The translations under genes and the position numbers were made by a program. Of a stretch of 53,190 bases of DNA, positions 1 through 53,190 are shown piece after piece. The notes under the pieces were generated by a model, which was not told where the DNA came from, did no database searches, and was given only the letters and a program-made list of their open reading frames with translations. How positions within the stretch are numbered: position 1 is the stretch's first letter; each line of letters opens with the position of its first letter. This DNA is from Magnetococcales bacterium (GTDB lineage Bacteria; Pseudomonadota; Magnetococcia; Magnetococcales; Magnetaquicoccaceae), in NCBI GenBank assembly GCA_015231915.1, contig JADGAR010000024.1, positions 1-53,190 of the forward strand, in the 5' to 3' direction.

Positions 1-48
1 CAGCCGTTTCAAGGCCCAGTCAAACGTGATGAGACGGCGTCCGGTCAT
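1..48 (-). CDS. Rpn-family nuclease, second tandem copy (5' end only)
   Basis: Only the first 16 codons lie inside the window; the gene runs off the left edge. The peptide (MTGRRLITFDWALKRL) is identical to the start of the complete gene at 45-1037, and the DNA at 1-64 matches 990-1053 with a single mismatch. Its ATG overlaps the TGA of that upstream copy (ATGA), and its ribosome binding site AAGGAGG sits inside the last codons of the upstream copy. This is a tandem duplicate, probably translationally coupled. Whether it is intact cannot be seen. Confidence 0.75.
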   Translation of the reverse strand, partial: MTGRRLITFDWALKRL

Positions 49-1037
49 GGTGAATCCTCCTTGCGCCACGCTTGCAGATCGGAGAAGAGTTCCTCCAGGG
101 ATGCGGCAGCAAAGATCGCCAGGCTCCACCGATCCAGGACAGAGGGATCCGCCTCGGCAATTCTGGCCATGACCCAATCGGGAAGCGGGCCGAAACGGCT
201 TTGGAGTTGACGGGTCAGCAGGTTGATCTCACCCTCCCGCCTGCCCTCCCGCCTGCCCTCCCGCCTGCCCTCCCGCCTGCCCTTCCTTTCCCCCTCCAGC
301 ATGCCCGCACCCCAGGTCGATTCCACCATGCTGGCCTGGAAATGCAGATCCTCCTGGTAGCGTTCGTATGCCCGGCGCTCGGCTTCCGGCAGTTGCAGGA
401 GATCCAACACCTCCTTGGCCTTTTTGATCCCCCGGGCCGAAAACTCCTCGCGGATGTCACCGGTCTTCAAAAAATAGACCCACTCGTCCAGCGTGTTGCG
501 GGCCACTTCATCGAAACGGTTGACACGGATCAGGTAGATCTCCGGAAAGATCTCCCGCACGGTTTGGTGACGAAACATCTGCTGCTGGGCTTCGCTCAAC
601 AGCAGTTCGTCATGGGTATGCATGCCCTTGAAGGTGGTCGTGCCATGATAGATATAATCCTGACCCTGGCCGATGTCGAAATGCAGGATACTGATTGCAA
701 TCACCTTGGGGACTTTGGAATACGCCGCTCCCGCATCCACATGCTCGGTGATCGTCTTGGCGATCCCGAAAAGCAGCCGTTGCAGATAATCGTGCTGCCG
801 TTCGTATTGCAACTCGATCAGGATCAACTCATTCCGGCTGTTCCTGACCTTCATGTCCACGCGGTTGTATTTGTCGAGCGCCTCTTCCCGATTGCTTTCG
901 CTTTCCAGAATCTCGACGATTTTGATATCCGTCGCCAGCAATTCGCTCAAAAAACCTTCCAGGACCTCGAAGTTGGCCTTGCTGCGCAACAGCCGTTTCA
1001 AGGCCCAGTCAAACGTGATGAGACGGCGTCCGGTCAT
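45..1037 (-). CDS. Rpn-family PD-(D/E)XK nuclease/transposase-like protein with DUF4351-type C-terminus
   Basis: This 330-residue protein belongs to the recombination-promoting nuclease (PDDEXK_2, 'putative transposase') group. The active-site pattern is visible in the N-terminal third: a D in VDMKV followed by the E-x-Q strand ELILIELQYE. After a helical middle comes a hinge of four GRRE repeats, then a segment of DUF4351 type (LLTRQLQSRFGPLPDW...ASLEELF). The start was set at 1037 rather than the longer open frame to 1142 because AAGGAG lies about 8 bp upstream and the domain begins right after it. Family members are DNA endonucleases linked to RecA-independent recombination and, in some cases, phage defence. 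It is followed directly by a second copy whose start overlaps its stop. The exact role is unknown. Confidence 0.85.
   Translation of the reverse strand: MTGRRLITFDWALKRLLRSKANFEVLEGFLSELLATDIKIVEILESESNREEALDKYNRVDMKVRNSRNELILIELQYERQHDYLQRLLFGIAKTITEHVDAGAAYSKVPKVIAISILHFDIGQGQDYIYHGTTTFKGMHTHDELLLSEAQQQMFRHQTVREIFPEIYLIRVNRFDEVARNTLDEWVYFLKTGDIREEFSARGIKKAKEVLDLLQLPEAERRAYERYQEDLHFQASMVESTWGAGMLEGERKGRREGRREGRREGRREGEINLLTRQLQSRFGPLPDWVMARIAEADPSVLDRWSLAIFAAASLEELFSDLQAWRKEDSP
234..281. repeat. 12-bp tandem repeat x4 in the Rpn hinge
   Basis: Four exact copies of CTCCCGCCTGCC (plus strand) lie end to end. On the minus strand they encode four GRRE units between the nuclease part and the DUF4351-like tail. 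The unit is a multiple of three, so gain or loss of copies would change hinge length without a frameshift. Confidence 0.9.
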
Positions 1038-1117
1038 GGTGAATGCTCCTTGCCTGCGGCAGTTCATCCGGAGTTGCTCTCTCCTGACGGACCCATGATA
1101 AGGCGAACGGAAATGAC

Positions 1118-1147
1118 TTGACAAGCGCGTCCTTGCCACCATAGCAT
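1118..1147 (+). promoter_or_regulatory. Candidate sigma-70 promoter of the cobalamin riboswitch transcript
   Basis: A perfect -35 TTGACA at 1118-1123 is followed after 18 bp by TAGCAT at 1142-1147 (4 of 6 matches to the -10 consensus). This would start transcription near 1154, just before the riboswitch begins. The position relative to the aptamer supports the call; the -10 is weak. Confidence 0.5.
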
Positions 1148-1159
1148 CCAGACATCCCT

Positions 1160-1385
1160 CCTTGGGGTGGTTCCAGGCGTTTCAACCTGGAACTGAAACG
1201 GGAAATCCGGTCAGCCAGCCGCGCGTTGGCAATTCCGGTGCTGCCCCCGCAACGGTAGGCGCATTCATGGTCCACCACAATGCCACTGGCTCGCATGCAG
1301 CCGGGAAGGCGGTGGACCTTGGTTCCTCGCGACAAGGAACCAACGCGCAAGCCCGGAGACCGGCCCCGAGGATTGGCCTGTACGT
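1160..1385 (+). ncRNA. Cobalamin (AdoCbl-type) riboswitch
   Basis: The conserved blocks of the cobalamin riboswitch occur in order: GGTGG near 1166, TGAAACGGGAA near 1194, CCGGTGCTGCCCCCGCAACGG at 1235-1255, GCCACTG at 1282-1288, GGGAAGGCG near 1303, and the B12 box AAGCCCGGAGACCGGCC at about 1349-1365. A small hairpin GGTTCC-loop-GGAACC at 1321-1341 fits the variable arm. The element lies 146 bp upstream of a CbiM-like permease and bluB, which fits B12-repressed cobalt uptake and lower-ligand synthesis. Whether it acts on transcription or translation is not clear: there is a GC-rich hairpin around 1410-1435, but the T-run near 1440 is not directly attached to it. Confidence 0.92.
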
Positions 1386-1530
1386 GTTGCGGAGGGCAGC
1401 ATGGGCGAGCGCCGGGAGGATGCCCCCGGCCCGATCACCCGTTTTTCGGCATCTTCCCACTGTCCGCGCCGTTCGCTTGTCCGGTTCTCCTCGACACCGT
1501 TTCGTTCACCGACAACGAGGAGACAAAATC

Positions 1531-2196
1531 ATGCACATCGAACCAGGCATCATCCCCGCCGGCAAAATTCTGCTGGCCAACCTCACCGACCTCGCCATTC
1601 TGGGGCGCCACTTCGCCGGAGTGATCCGCTCCCCCGTCGTACCACTGCGCACCCTGCTGGCTGCGGGCTTCTTTTCCCTGTTCATGCAAGCCTTTCATCT
1701 GCCGGTCGGACCATCGGAACTCCACTTCGTGGGCGCCATGGCCATCTATCTGACCTTTGGTTACCTGCCGACGCTCTTCGGTTTTGCCCTGGGTCTGACC
1801 CTCCAGGGATGGCTGTTCGAACCCCGGGATCTCATCCATCTGGCGATCAACAGCCTCTCCCTGATCGTGCCCCTGATGGCGGTGCATCACACCTTGGGCC
1901 AACGCCTGATCAGGGGATCTGCCGCCTTGTCATGGCGTGCGATCCTCCGTCTGGATGGGTGCTATTATGCCGGCGTCACCACCATGGTCGGGTTCTGGTT
2001 GCTGCTGGGCGAGGTGGAAACGCCCCTGGTCGCCTGGGCGACCTTTGCCGCCTCCTACCTGGGCGTGGTCCTGCTCGAACCCGTGGTGACCATGACGGCG
2101 GTGCGGCTTCTCAAACGCCAGGAAGCACATCCCCTGATGGACCTCTGCTGCCAGGTACGCGAACTGCGCTTCGCTTGCCAGACGAAAGGATCCTGA
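1531..2196 (+). CDS. cbiM: CbiM-like cobalt transport permease (ECF-type substrate component)
   Basis: The 221-residue protein starts with MHIEPG. Known CbiM/NikM proteins need a short N-terminal Met-His motif to bind the metal ion. The rest is strongly hydrophobic with about six predicted membrane helices, including HFVGAMAIYLTFGYLPTLFG and a helix with HLAINSLSLIVPL. A GAGGAGA ribosome site precedes the ATG at 1531. It lies just behind a cobalamin riboswitch and two bases before bluB, so cobalt uptake for B12 is the likely role. No CbiN, CbiQ or CbiO partner genes lie in this window, so the energising module must be elsewhere or the protein works alone. Permease assignment is fairly safe; metal specificity (cobalt rather than nickel) is inferred from context. 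Confidence 0.75.
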   Translation: MHIEPGIIPAGKILLANLTDLAILGRHFAGVIRSPVVPLRTLLAAGFFSLFMQAFHLPVGPSELHFVGAMAIYLTFGYLPTLFGFALGLTLQGWLFEPRDLIHLAINSLSLIVPLMAVHHTLGQRLIRGSAALSWRAILRLDGCYYAGVTTMVGFWLLLGEVETPLVAWATFAASYLGVVLLEPVVTMTAVRLLKRQEAHPLMDLCCQVRELRFACQTKGS

Positions 2197-2198
2197 TC

Positions 2199-2873
2199 AT
2201 GTCCATGCAACCCGATTGCGATCAAAGGGACCGGGAAGCGGTCTACAAGGTCATCGGCGCCCGTCGCGACATGCGCCATTTTCTCACCGGCGCGACCGTC
2301 GCACCGGAAACCCTGACGCGCATCCTCCAGGCGGGACACATGGCCCCGTCGGTGGGTCTGATGCAACCGTGGCGTTTCATCCGCATCCTCGACCCGGCGC
2401 TGCGTCGCCGACTCGGCGAGGAGGCGGAACGTGTCCGGCTGCAAACCGCAGAAACCATGGGATCCCGCAAGGCGTTCTTCCTGGGTCTCAAGGTGGAAGG
2501 CATCAACGAATGCGCGGAACTGCTGGTCGTGGTGATGGCTCCCGATGACGGCACCGTCGTGGGACGCCTGACCATGCCGAATGCCATGGCAATCTCCTCA
2601 TGTGCCTGTGCCATCCAGAACATGTGGCTGGCGGCACGCGCGGAAAATCTGGGACTGGGATGGGTCTCCTTCTTCGACCCGCAAGTCGTCGCCAGGCTGC
2701 TGGAATGCCCGGACGGGGCGGAACCCCTGGCCATTCTCTGCCTGGGACCAGTACAGGAGTTCCCTTCCGCCCCGCTCATGAGTCTGGTCGGCTGGCGGCA
2801 GGAAAAACATCTGGATGCGATCAGTTACATCGACCGGTACGGTCGCGAACCAGACCGTCCCATGCTGTGTTGA
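2199..2873 (+). CDS. bluB: 5,6-dimethylbenzimidazole synthase BluB
   Basis: BluB is a nitroreductase-fold enzyme that breaks down reduced FMN with oxygen to make 5,6-dimethylbenzimidazole, the lower ligand of cobalamin. The 224-residue length is typical. Family-specific stretches are easy to see: RRDMRHF near the N-terminus, the lid/flavin region APSVGLMQPWRFI, the central KVEGINECAELLVV, and CAIQNMWLAARAENLGLGWVSFF. The start at 2199 lies two bases after the stop of the CbiM-like gene, so the two are surely cotranscribed under the cobalamin riboswitch. It implies an organism that makes or remodels its own B12 and meets oxygen at least sometimes. The 3' end faces the ArsR-rhodanese gene with only 24 bp between. 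Confidence 0.93.
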   Translation: MSMQPDCDQRDREAVYKVIGARRDMRHFLTGATVAPETLTRILQAGHMAPSVGLMQPWRFIRILDPALRRRLGEEAERVRLQTAETMGSRKAFFLGLKVEGINECAELLVVVMAPDDGTVVGRLTMPNAMAISSCACAIQNMWLAARAENLGLGWVSFFDPQVVARLLECPDGAEPLAILCLGPVQEFPSAPLMSLVGWRQEKHLDAISYIDRYGREPDRPMLC

Positions 2874-2897
2874 CGCCGCATGGACGACAGTGAGATC

Positions 2898-3560
2898 TCA
2901 TTCACTGCGTTCCACCGGCAAATCGGCACGGCGCCACTCGGGAAACCCCTCCTCCAGGCGCCGTGCCGCAAATCCCCGCTCCCGCAACCGGGCCACGGCC
3001 TCGAAGGCGAGCACGCAAAAGGCGCCGCGACAATAGGCCACCACCTCCCGATCCGGCGGCAATTCGTGCAACCGCCGCTCCAGCTCCCGCAGTGGAATGT
3101 TGAAGGATCGGGGCAGATGACCGGCTGCATACTCCTCCGGGGGACGCACGTCCAAAACGGTCACCGTCCCGTCCCGCATCCGTTCCAGCAGAACCTCCCT
3201 GGGCAGGGGTTCCATGCCGTCCTTGGTCAACAGATAATGACTGACCAGTTCTTCCACCTCGGCGAGATGACGCTCCGACAAACGCCGGATCACCCCCAAC
3301 AGCGTGACCACCTCCGGGTCGGAGAGCCGATAGTGAACATACAACCCCTCCTTGCGCGCCTGCACCAACCCGGCATGGCGCAACTGCTGCAAATGCTTCG
3401 AGGTGTTGGCCACCGTCAGCCCGGTCAGGCGCGTCAATGCCTCCACGCTCCGCTCCCCCTGTGCCAGAAATTCCAGGATTTCCAACCGATGCCCCTGCCC
3501 CACCGCCTTGCCGATGCGCGCCAGTTGCTCGAACAACTCCTGCTTGAAAGAACTCGACAT
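2898..3560 (-). CDS. ArsR-family transcriptional regulator fused to a rhodanese domain
   Basis: Residues about 1-100 form an ArsR/SmtB-type winged helix (GQGHRLEILEFLAQGERSVEALTRLTGLTVANTSKHLQQLRHAGLV). Residues about 120-220 form a rhodanese domain (TVLDVRPPEEYAAGHLPRSFNIPL) with the active-site loop YCRGAFC. The 220-residue two-domain layout is a known ArsR subgroup in which the rhodanese part may sense persulfide or a thiol-reactive species; that sensing role is inference. The start at 3560 has AAGGAG at the right spacing; an open frame continues upstream but has no support. It is divergent from the cytochrome/ArsM operon and separated from it by a perfect dyad (3683-3708), so it is the probable repressor of that operon and of itself. 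Confidence 0.88.
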   Translation of the reverse strand: MSSSFKQELFEQLARIGKAVGQGHRLEILEFLAQGERSVEALTRLTGLTVANTSKHLQQLRHAGLVQARKEGLYVHYRLSDPEVVTLLGVIRRLSERHLAEVEELVSHYLLTKDGMEPLPREVLLERMRDGTVTVLDVRPPEEYAAGHLPRSFNIPLRELERRLHELPPDREVVAYCRGAFCVLAFEAVARLRERGFAARRLEEGFPEWRRADLPVERSE

Positions 3561-3653
3561 CAATCTCCTTGCCCACCCGGAATCCATATTCATTGCAAAT
3601 TGAAAGCACCATGTTTCCAGAACGGAAAATCCGAGGCAAGTGCAATAAAATGC

Positions 3654-3682
3654 TTGACAGGAAATAGAATCTTTGCTTGAAT
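3654..3682 (+). promoter_or_regulatory. Candidate promoter of the multihaem/ArsM operon
   Basis: A perfect TTGACA -35 at 3654-3659 is followed after 17 bp by TTGAAT at 3677-3682. The predicted transcription start falls in the adjoining 26-bp dyad, a layout expected for repression by an ArsR protein. A second reading, TTGCTT-16 bp-TATAGT, would put the -10 itself inside the dyad. Confidence 0.5.
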
Positions 3683-3708
3683 ACAATTCAACCATATAGT
3701 TGAATTGT
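3683..3708. promoter_or_regulatory. Perfect inverted repeat, probable ArsR-type operator
   Basis: Ten-base arms ACAATTCAAC and GTTGAATTGT are separated by CATATA. ArsR/SmtB operators are commonly AT-rich 12-2-12-like dyads of this kind. It lies between the divergent ArsR-rhodanese gene and the hydroxylase/cytochrome operon, and directly after a good promoter. Binding is inferred from sequence and position. Confidence 0.75.
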
Positions 3709-3801
3709 GGTCGCTCTCCTGGCACCGCCCGAGATGTACCACCATGTGCGAAGATGCGATCCCTGTTGTCAAGAGCGGCGATGCGCTGAGGAGAATGCAG
3801 A

Positions 3802-4623
3802 ATGGAACAGGATGCTGTGTTGCGATTGGGCATTTTTTTGGGGGTATTCGTGCTGGTGGCGGTTTGGGAGGGGGTCGCGCCCCGCCGCAAACGCACCCTC
3901 ACCCGCCGGGAACGCTGGCTGCCCAATCTGGGCCTGGTGGCCATCGATACGGCACTGGTGCGCCTGCTGTTTCCCGTGACGGCAGTGGCGCTGGCGGCCT
4001 TGGGCCAACAGCGTGGATGGGGTATGCTCAACCAGTTCAGCTGGCCGGAATGGGAAAAAGTTTTGTTGGCGGTTATCCTGCTGGACTTGGTGATCTATCT
4101 GCAGCATGTCGCCTTCCACGCCCTTCCCGTGCTGTGGCGGCTGCATATGGTCCATCATGCCGATCTGGATCTGGATGTGACTTCCGGATTGCGCTTTCAT
4201 CCTGTGGAAATCCTTCTGTCCATGGGGATCAAGCTGGCGGCGGTGCATGCCATCGGCGCCCCGCCATCGGCGGTATTGATCTTCGAGGTGCTGCTCAACG
4301 GCATGGCCATGTTCAATCATGGCAACATCCGTATGCCGGAAAGGATCGACCGCACCCTGCGCTGGTTGCTGGTCACCCCGGACATGCACCGCTCCCACCA
4401 CTCCCATCTGGCTCCGGAGGCCAACATGAACTTCGGTTTCAATCTTTCCCTGTGGGACCGAATCCTGGGAACCTATTGGCCAAAACCGGTCGAAGGTCAT
4501 GAAGAGATGGAGATCGGCCTGGAGCATCAGCGCGAACCGAAGCAATGTCAACCTCTGATGGCCCTGCTGCTGATGCCCGTGCGTGCCAAACTGGGGGAAT
4601 ACACCATCAACCGGCGTTGGTGA
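3802..4623 (+). CDS. Sterol desaturase / fatty acid hydroxylase family di-iron membrane protein
   Basis: The 273-residue membrane protein carries the histidine clusters that bind the di-iron centre in this superfamily: HVAFH (H-x3-H), HMVHH (H-x2-HH), a lone H in FNHGN, and HRSHH. Several hydrophobic helices surround them. Such enzymes use oxygen to hydroxylate or desaturate lipids at the cytoplasmic membrane. It is the first gene of the operon under the ArsR-type dyad, with GAGGAG ahead of the ATG at 3802, and the next gene begins 11 bp after its stop. Its link to the cytochromes that follow is not obvious: it could modify a membrane lipid or an alkyl metabolite. The substrate cannot be read from the sequence. 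Confidence 0.85.
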   Translation: MEQDAVLRLGIFLGVFVLVAVWEGVAPRRKRTLTRRERWLPNLGLVAIDTALVRLLFPVTAVALAALGQQRGWGMLNQFSWPEWEKVLLAVILLDLVIYLQHVAFHALPVLWRLHMVHHADLDLDVTSGLRFHPVEILLSMGIKLAAVHAIGAPPSAVLIFEVLLNGMAMFNHGNIRMPERIDRTLRWLLVTPDMHRSHHSHLAPEANMNFGFNLSLWDRILGTYWPKPVEGHEEMEIGLEHQREPKQCQPLMALLLMPVRAKLGEYTINRRW

Positions 4624-4634
4624 AGGACAGGGAC

Positions 4635-5876
4635 ATGGCCATGACCCAGCAAACCACTGCCATCATGGAGCGCGATGCAGGCGTGGATGCTCGCACCAGG
4701 ACGAAAGCCGTTCCCCGCCGCATCATCCCCGTGCACCTCATGCCGGCAGGACAGCAGCGCTCTCTGGCCGGTCGCTACGCCTGGCAGGTCAAGGCGCTGT
4801 GCTGGGTGGCGTTCGCCTGGGCGTTTCTCGGCTGGCTCAACGACGCCTGGTTGTTTCAATTCGGCACGCCGTTGTGGCTCAACCGTTACACCGAACAGGC
4901 GATCATTCTGGCATTCGGCGTCTGGCGCATTCTTGCGGAAAAAAATCCCTACACCCGCAAACGTCTGCTCATCCTGGTGACCAACGTGACGGTGTTGTGG
5001 TGGCTCATCCCCTGGGCCTGGCCGTTCATCGAGCCGCACGCGGGCTATCTGGCGGGGCTGCCGGCCTTTCCGGCGCTGCACACCCCAGGCACCATCACCT
5101 TCTTTCTGGTGCTGACGGCGGTGTTTCTCTTCGGGCGGCGGGTCATCTGCGGCTGGAACTGCCCCTGCGTGGGAATCCGCGAGGTGGTGGGATTTCCGTT
5201 CCGGCATGCCGATCATGTGCCGCGCTCGGCATGGGCCTGGCGACTGCGGCATCTCAAATGGATCTGGTTTGCGCTCTATCTGGGCGCGATGTGGGCCGTG
5301 ACCCGCCCGGCGAACAACATCACCTCCGGTTTTCTCGGCTTTTTCGCCATGATGGTGGTGCTGCCCTATTTCGCCACCATGCTGCTCGCTCCCTGGCTCG
5401 GCAATCGGGGCTACTGCCGCTTCCTGTGTCCCTATGGCGCCACCTTCGGACTGCTCAACAAGGTGGGGATGTTTCGCATCGATTATGCGGAGGACACTTG
5501 CATTCGCTGCGGCAAATGCGAAAAAGTGTGCGACATGAACATCCCGGTCTGGAAAATGGGGCTGGCCCATCAGGGCAAGGTGGACACCACGGAGTGCATG
5601 GGGTGTGGCCGCTGCATCACCGATTGCCCCACCGGCAGCCTGGCCTTCCGGGACGTGCGCAATCTCCTGCAACCCTCCCTGCGGCAAGACCGGAGGCATC
5701 TGCTGCGACGGGTGAATTGGCAACAGATGGCCGTGCGCTGGCGCTTCGCCGGCTATCTCCTGGTGATGGCCGGCGTCCTGGGGGGGGCGATTCACTACTC
5801 CGGCCTGGTGGGCACCCTGGGCGAACTTCCGATACGAATGGGGGCGATATGCGGATTGCCGGTTATCTCCTGGTAA
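4635..5876 (+). CDS. NapH/NosR-type 4Fe-4S membrane protein
   Basis: The 413-residue protein has about six membrane helices and the cysteine motifs of the NapH/NosR/CcoG group: membrane-linked CGWNCPC and CRFLCPYG, then two ferredoxin-type clusters, CIRCGKCEKVC and CMGCGRCITDCP. Members pass electrons between the quinol pool and periplasmic or Fe-S partners. The first ferredoxin motif ends in VCDMN rather than the usual CP. ATG at 4635 was chosen because AGGACAGGG precedes it; ATG 4641 is possible. Its 3' end overlaps the octahaem cytochrome gene by 28 bp, so this protein is the likely membrane electron donor or acceptor for that cytochrome. A final helix follows the ferredoxin part. Function in this operon is inferred from context. 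Confidence 0.85.
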   Translation: MAMTQQTTAIMERDAGVDARTRTKAVPRRIIPVHLMPAGQQRSLAGRYAWQVKALCWVAFAWAFLGWLNDAWLFQFGTPLWLNRYTEQAIILAFGVWRILAEKNPYTRKRLLILVTNVTVLWWLIPWAWPFIEPHAGYLAGLPAFPALHTPGTITFFLVLTAVFLFGRRVICGWNCPCVGIREVVGFPFRHADHVPRSAWAWRLRHLKWIWFALYLGAMWAVTRPANNITSGFLGFFAMMVVLPYFATMLLAPWLGNRGYCRFLCPYGATFGLLNKVGMFRIDYAEDTCIRCGKCEKVCDMNIPVWKMGLAHQGKVDTTECMGCGRCITDCPTGSLAFRDVRNLLQPSLRQDRRHLLRRVNWQQMAVRWRFAGYLLVMAGVLGGAIHYSGLVGTLGELPIRMGAICGLPVISW

Positions 5877-7162
5877 TTTTTTGCCTTTTGTCGTGGCCCG
5901 CCCTGGCAGGCATTGGCGAGACAGGCACGGGGGAGTTCGCGGGGCATTGGCGTCCCGACCCCATGCACGAATACTGGGATCCGGCAACCTATCACCGTCC
6001 GGAAACCGAACGGGTGGCAGGGGTGTTCAAAGGCGAGGAGTGCGTGGAGTGCCACTTGGCGATCACGCCAGGCATCGTCAAGGAGTGGCGGACGAGCCGG
6101 CATGCCCAGGCGGAAAAACCGGTGCTCTGTCCCGCCTGCCATGGCGAGGATCACCAGAAATTGATCTTCCCCACGCCGCAAACCTGTGGCACCTGCCATC
6201 CGCAGCGGCTGGCCCAGATGGAGGAAGAGAAGAAATACGGCTTTCCCAGCCATGCCCTGGCCATGGAACGGGCGGTGGACAGCAAACACTTCGCCGACAA
6301 GCCCAAGGCCGAGGTGACCTCCTGTCTGCAGTGTCACTCGGTGGCCAGCAAGTGCGACTCCTGTCATACCCGTCATCGTTTCGATGCCGCCGAGGCGCGG
6401 CGTCCGGAGGCCTGCATCACCTGTCACAGCGGCCCCCCCCATCCGGACGACGAGGCCTTTTTCGCCAGTGCGCATGGACGCAAGTATCGCCTGGAAGGAA
6501 AAACCTGGGAGTGGAAGAGACCCTTGCAAAAAGGCAACTATCCGGCCCCGACCTGCGCCTACTGTCACATGAGGGACGGCAACCATCAGGTGGCGGACAA
6601 GGCGGTGTGGAAGTTCGGCATCCGGGAGGTCAATCCGGCCAGCGCGGAAAACAACATCAAGCGCAAGCGCTGGATGGAACTGTGCGCCGATTGCCATCCC
6701 GATGAAATTGGCAAAACATTTTTTCAGGCGTTGGACAGCGAACGCTCCAGCGCATGGAAAAAGCTTTACAGCGTCGAAAAATGGCTGAAAAACCTGCGCA
6801 GCGATGGTCTGCTCTCCCCGGCGGCCAGCGAGCGCCCCCCCTACCCCATGGAGTGGCTGGCCACAGTGTGGCCCAGGGAACGGATCGGTTTTTACGAGGG
6901 GCAGGCCTCGGCCTTCTACAACGTCAGCGCCATCGAACGGGACTATTTCGAGATGTGGTATTTTTCCAATTTGGGCGCCTACAAGGGGATGGCGCACGGC
7001 GCCGGAGAGATGTCGCAGCGGTTTCACGAGCGCATGGATGCCGAGGCGCATGCCATCGGCACCGAGGCCGAGCGTCTGCGGGGCATGCAAAAAGAGGGCA
7101 TGGACTTGAAATCCTTGTGGATGCGTGGCGAGTATACGGAATTCAATCGTGATCACAATTAA
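5849..7162 (+). CDS. Octahaem c-type cytochrome, hydroxylamine oxidoreductase (HAO)-like
   Basis: A signal peptide (MRIAGYLLVIFCLLSWPALA) leads into eight CXXCH haem motifs with their first Cys near residues 65, 94, 113, 159, 169, 189, 236 and 279. Spacing and text between them (EWRTSRHA, CPACHGEDH, RRPEACITCHSGPPHPDDEAFFASAHG) match the HAO family. The 437-residue length is shorter than classical HAO of nitrifiers and closer to reductive or unassigned members. The C-terminal 150 residues are haem-free and helical. Periplasmic. It overlaps the NapH-like gene, suggesting electron exchange with the quinone pool, as expected for a reductase of nitrite, hydroxylamine or another oxyanion; an arsenic- or sulfur-related substrate is equally possible given the regulator and ArsM gene. 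Whether the HAO cross-linking tyrosine is kept could not be decided by eye. Confidence 0.85.
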   Translation: MRIAGYLLVIFCLLSWPALAGIGETGTGEFAGHWRPDPMHEYWDPATYHRPETERVAGVFKGEECVECHLAITPGIVKEWRTSRHAQAEKPVLCPACHGEDHQKLIFPTPQTCGTCHPQRLAQMEEEKKYGFPSHALAMERAVDSKHFADKPKAEVTSCLQCHSVASKCDSCHTRHRFDAAEARRPEACITCHSGPPHPDDEAFFASAHGRKYRLEGKTWEWKRPLQKGNYPAPTCAYCHMRDGNHQVADKAVWKFGIREVNPASAENNIKRKRWMELCADCHPDEIGKTFFQALDSERSSAWKKLYSVEKWLKNLRSDGLLSPAASERPPYPMEWLATVWPRERIGFYEGQASAFYNVSAIERDYFEMWYFSNLGAYKGMAHGAGEMSQRFHERMDAEAHAIGTEAERLRGMQKEGMDLKSLWMRGEYTEFNRDHN

Positions 7163-7188
7163 CACGCGGCAGGCAGGAGGTTTTTTTT

Positions 7189-8172
7189 ATGGCCACACCT
7201 ACCCCTGACACACGCAACCTCACCCGATGGCTGATCGGCGTGGCGATGCTGGTTGCCTTGATCCTGGCCTGGTTGCATCGCGACCAGTTCGATCCGATCC
7301 GGCTGGAGGCCTGGATACGCGACTGGGGAATGGCGGGCATGGCGCTGTTCGTGGCGATCTATGCTTTGGCCACGGTGCTGTTTCTGCCCGGATCGGTCCT
7401 CACCCTGGCCGGGGGGGCGATGTTCGGCCCCTGGCTGGGAGGGGGATTGAGCCTGCTGGGCGCCACCCTGGGGGCGGGTGTGGCGTTTCTGATTGCCCGC
7501 CATCTGGCCGGGGAGTGGGTGGCGCAACGGGCACAAGGCATGACGGCCCGCCTTTTGACCGGCGTGGAACAGGAGGGGTGGCGTTTCGTGGCCTTTGTGC
7601 GACTGGTGCCGGCATTCCCTTTCAATCTGCTCAATTACGCGTTGGGGTTGACCCGCATCCGTTTCGACCACTATCTGCTGACCTCGCTGATCTGCATGGC
7701 GCCCGGCGGTCTGGCCTACGCCTGGCTGGGTCATGCCGGACGCGAGGCGGCCTCCGGCAGCGCCGACGCGGTGCGCGCCGGGCTGTGGGCCTTGGCGCTG
7801 TTGACCGTGGTCCTGCTGATTCCCCGCTGGATCCGCAAGGCACGCGCGCAGGAAAGCCGCATCACCATTGCCCGTCTGCGGGAGATGCTGAACCAGAACA
7901 ACGATCTCGTGGTGCTGGACGTGCGGGATGCCGCCGATTTTGTCGGCGAAAACGGCCATCTGCCCGGTTCCATCAACATCCCGCTCCCCGAACTGGAGGC
8001 CCGCATGGCGGAGGTGCGCCGCATCGGTCGTCCCCTGGCGATCATCTGCCACACCGATCGCCGCTCCACCGAGGCGATCCGTCGCCTGGAGGCGCAAGGG
8101 ATCGGGCCGCTCCATCTGGTACTGGGCGGCATGAAGCAGTGGCGGCAAGAGGGCCTCCCGGTGGAACGGTGA
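7189..8172 (+). CDS. TVP38/TMEM64 (DedA-like VTT) membrane protein fused to a rhodanese domain
   Basis: Residues about 1-215 are a TVP38/TMEM64-type membrane domain: helices with the re-entrant motif LPGSVLTLAGGAMFGPWLGGG and the later RLVPAFPFNLLNYALGLTRI. Residues about 225-327 are a rhodanese domain (LVVLDVRDAADFVGENGHLPGSINIPL) with active-site text ICHTDRRS, where the catalytic Cys is present. The ribosome site AGGAGG lies about 8 bp before the ATG. VTT proteins act in membrane lipid or small-molecule transport; several bacterial members sit in selenium or mercury gene sets. This is the second rhodanese of the locus, after the regulator, which hints at sulfane sulfur or a chalcogen/metalloid substrate. 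The J-domain gene starts one base after its stop. Confidence 0.85.
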   Translation: MATPTPDTRNLTRWLIGVAMLVALILAWLHRDQFDPIRLEAWIRDWGMAGMALFVAIYALATVLFLPGSVLTLAGGAMFGPWLGGGLSLLGATLGAGVAFLIARHLAGEWVAQRAQGMTARLLTGVEQEGWRFVAFVRLVPAFPFNLLNYALGLTRIRFDHYLLTSLICMAPGGLAYAWLGHAGREAASGSADAVRAGLWALALLTVVLLIPRWIRKARAQESRITIARLREMLNQNNDLVVLDVRDAADFVGENGHLPGSINIPLPELEARMAEVRRIGRPLAIICHTDRRSTEAIRRLEAQGIGPLHLVLGGMKQWRQEGLPVER

Positions 8173-8173
8173 G

Positions 8174-8560
8174 ATGGACGCAACGCCCCAAAAGCTTTTG
8201 CAACGGATCACCGAGGCGCGTCAGACCCTCGATCTTGGCGAGGAGGCCACCCTGGCGGAGATCGAGGCTACGGTCAGGACCCTGCTCAAGCGGTGGCATC
8301 CGGATCGCTGCCAGGAGGATCCGCAGCGCTGCACGGAGATGACCCGCCGGATTCTGGAGGCCAGCAAGACGCTCCGCGACTACTGCGCCAACTATCGCTT
8401 CTCCTTTCGCCCCGAAGAGGTGGAAAAATACCTCTCCCCGGCAGAGTGGATGGAAAGCCGGTTCGGAGGCAAGCCTTTCTGGGCTTCCGGAAAAGAGGGG
8501 AGCATCACGACGGCTGACCAGCACCGGGTCACCAAAAAACGCCAGGGAGGCCGGGAATGA
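8174..8560 (+). CDS. Small J-domain (DnaJ-like) protein
   Basis: The 128-residue protein carries a J-domain signature: helix II text TLAEIEATVRTLLKRWHPDRC, with the HPD tripeptide needed to stimulate DnaK, and a following helix RRILEASKTLRDYC. There are no Gly/Phe or zinc-finger regions. It begins one base after the TVP38-rhodanese stop and overlaps the next cytochrome gene by 4 bp (ATGA), so it is firmly inside the operon. Three cysteines near the HPD motif and helix III could bind metal or be redox-active. A dedicated cytosolic co-chaperone for maturation of the cytochromes or the Fe-S protein is a reasonable guess. HPD is seen directly; the role is inference. Confidence 0.8.
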   Translation: MDATPQKLLQRITEARQTLDLGEEATLAEIEATVRTLLKRWHPDRCQEDPQRCTEMTRRILEASKTLRDYCANYRFSFRPEEVEKYLSPAEWMESRFGGKPFWASGKEGSITTADQHRVTKKRQGGRE

Positions 8561-9267
8561 AACAGATACTCTGGTTGACGCTCCTGATCGCCATGTCGAT
8601 CCAGGGACGGGGTTGGGCGGAAGAGTGCCTCTCCTGTCATCGCCAACGGGATGCCGTGGTGACCGCCGCCTGGGAAAAAAGCCGTCATGCCATGGCGGAA
8701 GTCACCTGCACGGCCTGTCACGGTGTTGCGCACGACGGCGGCATGACGGCCCGCGCCCGACGCAACGAGGCCTGCACCACCGGTTGCCATCCACGCGAAA
8801 ACGGCAGCCATGCCTTGTCCAAACACGGGGTGATCGCTGTCATGGAAGGAGAGCGGCTGGATTTCAACCTGCCCTTGAAGGAGGGCAACCAGCGCACCCC
8901 GACCTGCGCCTACTGCCACATGCACGCCAACGAACACGACACGGCGAAGGTCTCCCGCGACATCCCCTGCCGGGATTGCCACTCCCCGCGCTTCGTGGAG
9001 ACCTGGTTTGCCAGCGGTGACCAGATGGTGGCAATCGGAGACATGAAACTGCGCGAAGCCGAAGCCGTGGCCGCCGGATCCAATGACCCGGAAATGCGCG
9101 ACCTCCTGCACCGGATGCGGGATGTTCATCTGCGCAACGTGCGCCTGGGGGTGGGCCATGCCTCCCCGGACGACCAGTGGTGGCACGGTCATCCGGCCCT
9201 GGACGGGGACCTGCTGCGCATCAAGTCGCTGATGCAAACCCTTCACAATCGGAACCAATCACGATGA
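8557..9267 (+). CDS. Five-haem periplasmic cytochrome c with one CXXXCH site
   Basis: A signal peptide (about 21 residues, ending GRGWAEE) precedes four CXXCH motifs (first Cys near 24, 51, 117 and 138) and one expanded C-x3-C-H motif (CTTGCH, near 73). The text around them resembles the front half of HAO-like octahaem proteins (CHRQRDAVVTAAWEKSRHAMAEVTCTACHG; PTCAYCHM), as if it were a shortened paralogue of the octahaem cytochrome at 5849-7162. The C-terminal 90 residues lack haem and are rich in His and Met. At 236 residues it could be an electron-transfer partner or subunit of the octahaem enzyme. It overlaps both neighbours by 4 bp. CX3CH sites are uncommon; haem binding there is expected but not certain. 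Confidence 0.8.
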   Translation: MKQILWLTLLIAMSIQGRGWAEECLSCHRQRDAVVTAAWEKSRHAMAEVTCTACHGVAHDGGMTARARRNEACTTGCHPRENGSHALSKHGVIAVMEGERLDFNLPLKEGNQRTPTCAYCHMHANEHDTAKVSRDIPCRDCHSPRFVETWFASGDQMVAIGDMKLREAEAVAAGSNDPEMRDLLHRMRDVHLRNVRLGVGHASPDDQWWHGHPALDGDLLRIKSLMQTLHNRNQSR

Positions 9268-10286
9268 ACAATACAAAATCAGATCAGGAAGCGCTCAAAC
9301 GCTATTACGGCATGGTGCTGCAAGGCAGTCAGGACCTGCAGACCAGTGTCTGCTGCGCGGCGAATGCGGGTGTGACGCCCGACATCAAAACGGCCCTGGC
9401 ACGGATCGACGCCGAAGTGCTGAATCGGTTCTATGGCTGCGGCTCCCCCCTGCCTTCCTTGCTGGCGGGCTGTACGGTGCTGGATCTGGGCTGCGGCTCC
9501 GGTCGCGATGTCTATCTGGCGTCGCAACTGGTGGGTAACCATGGACGGGTGATCGGCATCGACATGACGGAGGCCCAACTGGCGGTCGCCCGCGCCCATT
9601 TGCAAAGCCAGATGGCCCGTTTCGGATACGACCGTCCCAACGTGACGTTCCTGCAAGGCTACCTGGAGGACCTGCGCTCCCTGGGGATCGAAGACGACTC
9701 CGTGGATGTAGTCATCTCCAACTGTGTTCTGAATCTTTCGCCAGACAAACGCGCGGTCTTTGCCGAAATCTTCCGGGTGTTGCGACCTGGAGGCGAACTG
9801 CTCTTCGCGGATGTCTTCGCGGATCGACGGGTGCCCGCCCCGCTGCGAGCCGATCCCGTCCTGCACGGAGAATGCCTGGCCGGAGCCATGTACCGGGAGG
9901 ATTTCCGACGACTGCTGCGCGACATGGGGTGCCTGGACTACCGGGTGACCGCGTCCCATCCCGTCACCATCGACAACCCGGAGGTGGAACGGCGCATCGG
10001 CATGGTGGATTTTCTCTCCCTGACCGTGCGTGCCTTCAAGCTCGCCGACCTGGAAGATCCGGGCGAAGATTACGGTCAGGTGGCGACCTATCACGGCTCC
10101 ATTCCGGAGTGGCCGCACCGTTTCGATCTGGACAACGCCCACCGTTTCCCCACCGGCAAGCCCGTGCCGGTCTGCGGCAATACCGCCTCCATGCTGGGCA
10201 ACACCCGCTATCGGAACCATTTCACCGTGCGGGGGGACCGTTCCGTCCACTACGGTCTCTTCTCTTCGAGTGCGCCCAGCCCGTGA
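9264..10286 (+). CDS. arsM: Arsenite S-adenosylmethionine methyltransferase (ArsM-like)
   Basis: The protein (340 residues) has a class I SAM-binding fold (VLDLGCGSGRDVYLASQLVG; later FRVLRPGGELLFADV). The three cysteines used by ArsM to bind As(III) appear in the right text: C59 in YGCG, C154 in NCVLNLS and C204 in ECLAGA; the last two are 50 residues apart, as in characterised ArsM. A CC pair lies at 30-31. Expected reaction: stepwise methylation of arsenite to volatile methylarsines, in the cytoplasm. Some relatives may handle other thiol-bound metalloids. ATG at 9264 overlaps the cytochrome stop (ATGA), making this the last gene of the operon under the ArsR-type dyad. Its 3' end overlaps the convergent nucleotidyltransferase gene by 37 bp. 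Confidence 0.88.
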   Translation: MNNTKSDQEALKRYYGMVLQGSQDLQTSVCCAANAGVTPDIKTALARIDAEVLNRFYGCGSPLPSLLAGCTVLDLGCGSGRDVYLASQLVGNHGRVIGIDMTEAQLAVARAHLQSQMARFGYDRPNVTFLQGYLEDLRSLGIEDDSVDVVISNCVLNLSPDKRAVFAEIFRVLRPGGELLFADVFADRRVPAPLRADPVLHGECLAGAMYREDFRRLLRDMGCLDYRVTASHPVTIDNPEVERRIGMVDFLSLTVRAFKLADLEDPGEDYGQVATYHGSIPEWPHRFDLDNAHRFPTGKPVPVCGNTASMLGNTRYRNHFTVRGDRSVHYGLFSSSAPSP

Positions 10287-10684
10287 CGCAACGGACCTCT
10301 GGCTGCTGTTGATGACCCGATCTTGCGCCCCATCCCGCATGATGCAAGAATGGCTGCCAGGTTCACCATGCCAGACCAACTGCGGAGCATGCCATGGCAG
10401 CCACGCATTTCAATACGGAAAACCGCACCTATCGACAATTGCTCGGCAACGGTCTGACCTACCGCATCCCCTTCCACCACGTCAACCAGGATGGGCAGAT
10501 CGCTTTCTGCAAAGACTGCCTTCAGTTTGGCGACGCCGGGCATTTCCACCCGAGGATTCTCCGGGTTGCGCACCACCAAATCCAGATCGCTGGCCTCGTG
10601 TCCCTTGCCTGGCACCCGACTGCCATAGGCCCACACCTTGGCGTCGAGAAGGTGTTGCCGTAGCAGTGCTCGCACCATCGCCAA
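10250..10684 (-). CDS. MNT-type nucleotidyltransferase-domain protein
   Basis: The N-terminal part matches minimal nucleotidyltransferases: AKVWAYGSRVPGKGHEASDLDLVV contains the GS motif and the D-x-D metal site, and ILVDVVEGD provides the third acidic strand. Such proteins are the antitoxin half of HEPN/MNT pairs, AMPylating the HEPN toxin, but no HEPN gene is adjacent. There is no ATG until 10678; TTG at 10684 or CTG at 10696 would add the family-typical residues LSRHLA before MVRALL, so a non-ATG start is likely. The frame is the same as that of vapC and begins right after its TGA. Normal family length is about 100 residues; the last 40 residues here look unlike the family, so a frameshift near 10430 is possible. 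Confidence 0.65.
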   Translation of the reverse strand: MAMVRALLRQHLLDAKVWAYGSRVPGKGHEASDLDLVVRNPENPRVEMPGVAKLKAVFAESDLPILVDVVEGDAVGQTVAEQLSIGAVFRIEMRGCHGMLRSWSGMVNLAAILASCGMGRKIGSSTAARGPLRHGLGALEEKRP

Positions 10685-10696
10685 ATGGCGCGACAG

Positions 10697-11074
10697 TCAT
10701 GATCGGGTCACCTCATCAAACCCTCTGGACAGGCCATGGTCCAGGGTCAACAGCCGCAATCTCCAGGTCATGGCTGTGGCGGCAATGATGGCGTCCGGAA
10801 GTTTGAACAGACCCGTGCGACGCAATCGGATCGCCTGCCGTTCGATCTCCTCATCCAGCAGAACCACCCGACAATCGTTCAGAAAATCCCCAATGAGCAT
10901 CTCCTCGCGCTCGGTCAGGCCTGGGAAACCCAACAACTCCATTCGGGTGATCTGGCTTACCGCCGAACGATTCAAAAGCAGTCCCTGCGTTTCCGCCAAA
11001 GCCACGGCCTCGGCACGCCCCTTGAGCAAACCGATCACCACGTTGCTATCCAGCAGCCAATCAACCCCATTCAT
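10697..11074 (-). CDS. vapC: PIN-domain ribonuclease toxin (VapC-like)
   Basis: The 125-residue PIN-domain protein has the acidic residues expected for metal binding: D in DSNVVIGLLKG at the start, E in TRMELLGF, D in KLPDAIIAATA and D in LLTLDHGL. PIN toxins of the VapC type cleave tRNA or rRNA. ATG 11074 was chosen because the domain starts there and it overlaps the upstream small antitoxin-like gene by 14 bp, a normal toxin-antitoxin layout. The nucleotidyltransferase reading frame follows in the same frame directly after the TGA. The target RNA is unknown. Confidence 0.85.
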   Translation of the reverse strand: MNGVDWLLDSNVVIGLLKGRAEAVALAETQGLLLNRSAVSQITRMELLGFPGLTEREEMLIGDFLNDCRVVLLDEEIERQAIRLRRTGLFKLPDAIIAATAMTWRLRLLTLDHGLSRGFDEVTRS

Positions 11075-11309
11075 CGCGCATCGCCTTCTGGATGGCCACG
11101 GGATCACCGTTGAAATGCGGAGAATCCTTCATCGCACCCACATGGCGACGCCAGCCCAGGGAGGAGGCGCTGATCCGTTCGTTCGCCATTTCTTTTGCCA
11201 GAGGCCCCAGCACGATCACGACCGCACGGCAGGGACCGTGGATCGTCAACGGTTCTCTCAACTGGATTTGTCCATCCTCTCCTATCTCGGCTTCAACAGA
11301 CTGCAACAT
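11061..11309 (-). CDS. vapB: Probable antitoxin partner of the PIN toxin (VapB-like)
   Basis: This 82-residue protein starts with MLQSVEAEIGEDGQIQLREPLTIHGPCRAVVIVL, a short beta-rich stretch like those of small AbrB-type or DUF-type antitoxins, followed by a charged C-terminal tail that could wrap the PIN toxin. GAGGAGG precedes the ATG at 11309. It sits directly upstream of the PIN gene and overlaps it, which is the main reason for the call. Assignment to a precise antitoxin family is uncertain. Confidence 0.6.
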   Translation of the reverse strand: MLQSVEAEIGEDGQIQLREPLTIHGPCRAVVIVLGPLAKEMANERISASSLGWRRHVGAMKDSPHFNGDPVAIQKAMRDEWG

Positions 11310-11646
11310 GATCCTCCTCTGGTCGATCCCGGTCCTGGGACAACGAACTCTCTTTCGATGATTGTTCTGAAAATTCATATTATACATAGCATGAACCACC
11401 AAGGCGAGGCTTATGGATACCCTGCCGCCAATTGCAAAACGGGATGGAACCATCCAGCGCGCCAATTATGTCAAAAAAAATTTCACATTTCCACAAAACG
11501 TCTTATTTTTTTTACACTTCTCCCATTCCCGATCCATTAACTATCGAATTTAACTGGATCATTTAGCCTTTCACCCTGGCGCGCGATTTGCTAAAATATC
11601 TAATAACAAAAACCCTCTATATCTTCCGCCCGGGAGGCGCCGCGCA
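11310..11646. other. AT-rich intergenic region between vapB-like gene and giant surface-protein gene
   Basis: The 337 bp hold no convincing gene. It is clearly more AT-rich than its surroundings, especially 11460-11610 with runs of A and T. It must contain the divergent promoters. For the giant gene a weak candidate is TTTCAC at 11569-11574, a 17-bp spacer and TAAAAT at 11592-11597. The ribosome site CGGGAGG lies at about 11631-11637, before the ATG at 11647. AT-rich tracts of this type upstream of surface genes are often bound by H-NS-like silencers, which is a guess here. Confidence 0.5.
11379..11384 (-). promoter_or_regulatory. Candidate -10 box for the vapBC-like operon
   Basis: A perfect TATAAT is read on the minus strand about 70 bp upstream of the antitoxin ATG. 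No convincing -35 is seen at the normal distance, so a regulator or an extended element may be needed. Low certainty. Confidence 0.35.
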
Positions 11647-14600
11647 ATGAAAATCCTGCCATGGCTCGCCAATTTATTCAAACACGACGAACCCAGACCG
11701 CCCCCGCCACCACCAGCAACACGTACCAACCTGGCCCTGCGCCTGGAAAAAAGGCTGATGTTCGACGCATCGGGCGTACTGACCGCCATCGCGGCGCTCC
11801 ATCACGACCCGCACGGGGATGGCGGCGATCATGGCGCAGACCATGACGGCGATCACACCGGCTTTGCCCCCCCCCAACCCGACGACGCCTCTCCCTCCCC
11901 CAGGGAGATGATCTTTGTCGATCCCACGGTGGAAAACCATGAAGCCCTGCTCAAGGATCTGCCGCAAAACGCCCAGGTGGTGATGCTCGACCCCCACAAG
12001 GACGGCGTGGAACAGATTCGCGCCGCACTGGCGGGCCACTCCGGCATCCAGACCCTCCACATCGTCTCCCACGGCAGCGCCGGCTACCTGGAACTGGGCG
12101 GCTCGGAACTCGACGTGGTCAACCTGGAATCCCGTGCCCAGGCGCTGCAGGACTGGGGCACGGCGATGTCGGAAAACGCCGACATCCTCATCTACGGCTG
12201 CGATGTCGGAGACGGACTGGAGGGCGGGGCCTTCGTCACCCGCATGGCAGAACTGACCGGGGCCGACGTGGCCGCCTCCAGCAACCTCACCGGGGCCTCG
12301 GCGCGCGGCGGCGACTGGATCCTGGAAATCCATTCCGGCACCATCGAGTCCAACATCTTTCTCTCCGGGCAGGCGCGCATCGAATACACCGGCATCCTCC
12401 CGTCAGCCAACCCCATCCTGGCCAACGTGCATGGCGACTCCCTGGCCTACGCGGAAGGTGGCGGCGCCGTGGTGATCGACCAGGGGGGCAACGCCACGGT
12501 GACCGATGCCGACAACATCAACTTCTCCGGGGGCGCCCTGACGGTCGCCATCACCACCAACCGGGATGCCACCGAGGATGTGCTGGCCATCCGCAACCAG
12601 GGGACCGGCGCGGGTCAAATCGGACTCTCCGGGGCCAACGTCACCTATCAGGGCACCGTGATCGGCACCTTCGCCGGAGGAACCGGAACCAACGACCTGA
12701 CCGTCTCCTTCAACGCCAACGCCACCGCGACGGCGGTCTCGGCTTTGCTGCGCAACATCACCTACACCAATACCGATACCACCACCCCCACGACCAACAC
12801 CCGCGACATCTCCTTCTCCATGACCGATGGCAGCGGCGGGGTTTCCGGCACATCGATCGCCGGCGTGACGGTCTCGGGTGTCGATGACGCCCCCACCCTC
12901 ACCGCCGGGGCCACCCTCAACTACACGGAAAACAACGCAGCCACGGTCATCGACGCCTCCATCACCGTGGCCGACGTGGACAGCACCAACATGCAAAGCG
13001 CCACCATCACCATCTCCGGCAACTACCAAAGCGCCGAAGATGCGCTGGTCTTCACCAATACCGCCAACATCACCGGCACCTGGAACGCCGCCACCGGCAC
13101 CCTGACCCTGACCGGAACCGACAGCAAGGCCAATTATCAAACCGCGTTGCGCTCGGTGAAATACGTCAACTCCAGCGACGCCCCCACCACCACCCCGCGC
13201 ACGGTGGCCTTCCAGGTCAACGACGGCACCTCTGCCAGCACCGCCGCCACCGCCACCATCAACATCGCCGTGCTCAACGACGCCCCAACCCTGACCGGCA
13301 CCCAATGGTTCACCCCATCCGTCGAGCGCACCGATACCACCAATGCCGGCGCGGTGGTCTCCAGCCTGTTTGCCGCCGGCGACATCACCGATCCCGACGC
13401 CGCTCCCCAGTCGGGCATCGCCATCTACTCCCGCAACAACAACGGCCTCGGCTCCTGGCAATACCGCATCGACGGCGGTGCCTGGCAAAACCTGCCAGGC
13501 GGCCTCAACCCCAACCATGCCCTGCTGTTGAAATCCACCGATGAAATCCGCTTCCGACCCAACAACTCGGGCGGCGGTCAGCCCACCCTCTCCTTCTACG
13601 CCTGGGATCGCAGTGACGGCGGCACCCCCGGCAACCAGGTAGATGCATCGATACGCGGCGGCACCACCGCCTTCAGCATGGCTTCCGGCACCATCAACGG
13701 CACGGTCAACGCCGCCCCGGTCCTGGATACCTCCACCAGTGTCGCCATGCCCACCATCACCGAGGACGCCCTGACCAACACCGGACAAGTGGTCAGCACC
13801 CTGGTGAGCGGCCTGATCAGCGATATCGATACCGCCTCCCAGACCGGCATCGCCATCCAAAGCGCCTCCACCAGCAACGGCGCATGGCAGTACTCCACCG
13901 ACGGCGGGACCAACTGGTCGAACGTCGGCACCGTCTCCACCGCGCAATCGCTCCTGTTGCGCTCCACCGACCGAGTCCGTTTCCTGCCCGATGGCATGAA
14001 CCCGCCCAACAACACCGCGCCAGGCAACCTCAACTTCACCTTCGTGGCCTGGGACAGCACCGGACAATCCTCCACATGGAGCGCCGGCAGCAAGGTCTCC
14101 ACCGCCTCCCGCGGCCTGGCCACCCCCTTCTCGACCAGCGTGGAAACCGCCGACATCGCCGTCACCAACCTCAACGACGCCCCGGTCATGACCGCCATCG
14201 CTCCGGTTATGCCGACCATCCAGTATACCGACACCAATAACGCCGGCATCACGGTTTCCAGCCTCGTGGGCGCATCCATCGCCGACGTGGATGCGGTCAC
14301 CGCCCCGCAAGAAGGGATCGCGATCTACTCGATCAACAACGGCACCGGCTCCGGCTTCTGGGAGTTCTCCACGGACAACGGCGCCACCTGGACCGCCACC
14401 GGCGCGGTCAACGGCACCTCTGCCCTGCTGCTGCGCGCCCAGGACAAGATCCGCTTCCAGCCCAACACCCTCACCACCAACGACGCCGCCAGCTTCAGTT
14501 ATTACGCCTGGGACCAGACGCAAATCGCCGGAGGACAAGGGACCAAAACCGATGTCTCGACCCGCGGCGGAACCACGGCCTTCTCCAGCGGATCGGACAC

Positions 14601-17600
14601 GGCCAACATCAACATCAACGTCGCACCCACCATGGATCCAGCAGGCACCCCCACCCTGCCCACCATCACCGAGGACATGACCACCAATACCGGAGCGCTG
14701 GTCTCCACCCTGCTGAGCGGGGCCGGCGATATCGACGTGGGGGCATCCAGTGGCCTGGCCATTTATGGCCTGACCAGCGGCAACGGCACCTGGCAGTACA
14801 ATACCGGTTCCGGATGGGTCAACATCGGCGCGGTCAGTTCCACCTCCGCCCTGCTGCTGCGGGATAGCGATTCGATCCGCTTCGTGCCCAACGCCATCAA
14901 GGCCACCTCCGGCACCCTCTCCTTCTACGCCTGGGACCGCACGTCAGGGACGTTCGGCACCAAGGTGGATGTCTCCACGCGCGGCGGCACCACCGCCTTC
15001 AGCACCACCGGCGAAACCGCCAGCGTCACCGCCACCGAGATCAACGACACCCCCACCCTGACCGTCGGCGGGAGCTTCACCTTCACCGAAGGGGGGGCCG
15101 CCACCGCCGTCAAGAACACCCTCACCCTGTCGGATGTCGATGACAGCAACATCGCCGGTGCCACGGTTCGCATCACCTCCAATTACGTTTCCGGCGAGGA
15201 TGTGCTCTCTTTCACCAATCAGGCCGGGATCACCGGCTCCTGGGATGCCGCCACCGGCACCCTGACCTTGACCGGCACGGCCACCAAGGCGCAATACCAG
15301 ACCGCCCTGCGTACCGTCGCCTACCAGAACATCACTACCGCCCGACCCAGCGTGGCCAGCCGAACCGTCACCTTCACCATCACGGACGGCAACTCCGACG
15401 GCACCGGGGCCGGCGCCCTGACCGCCTCCGCCACCCGCACCATCGCCATCGCCGCCGTCAACGACGCCCCGACCCTGAGTGCCACAATCGCCCCGTTGAG
15501 CATCACCGAAGGAGATGCCGCCACGACCCTGGACAGTGGCATCAGCCTGGCCGATGTGGACGACGCCAACATCACCGGCGCCACGGTACGCATCACCGGC
15601 AATTATTTATCCAGTGAAGATGTGTTGTCTTTCACGAATCAATTGGGCATCACCGGTTCCTGGAACGCCGCCACCGGCCAGTTGACCCTCTCCGGGACTG
15701 CCAGCAAGGCCGATTACCAGACCGCGCTGCGCGCCATCACCTATCAGAACACCAATTCCGACAATCCGAGTGTCGCCTCCCGCACCGTCACCTTCACCAT
15801 CACGGACGCCAACTCGACGGGTGAAGGGGCCGGCGCCCTGACCGCATCTGCCACCCGCACCATCACGGTCGCTGCGGTCAACGACGCCCCCACTTCCTCG
15901 ACCACCGTCGCCGCCCTCTCCTACGCCGAGGACAGCGTGGCAACCGCCGTGGACAACGGCTTTTCCCTGGCCGACGTGGACGATGCCAACATCGCCGGGG
16001 CCACGGTGCAGATTACGGGGAATTATTTTTCCAGCGAGGATCTCCTGTCATTCACCAATCAATCCGGTATCACCGGCTCCTGGAACGCGGCCACCGGCAC
16101 CCTGACCCTGACCGGTACGGCCACCAAGGCGCAATATCAAACCGCCCTGCGCTCCATCGGCTACACGAACACCAACCACGACACCCCCAACCTGGCCACG
16201 CGAACCGTCACCTTCATCGTCACCGACACCAATTCCAATGGTCAGGGCAGCGGCGCCCTTGCGGTCACCTCCACCCGGGATATCGTGGTGCTCGCGGTCA
16301 ACGACGCTCCGGGTGTTGCCACCACGGCAGCCCCCCTGGCCGTCACCGAGGGGAATGCCGCCACGATTCTGGACTCTGGCATCAGCCTGACCGACGTGGA
16401 CGACGCCAACATCGCCGGGGCCACGGTGCAAATCACCGGTAATTATCTCTCCAGCGAAGATGTTCTCTCGTTCACCGATCAGGCCGGCATCACCGGTTCC
16501 TGGAATGCTGCCACCGGCACCTTGACCCTCTCCGGGACCGCCAGCAAGGCCGCCTATCAGGCCGCCCTGCGCTCCATCACCTATCAGAACACCAACTCCG
16601 ACAATCCGAGTGTCGCCACCCGCACCGTCACCTTCTCGGTCACCGATACCAATTCGAATGGGGAAGGGAGCGGCGCACTCACCACCACCGCCACCCGCGA
16701 CATCACGCTTGCCGCTGTCAACGACGCCACCGGCATCACCACCACCCCCACCCCACTCGACTACCAGGAAAGCGCGATCACCGCTGTGGACGACAACCTG
16801 AGCCTGGCGGATGTGGATGACGACACCATCGTGGGCGCAACCGTAAAAATCACCAGTAATTTCCTCGCCAGCGAGGATCAGTTGATCTTCAACAATCAAT
16901 CCGGAATCACCGGAACCTGGGACGCCGCTACCGGAACGCTGACCCTGACCGGCACCGCCAACAAGGCCACTTATGAAACCGCCTTGCGCTCGATTGGTTA
17001 CCTCAACAGCAATGACGCCAACCCCTCGACCGCCCTCCGCACCGTCACCTTCTCGGTCACCGACGGCAATTCGAACGGTGAAGGAAGCGGCGCGCTCACC
17101 ACCACCGCCACCCGCGACATCGTCGTCAACGCGGTCAACGATGCCCCAGGCGTCGTCACCACCTCCACCCCCCTGATTGTGGCGGAAGGCGACCCGGCCA
17201 CCCCGGTGGATCCGGAGTTGAGCCTGTCCGATGTGGATGACGACAACATCGCCGGGGCCAGCGTGCAAATCACCGGTCGCTATCTCGCCAGCGAGGATCT
17301 GCTCTCTTTTACCAACCAGGCCGGAATCACCGGCTCCTGGAACGCCACGACAGGTACGTTGACGCTGACCGGTACCGCCAGCAAGGCCGCCTACGAGGCC
17401 GCGCTGCGCTCCGTCAACTATACAAACACCAACAACGCCGCCCCCATGGCCGGCGCCAGGACCATCACCTTTTCGGTCACCGACGCCAACTCGAACGGGG
17501 CAGGATTGGGTGCGCTCACCACCACTGCCACCCGCGATGTCGTGGTGAATGTCGTCAACGACACCCCGGAAATCGCCACTTCCCCGGAGGTGACGCGCTT

Positions 17601-18966
17601 CACCGAGGGAGACGCACCCGTGGTCATCGATGACGGCATCCGCATGATCGACGCCGACGACGATTTGATCCGTGGTGCCACTGTCCGCATCTCCGGCAAT
17701 TTTCTCGCCAGAGAGGATGTTCTCTCTTTCACCGATCAGGCCGGCATCACCGGCTCCTGGAACGCCGCCACCGGTACACTGACCCTCTCCGGGTCCGCCA
17801 GCAAGGCCGTCTATCAAGAGGCCCTGCGCACCGTGACCTATCAGAACACCAACGACTACAACCCCAGCCTGGCCAGACGGGTCGTGACCTTCTCGATCAC
17901 GGACAGCAACTCCAACCAGCAGGGGCAAGGCGCTCGCACCTCCAGCGCCACCCGCGAAATCCTGCTGCAAGGGGTCAACGATGCCGCGCGCTGGAACGGC
18001 GAACCGCTGCCCGCGCCCACCGGAATCGCCGGAGACCCCCTGGAATTCGCCTTCGCTCCGGAACGCCACCTGCCCGATCTGGACTCTGCGACCGTCCGCT
18101 ACACGATGGGCGCCCTGCCCGCATGGCTCCAGTATGACGCGGAGGCCAAACGGTTCGTTGGTCTGCCTCCGGTCGGCGAACGCGGTGTGCATGCCATCTC
18201 CTTCACCGCCACCGACAACGAAGGGGCGAGCACCACCCTTGTTTTCAACCTGACCATCGAATTGCCGCCACCCCGCGTCGCGGAGGCGCAAAGCCCGAAC
18301 GCCAACACGGACGCCACGGTCCCGGAAAAGGAGGTCGAGGCCTCCCAGGCAAGGCTGGCGGTTGGCACCGGTCGTCCGGACCCGATCCAGACTGCGGATA
18401 TGCAACCCTCGCCCACGGGCATTGCGCCGGAGCGACCCCACATCCCGGATCATCCGGTGGATGGGGCGGCCCGCTTCGTCTTCTCCAGGGTGAACGAGAG
18501 CGAAGCTGCGACCGGCAACGCCGTCATGATCACCGATGCGGCCAGGGAAGAGTCCGTGCGCGGCGACCAAGCCCTGGAGACCCAACTGCGTGCCATGGGC
18601 ATGGGAGAACTGGGGGCCGGTGACGAAGACTTTCTCAGCCAACTCCAGGCCAGGGTGGCGGAACTCGCCAACGAGCAGGACGAAGAGTCCGGCGGTGACG
18701 AAACGGGGAACGACGCAGCCGCCAACCATGCGGAACTCAAGGTTGGCACCACCCTGCGGGATAACAATGCCCAGATCTACATGCCGCCCATCCCCAACGA
18801 TGATGAAAAGAGTCAACGGGGCGTCGCCGGATACGGCGCCACCGAGGCCCGCGGGGAGGAACGCGGGATGCCCGGCCTGACCAGCCAGTTGAACGCCTAC
18901 GGTCCCAAGGCCTTCCACGCCGAATTGCAGGAGTTGATGCGGACGGTGAAAGATGCCGTAAATTAA
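11647..18966 (+). CDS. Giant repetitive surface protein with DUF4347 domain and cadherin-like repeats
   Basis: This 2439-residue protein has no classical signal peptide. Near residue 33 is the motif LEKRLMFDAS, resembling the LEPR-xLL motif at the start of many large exported proteins, after a proline run. Residues about 89-248 form a DUF4347 domain (FVDPTVENHEALL...LHIVSHGSAGYLELG...DILIYGCDVGDG), whose His and Cys recall caspase-like (CHAT/C80) folds. Then come a linker repeat (252-413), one type A repeat (414-548), four type B repeats (549-1133), seven type A repeats of 140 residues (1134-2110), a dystroglycan-type cadherin-like domain (2110-2206, ending FTATDNEGASTTLVFNLTI) and a non-repetitive acidic tail. 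The protein is very rich in Thr, Ala, Asn and Asp, as calcium-binding adhesins are. The adaptor/protease/flippase genes that follow are the likely export or anchoring machinery. Confidence 0.85.
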   Translation: MKILPWLANLFKHDEPRPPPPPPATRTNLALRLEKRLMFDASGVLTAIAALHHDPHGDGGDHGADHDGDHTGFAPPQPDDASPSPREMIFVDPTVENHEALLKDLPQNAQVVMLDPHKDGVEQIRAALAGHSGIQTLHIVSHGSAGYLELGGSELDVVNLESRAQALQDWGTAMSENADILIYGCDVGDGLEGGAFVTRMAELTGADVAASSNLTGASARGGDWILEIHSGTIESNIFLSGQARIEYTGILPSANPILANVHGDSLAYAEGGGAVVIDQGGNATVTDADNINFSGGALTVAITTNRDATEDVLAIRNQGTGAGQIGLSGANVTYQGTVIGTFAGGTGTNDLTVSFNANATATAVSALLRNITYTNTDTTTPTTNTRDISFSMTDGSGGVSGTSIAGVTVSGVDDAPTLTAGATLNYTENNAATVIDASITVADVDSTNMQSATITISGNYQSAEDALVFTNTANITGTWNAATGTLTLTGTDSKANYQTALRSVKYVNSSDAPTTTPRTVAFQVNDGTSASTAATATINIAVLNDAPTLTGTQWFTPSVERTDTTNAGAVVSSLFAAGDITDPDAAPQSGIAIYSRNNNGLGSWQYRIDGGAWQNLPGGLNPNHALLLKSTDEIRFRPNNSGGGQPTLSFYAWDRSDGGTPGNQVDASIRGGTTAFSMASGTINGTVNAAPVLDTSTSVAMPTITEDALTNTGQVVSTLVSGLISDIDTASQTGIAIQSASTSNGAWQYSTDGGTNWSNVGTVSTAQSLLLRSTDRVRFLPDGMNPPNNTAPGNLNFTFVAWDSTGQSSTWSAGSKVSTASRGLATPFSTSVETADIAVTNLNDAPVMTAIAPVMPTIQYTDTNNAGITVSSLVGASIADVDAVTAPQEGIAIYSINNGTGSGFWEFSTDNGATWTATGAVNGTSALLLRAQDKIRFQPNTLTTNDAASFSYYAWDQTQIAGGQGTKTDVSTRGGTTAFSSGSDTANININVAPTMDPAGTPTLPTITEDMTTNTGALVSTLLSGAGDIDVGASSGLAIYGLTSGNGTWQYNTGSGWVNIGAVSSTSALLLRDSDSIRFVPNAIKATSGTLSFYAWDRTSGTFGTKVDVSTRGGTTAFSTTGETASVTATEINDTPTLTVGGSFTFTEGGAATAVKNTLTLSDVDDSNIAGATVRITSNYVSGEDVLSFTNQAGITGSWDAATGTLTLTGTATKAQYQTALRTVAYQNITTARPSVASRTVTFTITDGNSDGTGAGALTASATRTIAIAAVNDAPTLSATIAPLSITEGDAATTLDSGISLADVDDANITGATVRITGNYLSSEDVLSFTNQLGITGSWNAATGQLTLSGTASKADYQTALRAITYQNTNSDNPSVASRTVTFTITDANSTGEGAGALTASATRTITVAAVNDAPTSSTTVAALSYAEDSVATAVDNGFSLADVDDANIAGATVQITGNYFSSEDLLSFTNQSGITGSWNAATGTLTLTGTATKAQYQTALRSIGYTNTNHDTPNLATRTVTFIVTDTNSNGQGSGALAVTSTRDIVVLAVNDAPGVATTAAPLAVTEGNAATILDSGISLTDVDDANIAGATVQITGNYLSSEDVLSFTDQAGITGSWNAATGTLTLSGTASKAAYQAALRSITYQNTNSDNPSVATRTVTFSVTDTNSNGEGSGALTTTATRDITLAAVNDATGITTTPTPLDYQESAITAVDDNLSLADVDDDTIVGATVKITSNFLASEDQLIFNNQSGITGTWDAATGTLTLTGTANKATYETALRSIGYLNSNDANPSTALRTVTFSVTDGNSNGEGSGALTTTATRDIVVNAVNDAPGVVTTSTPLIVAEGDPATPVDPELSLSDVDDDNIAGASVQITGRYLASEDLLSFTNQAGITGSWNATTGTLTLTGTASKAAYEAALRSVNYTNTNNAAPMAGARTITFSVTDANSNGAGLGALTTTATRDVVVNVVNDTPEIATSPEVTRFTEGDAPVVIDDGIRMIDADDDLIRGATVRISGNFLAREDVLSFTDQAGITGSWNAATGTLTLSGSASKAVYQEALRTVTYQNTNDYNPSLARRVVTFSITDSNSNQQGQGARTSSATREILLQGVNDAARWNGEPLPAPTGIAGDPLEFAFAPERHLPDLDSATVRYTMGALPAWLQYDAEAKRFVGLPPVGERGVHAISFTATDNEGASTTLVFNLTIELPPPRVAEAQSPNANTDATVPEKEVEASQARLAVGTGRPDPIQTADMQPSPTGIAPERPHIPDHPVDGAARFVFSRVNESEAATGNAVMITDAAREESVRGDQALETQLRAMGMGELGAGDEDFLSQLQARVAELANEQDEESGGDETGNDAAANHAELKVGTTLRDNNAQIYMPPIPNDDEKSQRGVAGYGATEARGEERGMPGLTSQLNAYGPKAFHAELQELMRTVKDAVN
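13291..15045 (+). repeat. Four type B repeats in the giant surface protein
   Basis: Four units of irregular length (about 430-474 bp) share the pattern SSL-x-DIDA-x-QSGIAIYS, then WQY(S/R)TDGG, LLLRSTD-x-IRF-P, FYAWD and STRGGTTAFS. They are more diverged from one another than the type A units. Confidence 0.8.
15046..17980 (+). repeat. Seven type A cadherin-like repeats, 420-bp period
   Basis: The marker S(S/G)EDxLSFTNQ-GITGSWNAATG recurs with its codons at 15193, 15613, 16033, 16453, 16870, 17290 and 17710, giving spacings of 420, 420, 420, 417, 420 and 420 bp. Each unit starts with NDAP and contains ADVDD-N, LTL(T/S)GTA(S/T)KA and R-VTF-(I/V)TD. One further related unit lies earlier, at about 12886-13290. 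DNA identity is high enough that recombination or slippage could change copy number. Confidence 0.9.
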
Positions 18967-18971
18967 TGGCA

Positions 18972-19035
18972 CATGGATTGCTTTCGATCATTGAGATGGT
19001 TTCCCCCAGGATCTCGTGACCGAAAGCAATCCATG
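18972..19035. promoter_or_regulatory. Long inverted repeat between giant gene and secretion genes
   Basis: Perfect 15-bp arms CATGGATTGCTTTCG (18972-18986) and CGAAAGCAATCCATG (19021-19035) enclose an inner stem GAGAT/ATCTC (18993-18997 with 19011-19015) and a C-rich loop. The right arm contains the ATG of the first adaptor gene and the left arm another in-frame ATG. No T-run follows, so it is not a standard terminator. In RNA it would bury the start codon, which suggests translational control or an mRNA stability element separating the giant gene from its transporter. Confidence 0.75.
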
Positions 19036-19806
19036 ATCGCATCCTTTGTCCGCATTGCGCGTTTTTTGTTTGTTGCCCTGTTGCTGTCGGGTGCTCCCCT
19101 GGTGGTGTCCGCCGGTCAGGATATGAACGCGCGCACGGAGATCCGCGCCTATCTGGTGCCCCGGACCCATACCACCCTCTCATCCCACATCGACGCCGAG
19201 ATCCAACGCCTGCCGGTCCAGGAAGGGAGCGCCTTTGCCGCCGACGCCCTGCTGGTGGCCTTCGACTGCGCCACGCTTGCGGCCCAGCACGCCAAGGCCA
19301 AGACCGCCCTGCATGCGGCAGAGGAGAAACATCGGGTGGTCCAACGTCTGGCAGAACTGCACTCCGTGGGAACCCTGGAGGCCGACGCCAGCCGCGCGGA
19401 TCGCGACCAGGCCGAAGCGGATGTGAAACTGCACGAAACCCGGTTGCGTGGATGCCGGATTTCCGCCCCCTTCGCCGGACGGGTCGGCACGCTCTCGGTG
19501 CGGGAGCGCCAGTATGTCACCACCGGGCAGGCGCTGATGAAGATTCTCGATCATCGTCACCTGGAGATGGAGATGATCGTCCCCTCCCGCTGGCTGGGCT
19601 GGCTGCAACCCAAGACCAAATTCACCATGCATATCGACGAGACCGGCAAGGAGTACCCCGCGCAGGTGGTACGCCTGGGCGCGGAGGCCGATCCGGTGAG
19701 CCAGTCCATCAAGATCGTTGGCGCCTTGATGGGAGACCATCCGGACCTGGTCCCCGGCATGAGCGGTGCGGCCATTTTCACGCCCCCCGGCGGGAACGGG
19801 AAGTGA
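19033..19806 (+). CDS. Periplasmic adaptor (HlyD/RND membrane-fusion) protein
   Basis: This is a 257-residue membrane-fusion-type protein with a signal peptide (MIASFVRIARFLFVALLLSGAPLVVSA). A split lipoyl/barrel-sandwich domain flanks a short helical hairpin (ALHAAEEKHRVVQRLAELHSVGTLEADASRADRDQAEADVKLHETRL), followed by the return strand CRISAPFAGRVGTLSVRERQYVTTGQALMKIL and a beta-barrel region. Such adaptors bridge inner-membrane exporters and TolC-type channels. ATG 19033 starts the signal peptide; the upstream in-frame ATG 18973 would add 20 unlikely residues. Both ATGs lie in a strong hairpin and neither has a good Shine-Dalgarno sequence. It lies 66 bp after the giant gene and 3 bp before the next adaptor, so export of the giant protein is the most likely job. 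Confidence 0.8.
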   Translation: MIASFVRIARFLFVALLLSGAPLVVSAGQDMNARTEIRAYLVPRTHTTLSSHIDAEIQRLPVQEGSAFAADALLVAFDCATLAAQHAKAKTALHAAEEKHRVVQRLAELHSVGTLEADASRADRDQAEADVKLHETRLRGCRISAPFAGRVGTLSVRERQYVTTGQALMKILDHRHLEMEMIVPSRWLGWLQPKTKFTMHIDETGKEYPAQVVRLGAEADPVSQSIKIVGALMGDHPDLVPGMSGAAIFTPPGGNGK

Positions 19807-19809
19807 GCC

Positions 19810-21165
19810 ATGGCGGTTCAAGGGGAAAAACTGATCCTGGGATTGAGCGCCCTGCTGCAACTGGGCAAACGGGCCTTTGCCGCCGAAGACGAGGCGGCAT
19901 TCGGCTTTCTGGTGGTCAACGAAACCCACCTCATGACCCCCTATCGACAGGCGGTACTGTGGCGGCATGTCGAATTCAAAACCGGCGAGGTGGTGGCGCT
20001 GTCCGGCTCACCGGATCCGAGCAAGCGGGCACCCTATGTCGCCTGGCTGACACGGCTCTTCTCCCTGGAAAAGTTGACCAAACAGAAAGTGCCGCTCTGC
20101 CTGACCTCCGCCGATCTCCCCGGTGAGGACGGAGAGGCATGGGAACAGTGGCTGCCCGCGCATGCGGTCTGGGCGCCCCTGACCACCGGACTCGGCAACC
20201 GGATGGGGGGGTTGCTGCTGGTCAAATCGGTCCCCTGGACCGATCCGGAACTCAAGCTGCTCGCCAAACTGGCTGACGCGTATGCCAACGCCTGGGAACT
20301 GGTGCGCAAACGCGCCCAGACAAAGGGCATCCCGTGGCGCAACATCCTGACCAAACAACAAGGCCGCATGCGCCTGGGTGTTGCGCTGCTGTTGTTCATG
20401 CTCTGCTGGGTGCCGGTGCGGGAATCGGCGCTGGCCCCGGCCACGGTGGTGCCCAGCCGTCCCACCCCGGTACGCGCGCCGCTGGAAGGGGTGGTGGAGC
20501 GACTGCATGTGGAACCCAATCAGCCGGTCAAGGCAGGGGATCTGCTCTTCACCATGGACGAGGCGGTCCTGGAAAACAAACTGGAAGTGGAAAAACAGGC
20601 CGGCGCCATGCTCCAGGAGGAGTATCTCCAGATCCTCAAGCAGGCGGTCACCAACCAGGAAAGCCGCGCGCAGAAACGGATCCTGGAAAAACGGATCGAC
20701 AAGCAGGCCGCCGAAAGCAACGGGGTGCGCATCCTCCTGCAACGGACGCGGGTGACCGCTCCGGAGGAGGGCGTGGCCATCTTCACCGACGCCAATCACT
20801 GGCGGGGCAAACCGGTGATGACCGGAGAACGGGTCATGGAGATCGCCGATCCCAAGGCCGCCGAACTGGAGGTCCGCCTGCCGGTCAACGATGCCATTGC
20901 CTTCGGCAACGGGGCCGGGGTGACGCTCTACCCGAACATGGATCCGCTCGCCACCTGGTCAGGCACCGTCATCCGCATCGGCTACGAGCCGCAGGAAATG
21001 GAAGGGGTCCTTTCGTATGCCGTTCGCGCCTCCTTTGCGGGTTCGGTCGAGCCGCCACGCATCGGTCTGCGTGGCACGGCCAAAATCCAGGGAGAGCGGA
21101 CCACGCTGTTTTATTATCTCTTCCGGCATCCGCTTTCGCTGCTGCGGCAGCGGTTGGGCCTGTGA
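19810..21165 (+). CDS. Membrane adaptor with N-terminal GAF-like domain and HlyD-type domain
   Basis: The 451-residue protein has an unusual order. Residues about 1-180 look like a cytoplasmic GAF-type domain (FGFLVVNETHLMTPYRQAVLWR...WAPLTTGLGNRMGGLLLVK). One membrane helix follows (MRLGVALLLFMLCWVPV, near 190-207), then a periplasmic HlyD-like part with two barrel-sandwich halves (VRAPLEGVVERLHVEPNQPVKAGDLLFTMDEAVL and TRVTAPEEGVAIF) around a coiled coil. A cytoplasmic sensor linked through the membrane to an export adaptor could gate secretion. It is coupled to neighbours: 3 bp after the first adaptor, and its stop overlaps the GTG of the next gene. Ligand and partners are unknown. Confidence 0.75.
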   Translation: MAVQGEKLILGLSALLQLGKRAFAAEDEAAFGFLVVNETHLMTPYRQAVLWRHVEFKTGEVVALSGSPDPSKRAPYVAWLTRLFSLEKLTKQKVPLCLTSADLPGEDGEAWEQWLPAHAVWAPLTTGLGNRMGGLLLVKSVPWTDPELKLLAKLADAYANAWELVRKRAQTKGIPWRNILTKQQGRMRLGVALLLFMLCWVPVRESALAPATVVPSRPTPVRAPLEGVVERLHVEPNQPVKAGDLLFTMDEAVLENKLEVEKQAGAMLQEEYLQILKQAVTNQESRAQKRILEKRIDKQAAESNGVRILLQRTRVTAPEEGVAIFTDANHWRGKPVMTGERVMEIADPKAAELEVRLPVNDAIAFGNGAGVTLYPNMDPLATWSGTVIRIGYEPQEMEGVLSYAVRASFAGSVEPPRIGLRGTAKIQGERTTLFYYLFRHPLSLLRQRLGL

Positions 21166-23294
21166 ACGAAGCCTCTCCTCCGGAAAGCGGTCGCCCCCCG
21201 CCGCTGCGCGAGGAGTTGCATCTTTTTCCCGGCCCGCGCACCCCGGAGGGATCCCCGACCTGGACCTTGCGCGATCCGGCCAACAATCAATTCTATCGTC
21301 TGGGGTGGCGCGAGTTCGAAATTTTGTGCCGCTGGCGACGCGGGGCGCCGGCGCGGATCGCCGAACTGGTCTCGACGGAAACCCCTCTGGAGGCCACCGC
21401 CGGGGATGTGCAGGAGTTGGTGCGCTTCCTGCTGGGGGCCAATCTGCTGCGTCCCCAGGGGGAACGGGGGCTGGAGCGGCTGACCAACAACTACCGCTCC
21501 AAACAACAATCGATTTTGCAAAAAATCCTCCACGCTTATCTCTTCTTTCGCATTCCCTTGTTCGATCCGGATCGGTGGCTGCAAAAAACCCTGCCGTGGG
21601 TGCGCTGGGCGTTTTCGAAAAAATTCTTTCTCGCCAGTGGGATCGCGGGGTTGATGGGGTTGCATTTCATCACACGGCAGTGGGAAATCGCCATTGCGAC
21701 CTTCAGCGAGACCGACATGGTGACGGAAGTGATGTTCATCACCCTGGCCATGTTTCTCACCAAGGCGATCCATGAACTGGGCCATGCCTATGCCGCAGTA
21801 CGCTACGGGTGCCGGGTTCCCACCATCGGCGTGGCGTTTCTGATGCTGCTGCCGGTGTTGTATACCGATACCAGCGAGGTGTGGAAGGTGGCGTCCCGTC
21901 ATCGACGCCTGGTGGTGGCCGGGGCCGGGATCGTCGCCGAATTGCTGTTGACCGCCTGGGCCTCCCTGCTGTGGGGGCTGCTGCCGCCAGGCGGGACCAG
22001 GGACGCCTTGTTCTTCCTGGCCACGGTGAGTTGGATCTCCACCCTGGTGTTGAACGCCAGCCCGTTCTTGCGCTTCGACGGCTATTATCTGTTCTCCGAC
22101 TGGCTGGGGATCGACAATCTGCACGACCGGGCCGGCGCCCTGGGACGCTGGAAACTGCGGGAGATCCTGCTGGGGCTGGGCGCCCCGATTCCCGATGCCG
22201 CGCTCTATGCCCGACGCCGGCTGTTGATTCTCTTCGCCTGGGTCACCTGGGTCTACCGGTTCTTTCTCTACCTGGGGATTGCCCTGGCGGTTTATCATTT
22301 GTTCTTCAAGGCATTGGGGATGATTCTGATGGCGGTCGAGATCGGCTGGTTTCTGGTGCGACCGGTGGTGAGCGAGTTCAAGGCGTGGTTCCGGCCTGGA
22401 TCCGGACTGCGCATCAACCGCCGGGTGGTGTTTTCCCTGCTGGTGCTGTGCGGCGTGCTGGGCGCGCTCGCCGTTCCCTGGCACGCCACGGTGCAGGCCC
22501 CGGCCATGCTGGAGCGATCCGAGCGGGTCACTCTGTTCTCCCCGGCTCCGGCGCGCATCCGCGAGGTATTTGTCCGGCATGGCCAGGAGATGCTGGAAGG
22601 GGCCGTGCTCATGCAACTGGACGCCCCGGACCTGGACAATCAGCTGGAAATCTTGCGACATAAAATCGACCTGTCGTTATGGAAACTCCAGTTTCGCGGC
22701 ACGGATCCCGACTTGCTGAAACACTCCCCGATCAACGACAAGGAGTTGGAGGTGGATCTGGCCCAGTATCGGGAGTTGCAACGTCAACAGAAGAGGCTGA
22801 CCGTCACCGCCCCCTTTGCCGGCTGGGTGTCGATGCCCAACCGGGATCTGGTTCCCGGGGTGTGGCTGGCCAACAACGAACCCCTGATGGAGATCGCCCA
22901 TCCGGAGCAATGGCACCTGACCGCCTACGTGCGGGAGAACGACCTGATGAACATCCGCCCCGGCAACGAGGCCCGTTTTCTGGCGGACTCCATGGATTGG
23001 GCGCCGATTGCGGCCCGCATCGCCACCATCGCCCCCCTGGGGGCCACCACTTTGGAGGAGATTCCCCTGGCCAACCAGTACGGGGGGAACGTCCCGGCGC
23101 GCAAGGACGACAAGGGACACTTCATCCCCACCACGGCGGTTTACCGGGTACGTCTGCACCCCACCGATCCCTTTCCCCAGCCGCCCCACATGCTGCGCGG
23201 CAGCGTGGTGATGGAATCCCACATCGCCCGCAGCCTGCTGTCGCGGATCCAACGTGAGGCGATGGAAATCCTGGTGCGCGAGACCGGCCTGTGA
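21162..23294 (+). CDS. M50 (site-2) metalloprotease-like membrane protein fused to HlyD-type adaptor
   Basis: The 710-residue protein starts at GTG 21162, overlapping the previous stop (GTGA). An N-terminal PqqD-like or winged region (about 1-120) precedes a polytopic M50 domain with HELGH at residues 204-208 and a downstream NASPFLRFDGYY whose Asp (near 306) is the expected third zinc ligand. After several helices comes a periplasmic HlyD-like half: VTLFSPAPARIREVFVRHGQEMLEGAVLMQLD, a coiled coil, LTVTAPFAGWVSMP and a barrel. Fusions of this type occur near peptide or large-protein export genes, but their mechanism is not well described. It could process the giant protein or its anchors within the membrane while forming part of the export conduit. 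Confidence 0.8.
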   Translation: MNEASPPESGRPPPLREELHLFPGPRTPEGSPTWTLRDPANNQFYRLGWREFEILCRWRRGAPARIAELVSTETPLEATAGDVQELVRFLLGANLLRPQGERGLERLTNNYRSKQQSILQKILHAYLFFRIPLFDPDRWLQKTLPWVRWAFSKKFFLASGIAGLMGLHFITRQWEIAIATFSETDMVTEVMFITLAMFLTKAIHELGHAYAAVRYGCRVPTIGVAFLMLLPVLYTDTSEVWKVASRHRRLVVAGAGIVAELLLTAWASLLWGLLPPGGTRDALFFLATVSWISTLVLNASPFLRFDGYYLFSDWLGIDNLHDRAGALGRWKLREILLGLGAPIPDAALYARRRLLILFAWVTWVYRFFLYLGIALAVYHLFFKALGMILMAVEIGWFLVRPVVSEFKAWFRPGSGLRINRRVVFSLLVLCGVLGALAVPWHATVQAPAMLERSERVTLFSPAPARIREVFVRHGQEMLEGAVLMQLDAPDLDNQLEILRHKIDLSLWKLQFRGTDPDLLKHSPINDKELEVDLAQYRELQRQQKRLTVTAPFAGWVSMPNRDLVPGVWLANNEPLMEIAHPEQWHLTAYVRENDLMNIRPGNEARFLADSMDWAPIAARIATIAPLGATTLEEIPLANQYGGNVPARKDDKGHFIPTTAVYRVRLHPTDPFPQPPHMLRGSVVMESHIARSLLSRIQREAMEILVRETGL

Positions 23295-24523
23295 CCCATG
23301 CGCCGCCTGGGGAGCGCCATTCGGCCTTCGTGTTCTCCTTGGTCATCGTACTGGTAGGGTTGTGTGGTCGCACGATCATCGAAAAGGCACTGGCCATGCG
23401 CGGCGGCACCGAGGCCGTGGCGTTGTGGGGGCAGGTTGGCTCCCTGGTGGATCTGCTCTCCGGGGTGGGATTGGCCGGCATCGGCGTAGGCGTGACGGTG
23501 CTGGTGGCGGGCGAAGGCCGTATCGGGCATCGCCGGGGGATTCTTTATACCGGAGTGGCTGTGGGATTGCTGCTGTCCGGCCTGTTGCTGCTGGTGGTGG
23601 AGCGCCATCCCGGTTTTTTGGTGGCGATGGTGGACGGCCTGCTGCCCCCGGAGTTGTTGCGCCTGGCCACCTTGGCCGGAATGCTGACGATTGTGCCGGG
23701 GGTATTGACCGGCTACTGGCAGGGTCTGGGCAGGCGGCGACTGCTGTTGGGCTGGGCGGTATTGGTGGTGGTATTGACCCTGATCGCGGTGTTCTGGCCC
23801 GGCGGCACTCCGCTGATGGAGCGGCTGTTGTGGGCGCAGATCGTGCCGGCGCTGGCGGTGGCCGGTGTTTTTTGTTACCGGTTCATGCGCCATTTTCGCG
23901 ACATTGCCTGGCAGGAGACGTGGCGGCCTTTGCTGCGTTTCGCGCCTGTGGGGATCTCGATCGGCCTGCTGAGTCCCTTTTCCTCGTTGTTGATGCGCTC
24001 GCGGTTGGCGGAACTGCTCTCCTGGCACGACGTGGGGATGATTCAGGCGCAATGGCGCATCATCGAGTGGGTGACGGCTTTGGCGAGCGGGGTGATGGTG
24101 TATCATTATCTCCCGATGTTGAGCGCCGCCGAGGGGGAGGCGTTCTTTCGGCAATTGCGGCGCATGGCCCTGGCGACCCTGGCTCCTGCCGCGTTCCTGA
24201 TGATTTTTTTTATTGTTTTTCAAAATACGATCACACGGTTCTTCTATCAATCCGGCTTCGCCCTGCCCCTGCCAACCGCCATGATGTTTCTGCTGGGCGA
24301 CTGGATCCGCGTAGTGGCGTGGGTGTTCTTGTACGCCCTCTACGCCCGCCGCCAGACCGTGGCCATCACCTGGGGCGAATTTTTATCGCTGCCGCTGTTC
24401 ACCGCCCTGCTGTGGTTCGTGCCCGGCCCGCTGCTCCCCTGGCAGGTAGGGGGGTTGTGGGTGATCAGCTATTGTGCGTATGCCGCGTTCAATGGCTGGA
24501 TGGTGGTCAGAAAGGAACGGTAA
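23291..24523 (+). CDS. Polysaccharide flippase-like (Wzx/MVF superfamily) membrane protein
   Basis: The GTG start at 23291 overlaps the preceding stop (GTGA). The 410-residue protein is almost entirely hydrophobic with roughly ten to twelve predicted helices and resembles O-antigen/lipid-linked oligosaccharide flippases (N-terminal FVFSLVIVLVGLCGRTIIEKALAMRGGTEAVALWGQVGSLVDLLSGVGLAGIGVGVT; a PVGISIGLLSPFSSLLMRSRL helix in the middle). Sequence features of this superfamily are weak, so another transporter is possible. Its place as the last gene of the giant-protein export operon is striking: it might flip a glycan donor used to decorate the surface protein, or a lipid needed for export. No glycosyltransferase lies in the same operon. 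Confidence 0.65.
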   Translation: MTHAPPGERHSAFVFSLVIVLVGLCGRTIIEKALAMRGGTEAVALWGQVGSLVDLLSGVGLAGIGVGVTVLVAGEGRIGHRRGILYTGVAVGLLLSGLLLLVVERHPGFLVAMVDGLLPPELLRLATLAGMLTIVPGVLTGYWQGLGRRRLLLGWAVLVVVLTLIAVFWPGGTPLMERLLWAQIVPALAVAGVFCYRFMRHFRDIAWQETWRPLLRFAPVGISIGLLSPFSSLLMRSRLAELLSWHDVGMIQAQWRIIEWVTALASGVMVYHYLPMLSAAEGEAFFRQLRRMALATLAPAAFLMIFFIVFQNTITRFFYQSGFALPLPTAMMFLLGDWIRVVAWVFLYALYARRQTVAITWGEFLSLPLFTALLWFVPGPLLPWQVGGLWVISYCAYAAFNGWMVVRKER

Positions 24524-24562
24524 TCCCTCGATTTTCAACCACAACCGACTGGATGACACGCC

Positions 24563-25537
24563 ATGCCTGGGACTCATGCCTCCGATTCCCTCTACCACCG
24601 CCTTTTCGCCCACCCGGAGATGGTGGCCGATCTGCTGCGCGGATTTCTGGACCCTGCCATGCTGGCGGAACTCGATCTGGACCATTTGCGTAGGCACAAC
24701 ACCAAATTCACCTCGCGCAAGGGAGAACGACGCCGCAGTGATGTGGTATGGGAGATTCCGACGCGCAACGGCAGCACACTGTTCGTTTTGCTCCTGCTCG
24801 AATTTCAATCCGAGGTGGTGGAGTGGATGGCCTTGCGCGTTGACGTGTACACCGGCCTTCTCTATCAGCAACTGGTGCACGAACGAAGACTCAAAGAAAG
24901 TGACGGCTTGCCCCCAGTACTACCTATTGTCCTATTCAATGGAGAACCGCGCTGGAACGCCGCAACCAGCCTGAGAAGTCTGATTCGTCTTCCGGAGACC
25001 TCTTCCTTGTGGCAATTCCAGCCGGAGATGCGTTATCATGTCATGGACGAAGGGGCCTATCCCAGGGATCTGCTGGAAAGAAGCCCGTTCGTGACCGCCA
25101 TTCTCTTCCGCATGGAGCATCCGGTTGACCCGGAGGCCATGGTGCGTGCGGCGCGGGATGTGTCGGAATGGTTCTCGATGCACCCGGACGGCCCTCCGGT
25201 AAAGCACTTGTTCCTCGAATTGATACAGGCCGGATTGGCTCGGCTCAAGGTGGATCCCTTGCCGACCATCCCAGACGATCTTCAGGAGGTGGTCATCATG
25301 TTGACGGCGCGTGTTGAGAAGTGGGCAAAGGATTATGAGCAGAAAGGCATGCAGCAAGGCATGCAGCAAGGCATGCAGCAAGGACAAGCCAAATTGCTGC
25401 TCAATCTTCTGCAAGAGCGTTTCGGCTTGATTCCTGAGTCCATCCAAAAGCAGGTGACTTCCGCCGGTCTGGACGACATCAACGCATGGGCCTGCAAACT
25501 GTTCAAGGCGGACTCGTTGCAGGCGGTTTTTCAGTAG
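24563..25537 (+). CDS. Rpn-family PD-(D/E)XK nuclease/transposase-like protein
   Basis: The 324-residue protein shows the nuclease core HNTKFTSRKGERRRSDVVWEIP...LFVLLLLEFQSEV, with the catalytic D and E-x-Q motif, and N-terminal text DSLYHRLFAHPEMVADLLRGFL typical of Rpn (YhgA-like) proteins. A hinge of three GMQQ repeats is followed by a DUF4351-like tail (LLLNLLQERFGLIPESIQ...ADSLQAVF). It has the same domain plan as the tandem copies at the left edge, but the sequences are only distantly related. A stand-alone gene, 39 bp after the flippase-like gene; the 95 bp beyond it to the cca stop contain only short ATTGCATC repeats. Confidence 0.85.
   Translation: MPGTHASDSLYHRLFAHPEMVADLLRGFLDPAMLAELDLDHLRRHNTKFTSRKGERRRSDVVWEIPTRNGSTLFVLLLLEFQSEVVEWMALRVDVYTGLLYQQLVHERRLKESDGLPPVLPIVLFNGEPRWNAATSLRSLIRLPETSSLWQFQPEMRYHVMDEGAYPRDLLERSPFVTAILFRMEHPVDPEAMVRAARDVSEWFSMHPDGPPVKHLFLELIQAGLARLKVDPLPTIPDDLQEVVIMLTARVEKWAKDYEQKGMQQGMQQGMQQGQAKLLLNLLQERFGLIPESIQKQVTSAGLDDINAWACKLFKADSLQAVFQ
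25346..25381 (+). repeat. 12-bp tandem repeat x3 in the second Rpn hinge
   Basis: Three exact copies of GGCATGCAGCAA encode GMQQ x3 between the nuclease and the DUF4351-like tail. The sequence is different from the GRRE-encoding repeat at 234-281, but the unit length and protein position are the same. Confidence 0.9.
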
Positions 25538-25632
25538 ATCATTGCATCATTGCATCGTTGCAGAAGGCGGCGTGAAAATGTCTCTGAAACGCTGATTGAA
25601 AAATGTGGCCTTCCGGGTCGATCCGGCGGACC

Positions 25633-26874
25633 CTAACCCCCAGACCGTACCCCCTCCAACACCTCTCGCACCCGCCGAACCCGCTCCTGACGCAAGGCCT
25701 CCCCCAGTCTGCTCCCACGCAAACCGGAGGCAGTCAGGGGGCGGGGATCGACGGAACGCATCGCCGCCAAACAGGCACGCAGCACCTCTCCCGCAGGATA
25801 GGATCCCACACAATCCCCCCCCATGCAGTCCGCCGCACAGGCCAACAGCACCTCCTCGAATAATTCATCATGATGCAGGGCGCCCAACTGCTCCAGCAAC
25901 GTCACCACCTTGCCGGGCCGCATCTCGAATACCCGATGACACCTCATGTGCTGCGCCGCCACCTTCACCGCCAACCGGGAATAACGGCGCGGCGCCCGCA
26001 ACCGCTCGCACAATGCGGCCACGATCACCGCGCCACGCTGTTCATGGCCATAATGATGCGGCAACTCCTCATCAGGAGTCGCACCCTTGCCCACATCATG
26101 CGTCAAGGCCGCAAAACGCACCACCGGATCCGGCGTCAAACCCGCCGCGTTCCGCAACACCAGCATGGCATGCTCCCAGGCATCCCCCTCCGGATGATAC
26201 AACGGCGAATGACGCTTGCCCCGCAATGCGGCCAATTCCGGAAACACCTCCGCCAACCCGCCACAGCGCTCCAATACCAGAAAAAACACATCCGGAGAGT
26301 CCGTGTGCAAAGCCAGCACCGTCTCCTGCCATACCCGCTCGCTGGTCAGATGCGCCAACTCCCCGGCCCGCGCCAACTCCCCCATCAGGCCCAGGGTTTC
26401 CGGATCAATGGTAAAACCTAAATTGTTAAAACGGGCCTGAAACCGCGCCACCCGCAACACCCGCAACGGATCCTCGGCAAACGCAGGAGAGACATGCCGC
26501 AACACCCGATCCCGCACATCCCGCTCCCCGCCGAACGGATCGATCAGCCGATCCGCCTGGTCCAGGGCCATGGCGTTGACGGTCAGATCCCGGCGCGCCA
26601 GATCCTCCTCCAAAGCGATCTCCGGCGAACACGCCACCTCGAATCCCTTGTACCCCGGCCCCGATTTGCGTTCGGTACGGGCCAGGGCATACTCCTCCCG
26701 GGTTTCCGGATGCAGAAACACCGGAAATTCGGCCCCCACCTGCCGGAATCCCCGTGCCAGCATCCCCTCCTGGGTCTCCCCCACCACCACCCAATCCCGT
26801 TCCTTGGCAGGCAGGCCCAGCAGGGTATCCCGCACCCAACCCCCCACCCGATAGGCATTCAACCCTTCACACAT
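25633..26874 (-). CDS. cca: Multifunctional CCA tRNA nucleotidyltransferase
   Basis: This 413-residue class II CCA-adding enzyme builds or repairs the 3' CCA end of tRNAs. The motifs appear in order: YRVGGWVRDTLLG, the catalytic E-R-D-W segment, RRDLTVNAMA, the template region EDPLRVLRVARFQARF, and an HD-type phosphohydrolase part (HAMLVLRNA...ALTHDVGKG) as in the E. coli-type multifunctional enzyme. The ATG at 26874 lies inside the end of rtcB (16-bp overlap), so both are read from one mRNA. The first metal-binding DxD region reads ERDWVV, fitting the family. Unusual only in its partner. Confidence 0.93.
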   Translation of the reverse strand: MCEGLNAYRVGGWVRDTLLGLPAKERDWVVVGETQEGMLARGFRQVGAEFPVFLHPETREEYALARTERKSGPGYKGFEVACSPEIALEEDLARRDLTVNAMALDQADRLIDPFGGERDVRDRVLRHVSPAFAEDPLRVLRVARFQARFNNLGFTIDPETLGLMGELARAGELAHLTSERVWQETVLALHTDSPDVFFLVLERCGGLAEVFPELAALRGKRHSPLYHPEGDAWEHAMLVLRNAAGLTPDPVVRFAALTHDVGKGATPDEELPHHYGHEQRGAVIVAALCERLRAPRRYSRLAVKVAAQHMRCHRVFEMRPGKVVTLLEQLGALHHDELFEEVLLACAADCMGGDCVGSYPAGEVLRACLAAMRSVDPRPLTASGLRGSRLGEALRQERVRRVREVLEGVRSGG

Positions 26875-28082
26875 ACCGCCTGCCGCAACGTATGCACCAC
26901 CTCTGCCAGATCGCTCTGGTGCGCCATCACCGCTTCGATCCCCTTGTAGGCCCCCGGAATCTCATCCAGAACCGAACGGTCCTTGGGACAGGCCACCCCG
27001 GCGGTCTGCGCGGCCAGGTCCGCCACGGTGAAGCGCCGCAAGGCCTCGTTTCTGCCCATGCGCCGTCCGGCCCCGTGGGCGCAGGAGTGAAACGACTCCT
27101 TGCTGCCCTTGCCCCGCACCACATACGTCAAACTGCCCATGGAGCCGGGGATGATCCCCGTGTCGCCGACACGCGCCCGAATCGCCCCCTTGCGGGTCAC
27201 CCATACCTCGCGCCCGAAATGGTACTCGCGGGCCACATAATTGTGATGGCAATCGATGGTCTCCCCGTCCGCGACCGCCTCGACCTTAAGCGATCGTCCC
27301 ACCGCCGCCAGAATCGCCCGCAGCATGATCCCCCGATTGGCGCGCGCGTATTCCTGCGCCCACTCCGCGCAACGCAGATAATCGCGAAAATCGACGCTCC
27401 CCTCGCGAAAACTGGCCAGGTCCGGATCCGGCAGGGTACGCGCCTCCCGGCCCATCGCCTCCTTGGCGCGCTGAATGAAATAGGTCCCGATCCGGTTGCC
27501 CACCCCTCGCGAGCCGGAATGACACAACACCCATACCCGATCCGCTTCGTCCAGGCGCAGTTCGATGAAGTGATTGCCGGTCCCCAGGGTCCCCAAGTGG
27601 CGCACGGTATTGGTGCGTGCGGTCAACATTTTCGGGTGGCGTTCCAGCACATCGGGCAGCTGTTTGCGGATGTCGTGTTGTTCCCACCAGCGTGCCACCT
27701 CCTCCGGCAAGGCGGTCCAGGCACCCCGGTCGTTGGGACCGCCGTCATCGGTGCGGCCATGGGGAACCGCCCGCTCGATGGCCGCCCGCAGTTTTTCGCC
27801 ATTGTCCCCCAGATGGGCGGAAGCGAGCGTCAGACGAACCCCGCTCACCCCGCAACCGATATCCACCCCCACCGCCGCCGGAATCAACGCCCCGACCGTG
27901 GGAATCACCGAGCCGATGGTGGCCCCCATGCCCGCATGCACGTCCGGCATGGCCGCGACATGATGATACACGAACGGCAAATTGGCCACGTTGCGCAACT
28001 GGATGCGCGACGTATCGTCCATATCATCGGTAAAGATCTTGACCGGAACCAAAGATGAGGTAATGCTTTCACGAACCGGCAT
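26859..28082 (-). CDS. rtcB: RtcB-type RNA ligase
   Basis: The 407-residue RtcB-family ligase joins 2',3'-cyclic phosphate or 3'-phosphate RNA ends to 5'-OH ends using GTP and Mn2+. Metal and nucleotide motifs are intact: PDVHAGMGATIGSVIP, GVDIGCGVSGVRL (metal-binding Cys), GTLGTGNHFIEL, HSGSRGVGNRIG, DCHHNYVARE and the guanylylated His in SCAHGAGRRMGR. The start at 28082 has GGAGGAGG at good spacing; a longer frame to 28151 is unlikely. It overlaps cca downstream, giving a compact tRNA end-repair pair. No rtcA, rtcR or archease gene is adjacent. The 5' end is only 43 bp from the divergent small membrane protein gene. Confidence 0.93.
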   Translation of the reverse strand: MPVRESITSSLVPVKIFTDDMDDTSRIQLRNVANLPFVYHHVAAMPDVHAGMGATIGSVIPTVGALIPAAVGVDIGCGVSGVRLTLASAHLGDNGEKLRAAIERAVPHGRTDDGGPNDRGAWTALPEEVARWWEQHDIRKQLPDVLERHPKMLTARTNTVRHLGTLGTGNHFIELRLDEADRVWVLCHSGSRGVGNRIGTYFIQRAKEAMGREARTLPDPDLASFREGSVDFRDYLRCAEWAQEYARANRGIMLRAILAAVGRSLKVEAVADGETIDCHHNYVAREYHFGREVWVTRKGAIRARVGDTGIIPGSMGSLTYVVRGKGSKESFHSCAHGAGRRMGRNEALRRFTVADLAAQTAGVACPKDRSVLDEIPGAYKGIEAVMAHQSDLAEVVHTLRQAVCVKG

Positions 28083-28125
28083 TTCGATGCCTCCTCCACC
28101 CACGATCCAGCAAGGAAGCGCTTCC

Positions 28126-28332
28126 ATGCCATTCAAACGATTTCTGATCATCCTGGGGATTTACGCCATGGCGGAAGGATTTTACCGCTTGTTCCATCCC
28201 CCCCAGCTCATCCAGTCCATCGAGCAGGCCCCGGAACTGGCGCAAAAAGCCATGGACCTCACCATGTTCAACATGGGACTGGTCATGGGCGGCGGCGCGG
28301 CGATCCTGATCGCCCTCTTCATCAAGAAGTAG
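28126..28332 (+). CDS. Small two-helix membrane protein
   Basis: A 68-residue protein starting MPFKRFLIILGIYAMAEGFYRLFHP, with a second hydrophobic segment near the C-terminus (MFNMGLVMGGGAAILIALFIKK). AAGGAAG sits about 8 bp before the ATG. It is divergent from rtcB, with 43 bp between the start codons, and convergent with the zinc-ribbon gene 4 bp downstream. No function can be named; DUF2065-like proteins have a similar size and layout. Confidence 0.65.
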   Translation: MPFKRFLIILGIYAMAEGFYRLFHPPQLIQSIEQAPELAQKAMDLTMFNMGLVMGGGAAILIALFIKK

Positions 28333-28336
28333 ACGA

Positions 28337-28711
28337 CTAACGCTTGAACAACGCCTCGGCGGCGGCGCGGGCGGCACTGGCGGCACTGGCGTTCACCACG
28401 TTGTTGTTGGACTGGTTTGCGTTGCGCCCCTTGCCGCCGTTCTGCTGCCGGTTGTACGACCCGCCCACCTCGTTCCGGGGCATGGCCCCCTTGGGCTTGA
28501 AGAAATCACAAAAATTGGCCCGCTCCTTCTCCACGATCCGCTCCGCGACGCTCTCCCGGCACTCGTTGTAGCTGCCGGGATCGTGAAAACGGCAATTCAG
28601 GCACACTCTGGCATCACTGGAACAGGCGGCGCAGGTATCCGACCTCCCGAAACCGGTGGCCGGCAACATCGACCCACAATTCCAACAATACGTCATCTTT
28701 CCTACTGCCAT
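28337..28711 (-). CDS. Small zinc-ribbon protein of unknown function
   Basis: The 124-residue protein carries three Cys clusters: CWNCGSMLP, CAACSSDARVCLNC and, after RFHDPGSYNECRES, the segment VEKERANFCDFF. The arrangement is that of a conserved bacterial family without a known function; the cysteines probably bind zinc. The C-terminus is a low-complexity tail rich in Asn, Gly and Ala. The start at 28711 is supported by GAGGGAG nine bases upstream; ATG 28720 and 28696 are alternatives. The open frame extending to 28879 overlaps cysZ and is unlikely to be coding. Confidence 0.75.
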   Translation of the reverse strand: MAVGKMTYCWNCGSMLPATGFGRSDTCAACSSDARVCLNCRFHDPGSYNECRESVAERIVEKERANFCDFFKPKGAMPRNEVGGSYNRQQNGGKGRNANQSNNNVVNASAASAARAAAEALFKR

Positions 28712-28836
28712 CGATTGCATCTCCCTCTCGGTGTTCATTTGCCAAGCCGGCGCGAACGCCTTTGCAATTCGTGCCCGCTTGCTCCTATGCTTTGCAACAG
28801 TTCTTCTCCCGCAACTCAAACCCGACGAGAAACGAC

Positions 28837-29574
28837 ATGAAAACCATCTCGCCCTTCCACGGCCCTCTCTATCTCGCACGCGGACTCCGACTGCTCACCC
28901 GACCGGAGTTGCGCCCCTTCGTGATCCTCCCCCTGCTGACCAGCAGCGTCATCTTTGCCTATGGCACATGGGTGATCCTGGAACGCCTGAAGGCCTGGAC
29001 CGCCTCCGTCACCGCCTGGCTCCCCTCCTGGCTGCACTTCATGGAGTGGCTGGTCATGCCGCTCTTCTTCACCGTGGCGGGCGCCATGCTCTTCTGGTGC
29101 TTCGGCATGATCGCCAATGTCCTGGGCGCCCCTTTCAACGCCTTGCTGGCACAAAAGGTGGAGGAACTGCTCCTGGCCCAGGAACCCGTGCCCCCCCCTG
29201 CGCGTCAGGTTGCCATCCTCAAGACCATCGTGCCGACACTGCGCAGCGAAATCAACAAAATCCTCTATTTCCTCCTGCGGGCCATCCCGCTGCTGCTGCT
29301 CTTTCTGGTGCCGGTCGTCAACATCGCCGCGCCCATCCTCTGGTTGCTCTTCACCTGCTGGATGACCGCCTTCCAGTATCTGGACTTCCCCATGGGCAAT
29401 CACGACTGGGACGACAAACGCATCCTGGCCGCGCTCCGGGAACAGCGACTGCTCTCCCTGGGATTCGGCGCCTCGGTCCTCCTGATGACCTCGATCCCCG
29501 TCGTCAATTTTCTGGCCATGCCCGCCGCCGTGGCGGGGGCGACCGCCATCTGGGCGGAAAGAATGCGCCAATGA
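28837..29574 (+). CDS. cysZ: CysZ/EI24-family sulfate transport-like membrane protein
   Basis: The 245-residue protein matches the CysZ family from end to end: N-terminal GPLYLARGLRLLTRPELRPFVILPLL, a helix with FWCFGMIANVLGAPFNALLAQKVEELL, then WMTAFQYLDFPMGNHDWDD and the C-terminal LGFGASVLLMTSIPVVNFLAMPAAVAGATAIW. CysZ moves sulfate across the inner membrane for cysteine synthesis. ATG 28837 fits the conserved N-terminus; the ribosome site is weak (GAGAA). It is divergent from the zinc-ribbon gene. A weak hairpin ACCGA/TCGGT followed by a T-rich stretch at 29647-29669 could end this transcript. Confidence 0.9.
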   Translation: MKTISPFHGPLYLARGLRLLTRPELRPFVILPLLTSSVIFAYGTWVILERLKAWTASVTAWLPSWLHFMEWLVMPLFFTVAGAMLFWCFGMIANVLGAPFNALLAQKVEELLLAQEPVPPPARQVAILKTIVPTLRSEINKILYFLLRAIPLLLLFLVPVVNIAAPILWLLFTCWMTAFQYLDFPMGNHDWDDKRILAALREQRLLSLGFGASVLLMTSIPVVNFLAMPAAVAGATAIWAERMRQ

Positions 29575-29692
29575 GATTCCCTGGCACAAACAAGAGATTG
29601 CCCTCTCGGCGCATCTGGCACGTTTTTCCCTATGGGTCTACCGGAAACCGATCGCTCGGTGATTTCTTTGACACATTCCCACGGGAACCGCC

Positions 29693-30013
29693 ATGAGAAG
29701 CAAATCTGTACAAAACAGTCTGCCGATCCATCTCAATCTGCTGGAATGCCCGGTTTGTGGCAACCACCCGCTGCACATCTACCGCTGCGTCAAATGCGGC
29801 GAGGTCCGTTGCGGCAGCGACCAGTGCATCGGCAGCATGGGTGGCCATTACAAACGGTGGGCACGTACCGGCACCCTCTGCCGCCACTGCGGGGAAGCGC
29901 CCTATCGGCGGCTTGTCACGGACTCGGAGGAGATGTTTGCCTTTGTAAAGGATTATCGCCGCCAGCTTGCTGCGGTGCGTGCTTCCCAGCGGACACGGTA
30001 TGAAGCTGCCTGA
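29693..30013 (+). CDS. Small cysteine-rich zinc-ribbon protein
   Basis: This 106-residue protein has four Cys pairs: CPVCG, CVKCGEVRCGSDQC and CRHCG, enough for two zinc sites, followed by a basic helical tail. No family name is recognised with certainty. The last 98 bp overlap, tail to tail, the 3' end of the M16 peptidase-like gene on the other strand. The even Cys spacing and its codon use support it as a real gene. Confidence 0.65.
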   Translation: MRSKSVQNSLPIHLNLLECPVCGNHPLHIYRCVKCGEVRCGSDQCIGSMGGHYKRWARTGTLCRHCGEAPYRRLVTDSEEMFAFVKDYRRQLAAVRASQRTRYEAA

Positions 30014-31280
30014 AATTCACGATCCTGCCCGCCAAACGCCGGATATCTTCCGGCGTGACCGCGCGGATCCGCTCCGGCCACTTGTCGAGGTAATCCATGC
30101 CCCGTTGATAAAAGACGATCCGGCTCCAAGTTTCGGCCAACTTGTCCAGGCCGTCAAGATGCAAAAAAAATGAACCGGTCAAATAACGCTTGACATCCCG
30201 CAACTCCCCCTCCCCGACCGGCTCCTCGACGATGCGCCGCAACTGTTCATGAATCAGCGACAGCACCTCGCTGGCGGAAGCCGTCTTGGTGTCGGTGCCC
30301 ACCACGAAGGGTCCACGCGCGGCCAGCAGCGAAAAATAGGAGAAAATGCCATAGGTCAGGCCCCGCTCCTCCCGGATCACGGTGGTCAGCCGGCTCGGCA
30401 GCCCGCCGCCGCCCAGAATCTGGTTCATGACCGTCATGGCATAAAAATCCGGGTCATCCCGATTGATCCCCACCCATCCCACCCGCAGGGTGGTCTGCGG
30501 CAGGTCCATTTCGATATGACGGGTCTGCCCAGCCTCCGGAGAGTCGGCCAGGGGCAGGGGGAGAAACGGACCCGGCTCTGGCTTCAACCCCTCGAAATGA
30601 CGGGTCATCAGCGATTGCAGCCGTTCCAGGGTCACATCCCCGGCCACGGACACCACCAGCCCAGGCGCATGAAACAGCCCGGCATGATGGCGTGTGATGT
30701 CGTCGATGGTGATGGTCTTCACGCTCTCCACGGTGCCGGTCACCGGATGGGCGTAGGGATGGGAACCGTACAGCAGCGGATAGAAAAGTCGCGTGATCCG
30801 GAAATCGGCATCCTCTTCCCCCTTGATCAGTTCGGCGACCCGCTCCCGCAAGCCGCGTTGCAGATCCTCCGGGTCGGCGCGGGGGCGCAGCATGGCATCG
30901 GCGAGCATTGCCCAGGCCGGATCGAGATGCTCGCTCAGGGTGGTCATGCTCACTTCCATGGTGTCCTGGGTGGCTGCGGCAGAGAGATTGATCCCGAAAA
31001 AACGCAGCCGCTCCTGGAAGGCGGTGGAATCGAGTTCCCCCCCGCCTTCGTTGAACATCCAGGCGGTCATCGCGGCCACGCCCTCCTTGCCGGACGGGTC
31101 GTAAGCGCTCCCGCCGCGCGCCAGGATGCGCACCTCCACCATCGGATTGACGTGACTTTCGATCAGCACCACCTGCGTCCCGCCGGGCATGACGAACCGT
31201 TGCACCGGCACGGCCCCGGCCTGCCCGCCCCAGACACACAGCCACACCACCAGCAACCATCTGCCGCAACGCGCGCTCAT
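29916..31280 (-). CDS. M16-family peptidase-like protein, non-catalytic subunit
   Basis: A 454-residue periplasmic protein (signal peptide ending WGGQAGA) with the M16 fold but without the zinc site: where HxxEH is expected it reads AMTAWMFNEGG. The second-half markers RVGWVGINRDDPDFYAMTVMNQILGGGGLPSRL and REERGLTYGIFSYF are present, as in the partner subunits of two-gene M16B peptidases. ATG at 31280 overlaps the stop of the catalytic subunit gene (ATGA). The two products should form a heterodimer that degrades peptides or processes secreted proteins. The C-terminal 26 residues are Pro/Gln-rich and are coded by the part that overlaps the zinc-ribbon gene. Confidence 0.88.
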   Translation of the reverse strand: MSARCGRWLLVVWLCVWGGQAGAVPVQRFVMPGGTQVVLIESHVNPMVEVRILARGGSAYDPSGKEGVAAMTAWMFNEGGGELDSTAFQERLRFFGINLSAAATQDTMEVSMTTLSEHLDPAWAMLADAMLRPRADPEDLQRGLRERVAELIKGEEDADFRITRLFYPLLYGSHPYAHPVTGTVESVKTITIDDITRHHAGLFHAPGLVVSVAGDVTLERLQSLMTRHFEGLKPEPGPFLPLPLADSPEAGQTRHIEMDLPQTTLRVGWVGINRDDPDFYAMTVMNQILGGGGLPSRLTTVIREERGLTYGIFSYFSLLAARGPFVVGTDTKTASASEVLSLIHEQLRRIVEEPVGEGELRDVKRYLTGSFFLHLDGLDKLAETWSRIVFYQRGMDYLDKWPERIRAVTPEDIRRLAGRIVNFRQLHTVSAGKHAPQQAGGDNPLQRQTSPPSP

Positions 31281-32620
31281 GGCTTCAATATCCCGACAGA
31301 AACCCGCTCCGGTCGCAAATACCTGGCCGCGACCCGCTTCAGATCCGCCACGGTCACGGCCCGCACCCGGCGGGGATACTCCTCGAACAGCATGTGCCAA
31401 TCCAGGTCGTTGGCGCGTGAGTGACCGATGATCCAGGCGATCCGGTCGATGGAGTCCTGGGCGAAGACATGCTCGGCGATCAGTGCGTTTTGTGCCATTT
31501 CCAACTCCCGTTCCGGCACCGGTTCCTCGGTCAGGCGGACCACCTCGGCGAAGATCGCCTTTTCCAGTGCTTCTGGCGCCACCCCAGGCTTGGGCATGGC
31601 GTTGATGGAAAACAGCTCCCAACTCCGTCCGGTGCCGCTGTAGCTGCTGGAGGCGGAAACCGCAAGCCCCTGCTCGCGAATGACCCGCCGATGCAAACGG
31701 CTGGTCGAACCGTGTCCCAGAATCACCGACAGCAGATCCAGCGCGAAAACGTCCTCGGCGCTACCTGGCATGGCCAGGGTCGGCGTCGGATACCCCGCCA
31801 CCCAGATGGGCAATTTGGCCTGCTTGTCCACCACCTCCAGACGCCGGGGGGCCTCCTGGGGGGGCAGGTCGGGCAGTTTCTCCCGCTGCAATCCGGGCAA
31901 GGCGGGCAGAGGGGCGAAATATTCCCGTACCTGGGCCTCGACCGCGTCGAACTCGATATCCCCCACCACCACCAGAATGGCGTTGTTGGGGGCGTACCAG
32001 GTGCGATACCACGCCTCGAGATCCTCCAGGGTCAGACCGGCGAGTTCCTCCATCCAGCCGATGACCGGGCGTCCGTAGGGGTGTTCGCCATAGGCGGTGC
32101 GCTGGTACTGTTCGATCATGCGGGTGTTGGGATCCGATTCGACCCGCATGCGGCGTTCCTCGCGCACCACCAGATTTTCCGAGGCGAACTCCTTGGCCGT
32201 CAGCTTGAGATTGCGCATGCGGTCGGCCTCCAGGCGCAGGGCCAACCCGACCCGATCCGCCGCCAGCTTGACGTAATAATAGGTGAAATCCTGGGAGGTC
32301 GCGGCATTGTCATGCCCCCCTTCGCGGGCGATGATCTTGGCGAACTCGTCCGGGGGGACGGTTGCGGTGCCCTGGAACATCATGTGCTCGAGCATGTGGG
32401 CCAGACCGGTCTTGCCATTTTTTTCGTCCACCGCGCCCACCCGGTACCACACCTGGACCACCGCAACCGGGGCCTTGTTCTCCCGCACCAGGACGACCTG
32501 CAGGCCATTTTCCAGGCGCAACTCGCGTGACTCCAGGGCGAGCGCACCGCCCGGACACCACAGGGCCAGACACCACAGCCAGGCGGCCAACCGGCGCCGA
32601 AAATCATGCACGGGTTTCAA
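31277..32620 (-). CDS. M16-family zinc metallopeptidase, catalytic subunit (pitrilysin type)
   Basis: This 447-residue protein has a signal peptide and the inverted zinc motif HxxEH (GLAHMLEHMMF), with the distal Glu in ENLVVREERRMRVE. The arginine/tyrosine region near the C-terminus (FALDLLSVILGHGSTSRLHRRVIREQGLAVSASS) completes the M16 pattern. The only start in front of the signal peptide is TTG at 32620 (or GTG at 32611); AGGGAG lies about 10 bp before the TTG, so the non-ATG start is likely real. It lies right after the lipoprotein stop and overlaps the non-catalytic partner gene, forming a conserved pair. Confidence 0.9.
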   Translation of the reverse strand: MKPVHDFRRRLAAWLWCLALWCPGGALALESRELRLENGLQVVLVRENKAPVAVVQVWYRVGAVDEKNGKTGLAHMLEHMMFQGTATVPPDEFAKIIAREGGHDNAATSQDFTYYYVKLAADRVGLALRLEADRMRNLKLTAKEFASENLVVREERRMRVESDPNTRMIEQYQRTAYGEHPYGRPVIGWMEELAGLTLEDLEAWYRTWYAPNNAILVVVGDIEFDAVEAQVREYFAPLPALPGLQREKLPDLPPQEAPRRLEVVDKQAKLPIWVAGYPTPTLAMPGSAEDVFALDLLSVILGHGSTSRLHRRVIREQGLAVSASSSYSGTGRSWELFSINAMPKPGVAPEALEKAIFAEVVRLTEEPVPERELEMAQNALIAEHVFAQDSIDRIAWIIGHSRANDLDWHMLFEEYPRRVRAVTVADLKRVAARYLRPERVSVGILKP

Positions 32621-32621
32621 A

Positions 32622-32972
32622 TCACTTGTTCTCCCTGGACTTGGGCATCCAGGAGGGCAGACGCTCCTGCTCGTCCCGGCCCAGGGGCTTGCTTTCCTGA
32701 CGCGGAGGGGTCTTGAAAAGAATCTGGCTCGCCGAAGTGGGGACCGGACCGGATGGTGCGGCTTCCGCCTGCCTGCCGGGCGTGCCGCGTCCGTCTTCGG
32801 GGGGTTCTTTGCCGGGGAGCACGTTCAGATCCGGGGGGATCTCCAGGGGTTCGCGGGTGACGATGCGTCCCGGATCCAGAAAGGCGTCCTCCCAGGGCCA
32901 ACTGATGTTGGAACAACCGGCCAAAGAACAAAGGCCAAGGATGGACACCACGGACCAGATGGATTTTTTCAT
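32622..32972 (-). CDS. Small lipoprotein (DUF3035-like)
   Basis: The 116-residue protein begins with a clear lipoprotein signal (MKKSIWSVVSILGLCSLAGC) and is Pro-rich after it (PPDLNVLPGKEPP). ATG 32972 gives the normal signal; ATG 32984, which overlaps the lspA stop, would add only MRQS. It lies between lspA and the M16 pair in a gene order often seen in alphaproteobacteria-like genomes, where DUF3035 proteins occur. Probably outer-membrane-anchored. The gene that would process its signal peptide, lspA, is directly upstream. Confidence 0.8.
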   Translation of the reverse strand: MKKSIWSVVSILGLCSLAGCSNISWPWEDAFLDPGRIVTREPLEIPPDLNVLPGKEPPEDGRGTPGRQAEAAPSGPVPTSASQILFKTPPRQESKPLGRDEQERLPSWMPKSRENK

Positions 32973-32980
32973 GGATTGCC

Positions 32981-33463
32981 TCATGAGTCGGCGGGAGCCG
33001 ACGTTGTCAAATGATCGAACAGCAACAACCCCACCCCCAGGGTGATGGCGCTGTCCGCAAGATTGAAGACCGGCCAGGAGAGTTCATGCCAATGGACATG
33101 AATGAAGTCCACCACCCAGCCGTAACGAACGCGGTCGATAAGATTGCCCACCGCCCCGCCGAGCACCATCCCCAGTCCCAAGATATACAACAAGGAACCG
33201 GCCCGAGGCAACAGGTAGAGGATGGCCCCCACCGCCCCGACCGCCACGGTGCACAGGAACCAGAGCCGCGTGTCGGGAGCGAGCGTGGCGAACATGCTGA
33301 AGGCGGCCCCCACGTTATGCACCAGCACCAGATCGAAGAATCCGGGAATGAGGGTAACGCCATGGGCGGGCAGATCGCGCATGACGATCCATTTGGATGC
33401 CTGATCCAGCGCCATGACCAGCAGGGCGAGCGGCACGCCGATCACAAGCCCCCGCCCGGTCAT
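32981..33463 (-). CDS. lspA: Lipoprotein signal peptidase (signal peptidase II)
   Basis: The 160-residue inner-membrane aspartyl protease has four predicted helices and its two catalytic aspartates in conserved text: GNLIDRVRYGWVVDFI and FNLADSAITLG. The early motif DQASKW is also present. It removes signal peptides from prolipoproteins. ATG 33463 overlaps the ileS stop (ATGA), and the gene order ribF-ileS-lspA is the classical one in proteobacteria. The neighbouring downstream lipoprotein gene is a natural substrate. Confidence 0.95.
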   Translation of the reverse strand: MTGRGLVIGVPLALLVMALDQASKWIVMRDLPAHGVTLIPGFFDLVLVHNVGAAFSMFATLAPDTRLWFLCTVAVGAVGAILYLLPRAGSLLYILGLGMVLGGAVGNLIDRVRYGWVVDFIHVHWHELSWPVFNLADSAITLGVGLLLFDHLTTSAPADS

Positions 33464-36312
33464 CGGGCGGATTCCACCAAGGCGTCCACCACCGCGCGGC
33501 AGCGCGGACAGACCCCGGTGGCATCCCCTGGAGCGACCGCCGCATCCCGGTTCCAGCAACGGACGCATTTGCCCCCGCCGGCCACAGCGACCGCGACCCG
33601 CAGGCCCTCGACCTCAGGATCCGGGGGGATCCCTTCCGGAGCCGCGACCAGGGGCAACACCTCGACCCGCGAGACGATGAACAGGCGGTGGATCTCCTCG
33701 ATGCCGGTCAGCAGGTTGTGCAAGGGGTCATCGACATACAGGGTCACCGCCGCCTCCATGAAGGAGCCGATCCGTTTGTCCTTGCGCTCGACCTCCAGCA
33801 GGCGGTAGGCGGCGGCGCGCACCTTGCGCATCTTCTTCCAGCGGGTGGCCAGTTCCTCGTCCCGCCAGGCATCCGGGGCCTGGGGAAAGAGGGCGAGATG
33901 GACCGAGGCCGGTCGCGCGCCCGCCATGTGGGACCACACCTCTTCGGCGGTGAAGGAGAGGATCGGGGCCATCAGGCGGGTGACGGCCTCCAGGATGTGA
34001 TGGAGCACGGTCTGGGAAGCGCGCCGGGTCCGTGACTCGACCCCCTCGCAGTAGAGACGGTCCTTGAGCACGTCCAGATAGAAGGCCCCCATCTCCACGG
34101 CACAGAAATAGTGGATCTCCTGGTAGACCCGGTGGAAGGCGTACTCCTCGTAGGCCTGACGCACGGAGCGGATCAGGCCGTGGAGTTGATGGAGCGCCCA
34201 GCGGTCCAGTTCGGGCATCTGTTCCAGGGGGACGCTCGCGCGGGCGGGGTCGAAGTCGGCGAGGTTGCCGAGCAGGAAGCGCAGGGTGTTGCGGATGCGG
34301 CGGTAGGCGTCGGACAGCCCCTTGAGGATCTCGTCGGAGATGCGGATGTCGGCGGAGTAGTCCTCGGCGGTCACCCACATGCGCAGGATGTCGGCGCCGT
34401 ATTGCTGGATCACCTTGGCCGGGGCGATGACATTGCCGAGGGATTTGGACATCTTTCTGCCCTTGCCGTCCACCACGAAGCCGTGGGTGAGCACCGCGCG
34501 GTAGGGGGCGCGACCGTGGGCGCCCACCGAGGCCAGGAGGCTGGAATGAAACCAGCCGCGATGCTGATCGGAGCCTTCCAGGTAAAGGTCGGCGGGCCAG
34601 GGGAGTCCCCAGCCGGTCTCCCCCGTGCGCTTGAGCACGGCGGCGTGGGTGACGCCGGAGTCGAACCAGACATCGAGGATGTCGTTCTCCTTGCTGAAGG
34701 CGTCCCCGCCGCAGCCCGGACAATGGAACCCCTCCGGGAGAAAGGCTTCGGCGGGTTTTTGATACCAGACATCGGCGCTGGCCTGTTCCACCTGGCGGGC
34801 GATGGTTTCGATCACCCCGGCGTCGCTGACCATGCGCCCGCAACCGGAACAGGTGATCACGGCGATGGGCACCCCCCAGGAGCGTTGCCGGGAGACGCAC
34901 CAGTCGGGCCGGACGGCCACCATGTTGTGGATGCGGTCGTGTCCCCAGGCGGGGATCCAGCGGGTGTTGTCGATTTCCGCGAGCGCCCTGGTTCTCAGCG
35001 CATTGTTTTCCATGGAGATGAACCACTGGGGGGTGGCGCGCAGGATCACCGGCTTGTGGCAGCGCCAGCAGTGGGGATAACTGTGGCTCATGCGGGAGGA
35101 AGCGAGGAGTTTGCCCTCCTGGGCCAGCAGTTCCTTGACCGCCTCGTTGGCCTTGAAGATGTGCTGACCGGCGAAGTGGGGGGTGCCCGGCTCGAACACG
35201 CCGCGGTCGTCCACCGGGTTGTAGACTCCCAACCCGTAGCGGCGGCCCACGTCGTAGTCCTCGTGGCCATGGCCGGGGGCGGTGTGGACGCAGCCGGTGC
35301 CGGCCTCCAGGGTGACGTGGTTGCCCAACAGGATCGGGGCGTCCCGATCGACGTAGGGGTGACGGAAGCGTTTGCCTTCCAGGGCGGAACCGGGGAAGCG
35401 GGCCAGGATCTCCAGTCCGTCGCGGGGGGTGCCGACGGCGTCGGCGGTGGCCTCCCACAACCCCTCGGCCACGATGAAGATCTCGCCCGGGGTCAGGGCC
35501 GGGCAGGCGCCGGGGTTGACGACACGCAGGGCGACGTAGGTCAGGGTGGGATGGAGACAGACCGCGAGATTGGCGGGAATGGTCCACGGCGTGGTGGTCC
35601 AGATCACCACCGAGACCGGCCCGGCAAGCCCCAGACCGGCCAGGGATTCGTCGGCGGCCAGGGGGAACTTGACGTGGATGGCGGTGGAGAGGTGATCGGC
35701 GTACTCCACTTCCGCCTCGGCCAGGGCGGTGACATCGTTGACGCACCAGTAGACCGGCTTGGACCCCTTGAACAGCCCGCCGTTGACCAGGAATTTGCCC
35801 AGTTCGCGCAGGATGTCGGCCTCGAAGCGGTACTCCATGGTGAGATAGGGGCGTTGCCAATCCCCGATCACCCCCAGGCGCTTGAACTCCTCGCGCTGGA
35901 CATCGACCCAGTGGTGGGCGTACTCCCGGCAGAGGCCGCGGAAGCGCACGGGATCCATGGACTCCTTGTCCTGGCCTTTTTGTTTGAGTTCCACCTCGAC
36001 CTTGGTTTCGATGGGGAGGCCGTGGCAGTCCCATCCCGGCACATAGGGGGCGTCGAATCCCTCCATGCGGCGGGACTTGATGATGACATCCTTGAGGACC
36101 TTGTTGATGGCGTGGCCCATGTGGATGTTGCCATTGGCGTAGGGGGGGCCGTCGTGGAGCACGAACACCGGGCGACCGGCGGCCTCCTTGCGCATCTGGC
36201 CATAGAGGTCCATCGCTTCCCATTTCGCCAGCACCGCCGGCTCGCTCGCCGGCAGATCGGCGCGCATGGCGAAACGGGTGACGGGCAGTTGCACGGTATC
36301 CTTGTAATCCAC
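33460..36312 (-). CDS. ileS: Isoleucyl-tRNA synthetase
   Basis: A full-length 950-residue class I aminoacyl-tRNA synthetase. The HIGH motif reads HMGH (GNIHMGHAINKVLKD), KMSKS is intact (GRKMSKSLGNV), the editing domain carries TTPWTIPAN and the zinc site is at the C-terminus (CVRCWN...CPRC). It charges tRNA-Ile in the cytoplasm. The N-terminal text DYKDTVQLPVTRFAMRADL fits the bacterial form and supports the ATG at 36312. In the 147 bp before it, towards ribF, there is a CCGGTC-AA-GACCGG dyad (36390-36403) of unknown meaning. Confidence 0.97.
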   Translation of the reverse strand: MDYKDTVQLPVTRFAMRADLPASEPAVLAKWEAMDLYGQMRKEAAGRPVFVLHDGPPYANGNIHMGHAINKVLKDVIIKSRRMEGFDAPYVPGWDCHGLPIETKVEVELKQKGQDKESMDPVRFRGLCREYAHHWVDVQREEFKRLGVIGDWQRPYLTMEYRFEADILRELGKFLVNGGLFKGSKPVYWCVNDVTALAEAEVEYADHLSTAIHVKFPLAADESLAGLGLAGPVSVVIWTTTPWTIPANLAVCLHPTLTYVALRVVNPGACPALTPGEIFIVAEGLWEATADAVGTPRDGLEILARFPGSALEGKRFRHPYVDRDAPILLGNHVTLEAGTGCVHTAPGHGHEDYDVGRRYGLGVYNPVDDRGVFEPGTPHFAGQHIFKANEAVKELLAQEGKLLASSRMSHSYPHCWRCHKPVILRATPQWFISMENNALRTRALAEIDNTRWIPAWGHDRIHNMVAVRPDWCVSRQRSWGVPIAVITCSGCGRMVSDAGVIETIARQVEQASADVWYQKPAEAFLPEGFHCPGCGGDAFSKENDILDVWFDSGVTHAAVLKRTGETGWGLPWPADLYLEGSDQHRGWFHSSLLASVGAHGRAPYRAVLTHGFVVDGKGRKMSKSLGNVIAPAKVIQQYGADILRMWVTAEDYSADIRISDEILKGLSDAYRRIRNTLRFLLGNLADFDPARASVPLEQMPELDRWALHQLHGLIRSVRQAYEEYAFHRVYQEIHYFCAVEMGAFYLDVLKDRLYCEGVESRTRRASQTVLHHILEAVTRLMAPILSFTAEEVWSHMAGARPASVHLALFPQAPDAWRDEELATRWKKMRKVRAAAYRLLEVERKDKRIGSFMEAAVTLYVDDPLHNLLTGIEEIHRLFIVSRVEVLPLVAAPEGIPPDPEVEGLRVAVAVAGGGKCVRCWNRDAAVAPGDATGVCPRCRAVVDALVESAR

Positions 36313-36459
36313 TGTCCTTGCGCTCCTTACGTCACACCCAAAATCACTTTAACCGATGCCAAGTCCGCATGCTAGTCCATCCCGGCCTTCCGGTCAAGAC
36401 CGGTCTCCCGGAGGCTTGTAAAAACCAAAATAATAATTACACTCAAACCCTGGGGCGGT

Positions 36460-37410
36460 TCAGCCCTGGGCCGGCAGGCAATGGGCGAAGAACGCCCTGG
36501 CCTCGGCCACGTCCCTGGCGATCTGCTCCCGCAGTGACTGCGGGTCCGGGAAACGTTTTTCCGGTCTCAGGTGATAGAGGAAACGGATCCGCACCACCTT
36601 GCGGTACAACTCTTCCGGGATCGGGAGCAGGAAATGGGCCTCGAGTCCCATGGCGCCGTCGCCGAAGGTGGGATTGCATCCCACGTTGACCACGGCGGGA
36701 AGCCACGCTCCGTCCAGCCACCCTTGCGCCACGTACACCCCGGACGGGGGATGCAGGATGCCGGAGAGGGAGATATTGGCGGTGGGAAAACCCAGTTCCC
36801 GCCCGCGCTGGAATCCGGTACGCACCCGCCCTTCGATTTCGAAGGGATGATTCAGGAGTTGTTCCGCCTCACCGAAGGCCCCTGCCTCCACGGCCCGGCG
36901 CACCCAGGTGGAGGAGACGGGTTGTCCGTCCAGGACATGGACCAGGGGATGGGCATGCACGCCGAAGCCCCACTCCCGGCCCAGGGCGGTCAACACCTCG
37001 TAGTCCCCTGCCCCACGTGCGCCGAAGCGGAAATTCTCCCCCACCAGCACCTCTCGTGCCGCCAATCCCTCGACCAGCACCCTTTCCACGAATTCGCGGG
37101 GGGTCATGGCGGCCAGGGTGCGCGTGAAGCGCAGGATGAACAAGGCATCGACGCCCTGTTCCTCCATTCGGCGCGCCTTGCCCCGCACCCCGGTGATCCG
37201 CACGGGCGCCCGTTGCGGATCGAGGAGTTTCAGGGGGTGCGGCTCGAAGGTGACGGCCATGGTCGCCGCACCGGGGTGGCGTTGCGCCAGTTCGCGCAAA
37301 CGGGCGAACAGGGCGCAATGTCCCCGATGCACCCCATCGAAATTGCCAATGGCCACCACCGCCCCCAGAAACCGGGACGGCAGATTTCTTAATCCACGAA
37401 TGATATTCAT
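36460..37410 (-). CDS. ribF: Bifunctional riboflavin kinase / FAD synthetase
   Basis: The 316-residue protein has an N-terminal FMN adenylyltransferase part (AIGNFDGVHRGH, VTFEPHPLKLLDP, GENFRFGARGAGDY, VSSTWVRRA) and a C-terminal flavokinase part (GRVRTGFQRGRELGFPTANI, GVYVAQG, NVGCNPTFG, EAHFL). It turns riboflavin into FMN and FAD. FMN is also the substrate of BluB at the other end of the window. ATG 37410 begins the conserved N-terminus; the open frame to 37521 has no support. First gene of the ribF-ileS-lspA set, divergent from ppiD. Confidence 0.95.
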   Translation of the reverse strand: MNIIRGLRNLPSRFLGAVVAIGNFDGVHRGHCALFARLRELAQRHPGAATMAVTFEPHPLKLLDPQRAPVRITGVRGKARRMEEQGVDALFILRFTRTLAAMTPREFVERVLVEGLAAREVLVGENFRFGARGAGDYEVLTALGREWGFGVHAHPLVHVLDGQPVSSTWVRRAVEAGAFGEAEQLLNHPFEIEGRVRTGFQRGRELGFPTANISLSGILHPPSGVYVAQGWLDGAWLPAVVNVGCNPTFGDGAMGLEAHFLLPIPEELYRKVVRIRFLYHLRPEKRFPDPQSLREQIARDVAEARAFFAHCLPAQG

Positions 37411-37637
37411 GCCCGTCGCATCGTTTTCAGGTCCGATTCCCCCTCCCCGCGCCAGGCAGCGAGATGGCGAACCGGCGCGCCCCACGGGTGGAAAGATACC
37501 GCTTCCGTCACATGATTTCAACGTTTGATCGAATGGCCCCTTTCCTGCAATAAAAAATCGTGGTATACGTTTCAGAATCGTCTCGCATCTTCCGGAACTT
37601 GCGTAAAAAAGCGAAAAAAGGTTTTTGGAGTTTCTTT

Positions 37638-39536
37638 ATGTTGAATGTCTTGCGCCGTAGCGCCAACAACATTATTGTAAAAATTCTGCTTGGATTGTTG
37701 ACACTCAGCTTTGTCGTCTGGGGTGTCGATAACTACACAAACGTCAAACCTCAGACCCCCATCGTCGAGGCATCCGGCTGGAGCATCGGCCCTCAGGAGT
37801 TCACCTCGGCCTACGAGAGCGAATTCCAGCGCCTCAGGGAGCGCTACGGCGCCACGCTGGACAAAAAAACCGCAGAGTTGCTCGGCCTGAAGATGCGCAC
37901 CCTCAACGCCCTGATCAGCCGTCACCTGCTGTTGAGCGCGGCAGCGGACCTGCGCCTGACCGTCTCCCCGGACTCCTTGCGCCGCATCATCAACGAAAAT
38001 CCGGCCTTCCAGGAAAACGGTGGGTTCAGCAAGGAACGCTACGAAATCCTCCTGCGCAACAACCGTCTCACCCCCAGGGAATTCGAAAACCAGCTGATCG
38101 CGGACCTCATCATCGATCATCTGCGCCGCACCGCCGGAACCCCGGTCGCGATCCCGGCTCCTTTGGTGGAAGACATCTTCGCCATGGAAAACGAACAACG
38201 GATCGTCCAGACCCTGATCCTGCAACCCAAGGCCCTGGAAGAGACCATCCAGCCCAACGACGAAGACCTCACCGGTCACATGCGGAAAAACCCCCAGAAC
38301 TATATGACGCCGGTCAAGGTCAAGCTGCGTTACGCCGTCCTTGGCACCGACAGCGTGCGAGACCAGGTGAAGGTCACGGACGAGGAGATCAAGGAGTTCT
38401 ACAACGATCACCTCAAGGAGTATCAAAAACCGGAAACCCGCCAGGCGCGCCATATCCTGGCCAAAATCGACGACAAGCAGGATGCCGAGGCTGCCAAGGC
38501 CAGGATCCAACAGGCCCAGGCACGCCTCAAGAAGGGGGAAGCCTTCACCGAGGTCGCCAAGGCGCTCTCGGATGACGCCACCGCCGCACTGGGCGGGGAT
38601 TTGGGAGAATTCGGCAAGGGGGTGATGGCCGCCCCGTTCGAGACTGCCGCCTTCGCCCTGGAGGCCGGCAAGGTTTCCGAGCCGGTGACCACCGAATTCG
38701 GCATTCATCTGCTGCTCGTGGAAAAAATCAACCCGGCGACCACCACGCCCCTGGAAAAGGCCACTGCGGAGATCCGGGGACGCATCGTGGAAAACAAGGC
38801 CAAGGATCTGGTTTACGAGCGCTCCGTCACCCTGGAGGATCAATTGTTCGCGTCCGGCAATCTGGTGGCCATCGCCAAGGACATGAACCTGCGTTACAAG
38901 GAGACCGACTGGCTCTCCCGGGACTCCGAGGATCGTTCCGGCGTGGAGTTGGACGAGAAGTTCCTGAACGCCGCCTTCGCCACCCAAAAGGGGAGTCTCT
39001 CCCCCTTGACCGAGACCGCCCACAATCAGTTCGTGGCCCTGGAAGTGGTGGACCGTCAGGATCCGGTGCCCATGACCCTGGAGCAGGCGCGCAAGGCGGT
39101 CTTGCGGGACTACAAACAGGAGCAGGCCAAGGAAGAGGCCCACAAGATCATGACGGAAGTGGTGAAAAAGCTGGGCGAGGGTCAACCCGCCGAGTCCCTG
39201 ACCGCCATGCACCCGAAACTGCGACTGACCACCACGGCACCCTTCACCAGGGAGAGCCAGGCCAAGGATCCCGGCCCGGTGACGCGGGATCTGGCCTTCA
39301 AGCTGCGCATGGACCGTCCGAATCATGCGGAGGTGATCGACGATGGGGATCATCTGGTGGCCCTGCGCCTGGTCAAGATCATCGAGGCCAAGCCTGAAGA
39401 TTTCAAGAAGGCGGAACCGGAGTTGCGCAAACGGCTGGAGGATTCCCTGGGCCAGGAGCAACTGACGGCCTATCTCAACGGGTTGTGGGCCAAGGCCAAC
39501 ATCCGCATGCACCAGGACGTTCTGGATCGGTTGTAA
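37638..39536 (+). CDS. ppiD: PpiD-type periplasmic peptidyl-prolyl isomerase / chaperone
   Basis: The 632-residue protein has a single N-terminal membrane anchor (MLNVLRRSANNIIVKILLGLLTLSFVVWGV), a SurA-N-like chaperone region (TSAYESEFQRLRERYG...RHLLLSAAADLRLTV) and a parvulin domain near the middle (RQARHILAKIDDK...FTEVAKALSDDATAALGGDLGEFGKGVMAAPFETAAFAL). PpiD helps outer-membrane and exported proteins fold as they leave the Sec translocon. The start at 37638 is supported by GGAG 7 bp upstream. Its stop TAA overlaps the lpdA ATG by one base (TAATG). Confidence 0.92.
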   Translation: MLNVLRRSANNIIVKILLGLLTLSFVVWGVDNYTNVKPQTPIVEASGWSIGPQEFTSAYESEFQRLRERYGATLDKKTAELLGLKMRTLNALISRHLLLSAAADLRLTVSPDSLRRIINENPAFQENGGFSKERYEILLRNNRLTPREFENQLIADLIIDHLRRTAGTPVAIPAPLVEDIFAMENEQRIVQTLILQPKALEETIQPNDEDLTGHMRKNPQNYMTPVKVKLRYAVLGTDSVRDQVKVTDEEIKEFYNDHLKEYQKPETRQARHILAKIDDKQDAEAAKARIQQAQARLKKGEAFTEVAKALSDDATAALGGDLGEFGKGVMAAPFETAAFALEAGKVSEPVTTEFGIHLLLVEKINPATTTPLEKATAEIRGRIVENKAKDLVYERSVTLEDQLFASGNLVAIAKDMNLRYKETDWLSRDSEDRSGVELDEKFLNAAFATQKGSLSPLTETAHNQFVALEVVDRQDPVPMTLEQARKAVLRDYKQEQAKEEAHKIMTEVVKKLGEGQPAESLTAMHPKLRLTTTAPFTRESQAKDPGPVTRDLAFKLRMDRPNHAEVIDDGDHLVALRLVKIIEAKPEDFKKAEPELRKRLEDSLGQEQLTAYLNGLWAKANIRMHQDVLDRL

Positions 39537-40987
39537 TGACACACACCCAAATCGCCATCATCGGCGCCGGGCCGGGAGGATACGCAGCCGCCTTTCTGGC
39601 TGCCGGGCGCGGCATGAAGACGATGCTCATCGACGCCGAGGCGGCCCCAGGCGGGGTCTGCCTGCACCGGGGTTGCATCCCCAGCAAGGCGTTGTTGCAC
39701 GCGGTCAAACTCCTGACCGAAACCCGCGAGGCAGAAAAGATCGGACTCCATTTCCCCCCGCCGCGCATCGATCTGGAACGGCTGCGCGGCTGGAAGGAGG
39801 AAGTGGTCCAGCGTTTGACCAACGGCCTGGCCCAGCAATGCCGGGCACGCGAGGTGACCTGGTTGCAGGGTACGGCGCGTTTCCTGAATTCCACCACCCT
39901 GGAACTGCGCCAACCGGATCAGGAACCGCAATCCATCACCTTTGAAAAGGCCATCATCGCCACCGGCTCACGGCCCGCCGCCATTCCCGGGGTGGACATG
40001 GATCTGCCCGGCGTGATGGATTCCAGCCAGGCCCTGCAACTGGATGTCATTCCCGCCTCGCTGCTGGTGATCGGCGGGGGCAATATCGGCCTGGAACTGG
40101 GCACGGTGTATGCGGCGCTCGGCACGCGGGTGTGGGTGGTGGAGGCCGGCCCCGGGATCCTGCCCGGCTTGGACCGGGACCTGGTCAGACCCGTGGCGGC
40201 CCGTCTGGGCAAGATCATGGCCGGGGTGTCGGTTGGCGCCCGCATCGTCGCACTGACCCCGAACGGAACGGGTCTCAAGGTGGTGGTGGCGGACAGCGAG
40301 GGCCGGGAGACCACCCACGAGGTGGAACGGGTGCTGGTTGCCGCCGGACGCGAGGCGGTGAGCGAGGGTCTGGGACTGGAGAACACCCGCGTCACGCGCA
40401 ACGCGCGGGGCGAAATTCAAGTGAACGCGGGCATGATGACGCAAGATCCCGCCATCCTGGCCATCGGTGATGTCACCGGCGGCCCCATGCTGGCGCATCG
40501 GGCAGCGATGCAGGCCAGGGTTGCCGTGGCCTCACTGGCCGGCTACCCACCCCCCCATCGCCAACCGATCATCCCCGCCGTCACCTATACCGACCCGGAA
40601 CTGGCCTGGGCCGGATTGCTGGAAGCCGAGGCCCGCGCCAAGGGCATCGAAACGCGGGCGGTACGCTTTCCGTGGGCCGCTTCCGGGCGGGCACACACCC
40701 TGGAGCGTACCGACGGCGTGACCAAACTGATCCTGGACCCCTCCACCGGGGCCATTCTGGGTGTGGGGATCACCGGACCCGGTGCCGGCGAGTTGATCGC
40801 CGCAGCCGTGGTCGCCATGGAAAAGGGCGCCACGGCCCAGGATCTGGCCCACATGGTCCATCCGCATCCCACCCTTTCGGAGACCTTCGCCGAGGCCGCC
40901 GACCTGTTTCTCGGCCATTGTGTCCACTACCACGCCCCGGCGCGTGGCGCCCCGCCCCCGGGAAATGTGCAGCGGCCCCTTCTATAG
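39536..40987 (+). CDS. lpdA: Dihydrolipoyl dehydrogenase
   Basis: This 483-residue flavoprotein disulfide reductase shows the FAD motif IAIIGAGPGGYAAAFLA, redox-active CLHRGC (in GGVCLHRGCIPSK), NAD motif LLVIGGGNIGLELG, ILAIGDVTGGPMLAHRA and C-terminal HPHPTLSE with the catalytic His-Glu pair. It reoxidises lipoyl groups of 2-oxoacid dehydrogenases or the glycine system. No E1 or E2 genes are adjacent. ATG 39536 overlaps the ppiD stop by one base, an unusual partnership. The C-terminus has a short Pro-rich tail beyond the family core. Confidence 0.92.
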   Translation: MTHTQIAIIGAGPGGYAAAFLAAGRGMKTMLIDAEAAPGGVCLHRGCIPSKALLHAVKLLTETREAEKIGLHFPPPRIDLERLRGWKEEVVQRLTNGLAQQCRAREVTWLQGTARFLNSTTLELRQPDQEPQSITFEKAIIATGSRPAAIPGVDMDLPGVMDSSQALQLDVIPASLLVIGGGNIGLELGTVYAALGTRVWVVEAGPGILPGLDRDLVRPVAARLGKIMAGVSVGARIVALTPNGTGLKVVVADSEGRETTHEVERVLVAAGREAVSEGLGLENTRVTRNARGEIQVNAGMMTQDPAILAIGDVTGGPMLAHRAAMQARVAVASLAGYPPPHRQPIIPAVTYTDPELAWAGLLEAEARAKGIETRAVRFPWAASGRAHTLERTDGVTKLILDPSTGAILGVGITGPGAGELIAAAVVAMEKGATAQDLAHMVHPHPTLSETFAEAADLFLGHCVHYHAPARGAPPPGNVQRPLL

Positions 40988-40991
40988 CCGT

Positions 40992-41020
40992 TGACTTCCC
41001 ACCCGGTGCGTGCTACTCTG
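40992..41020 (+). promoter_or_regulatory. Promoter of tRNA-Leu
   Basis: TTGACT at 40992-40997, a 17-bp spacer and TACTCT at 41015-41020 lie 12 bp before the mature tRNA 5' end. This is a good sigma-70-type match, starting just after the lpdA stop. Confidence 0.75.
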
Positions 41021-41032
41021 AAAGACACAGTG

Positions 41033-41119
41033 CCGAGGTGGCGAAACTGGTAGACGCACCAGACTCAAAATCTGGCGGCCGCGAGGCCATGTCGGTTCGA
41101 CTCCGACCCCCGGTACCAA
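41033..41119 (+). tRNA. tRNA-Leu (anticodon CAA)
   Basis: The 87-nt sequence folds as a class II tRNA. The acceptor arm is 5' GCCGAGG with 3' CCCCGGT, the anticodon stem CCAGA/TCTGG holds CTCAAAA with anticodon CAA at 41067-41069, the long variable arm lies at about 41076-41090, the T arm is GTCGG-TTCGACT-CCGAC, and the CCA end is encoded, with A73 as required for leucine. It reads UUG codons. In the acceptor stem A5 faces C68 (mismatch) and G1 faces U72. Confidence 0.95.
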
Positions 41120-41190
41120 TATCCCCCCAAACCCATCCAGATCAGTTCATTAATATTTCTAACAAGATTAGTTAATATGCCTGACAGGCT

Positions 41191-41583
41191 TCACCGTCCG
41201 GGTGGAGTCGGTAACGGTTGCACCGGAGCGGGCATGCGCATCTCCTGGCCAGTGGGGACATACTGCACCGGAAGCGGCCAGGCCCGCATGAGTCCAAAAA
41301 GCAGTCCAATCCCGCCAAGAATCATGGCGCCCATCTTGATCACCATGCGGAGTTCCAGTTCCTTGATCCGGGTTTCGACCTTGGCGTCCAATTCCTTGAT
41401 ATCCCGCTCCAGACGCAAAAGGTCTCCTTTCGTCGCCAGTTCCTGAAGCCGGGACTCTTCGGTCTTTTGGAGGACCACCGCAAGCGCTTCCGCCTGCGCT
41501 TCCGCATGAGCGGGGGGAATGCCAGCCGTTTCCAACTTTTTCACAAAAGCCAGCGTGTCGAACGGGACGACAAGAGTGGTCAT
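41191..41583 (-). CDS. DUF1640-like coiled-coil membrane-anchored protein
   Basis: The 130-residue protein has N-terminal text VPFDTLAFVKKLETAGIPPAHAEAQAEALAVVL, as in DUF1640 (CCDC90/MCUR1-like) proteins, then a charged coiled coil (SRLQELATKGDLLRLERDIKELDAKVETRIKELELRM), one membrane helix (MGAMILGGIGLLFGLM) and a Pro-rich tail. AGGAGG precedes the ATG at 41583. Such genes are common, often in several copies, in magnetococci and some gammaproteobacteria; their role is unknown. It lies alone between the tRNA gene and the response-regulator/kinase gene. Confidence 0.8.
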   Translation of the reverse strand: MTTLVVPFDTLAFVKKLETAGIPPAHAEAQAEALAVVLQKTEESRLQELATKGDLLRLERDIKELDAKVETRIKELELRMVIKMGAMILGGIGLLFGLMRAWPLPVQYVPTGQEMRMPAPVQPLPTPPGR

Positions 41584-41679
41584 GAAGTTCCCTCCTGATG
41601 GGGGTGCGCAACGTCAGGATATCGTATCCGATCCGGGCCAACTCGTCCACAGCAATTTCGCCAGGCAATCGCGCCCGAC

Positions 41680-42840
41680 TCAGGGCAGTGGCGACCCGCC
41701 GGCTTCTGCCGTGTTCTGCCGCACCGGCAAAACGATGACCAACCTGGTCTGACCGGCGCAAGAGGTGTCCAGGGTGATCTCTCCACCGTGCGCCAGGGCC
41801 ATCAGCCGGGCGGAATAGGTGCCGAGGCCGGTACCGCTCTCCTTCCCGTGGGTGGAATACTTGTCGAAAAAACAGTCCCGCACGGCAACCGCCACCTCAC
41901 CCTGATTGACCATCGTGATGCGAACCGTGCCGTCGTCGCGCCGCCGCAGGTCGATCTCCACCCGCCCTGCGCGCGGCGATGCCTCGCAGGCATTGCGCAG
42001 GAGGTTGCCGAGCATGGGGTGGCAAAGCAGTCTCTCGGCAGAAATTTCCAGAGAGTCTGCGGCCCTTGGCTCCCGTCCCTCCACAGTCAGACAAAAGCGC
42101 AGATCCCCCCAGGTCGCGGCGTATTGCCGGATGACCTGCCGCACCAGGGCGAGCAAATCCATGGGGGCCGGGCGCAATTGATACTTTCCCGTCTCCATTT
42201 TGTACAGGTCGAGCGAGAGATTGATCATCTCCAACAGCATATGGGAAAAACGATGGATGACGCTCAGGTGCTCCCTGTGGGGGTTGGAGAGCGGCGTATC
42301 CTCATCCTCCAGCAATAGATCCGTCATGCCGATGATGGTGATCAGCGGACTTTTGAGATCGTGACGCATGATCCGGTCCACGTCGTCACGCAGGCGGGCG
42401 GCGACCTCCAGGGCCTGGTTCTGGGCGAGCAGGATGTCTCGCGCCCGCTTCAGGTCAAGATGGGTCCGCAACCGTTGCAGCACCACAAAAGGGCGAATCG
42501 GTTTGGTGATGTAATCCACGGCCCCGACTTCGAAGCCCCTGCTCTCGTCCTGCTCTTCCCCGCGCGCGGTGACAAACAGCACCGGAATCTCCCGCGTGGC
42601 AGGATCGGCCTTGAGACGGCGACACACCTCATAACCGTCCATGTCCGGCATCATCACGTCCAACAGGATGATGTCAGGGCGTTCGGAACCTGCCGCAATC
42701 GCCAGGGCGGTGGGACCGTCGATGGCCACCTTGATGCGGTAGGCGCTGCGCAGGAGATCCCCCAACACATGCAGGTTGGCCGGCACGTCGTCCACAATCA
42801 GGACTGTGGCGGTCGGTTCCGTGAAAGCGGCACGGCTCAT
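41680..42840 (-). CDS. Receiver-domain histidine kinase (REC-HisKA-HATPase)
   Basis: This 386-residue soluble protein has an N-terminal receiver domain (VLIVDDVPANLHVLG, phospho-Asp in IILLDVMMPDMDGYEVC, Thr in LFVTARG, Lys in YITKPIRP) and a C-terminal kinase: H-box RIMRHDLKSPLITIIGM, N-box LLRNACEAS and G-box GTGLGTYSARL. Kinases of this order are driven by phosphorylation of their own receiver. ATG 42840 starts just before the receiver; GGAAGGA lies about 10 bp upstream. It lies 65 bp after the large hybrid kinase gene on the same strand and is the natural partner in its phosphorelay. Output is unknown; there is no DNA-binding regulator nearby. Confidence 0.88.
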   Translation of the reverse strand: MSRAAFTEPTATVLIVDDVPANLHVLGDLLRSAYRIKVAIDGPTALAIAAGSERPDIILLDVMMPDMDGYEVCRRLKADPATREIPVLFVTARGEEQDESRGFEVGAVDYITKPIRPFVVLQRLRTHLDLKRARDILLAQNQALEVAARLRDDVDRIMRHDLKSPLITIIGMTDLLLEDEDTPLSNPHREHLSVIHRFSHMLLEMINLSLDLYKMETGKYQLRPAPMDLLALVRQVIRQYAATWGDLRFCLTVEGREPRAADSLEISAERLLCHPMLGNLLRNACEASPRAGRVEIDLRRRDDGTVRITMVNQGEVAVAVRDCFFDKYSTHGKESGTGLGTYSARLMALAHGGEITLDTSCAGQTRLVIVLPVRQNTAEAGGSPLP

Positions 42841-42905
42841 GGGCAGGCGTCCTTCCCGGAAACACGGTGATTTGCGATAATACAGAGCATGCGGAGATCT
42901 TATCC

Positions 42906-45900
42906 TCACGTTTCGCCCGATTCAAGGGCGGCTCGCAACGATTCCAGCCAATCCAAGGCCCGCGCGTAATCGAATTGTTCCACAAGCCTTGCCAGTTTCG
43001 CCATGGCATGGCTCTGGGCGGTCGACTCCAGCAACCGGGTCAACTCCTCCAGAAGTCCCTGATCCACCATCTCGTGCCGCCGCATGAGATCGCCCAGCCG
43101 TTCCAGAAGCGGTCGCACCAGCCCAAAATCGACACTGCGATCCATTGCCCCGCCGGTCCCGTTCCACCTCGGCAGGGAGCGCAGGCCCGCCAACACCTCA
43201 TCCAGGGCGACGATCAACTCCTCCAGCATCGCCGGGGGGGCCGCCTCGCCCCGGATGGCCATCTCCTCCATTTCCCCGGCAGCGCGTTGCAGCCGTTTGG
43301 CGCCCAGGGTTCCAGCCACCCCCCGCAGCGCATGAACCAGATGCACCACTTCCCCATGCCGTCCGCCCGCAACCGGGTTGCCCAGGCTGTCGGCAAACCC
43401 CTGATGGCGCTCCAGGAACTGCTCCAGCAACATCCGGTACAGGCGACGATTCCCCCCCACCTGTCGCAACGCCAGTTCCAGGTCGATCCCCGGCAGGCTG
43501 AGGGGAAGAAAGGCGTTCTCCGTCCCGCTCGCGCTCCCGTTCCAGGGACTGGGCGCCGGTCGCTCCCCAGGCTTGACGTGACGCAGCAAAACCTCGATCA
43601 TGCCTGCCGGTTCGATGGGCTTGGCCAGATGGTCGTTCATTCCCGCAGCCAGACAGCGCTCCCGGTCCTGAATCATCGCGGAGGCGGTCATGGCAATGAT
43701 GGGCAAGTCGGGATGGCGAACGCGGATCCGTTCCGTCGCCTTGAACCCGTCCATTTCCGGCATCTGCAGATCCATCAATACGGCATCGAAGGCAACCATC
43801 TCCACCAATGCCACCGCCAGATGCCCGTTGGCCGCCACCTGGACCCGCAGACCGGCCTGTTCCAGCAGTTCCCTGGCCACCTGCTGATTGATGAGATTGT
43901 CCTCCACCACAAGCAAATGCGCTCCCCGGATTGGGTCCGCCAGGGTCACCCAGGCGCTGTTTCCGGCAGGGTTGGCGGGCCGGGACAGCTCGGCGTCCTC
44001 TGGGGCCACGCGGCAACGCGCCGTGAAGCGAAAAATGGTGCCCGCTTTCGAGGTGCTCGCGATGCCGATTTCCCCACCCATCAACTCCACCAGCCTGCGG
44101 CTGATGGCCAATCCCAGTCCGGTGCCACCATAACGACGACTGATGCTGCCGTCGGCCTGGGTGAACGCCTGGAACAGGTGATCGACCAGACCCGGATCCA
44201 CCCCCTCGCCGGTGTCCCGTACCGAGAAACGCAGCAGACACTCCTGCGCCTGGCTTTCCAACCGTTCCACGGTGGTCTCGACCTCCCCCTGGCGGGTGAA
44301 TTTGATCGCGTTGCTCAGCAGATTGCCCAGCACCTGCCCCAGGCGCAGCGAGTCCCCCACCAGTCGGCGTGGCACGTCGGGAGCAACCCGGAAGAACAGC
44401 TCCAGCCCCTTCTCCCCGGCTGGGGCCGAAAACAAGAGCGTCGCCTGTTCCAACAGGTCGTCCAAATGGAAGGGATGGTTGTCCAGTTCCAACCGCCCGG
44501 ACTCGATCTTGGAATAGTCCAGAATGTCGTTGAGGATGCCCAACAGGGCTTTGGAAGCCCCCTGCAGCTTGACCATATGATCCCGCTGTTTCGGCGTGAG
44601 TTCGGTCGCCAGCACCAACTGCCCCAGCCCGAGGATGGCGTTCATGGGGGTGCGGATCTCGTGGGACATGTTGGCCAGAAATTCGCTTTTGGCCAGATTA
44701 GCCGCCTCCGCCTTGGCCTTGGCCTCCTCCAGGGAACGCTCCCAATGCTTCCTCTCGGTGATGTCCTGGGAGATGCCCAGCAGGATGTACGGTCGGCCAC
44801 TGCCGTCCGGCACCACCACCTTGACGGTGTGCAACCAGCGGTCGCCACGGGTGGGAGTGGTGATGATCTCCTCCAGAATCTCCGTCACCCCTTGGCGACC
44901 GACCACTTCCTCGTCGGTACGGCGGAAGAAATCGGCCTGTTCCACGGGAAAGAAGTCGTAGTCGTTGTGGCCGATCACCTGACGCGCGGTCAGGCCGAAC
45001 ATCTGTTCGCTCATGCGGTTCCAGGTGACGAACCGAAAACCGTCGTTGACGTTCTTGGCGAAGATGGCGGCGGGCAGATGCTCCACCAGGACATGCAGAT
45101 AGGCGGCGGAGTCGCGCTGTTCCCGCTCCAGGCGTTTTTTTTCGGTCACGTCGTGCATGACCCCCAGGACGTGGCTGCTGCTCCCGCCATCGGCGACAAT
45201 GGGCGAGGTGTGGATTTGCACCACCCGCTGCTCCCCGTCCTTGCGGGTGATGGTCCACTCCTCTCCGGCGAGCTGGTCGCCCAGGCGCATCCGCTCCATG
45301 CGCAGACGGGCCTGCTCCTGCACGACAGGATCCCCATAGACCGTCTGATACCAACCCAGCCGGTTGATCTCCTCGAGCGTGTAGCCGGTCAGCTTCACCA
45401 TGGCATGGTTCCATACCGTGAAGCGGACATGGGGCGGTTCGTCGATCTCGTGACATACCGAGACCCCGTCCACCTCCCCGTCGATCACTGCGTGGGTGAA
45501 GCCGACCTGACGTTCCAGGTCGGCCCGGTGACGCTCGAGGGACTCCTCCACCTGGGCGCTGTAGACCACCAGGGAGATGACGTGGCCCAAATGGGCCAGA
45601 AAGGCGTCATCCTGGGCATCCAGGGCACGGCGGGCAGACATGGCGAAGACACCGATGGTCACGCCCTGCCGGTCGGTCAACCGGTAACCGGCAAAGGCGA
45701 CCGACCCCGACTCCCGGGCATGGTCTTGGTCGCAGGGATCGTGGGAGACATCGTTGTTCAGGACGCGGTCCTGGCTGCCTGCGGCAATACGACCGATCCT
45801 GCAAGCCCCCAGGGGCACCCGGCGGTCGTCGCCGTCAAGACCGGCATCACCCCCTGCGCTGGCCAGCAGATGCAGACAGCGCGTCTGGTCCCGGCAGGAC

Positions 45901-47456
45901 TCCTCGCCCGGTTCGATGGTGGCATGGCGACACCCTGTCCGGCACAGATCCCCCGGTCGGGTCAGCCAGATACGGCAGAACTCCAGTTCCACCAGGGCAA
46001 CCGCCACCTCGGTGATCCGCGCCAGCCTGGCTTGCAACGGCAGGGGAACGAGGAGTTCGCTTTGCAACCGGCTCATCCCCACCATGCGGGTCAGATCACG
46101 CCGTTGCCGTTCTTCGAACGCCAAACGCTCGGTCATGTCATGGAAGGCCACCACCCCCCCCTGGACAACGCCTTGCCGCAGAATGGGGGCCACGGTCATC
46201 GAGACCGGCAGGAGCACGCCGTCCCGGCGCCGAAAGAAGGTCTCTTTCTGACGGACCACCACCCCCTGTTCCAGGGCATGGTACAGGGCGCAATGGTCCG
46301 GCGAGCAGCACTCCCCATCCGCCTCGGCATGGCCGAAAACCTGGTGGGCTTCCTGCCCCAGGGCATCCTCCTCCACCAGGCCGAGCATCGTCAGGGCAGC
46401 GGGGTTGACGACGGTGACCGATCCCTTGTTGTCGGTGACATAGAGTCCCTCGGCCAGGGCGGAGGTGATCTCGCGCAGGCGCTGCTCGTTTTCCCGCAGG
46501 CGGAGGAGCGCACCGAACACCAACAGGCAGATCACCCCCAGGAAAAAGAGGGTGAACCACAGCTCCTTGCGCCATCCGGCCAGGTACTCCTCCTCGGCCA
46601 GGCCCACCTGGACGTAGATCGGGTAATCCCCGATCCGGAGGTAGGAGAAGGTGCGCCGGATGCCGTCCACCGTGGCCTGGGCCTGGTAGGTGGCAAAGGG
46701 GCGCTTCTCCCCCATGTAGCGGATGATTTGTGGCGAACCGATTTGCAAACCGATGGTGGAGCCTGCCCCCTTGGGTTCCGGGTAGCGGGTGAGGATGCGC
46801 CTGTCGCCGTCGAACAGGGTCACCACCCCCAGTTGGCCCACATCGAGGGAGGTGAACACCTCCTGCAGGTAGCTGAGCGCTACATTGACGTAGACAATGC
46901 CCGCGAAGGAGCCGTCATGGCGGGAGATGCGGCGCGCCATGGGGACAACCCACTGCTGGGAGATGCGTGCGAATACCGGCGGGACGATCACCAACCCGCT
47001 CTGTTCATTGTCCCTGGCCCGTTGCAAAAACTCCCGGTCGCCGAGATTCACCGGGCGCGACCGGTCCACCCCCTGGCCATGGATCACCGTCCCTGCGGCA
47101 TCGGTGATGCGCATACTGATGATCTGGGGCAAATGCTGCTGGTAGAAGGCCATTCGGGTGGTCAAGACCGCCTCGCGGATCCCCCCCTCCTGCAACTGGT
47201 GTTGGTATTCCTCGGTCACGGCCTGCAAGGCGAGATCGATCTCGCGCAGTGCCCGCAGCAGGCTTTGCTCCAGGACCCGCACCAGGTTGCGGGCATCGGT
47301 GGCGGCCCTGCCCTGGTACAGGTCGTGGTTTTGCCACAAGGTCATGCCGGCGAACAGGGTCATCGAGCCGATGATGATCGCTGCGGTCAACCACGAACCG
47401 TGCCTGGCGCCGAATCTTCCAAAGCGGCGGACGAAGAAGGGAAGGGCACGGTTCAT
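42906..47456 (-). CDS. Large hybrid sensor kinase (dCache-PAS-GAF-PAS-PAS-HisKA-HATPase-REC-HPt)
   Basis: The 1516-residue membrane kinase shows, in order: a helix near 22-42, a periplasmic dCache-like sensor to about 295, a second helix ([20 protein letters not shown]), a PAS domain with a Cys-rich insertion (GECCSPDHC), a GAF domain with a cysteine cluster (about 490-640), two PAS domains, HisKA ([17 protein letters not shown]), HATPase (N-box LLSNAIKF, G-box [12 protein letters not shown]), a receiver ([12 protein letters not shown]) and an HPt domain ([16 protein letters not shown]). All phosphorelay residues are present. ATG 47456 begins 21 bp after the patatin stop, so both are cotranscribed. 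The GAF text [17 protein letters not shown]...[20 protein letters not shown] and SVAFAGYRL belongs to a recognisable GAF subgroup that may sense redox state or bind metal; that is inference. Confidence 0.9.
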
Positions 47457-47477
47457 GACCAGGAAGCGACGCGATCG

Positions 47478-48644
47478 TCAAATAAAACGATGGCAGGTGA
47501 TATTTCCCTGCCGGGAACAATGCACCACGATCTCGTCCGGATGATGCCGCAGCTCCCGACCGACCTCCAGCGGGTCCTTTTCCAGCAGGCGCCGCATATC
47601 CTTGTACCCGGCCTGACGCCGTTCCGCGATCGAGGGCCGCGAAAACTCGGCCTCGCTGCCCGTCACCTGCTCCGGCCCGGCATGATACACCAGGTGCAGG
47701 ATGTCCATGCTGCGGGGGAGATGCTCTTCCACGGCCTTCTGCATGGCCTTTGTCACCTGCCCCTTGGCCAGTCTGTCGCAGGCATCCCGCAGATGGGTAC
47801 GCAAATTGTGATCGGAAACGATGTGTTTCAGATGAGAGAGGGTCCGGTCTCCGTAACGGATCGACTTGACCCGCTGCTTCACCGCCTCCATGCTGTTCGG
47901 TTCCGGCCCCTCCAGATTGTACAGCTCCACCAGGACCAGGATCTCCGGTCGATTTTTCCGTTCGTGGAAAATGACCTCCACCGGGGTATTGGCCACGCAT
48001 CCCCCATCCCAGTACAACTCGCCATCGATCCGGATCGGCGGAAAGCCGGGCGGCAGGGAACCGCTCGCCAGGATGTGGTCCGCGCGAATCGGCTTCCCGG
48101 CAGGTTGGGTGGTATTGTCGAAAAAGATCAACTCGCCGCTGCGCACATGGGTCACGCCCAGACTCAGCCGCACCGTTCCCCGATTGAGCAGGTCGAAATT
48201 CACCAGACGGTTCAGGGTCGCCAACATGGGCGAGGTATCGCAGAGGCTGGCCATGTCCGGCGGGACGAAGGGCAGAAACGAGGGATTGACGGGACGGTTG
48301 AACCAGAAATTGGGTTGACCGAACCACATGGTGCGCAGATGGCTCATGTGATTGAACATCCGGCGCGCCTCCCCCTGGAACAAGGCGCCCCAGTCGTCCG
48401 GAATCGTGATTTCCTGCCAGAACTGCTCCAGACGCAACATGCGCTCCTGGGGAGAGTTGCCGACGATCAGACCTGCCGTCAATGCGCCGATGGAGATCCC
48501 CGACACCCAGTCGGGCAGCATGCCGGCCTCGGACATGGCCTGATAGACCCCCATGTGATAGGCCCCCAGCGCCCCGCCCCCCTGCAACACCAGGGCAATG
48601 CGCGGCTTCTCCCTGCGTGCGCCCGGCGTGATCGTGGTCACCAT
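47478..48644 (-). CDS. Patatin-like phospholipase with DUF3734-type C-terminus
   Basis: The 388-residue protein has the patatin core: oxyanion hole GGGALGAYHMG, nucleophile in GISIG and the catalytic Asp in DGG (YWDGGCVANTP), then a C-terminal region (HLKHIVSDHNLRTHLRDACDRLAKGQVTKAM...VYHAGPEQVTG) of the DUF3734 kind, found in patatins tied to fatty acid or polyhydroxyalkanoate metabolism. It probably hydrolyses acyl esters at the membrane. ATG 48644 has GAGGAG about 9 bp upstream. First gene of an operon with two kinases, so lipid state and signalling may be linked here. Confidence 0.9.
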   Translation of the reverse strand: MVTTITPGARREKPRIALVLQGGGALGAYHMGVYQAMSEAGMLPDWVSGISIGALTAGLIVGNSPQERMLRLEQFWQEITIPDDWGALFQGEARRMFNHMSHLRTMWFGQPNFWFNRPVNPSFLPFVPPDMASLCDTSPMLATLNRLVNFDLLNRGTVRLSLGVTHVRSGELIFFDNTTQPAGKPIRADHILASGSLPPGFPPIRIDGELYWDGGCVANTPVEVIFHERKNRPEILVLVELYNLEGPEPNSMEAVKQRVKSIRYGDRTLSHLKHIVSDHNLRTHLRDACDRLAKGQVTKAMQKAVEEHLPRSMDILHLVYHAGPEQVTGSEAEFSRPSIAERRQAGYKDMRRLLEKDPLEVGRELRHHPDEIVVHCSRQGNITCHRFI

Positions 48645-48724
48645 GAGGTCAACTCCTCGTTGTCTTCGGAAAGGAACGTTCGTTCGAAATCTTAGCGCAA
48701 CGACAAGGCTGGCGCAACACCACT

Positions 48725-49969
48725 TCACCCCGGCATGCGTTCCCGAAAGAAGCGCTCCATCCCCTCGGACGCCCCCTCGATGCGGGGGTGAAAGCCCCAG
48801 GCGATCCTGGGAAATCCATGTCCCAGAAAACCGGGATTGAGACGGATGAACTCATGACTGATGCGCGCCTTCTGGAGGTAACTGGCCAGGAAGGGATAGG
48901 AGGGATAATAGTCTGGGGTGATTTTGGCCTGTCTGATGATGTGTGCCCGTTCCTGGATCGCCTTCACCCGCCGATGGCTCTCTTCGGCCTCGGCAAGATA
49001 CGGATAGGTACGGGCAAGGCGCGCCTCCATCTCCCAGGCGGCGGCAAAAATTTCCGCCGGGGTGTTCTCGATCAGGGTGATCTCCGACTCTTCGTACAGG
49101 TAGAGCCGATGAAAATCGAGGATCGGACCGGTCAGGATCTCCTCGTAGGTCAGGGCGCGCCCCAACTGGTGAGAATAATATTTTTTATAGACGAACAGAT
49201 CGCCCTCGCATTCGTTGGCTGCGCACGAATAGGGATAGTTCGTCATCAATTGCGGCACGCCGAATGCCTCTGCCACCGTGCTGGGGCCGGAGGGGACTCC
49301 GAAATAGAAACGGCTGCTGGCGATGAAGTACGGCTCGAAAAACGGTTCGTATTCGGGATGAAAGGGGGCATCGATCACCTGCGGGGGCAGATCCTTGAGC
49401 GGCTGCATGGTCTTGTCGCCGAAGCGGATGATCCAATAGCCCTTCTTGACGAGATAACTCAATGCGTAGAAATAATTTTTTATGTCTGCGTTGCGATAAT
49501 TATGATACTCCAGATCGCGCAAGAAACCGGGTTCACGGACATGAAACGTGATGATCGGGGCGTTTGCGGGGATGCCGATACTGGCGCGCAACCGACGGCC
49601 CTGTTCCAGTTCTTCGGCGCTCAGGGTGGCGAGATATTTCCTGGGCTGGTTGTGGAAGCGGACCAGGTAGGCAATGAAGGTGGAAACGGGATTCGGATCG
49701 ATCCAGACGGCTCCCTCTTCTTCGGACTTGACTTGGCGAAAGATGGCATCGGCCTCTGCGCTGTCGCGGAAATAGCGCACCCCGACTCCCCGGCAGAGGA
49801 TCTTCAGGAGGGCCGGATTGGCACTGCCATTATCGGCATCATGGGGCAACAAAAAGGTGAGATCATATTCCGAATCCGGGTAGAGGTTGCGGATGCGGAA
49901 CAGTCTGTGGGCGATTTCGCCGATGCGACCGATCTGGGGAAAGAGAAAAAAGGCTTTTGTTTTCTTCAT
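48725..49969 (-). CDS. TIGR04372-family glycosyltransferase
   Basis: The 414-residue protein shows ITFHVREPGFLRDLEYHNYRNADIKNYFYALSYLVKKGYWIIRFGDKTMQPL, then FIASSRFYFGVPSGPSTVAEAFGVPQLMTNYP, a pattern I associate with TIGR04372 putative glycosyltransferases of surface-glycan clusters. No signal or membrane helix is seen. ATG 49969 is preceded by TAGGGAG at 8 bp; an in-frame GTG three codons upstream is too close to that site. It is divergent from the radical SAM genes and shares a 174-bp regulatory region with them. Confidence 0.8.
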   Translation of the reverse strand: MKKTKAFFLFPQIGRIGEIAHRLFRIRNLYPDSEYDLTFLLPHDADNGSANPALLKILCRGVGVRYFRDSAEADAIFRQVKSEEEGAVWIDPNPVSTFIAYLVRFHNQPRKYLATLSAEELEQGRRLRASIGIPANAPIITFHVREPGFLRDLEYHNYRNADIKNYFYALSYLVKKGYWIIRFGDKTMQPLKDLPPQVIDAPFHPEYEPFFEPYFIASSRFYFGVPSGPSTVAEAFGVPQLMTNYPYSCAANECEGDLFVYKKYYSHQLGRALTYEEILTGPILDFHRLYLYEESEITLIENTPAEIFAAAWEMEARLARTYPYLAEAEESHRRVKAIQERAHIIRQAKITPDYYPSYPFLASYLQKARISHEFIRLNPGFLGHGFPRIAWGFHPRIEGASEGMERFFRERMPG

Positions 49970-50032
49970 GATCCACACTCCCTACCCGGATGGTCACAGC
50001 GGATGGCGCACCGGGAGGCGCGCGCCGGGTAA

Positions 50033-50080
50033 TTAATGCAAAAAACAGACCACCAAAAATTGGCGCATCAATTGCATTAA
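50033..50080. promoter_or_regulatory. Inverted repeat in the glycosyltransferase/radical-SAM divergent region
   Basis: TTAATGCAA (50033-50041) and TTGCATTAA (50072-50080) form perfect 9-bp arms 30 bp apart, in an AT-rich patch between divergent start codons. It may bind a dimeric regulator of both transcripts or simply form a hairpin. Nearby is a second short palindrome, GGCGCGCGCC, at about 50017-50026. Confidence 0.4.
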
Positions 50081-50143
50081 ATCTCCCGACACGGTCCCAG
50101 GACCACCAACACATCCCCATGCCACCAGGCAGGAGTCCCAACC

Positions 50144-51142
50144 ATGTTGTCCATGACCCAGGCGTCCCCCCCAACCCCTTGCCACCGGCCATTGTGCGGC
50201 ACCCAGGCCGAATCCCACATCGCCGACCGCCTGGGATGGCCCCTGCCCACCCTGTTGCAATTTCCGAAATTCCTCCTGATCGAAACGATCAATCAATGCA
50301 ACGCCCGCTGCATCATGTGCGGCATCGATTTCGACAGTCGGCAAAAAATCACCATGTCCGACGAACTGTTCGCCAAGATCGTCGCGGAACTGGCACAACA
50401 TGCCGATCATGTAGAAAAAGTCATGCTCTATCTGGACAACGAACCCCTCCTCGACCGCCGGCTGCACGAAAAAATCCGCCTGGTCAAACAGGCCGGCATC
50501 CGCTGCGTGAACATCGCCACCAACGGCTCCCTCTTCACCCGCAACCGCTCGGTGGAACTGATCGAGGCAGGGCTGGACGAAATCTACATCACCCTGGACT
50601 CGCTGGACAAAGCCACCTACGAATCCATCCGGGTCGGCCTGACGTTCGAACGCACCCTGCAAGGCATTCTCTCCTTCATCGAAGAGCGCGACCGCCGCGG
50701 GTTCGGCCCGCGCATCCGCCTGCAAATGATCCAGCTGGAGGTCAACCGGCACGAAACCGACCGCTTCTCCGACCACTGGCGCTCCCGCCTCGGACCCCAC
50801 GACACCATCGCCATCCAAAAGGCACACTCCTGGGGCAACCAGGTCACCGTGCCCGTCGAGGACGAGGAATCGGCCAACCACTACCCCTGCATCGCCCTGT
50901 GGGGCACCTTTGTCATCCATGCCCAGGGCCAGGTGGGCATGTGCTGCGTGGATACCGGGCTGACCCGTCTCCTGGGCAACGTCACCTCCGCAAGCATCGC
51001 CGAAATCTGGAACGGCACCCACCTGGAACGCATCCGCAAACTGCACCTGGCCGGCATGCGGTCATGCATCCCCCTGTGCAACGGCTGCACCCTGTGGCGA
51101 GAAGACAAACGCAGCCTCGAATCCCCGACCAGGATTCATTAA
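50144..51142 (+). CDS. Radical SAM protein with SPASM-type C-terminal cysteines
   Basis: This 332-residue radical SAM enzyme has the CX3CX2C motif CNARCIMC near residue 51, binding the [4Fe-4S] cluster that cleaves S-adenosylmethionine, followed by the barrel strands LYLDNEPLLD, NIATNGSLF and IYITLDSLD. The C-terminal part (CIALWGTFVIHAQGQVGMCCVD...CIPLCNGC) holds the cysteines of a SPASM/twitch auxiliary-cluster domain. AGGAG lies 9 bp before the ATG. Members mature peptides or modify sugars and lipids; here the glycosyltransferase and methyltransferase neighbours favour a glycan or small-molecule substrate. The next radical SAM gene starts 10 bp downstream. Confidence 0.88.
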   Translation: MLSMTQASPPTPCHRPLCGTQAESHIADRLGWPLPTLLQFPKFLLIETINQCNARCIMCGIDFDSRQKITMSDELFAKIVAELAQHADHVEKVMLYLDNEPLLDRRLHEKIRLVKQAGIRCVNIATNGSLFTRNRSVELIEAGLDEIYITLDSLDKATYESIRVGLTFERTLQGILSFIEERDRRGFGPRIRLQMIQLEVNRHETDRFSDHWRSRLGPHDTIAIQKAHSWGNQVTVPVEDEESANHYPCIALWGTFVIHAQGQVGMCCVDTGLTRLLGNVTSASIAEIWNGTHLERIRKLHLAGMRSCIPLCNGCTLWREDKRSLESPTRIH

Positions 51143-51152
51143 AAGGCAAACC

Positions 51153-53063
51153 ATGCGCGCCCCGCCACCCAACCCCGGGACCACCGCAGACCCTGCCGGC
51201 CTGGACGACTTCTGCCGCGCCCTCGGCGCACGCCATCGCCCCAACCGCCGCGTGCTGCTGATCCAGGTCCTGCAAATCCTCCTGCCCTCCTTCAACCGCG
51301 AGGTCGCCCTCCGGCAGGGGTACTACATCTTCCCCCCAACCGGCCTGCAGTACCTGGTGGCGGCCACCCAAGACATGGACCTGGAATTCCGCATCCTGGA
51401 CATGAATTACGAACTCCTCAAACGGGTCCACGAAACCCCGGAGTTCGACCCCAACGATTGGCTCGACATCCTGACCGCCACCCTGGAATCCTACGACCCC
51501 GGCATCGTGGGGGTCTCTTGCATGTTCGACCTGGGGATCGACGCCATGTTGCGCATCCTCGAACACCTGCGCCGGGAAAACCGCCGCATCGTCCTGACCG
51601 GCGGGGTGATCGCGACCTACGAGGCGCAGACCCTGCTTGACAGAAATCTCTGTCACTTCGTGGTCAAGGGCGAAGGAGAAAACAAGTTCCGGCTGATCAT
51701 GGAACGCCTGACCGGCGCCCACCCCACCACCCCGCCTGTGACCGGCATCCATTTCCTCCGCAACGGAGAGATCGTGGAAAGCGCCGGCGCGACGGATCGG
51801 GTGACCCGCATCGGCAATCTCATCCCCACCTACGCCTTGGTGCCCATCGAGCGCTACCACCGCTACGGTTCCCTGAATCCCTTCTCCCGCATGGCCTCCG
51901 GCAACCACCCCTTCGCCACCATCCAACTGAACCGGGGATGCCGCGCGGCCTGCACCTTCTGCTCGGTACGGGATTTCATGGGCCACGGGGTTCGGGGACG
52001 CGACCACGCCTCCCTCCTGGAGGAGATGACCCACCTGATCGAACACAAAGGGGTGCGCCACTTCGAATGGCTGGATGACGACCTGCTCCACGACGCCGAA
52101 GGCTTCAAGGAACTCCTGAGGGAGTTCATCCGCAGACAATGGCCCATCACCTGGTCGGCCAACAACGGCCTGATCGCCGGCTCCGTCGATGCGACCCTGC
52201 TGGAACTGATGCGGGCCTCCGGCTGCGTGGGCTTCAAGATCGGCGTGGAGAGCGGCAACGCCGCCATGCTGCGCAAGGTGCGCAAACCGGCCAGCCTCGG
52301 CATCTTCCGACGCATGGCCGGACTGGTGCGCCAGACACCGGAGATCTTCGTCGGCGCCAATTTCCTCTTCGGCGTGCCCGGCGAGACCTTCGGACAGATG
52401 ATGGACTCCTTCCGCTTCAATCTGGAGCTGGACCTGGACTGGGCAGCCATGACGGTCTGCCAGAAGATCCGCGGCGCCTCGGCCTTCGAGGAGATCGGCG
52501 ACTTCTTCGAAGAACAGATGGCCAGCGGCGGCAAGGGCATCAGCAACTTCATCCCCAGCCGCGAGTCCAGGGACGGCAGCATGCCGGTGGCCGCCAACGT
52601 CCTGCGCAACCTCGACATCTTCCGCATCCCCCCCGCCACGGTGCCGGACGACATTCAGGTCAAGGAGATCTGGCTGACCTTCAATCTGGTCGCCAACTTC
52701 ATCTGCAACAAGAACCTCAAGCCCGGCGGCAAGGTGGCCAAATTCATCCACTGGGTGGAAATGGCGCGGGTGGCCTATCCGGGCAACCCCTACATGTGCC
52801 TGTTTCTGGCCCTGGCGCACCGCATTGCCGGCGGCGATGCCCAGGCCCTCGGCTACCACCGGATGAGCCGGGAGCGTCTGACCACCCCCTATTGGCAGGA
52901 GCGTTTCGAGGCCTTCGGCCTGACCGCCATCGCCAACGCCTTGCCAGCCACCACCGATGCGGCCTTCCAGGCCCTCGATACCTTACGACAAGAGGTCGCG
53001 ACCCATTTCGACCCGCGCCCTGACCCGCAACCCTCAGCAGGAAGGACCTTGTGCCATGCATGA
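51153..53063 (+). CDS. B12-binding-domain radical SAM protein
   Basis: The 636-residue protein has an N-terminal cobalamin-binding-type domain (RRVLLIQVLQI..., GIVGVSCMFDLGIDAMLRIL, IVLTGGVIATY, FVVKGEGE) followed by a radical SAM core with CX3CX2C (CRAACTFC near residue 268), FEWLDDDLLHD, and ESGNAAMLRKVRK. The C-terminal 170 residues are helical. As in BchE-like enzymes, the first domain need not have the classic DxHxxG cobalamin motif, and I do not see it here. Likely roles are methylation or rearrangement at an unactivated carbon. Cotranscribed with the SPASM enzyme and the methyltransferase-like gene that overlaps its end by 8 bp. If cobalamin is bound, the riboswitch-controlled B12 genes at 1160-2873 become relevant. 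Confidence 0.85.
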   Translation: MRAPPPNPGTTADPAGLDDFCRALGARHRPNRRVLLIQVLQILLPSFNREVALRQGYYIFPPTGLQYLVAATQDMDLEFRILDMNYELLKRVHETPEFDPNDWLDILTATLESYDPGIVGVSCMFDLGIDAMLRILEHLRRENRRIVLTGGVIATYEAQTLLDRNLCHFVVKGEGENKFRLIMERLTGAHPTTPPVTGIHFLRNGEIVESAGATDRVTRIGNLIPTYALVPIERYHRYGSLNPFSRMASGNHPFATIQLNRGCRAACTFCSVRDFMGHGVRGRDHASLLEEMTHLIEHKGVRHFEWLDDDLLHDAEGFKELLREFIRRQWPITWSANNGLIAGSVDATLLELMRASGCVGFKIGVESGNAAMLRKVRKPASLGIFRRMAGLVRQTPEIFVGANFLFGVPGETFGQMMDSFRFNLELDLDWAAMTVCQKIRGASAFEEIGDFFEEQMASGGKGISNFIPSRESRDGSMPVAANVLRNLDIFRIPPATVPDDIQVKEIWLTFNLVANFICNKNLKPGGKVAKFIHWVEMARVAYPGNPYMCLFLALAHRIAGGDAQALGYHRMSRERLTTPYWQERFEAFGLTAIANALPATTDAAFQALDTLRQEVATHFDPRPDPQPSAGRTLCHA

Positions 53064-53190
53064 TCCCACCCATTCCCTGCCCTCCGGAATCGTCTGCCGG
53101 ATGTGCGCCGAACAGGATCCCCACCCCCTGCTGGATTTCGGACCCCAGCCGATCGCGCACCGCATCCTGGAATCCCCGGCAGCCCCGGAA
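53056..53190 (+). CDS. Start of a SAM methyltransferase-like protein with N-terminal zinc-binding motif (partial)
   Basis: The first 45 codons are inside the window and the gene runs off the right edge. The text GIVCRMCAEQDPHPLLDFGPQPIAHRIL resembles the N-terminal zinc-binding segment (CxxC...LdfG-qPlan) of C-methyltransferases acting on deoxysugars or related substrates. ATG 53056 overlaps the radical SAM stop by 8 bp; AAGGACC lies about 10 bp upstream. The methyltransferase domain itself is outside the window. Confidence 0.6.
   Translation, partial: MHDPTHSLPSGIVCRMCAEQDPHPLLDFGPQPIAHRILESPAAPE

Follow-up and report, generated by a model that had tools for sequence, protein, structure and literature searches.

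The locus described here is best explained as a divergon with a single target, carried by sulfur-oxidising Proteobacteria, in which the gene for an ArsR-rhodanese fusion protein is transcribed away from an operon that encodes, among other proteins, an octahaem and a pentahaem cytochrome of the HAO family. The regulator is probably a repressor that responds to sulfane sulfur, and the octahaem cytochrome is predicted to be a reductive-type enzyme, while the gene for the arsenite methyltransferase ArsM is an accessory, an occasional passenger of a conserved core. HAO-like octahaems are present in many non-nitrifying sulfur-oxidising bacteria, and the locus supplies a defined and conserved set of partners for those of sulfur oxidisers. 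No account of the gene set was found in the open-licence literature, in agreement with a first-pass annotation of this DNA, to which no described system with such a set was known, and within this literature the cluster is apparently undescribed so far.

Layout of the locus

The window, i.e., the whole stretch of 53,190 nucleotides that was analysed, comes from a Magnetococcales genome of 4.0 Mb. ORF and Pfam analysis of the window identifies a single, tightly coupled operon with the divergent ArsR-rhodanese gene upstream (Table 1). Every gene named in the first-pass annotation is present, and the tight coupling as one regulated operon that it had proposed is borne out by overlaps of 28 bp between the NapH-like and octahaem genes, 4 bp between the J-domain and pentahaem genes, and 4 bp between the pentahaem and ArsM genes. 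The score of the di-iron hydroxylase against the OlsE model is far under the cut-off of that model.

Table 1. Features of the divergon, with positions in the window
Feature	Position	Strand	Basis
ArsR/SmtB-type HTH fused to rhodanese	2898..3560	-	Pfam HTH_5 and Rhodanese
Operator ATTCAACCATATAGTTGAAT, core of a perfect 10-6-10 dyad	3686..3705	.	sole exact copy in the genome; conserved before homologous regulators
Membrane di-iron hydroxylase of the fatty-acid-hydroxylase family, distantly OlsE-like	3802..4623	+	PF04116, E 1.4e-26
NapH/MauN-like membrane protein; two 4Fe-4S ferredoxin motifs, also Cys-Pro motifs	4635..5876	+	profile matches
HAO-family octahaem cytochrome c, predicted to be reductive	5849..7162	+	eight CxxCH; HAO/HDH homology
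TVP38/VTT membrane domain fused to rhodanese, active loop CHTDRRS	7189..8172	+	PF09335 and PF00581
Small J-domain protein, HPD motif present	8174..8560	+	PF00226
Pentahaem cytochrome c, truncated HAO-family paralogue	8557..9267	+	four CxxCH and one CxxxCH
ArsM arsenite S-adenosylmethionine methyltransferase, accessory gene	9264..10286	+	As-site cysteines; distribution

A conserved core in sulfur-oxidising bacteria

In reference genomes, 447 places were confirmed to hold a homologue of the octahaem cytochrome, and 80 of these were examined, which together with the window gives 81 sequences and loci. The carriers are mostly sulfur-oxidising Proteobacteria, and the neighbourhood is conserved across Magnetococcales, gammas, betas, alphas and Nitrospinota. 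Within the 80 loci, many of which are cut by contig ends, the octahaem gene is accompanied by genes for the pentahaem cytochrome (75), the NapH-type protein (71), the ArsR-rhodanese regulator (56), the TVP38 protein (48) and the hydroxylase (41). The recurrent core consists of the divergent ArsR-rhodanese regulator, the di-iron protein of the fatty-acid-hydroxylase type, the TVP38-rhodanese fusion, the NapH-type Fe-S membrane protein and the two cytochromes, and in relatives a DsrE (PF02635) or TauE (PF01925) gene is often added to the operon.

The gene set recurs widely in this sense, but neither ArsM nor the J-domain protein, which is found in only 6 of the 81 loci with the window among them, is a regular member. 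The first-pass annotation had taken a general absence of ArsM and rhodanese genes from homologous operons to speak against its reading; ArsM is indeed absent as a rule, but the rhodaneses are conserved. Control of the operon by the ArsR-rhodanese protein, as first proposed, is supported. The gene dsrA occurs in 26 of the 27 octahaem-bearing Magnetococcales and also in 17 of 21 relatives that lack the octahaem, and therefore sulfur oxidation is not a distinguishing mark of its carriers.

Regulator and operator

The perfect dyad that had been noticed between the divergent genes has two arms of 10 bp, ACAATTCAAC-CATATA-GTTGAATTGT. Its core, ATTCAA-N8-TTGAAT, occurs once in the whole 4.0-Mb genome, and it is found before homologous regulators exactly in 29 of 49 loci and with at most one mismatch in 37, when shuffled controls for the same 49 loci give 0 exact occurrences and 0.1 with at most one mismatch. 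Since the core is single in the genome and recurs before homologous regulators, the dyad is not a product of chance but a conserved operator.

The only conserved cysteines of the regulator are C178 and C183 in the rhodanese loop YCRGAFC, and they are invariant in all 49 sequences. The ArsR domain has no cysteine in the window protein and no conserved cysteine among the 49 homologues, and the As(III) cysteines of classical ars operons were found in neither. It follows that sulfane sulfur rather than arsenite is indicated as the signal and, as far as sequence can tell, that the regulator is probably a sulfane-sulfur-responsive repressor. Among the signals suggested at first, i.e., arsenic, selenium or sulfane sulfur, the last is thereby retained, but arsenic and selenium as core signals are not.

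The sulfane-sulfur repressors SqrR, BigR, SoxR and sHdrR are similar in their ArsR fold, their AT-rich inverted-repeat operators and their sulfur-gene targets, but they carry two sensing cysteines in the ArsR protein proper, whereas the present pair lies in the fused rhodanese. No cysteine pair of the SqrR/BigR/SoxR type is conserved inside the ArsR domain among the 49 regulator sequences, and a similar mode of action may instead be exerted through the rhodanese pair. Searches of the regulator with defence-system profiles returned generic HTH matches only.

The octahaem cytochrome

Eight CxxCH motifs are present in all 81 octahaems, and the CxxCK active-site haem of the OTR/ONR type is absent from all of them. 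The protein, of about 437 amino acids, aligns in the HAO arrangement over most of its length with 4n4j, 6t5e and 6hif, with profile E-values against solved HAO-family chains down to 3e-77; its structure model is poor (pLDDT 61). The site of the distal HAO residue, which we take to be Asp267 in N. europaea numbering, is Pro in 81 of 81 sequences. The site of the HAO crosslink Tyr is R391 in the window and Tyr in none of the 81, and a His two residues further on (H393) is present in 78. The lack of both residues speaks against an oxidative P460 HAO, with which the haem arrangement would agree, and from the same lack follows the prediction that the octahaem is a reductive-type enzyme of the HAO family. 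The reductive class is defined by the lack of the crosslink Tyr and by a His at or near its site (PMC12758564), which is the pattern found here.

Reductive octahaems without the Tyr crosslink, of the anammox HAOr and epsilon-HAO type, are alike in their eight CxxCH motifs, their HAO order and the His near the crosslink site, but the present protein is shorter, has Pro for Asp267, is accompanied by an HAO-derived pentahaem and a NapH-type partner, and is under ArsR-rhodanese control. The orange octahaem BOGUAY_0691 of Beggiatoaceae, with its SUP05 relatives, is likewise an HAO-like octahaem of sulfur oxidisers (PMC6449678). Identity with it is rejected on the two features compared, length and neighbours: according to that paper it has 511 amino acids and its gene lies near napAB.

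Consider now the case that the octahaem is a nitrogen enzyme, a reductase of nitrite, NO or hydroxylamine that protects or serves sulfur oxidisers, and that the regulator merely reports sulfide oxidation. Membership in the HAO family argues for this, and so do the reduction of nitrite to NO by the Tyr-free anammox HAOr (PMC12758564) and the nitrite reductase and hydroxylamine oxidase activity of the Beggiatoaceae octahaem (PMC6449678). However, no nitrogen gene is conserved in the 80 examined loci, where the conserved neighbours are sulfur-handling, and napA is present in 9 of 27 genomes with the octahaem and in 8 of 21 without it, i.e., independently of the octahaem, so that a link to nitrate respiration is rejected. 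A nitrogen enzyme is a serious possibility, which we nevertheless place on the less probable side.

Arsenic genes beside the locus

The window ArsM is a SAM-binding methyltransferase (E 5e-107 against 5evj), closely related to the solved ArsMs. Its As site is intact, as originally stated, but with four conserved catalytic cysteines (C30, C59, C154 and C205, each matched in the alignment by a cysteine of ArsMs of known structure) and not three. Nevertheless, ArsM lies in the octahaem locus in only 2 of 8 ArsM-bearing Magnetococcales genomes and in 5 of 15 other ArsM-bearing genomes, and it is absent from most octahaem loci and from the nearest relative. In one genome (G035), ArsM and the octahaem gene are both at contig ends with a common repeat-like sequence; the 3' end of ArsM faces the contig end, and therefore the operon does not simply continue into ArsM, and adjacency across the contig break is rejected.

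ArsM or arsenosugar genes are found beside the octahaem in 17 of the 81 loci, and in the octahaem tree the well-supported branches force at least seven changes of arsenic label. Of 40 ArsS-bearing genomes, 10 have ArsS no more than 10 kb from the octahaem, when about 0.24 are expected. As judged from this tree and these counts, arsenic-methylation and arsenosugar genes have come to lie next to the locus on several independent occasions. Several relatives have ArsS and two glycosyltransferases there, but the window has ArsM alone, outside the conserved core; the arsenosugar cluster (ArsS, TIGR04282/TIGR04283 glycosyltransferases) is absent from the window locus, and the ArsS of this genome is on another contig (C51). 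In Magnetococcales, ArsS is nearly universal with or without the octahaem and does not adjoin it, and therefore its co-occurrence with the octahaem in this order is uninformative.

These recurrent neighbours, together with an intact ArsM whose gene overlaps that of the pentahaem, are what a metalloid system could draw upon, in which the signal would be arsenic, thioarsenate or selenium, the octahaem would serve as reductase of a metalloid species and ArsM would complete the detoxification. Such a system is improbable, given the cysteine-free ArsR domain, the loci without ArsM, the behaviour of ArsS in Magnetococcales, and the lack of an arsenite efflux pump among the operon genes and of Acr3 at E 1e-60 in the genome. 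For Acr3, no clear association emerged. The metalloid core of the first-pass annotation is accordingly unsupported, and arsenic as core function is rejected on the distribution of ArsM and the cysteine pattern of the regulator, although the arsenic link survives in the form of the recurrent neighbours. The conserved sulfur core can now be separated from the arsenic genes that have repeatedly joined it.

The proposed electron path

The NapH-like protein shares with NapH-type Fe-S electron-transfer proteins the membrane-bound 4Fe-4S character and the Cys-Pro motifs, but it scores 87.7 bits against the NapH family model, far under the cut-off of 213. There is no nap gene beside it in the locus, the napA of this genome being on contig C41, and most gamma homologues are fused to a GltD/AegA-like NAD(P)H-FAD module. 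Of the electron flow first suggested, from quinol to a periplasmic oxyanion, the Fe-S membrane protein beside the octahaem stands, but the route is made uncertain by these fusions. In the pentahaem cytochrome the C-terminal motif GHxSPDxQWWHGxPALDGDLLRIK is conserved, and a structure model of moderate quality gives a weak match to HAO. The NapH-FAD fusion, the pairing of the cytochromes and the incomplete HAO active site would suit multihaem proteins that have no substrate of their own and only carry electrons from the cytoplasm or the quinone pool to the periplasm or the outside of the cell, or the reverse. This is very improbable, since all 81 sequences are identical in the region around the active-site haem 4 (C159-H163, H198, P199, D200), a constancy that an enzyme would be expected to show.

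Proposed mechanism

We propose a divergon of sulfur oxidisers in which a repressor released by sulfane sulfur controls an operon for sulfur handling and for an electron path to a reductive octahaem, and we give this picture, with its inferred ligand, electron direction and substrate, an even chance. The ArsR-rhodanese protein, bound to ATTCAA-N8-TTGAAT, would repress its own gene and the operon, until sulfane sulfur (persulfide, polysulfide or thiosulfate-derived) loads C178/C183 and releases it. The induced operon would then provide membrane and sulfur-handling proteins, i.e., the di-iron hydroxylase and the TVP38-rhodanese, with DsrE or TauE in relatives, and a path across the membrane, on which the NapH-type protein would take electrons from quinol or, in gammas, from the NAD(P)H/FAD module fused to it, and hand them to the two periplasmic cytochromes. 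The octahaem would most likely act on an oxidised sulfur or nitrogen species that arises during the oxidation of sulfide, and ArsM would be an accessory enzyme for the methylation of arsenite under these sulfidic conditions. The candidate pair of sensing cysteines and the single operator bring the inducer within reach of a single gel-shift or reporter experiment, from which the choice of substrates could be narrowed.

As substrate of the octahaem, sulfur species are slightly favoured over nitrite, NO and hydroxylamine. To our knowledge, the characterised enzymes of the HAO family all act on nitrogen compounds, and therefore a sulfur substrate would be without precedent among them. In its specific form the proposal would be that octahaem and pentahaem together form the first enzyme of the HAO family with a physiological sulfur substrate (sulfane sulfur, polythionate or a thiolated oxyanion including thioarsenate), supplied with electrons from NAD(P)H or quinol via the NapH-type protein and switched on by the rhodanese-based sensor of sulfane sulfur; this is tentative and, taken as a whole, rather unlikely. 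If it were true, the arsenic-methylation genes that recur nearby would be in keeping with a chemistry of thioarsenate in sulfidic water.

The search with the operator also led to the regulator in two genomes without a detectable octahaem. In genomes G034 and G027 the regulator is accompanied only by the hydroxylase and the TVP38-rhodanese, and it follows that the signal of the regulator need not be equal to the substrate of the octahaem.

The Locus and Its Distribution

The operon and the ArsR-rhodanese gene divergent from it constitute a conserved locus of sulfur oxidisers, apparently undescribed in the literature; its best reading is that of a reductive octahaem system for electron transfer with a rhodanese as sensor. 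The eight genes reported in the first-pass annotation were found at the positions it gave and, apart from small corrections, answer to its descriptions; several genes of the operon overlap.

Features of the locus and of the flanking DNA in the window
Feature	Position	Strand	Remarks
Possible YhgA-like protein	45-1142	-	resembles the protein at 24563-25537
Nitroreductase/BluB-like gene	2199-2873		adjoins 3' end of regulator gene
ArsR-rhodanese gene	2898-3560		divergent from operon; Pfam HTH_5 + Rhodanese
Operon	3802-10286
Hydroxylase			in operon; Pfam FA_hydroxylase
NapH-like protein	4635-5876		in operon; ferredoxin domains, NapH-like similarity
Octahaem cytochrome	5849-7162		in operon; Pfam Multi-haem_cyto; eight CxxCH motifs
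TVP38-rhodanese protein			in operon; Pfam VTT + Rhodanese
J-domain protein			in operon; Pfam DnaJ
Pentahaem cytochrome	8557-9267		in operon; second multihaem protein; four CxxCH + one CxxxCH
ArsM	9264-10286		in operon; SAM methyltransferase (Pfam)
Repeat-rich protein (2439 aa), then two HlyD-type export genes	11647-21165		cadherin-like by eye
YhgA-like protein	24563-25537	+	Transposase_31/DUF4351 (Rpn-type)

In 84,980 species genomes scanned, 447 relatives of the octahaem were confirmed, and the 80 best were retrieved. Among these 80, the octahaems of Magnetococcales are 60-89% identical to that of the window, with Magnetococcales bacterium WMHbin3 as the nearest named carrier (89%), and those from outside the order are 54-63% identical. 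The latter belong to sulfur-oxidising Gammaproteobacteria (Thiodiazotropha, Thiogranum, Thiohalobacter, tubeworm symbionts), Thiobacillus, Sulfuritalea/Rhodocyclales, a few Alphaproteobacteria and two Nitrospinota. Within Magnetococcales, to which the window's genome (4.02 Mb, 133 contigs) belongs, the octahaem occurs in 27 of 48 genomes, partial matches counted; dsrA is found in 26 of the 27 carriers versus 17 of the 21 non-carriers, and napA in 9 versus 8. Candidatus Magnetaquicoccus inordinatus is a carrier (L059), and its published genome analysis, the text of which contains neither "hydroxylamine" nor "rhodanese", reports reverse-Dsr sulfur oxidation (PMC6783814). As to the substrate of the octahaem, the balance tips slightly towards a sulfur rather than a nitrogen species.

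Gene Order and Operator

In the 80 loci, many of them on cut contigs, the partners are the pentahaem (75), NapH (71), ArsR-rhodanese (56), TVP38 (48) and hydroxylase (41) genes. Magnetococcales loci mostly have ArsR-rhodanese divergent from (hydroxylase) - NapH - octahaem - (DsrE) - TVP38-rhodanese - (J-domain) - pentahaem, where the J-domain gene is restricted to some Magnetococcales among the loci compared, and the DsrE gene, present in the closest relative, is missing from the window. Only in this relative was a homologue of the nitroreductase/BluB-like gene seen at the same position. In Gammaproteobacteria the order is hydroxylase - TVP38-rhodanese - (TauE) - (DsrE) - NapH-flavoprotein fusion - (small cytochrome c) - octahaem - pentahaem. 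Since the flavoprotein part of this fusion (Fer4_20 + Pyr_redox_2) is closest to GltD/AegA, NAD(P)H is likely to be the electron source of the NapH-type membrane protein there.

The dyad noted in the first-pass annotation is no isolated curiosity: its core, ATTCAA-N8-TTGAAT, has an exact match in 29 of the 49 loci that contain the regulator, and 37 match when one mismatch is allowed, versus 0 and 0.1, respectively, in shuffled sequences. The window's genome has a single copy of it; many relatives with the octahaem have their exact copy at the octahaem locus, and some have copies elsewhere. In two relatives with no detected octahaem it lies about 45 bp from an ArsR-rhodanese gene, at a contig end.

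The Regulator and Its Signal

Across 49 aligned regulators the rhodanese loop (mostly YCRGxxC) holds the sole invariant cysteines, C178 and C183; the ArsR domain has no conserved cysteine. In SoxR and sHdrR, two cysteines are bridged by sulfane sulfur (PMC12423496); by analogy, sulfane sulfur would be the natural candidate for the signal here.

In one genome (G034) a homologous regulator and operator accompany hydroxylase and TVP38-rhodanese only, and in G027, whose genome is closed, these three genes occur without the exact operator. The regulator-hydroxylase-TVP38 group can thus exist without the cytochromes. Such minimal versions, with ArsR-rhodanese divergent from the other two genes, are L199:8455-11325 and L214:8330-11594; in G027 there are in addition a DsrE-like gene and, downstream, one similar to cytochrome c'.

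The Multihaem Proteins

HMMER alignments to anammox HAO and to hydrazine dehydrogenase (HDH) cover most of the octahaem. In Nitrosomonas europaea HAO numbering (haem 4 at C229-H233; D267, H268, Y334, Y467), all 81 octahaems have Pro at the D267 site, and H268 is retained. The site aligned to the Tyr common to Kuenenia stuttgartiensis HAO and HDH is Tyr in none of the 81, and the His two residues past it is retained in 78. Reductive HAOs are reported to be without this Tyr, and their ancestor is inferred to have had His at the key site (PMC12758564).

Profile searches identify the pentahaem as a truncated HAO paralogue, with weak agreement from its fold, and its C-terminal signature is conserved. 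In two Nitrospinota genomes, the last ~75 bp of its gene, with stop and short tail, are tandemly repeated in L080:10968-11335 (period 97 bp, 3.8 copies); a like repeat of the gene end in L079:2672-2919 (period 98 bp, 2.5 copies) has a different tail.

Arsenic Genes

The window's ArsM keeps four cysteines in alignment with solved ArsMs (best E 5e-107). A strong match occurs in eight Magnetococcales genomes and within the octahaem locus in two, the window and G044, at differing positions; behind the pentahaem gene of the closest relative ArsM is absent. Among 50 carriers outside the order, ArsM is present in 15 and linked to the octahaem in 5. The arsenosugar-synthesis gene ArsS is above cut-off in 40 of these 50, and in 10 of the 40 it lies no more than 10 kb from the octahaem, when about 0.24 are expected from genome size (40 x 20 kb / 3.3 Mb); nearly all Magnetococcales have ArsS, but not linked to the octahaem. 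Mapped on the octahaem tree, the arsenic-linked label has to change 12 times, and well-supported branches force at least 7 of these changes. From this distribution and linkage it follows that arsenic genes have arrived at the locus repeatedly, yet are not its core. That the octahaem acts on an arsenic species is improbable.

The Acr3 arsenite pump, present in most near relatives, was not found in the window's genome (rated 100% complete) at E 1e-60; this genome may rely mainly on ArsM against arsenic. In six loci (L085, L091, L098, L106, L118, L125) a small methyltransferase gene, MT13, recurs near the downstream end, and in some of them a mercuric-reductase-like flavoprotein gene also precedes the arsenosugar genes.

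Follow-up and report, generated by a model that had tools for sequence, protein, structure and literature searches.

The genes directly downstream of a giant DUF4347 surface protein in a Magnetococcales bacterium probably form a dedicated, envelope-spanning export cassette for such giants, in which a fusion of an M50 membrane protease with a HlyD-type adaptor (M50-HlyD) would replace the ABC, RND or MFS transporter as the hub. The cassette lies in the window, the whole stretch of 53,190 nucleotides that was analysed, which belongs to a genome of 4.0 Mb in 133 contigs. It is widespread and apparently undescribed: as the earlier note on this DNA had supposed, no characterisation of the M50-HlyD/giant set was found in the part of the open-access PMC literature that was searched, nor any link there between the N-terminal motif of the giants and M50-HlyD genes.

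The default assignment for giant repeat proteins in Gram-negative bacteria is usually type I secretion. If the reading above is right, many of them would belong to a different, membrane-protease-centred machine and could be told by a motif of ten residues at the N-terminus. A function could then be proposed for families that are anonymous at present, namely the LEPR-XLL proteins, the DUF4347-linked adaptors and short SecA-like proteins, the last of which are currently annotated as helicases or prepilin peptidases.

The giant gene and its downstream neighbours

The locus contains the following features (positions are those of the window):

11647–18966, + strand: giant surface protein, 2439 aa, the presumed cargo
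11743–11775, + strand: N-terminal LEKRLMFDASG of the giant, an instance of the LEPRxLFD[G/A] motif and presumed route tag (sequence and association)
11911–12399, + strand: DUF4347 domain of the giant, residues 89–251, E 4.5e-55
15147–17866, + strand: tandem array in the giant, about 6.5 copies of a 420-bp (140-aa) extracellular-type repeat
18865–18963, + strand: C-terminal GLTSQL...GPKAF element of the giant, related to the G[RK]xGLSxQL of cassette-linked giants
18973–19806, + strand: small HlyD-type periplasmic adaptor, HlyD_3 E 2.9e-16, with a hydrophobic N-terminus
19810–21165, + strand: TM-HlyD adaptor (cytosolic domain, TM segment, HlyD)
21162–23294, + strand: M50-HlyD fusion, with Peptidase_M50 and HlyD domains and a putative PqqD-like N-terminal domain
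21186–21491, + strand: putative PqqD-like (RRE-type) domain of the fusion (PF05402 in homologues, profile-profile alignment, model)
21771–21785, + strand: HELGH zinc-protease motif of the fusion, residues 204–208
23291–24523, + strand: flippase/MATE-like protein, 4-bp overlap, weak WzxE match (E 8e-5)

The sequence and an ORF check bear out all five open reading frames of the earlier note, which had read a giant DUF4347 gene and four coupled genes between 11647 and 24523. The true start of the M50-HlyD gene is the GTG at 21162, which overlaps the preceding stop by 4 bp, and the small adaptor likely starts at 19033. The genes downstream of the giant overlap or nearly abut, and are therefore likely to form a single transcript. 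Both an ABC ATPase and an outer-membrane channel are absent from the set at this locus. Within the giant, LEKRLMFD occupies residues 33–40, and a Kyte-Doolittle scan reveals neither a hydrophobic signal peptide nor a TM segment. The second adaptor, previously described as GAF-TM-HlyD, has the TM-HlyD arrangement, but a GAF domain is undetectable by Pfam or PDB sequence search in the window's own protein and is found by Pfam only in homologues from a sister branch of the cassette. Elsewhere in the window lie a cobalamin riboswitch (1148–1382, 107 bits) and a tRNA-Leu(caa) (41032–41118).

The M50-HlyD fusion has the residues of an M50 site-2 protease, HExxH and the Asp of the second motif (residue 306), which are invariant in 25 sequences. 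The HELGH motif is intact, as had been claimed, and among the 25 relatives its H, E and H do not vary, whilst one G varies to A or S. The predicted structure (mean pLDDT 85) comprises an N-terminal β-β-β-α-α-α domain, a polytopic M50 domain and a periplasmic HlyD domain. In the window's own fusion, a PqqD domain (PF05402) is matched neither by Pfam nor by PDB sequence search; PF05402 is over the cut-off in two sister-branch homologues, and the N-terminal profile of the sister branch aligns with that of the window's branch (profile-profile E 8.6e-7). Via these homologues, the N-terminal domain of the fusion can be assigned transitively as PqqD-like. A Foldseek search with the whole model returns matches filled by HlyD adaptors and is uninformative on this domain.

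The closest named M50 relatives of the fusion are the daptide leader proteases (model NF041824, E 3.6e-41, 141.6 of 300 bits, below cut-off), and a weak match is also obtained with the YydH/LiaK model (NF058609, 32.7 of 225 bits, below cut-off). Homology to these leader proteases extends over the M50 core and partly into the N-terminal domain; unlike them, the fusion stays below the family cut-offs, is joined to HlyD and comes without a peptide precursor gene. The PqqD-like domain, the intact M50 residues and the daptide kinship together support a role of the hub in both reading and cutting a leader, as far as sequence can indicate.

DUF4347 is predicted to adopt a clan CD (caspase/CHAT)-like fold. 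The best match of its model (pLDDT 93.8) is a DUF4347 chain solved as part of the Hcp3-Tce1 complex (9qpe_G, Z 12.7), followed by SAVED-CHAT (Z 8.6) and by caspases and Craspase (Z about 7, a value that is weak on its own). His142, followed by Gly, comes after one strand and Cys185 after a later strand, as in clan CD peptidases; the Cys is conserved in 21 of 21 sequences and the His in 19. Judging from the model, the giants may carry a cysteine protease domain of their own. Another DUF4347 protein of the same genome (L020, contig C119, 8417–12643) ends in a caspase (Peptidase_C14) domain, and relatives of it with similar C-terminal sequence are found beside cassettes in other Magnetococcales (L066, L086 and L093), with a CHASE2-like gene downstream by our own reading of the sequence.

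Conservation of the cassette in two branches

With four M50-HlyD paralogues of the window's genome as queries, 80 loci were retrieved from many orders, in which the order giant, OEP/TolC, small HlyD, TM-HlyD, PqqD/M50/HlyD recurs. Open reading frames were called by a simple script, which makes the neighbour counts coarse, and the counts mix related genomes and incomplete MAGs. Among the 41 loci whose upstream side spans 6 kb or more, a TolC-type channel stands beside the M50 gene in 32, TM-HlyD is present in 36, and a protein of at least 800 aa is encoded within five genes in 33 (including L062, where it is on the opposite strand); the eight loci with no giant within five genes count against an export role. 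The channel is missing locally in the window and its closest relatives, a Magnetococcales subfamily, and other M50-HlyD sets of the window's genome adjoin an OEP gene (e.g. contig C97, with DUF4347, OEP, TM-HlyD and M50-HlyD). The earlier statement that neither an ABC ATPase nor an outer-membrane channel is encoded therefore holds for this locus, but not for the loci at large, given the frequency of the channel. The flippase, which had been counted as part of the set, drops out of it: tblastn against all loci recovers it in one near relative only (two copies of the same contig).

The cassette extends across Proteobacteria and Nitrospirota. Its hosts include tractable bacteria (Azospirillum, Magnetospirillum, Cupriavidus), and it is also found on plasmids of Azospirillum and of enteric bacteria. 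In NCBI annotation the same gene order appears in Azospirillum brasilense, where the giant is a DUF4347 protein, in Niveispirillum and Kosakonia, and on an E. coli IncF plasmid, the fusion being named merely an adaptor subunit in these records. The IncF plasmid holds a complete cassette with a 4457-aa DUF4347 giant (L255, 325–20070), and 24 of 5426 complete E. coli genomes match the cassette. One contig labelled as a Mycobacterium sp. MAG (L036) has a cassette close to that of Methylocapsa and is probably mis-binned.

Co-occurrence was assessed in 349 genomes of the phylum, with counts read from listings by the analyst; DUF4347 is present in 89 of them and M50-HlyD in 89. When the window's own order is left out and only close M50-HlyD proteins (E below 1e-120) are considered, DUF4347 is found in 27 of 32 genomes with the fusion versus 18 of 269 others (Fisher p 1e-21, which ignores kinship and is inflated by related genomes). 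In four of the five exceptions (G082, G192, G221 and G297) a giant nonetheless stands next to the cassette, although three of these giants are truncated by the edge of the locus; the fifth (G202) has no giant on its contig. DUF4347 and M50 hits are adjacent in most genomes for which both coordinates are listed. The M50-HlyD set thus travels with giants, as the earlier note had anticipated.

The sister branch consists of M50-HlyD proteins at a greater distance (E about 1e-70 to 1e-91); it separates from the window's branch (type A) in a quick M50 tree, and in the loci read its genes, too, stand beside giants. A SecA-like ATPase, 650–730 aa long where complete, adjoins 21 of 23 sister-branch M50 genes. 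It contains SecA DEAD motor, preprotein-binding and P-loop domains (Pfam PF07517, E 7.5e-89; PF21090; PF01043), and its Walker and DEAD motifs are invariant in six sequences. The label "ATPase-free", given to the set beforehand, is accurate for the genes of the window's branch but not for this one. Nearly all type A-only genomes checked show a single SecA of housekeeping length, and three Methylobacter loci have a gene for full-length SecA immediately downstream of the cassette. In SecA-branch cassettes, a small DUF3467 protein is encoded between giant and adaptor (L251, 9389–9694; L257, 12614–12895).

In SecA2 or accessory Sec systems, a shorter SecA-like ATPase, additional to the first, acts on certain large surface proteins. 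The sister branch resembles these systems in its short SecA-like ATPase tied to large surface proteins, but it is Gram-negative and has M50-HlyD and HlyD partners, and no accessory SecY is seen in its annotated cassettes.

Motifs of the giants and the export route

The LEPRxLFD motif, matched upstream of DUF4347 as the regular expression LExRx[LMFIV][FLYW][DS], is present in 25 of 29 DUF4347 proteins of cassette genomes versus none of 24 elsewhere (12 informative genomes). By this split, the motif rather than DUF4347 tracks the export route. DUF4347, by which the earlier note had named the cargo, is ruled out as the signal: the domain also occurs without the cassette, in proteins that have either nothing ahead of it or a hydrophobic, Sec-like N-terminus, one of which ends in a GlyGly-CTERM-like tail.

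The motif also differs between the branches. Giants of the window's branch carry LExRx..D[GA] and those of the SecA branch [LM]ExRx[LM]LS[GA][ED], the eighth position being D with type A cassettes and S in the SecA branch. Where both cassettes occur in a single genome (G303), each is accompanied by the variant of its branch. Among records outside those that defined the rule, FD or YD is found in five plasmid-borne cassettes of type A, and LS in the SecA-branch cassettes of Mesorhizobium and Pontibrevibacter, whilst the annotated cargo start in Alisedimentitalea shows no motif. A genome with a distant M50 protein and no SecA-like neighbour (G186) has a cargo with the LFS variant. As motif variant matches machine variant, the two form a testable cargo code. 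The NCBI names for the Pontibrevibacter proteins are LEPR-XLL protein for the cargo and PqqD family protein for the hub. LEPR-XLL proteins share the [LM]EPRxLLS motif and that of Pontibrevibacter sits in a SecA-branch cassette, whereas the motif of the window is the LFD variant.

Near the C-terminus, G[RK]xGLSxQL is found in 25 of the 50 genes that immediately precede a cassette versus 5 of 501 other genes, having been discovered and counted on the same data. It is less certain than the N-terminal motif, because an HMM trained on the 80 loci gave only weak hits in a small test set (E 3e-6 to 0.06).

Proposed mechanism and competing readings

From these sequences we infer the direction of transport and the following steps. 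The PqqD-like domain of the fusion would read the LEPRxLFD[G/A] tag of the cargo in the cytosol, by analogy with the recognition of RiPP leader peptides. A SecA-type ATPase would push the unfolded chain, a dedicated one in the sister branch and probably the housekeeping SecA in the window's; the latter energy source is a guess, since none of this branch's own genes encodes an ATPase. The M50 site would trim the leader at the membrane, and the three HlyD adaptors would carry the chain out together with a TolC-type channel, which another locus of this genome would provide. The C-terminal GxxGLSxQL element would act late, in release or retention. Whether all this amounts to a new Gram-negative secretion system of two branches, defined by a PqqD-M50-HlyD hub, a LEPRxL(FD or LS) tag, power from SecA or a dedicated SecA-like ATPase rather than an ABC transporter, and cleavage of the leader by the hub's own protease, we regard as an evenly balanced question.

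The cassette might instead process, retain or release a giant that crosses by another route, a role comparable to that of LapG/LapD on LapA. M50 enzymes are classical site-2 proteases, DUF4347 is itself a predicted protease-like domain, and the conserved C-terminal element could be a retention or release site. This reading is nonetheless unlikely. With an outer-membrane channel and three adaptors, the cassette normally has what makes up a conduit, and in the sister branch a SecA-type motor is present as well; a recognisable type I ABC protein is missing from several cassette genomes, and the giant of the window lacks a Sec signal.

It is rather improbable that the giants leave by ordinary type I secretion, using an ABC ATPase encoded at another locus of the genome. 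Curated type I ABC models (LssB, PrtD, HlyB) give matches above cut-off in 30 of 42 cassette genomes, which speaks for this route, but in none of the other 12, the window's genome included. Nine of these 12 (two of them less than 90% complete), among them the single-contig G082, have only generic exporter-like matches, and the window's genome encodes two type I-like ABC proteins that fall below the cut-off. Generic ABC exporters are present in nearly all genomes, which counts against the export-hub reading, and a generic or sub-cut-off ABC protein could serve the giants. However, no type I ABC gene is seen inside a cassette, the few ABC-signature genes in the 80 loci being outside it, and DUF4347 proteins without the cassette lack the LEPR motif.

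Compared with type I secretion (LapBCE, HlyBD-TolC), the cassette shares a HlyD-type adaptor (although the type_I_hlyD model stays below cut-off), a TolC-type channel (in related loci, though absent from the window's own) and a giant repeat cargo without a Sec signal. It differs in that no ABC ATPase is encoded with cargo or adaptor, that M50 is fused to the adaptor and that the LEPR tag is N-terminal. Tripartite efflux pumps (RND, MFS, ABC; PMC8277102) have an inner-membrane part, an adaptor and an outer-membrane factor in common with the cassette, in which, however, the inner-membrane member is Peptidase_M50 in place of an ABC, RND or MFS transporter, and the linked gene encodes a giant protein.

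It is very improbable that the M50-HlyD set merely lies near a giant and serves the maturation and efflux of a RiPP-like peptide: the fusion does match the daptide model, and weakly YydH/LiaK, and PqqD-like domains bind leader peptides, but no recurrent precursor peptide or modifying enzyme is present in the cassettes read, and the conserved partner in most lineages of both branches is a giant protein.

Several further loci of the window's genome adjoin these subjects. GT41/TPR (OGT-like) glycosyltransferases stand beside two of its M50-HlyD cassettes (L015, 257–4665; L016, 8442–10631), and the giants may be glycosylated. A third, divergent M50-HlyD set (L018, contig C14, about 21% identity) has HlyD and OEP genes and, on its short contig, no SecA-like gene. 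On contig C117 (L019, 1–9154), a DUF4347 gene is divergent from genes that, by our own reading, encode an OEP fused to Cds6_C and a GspE-like ATPase, possibly a different export set.
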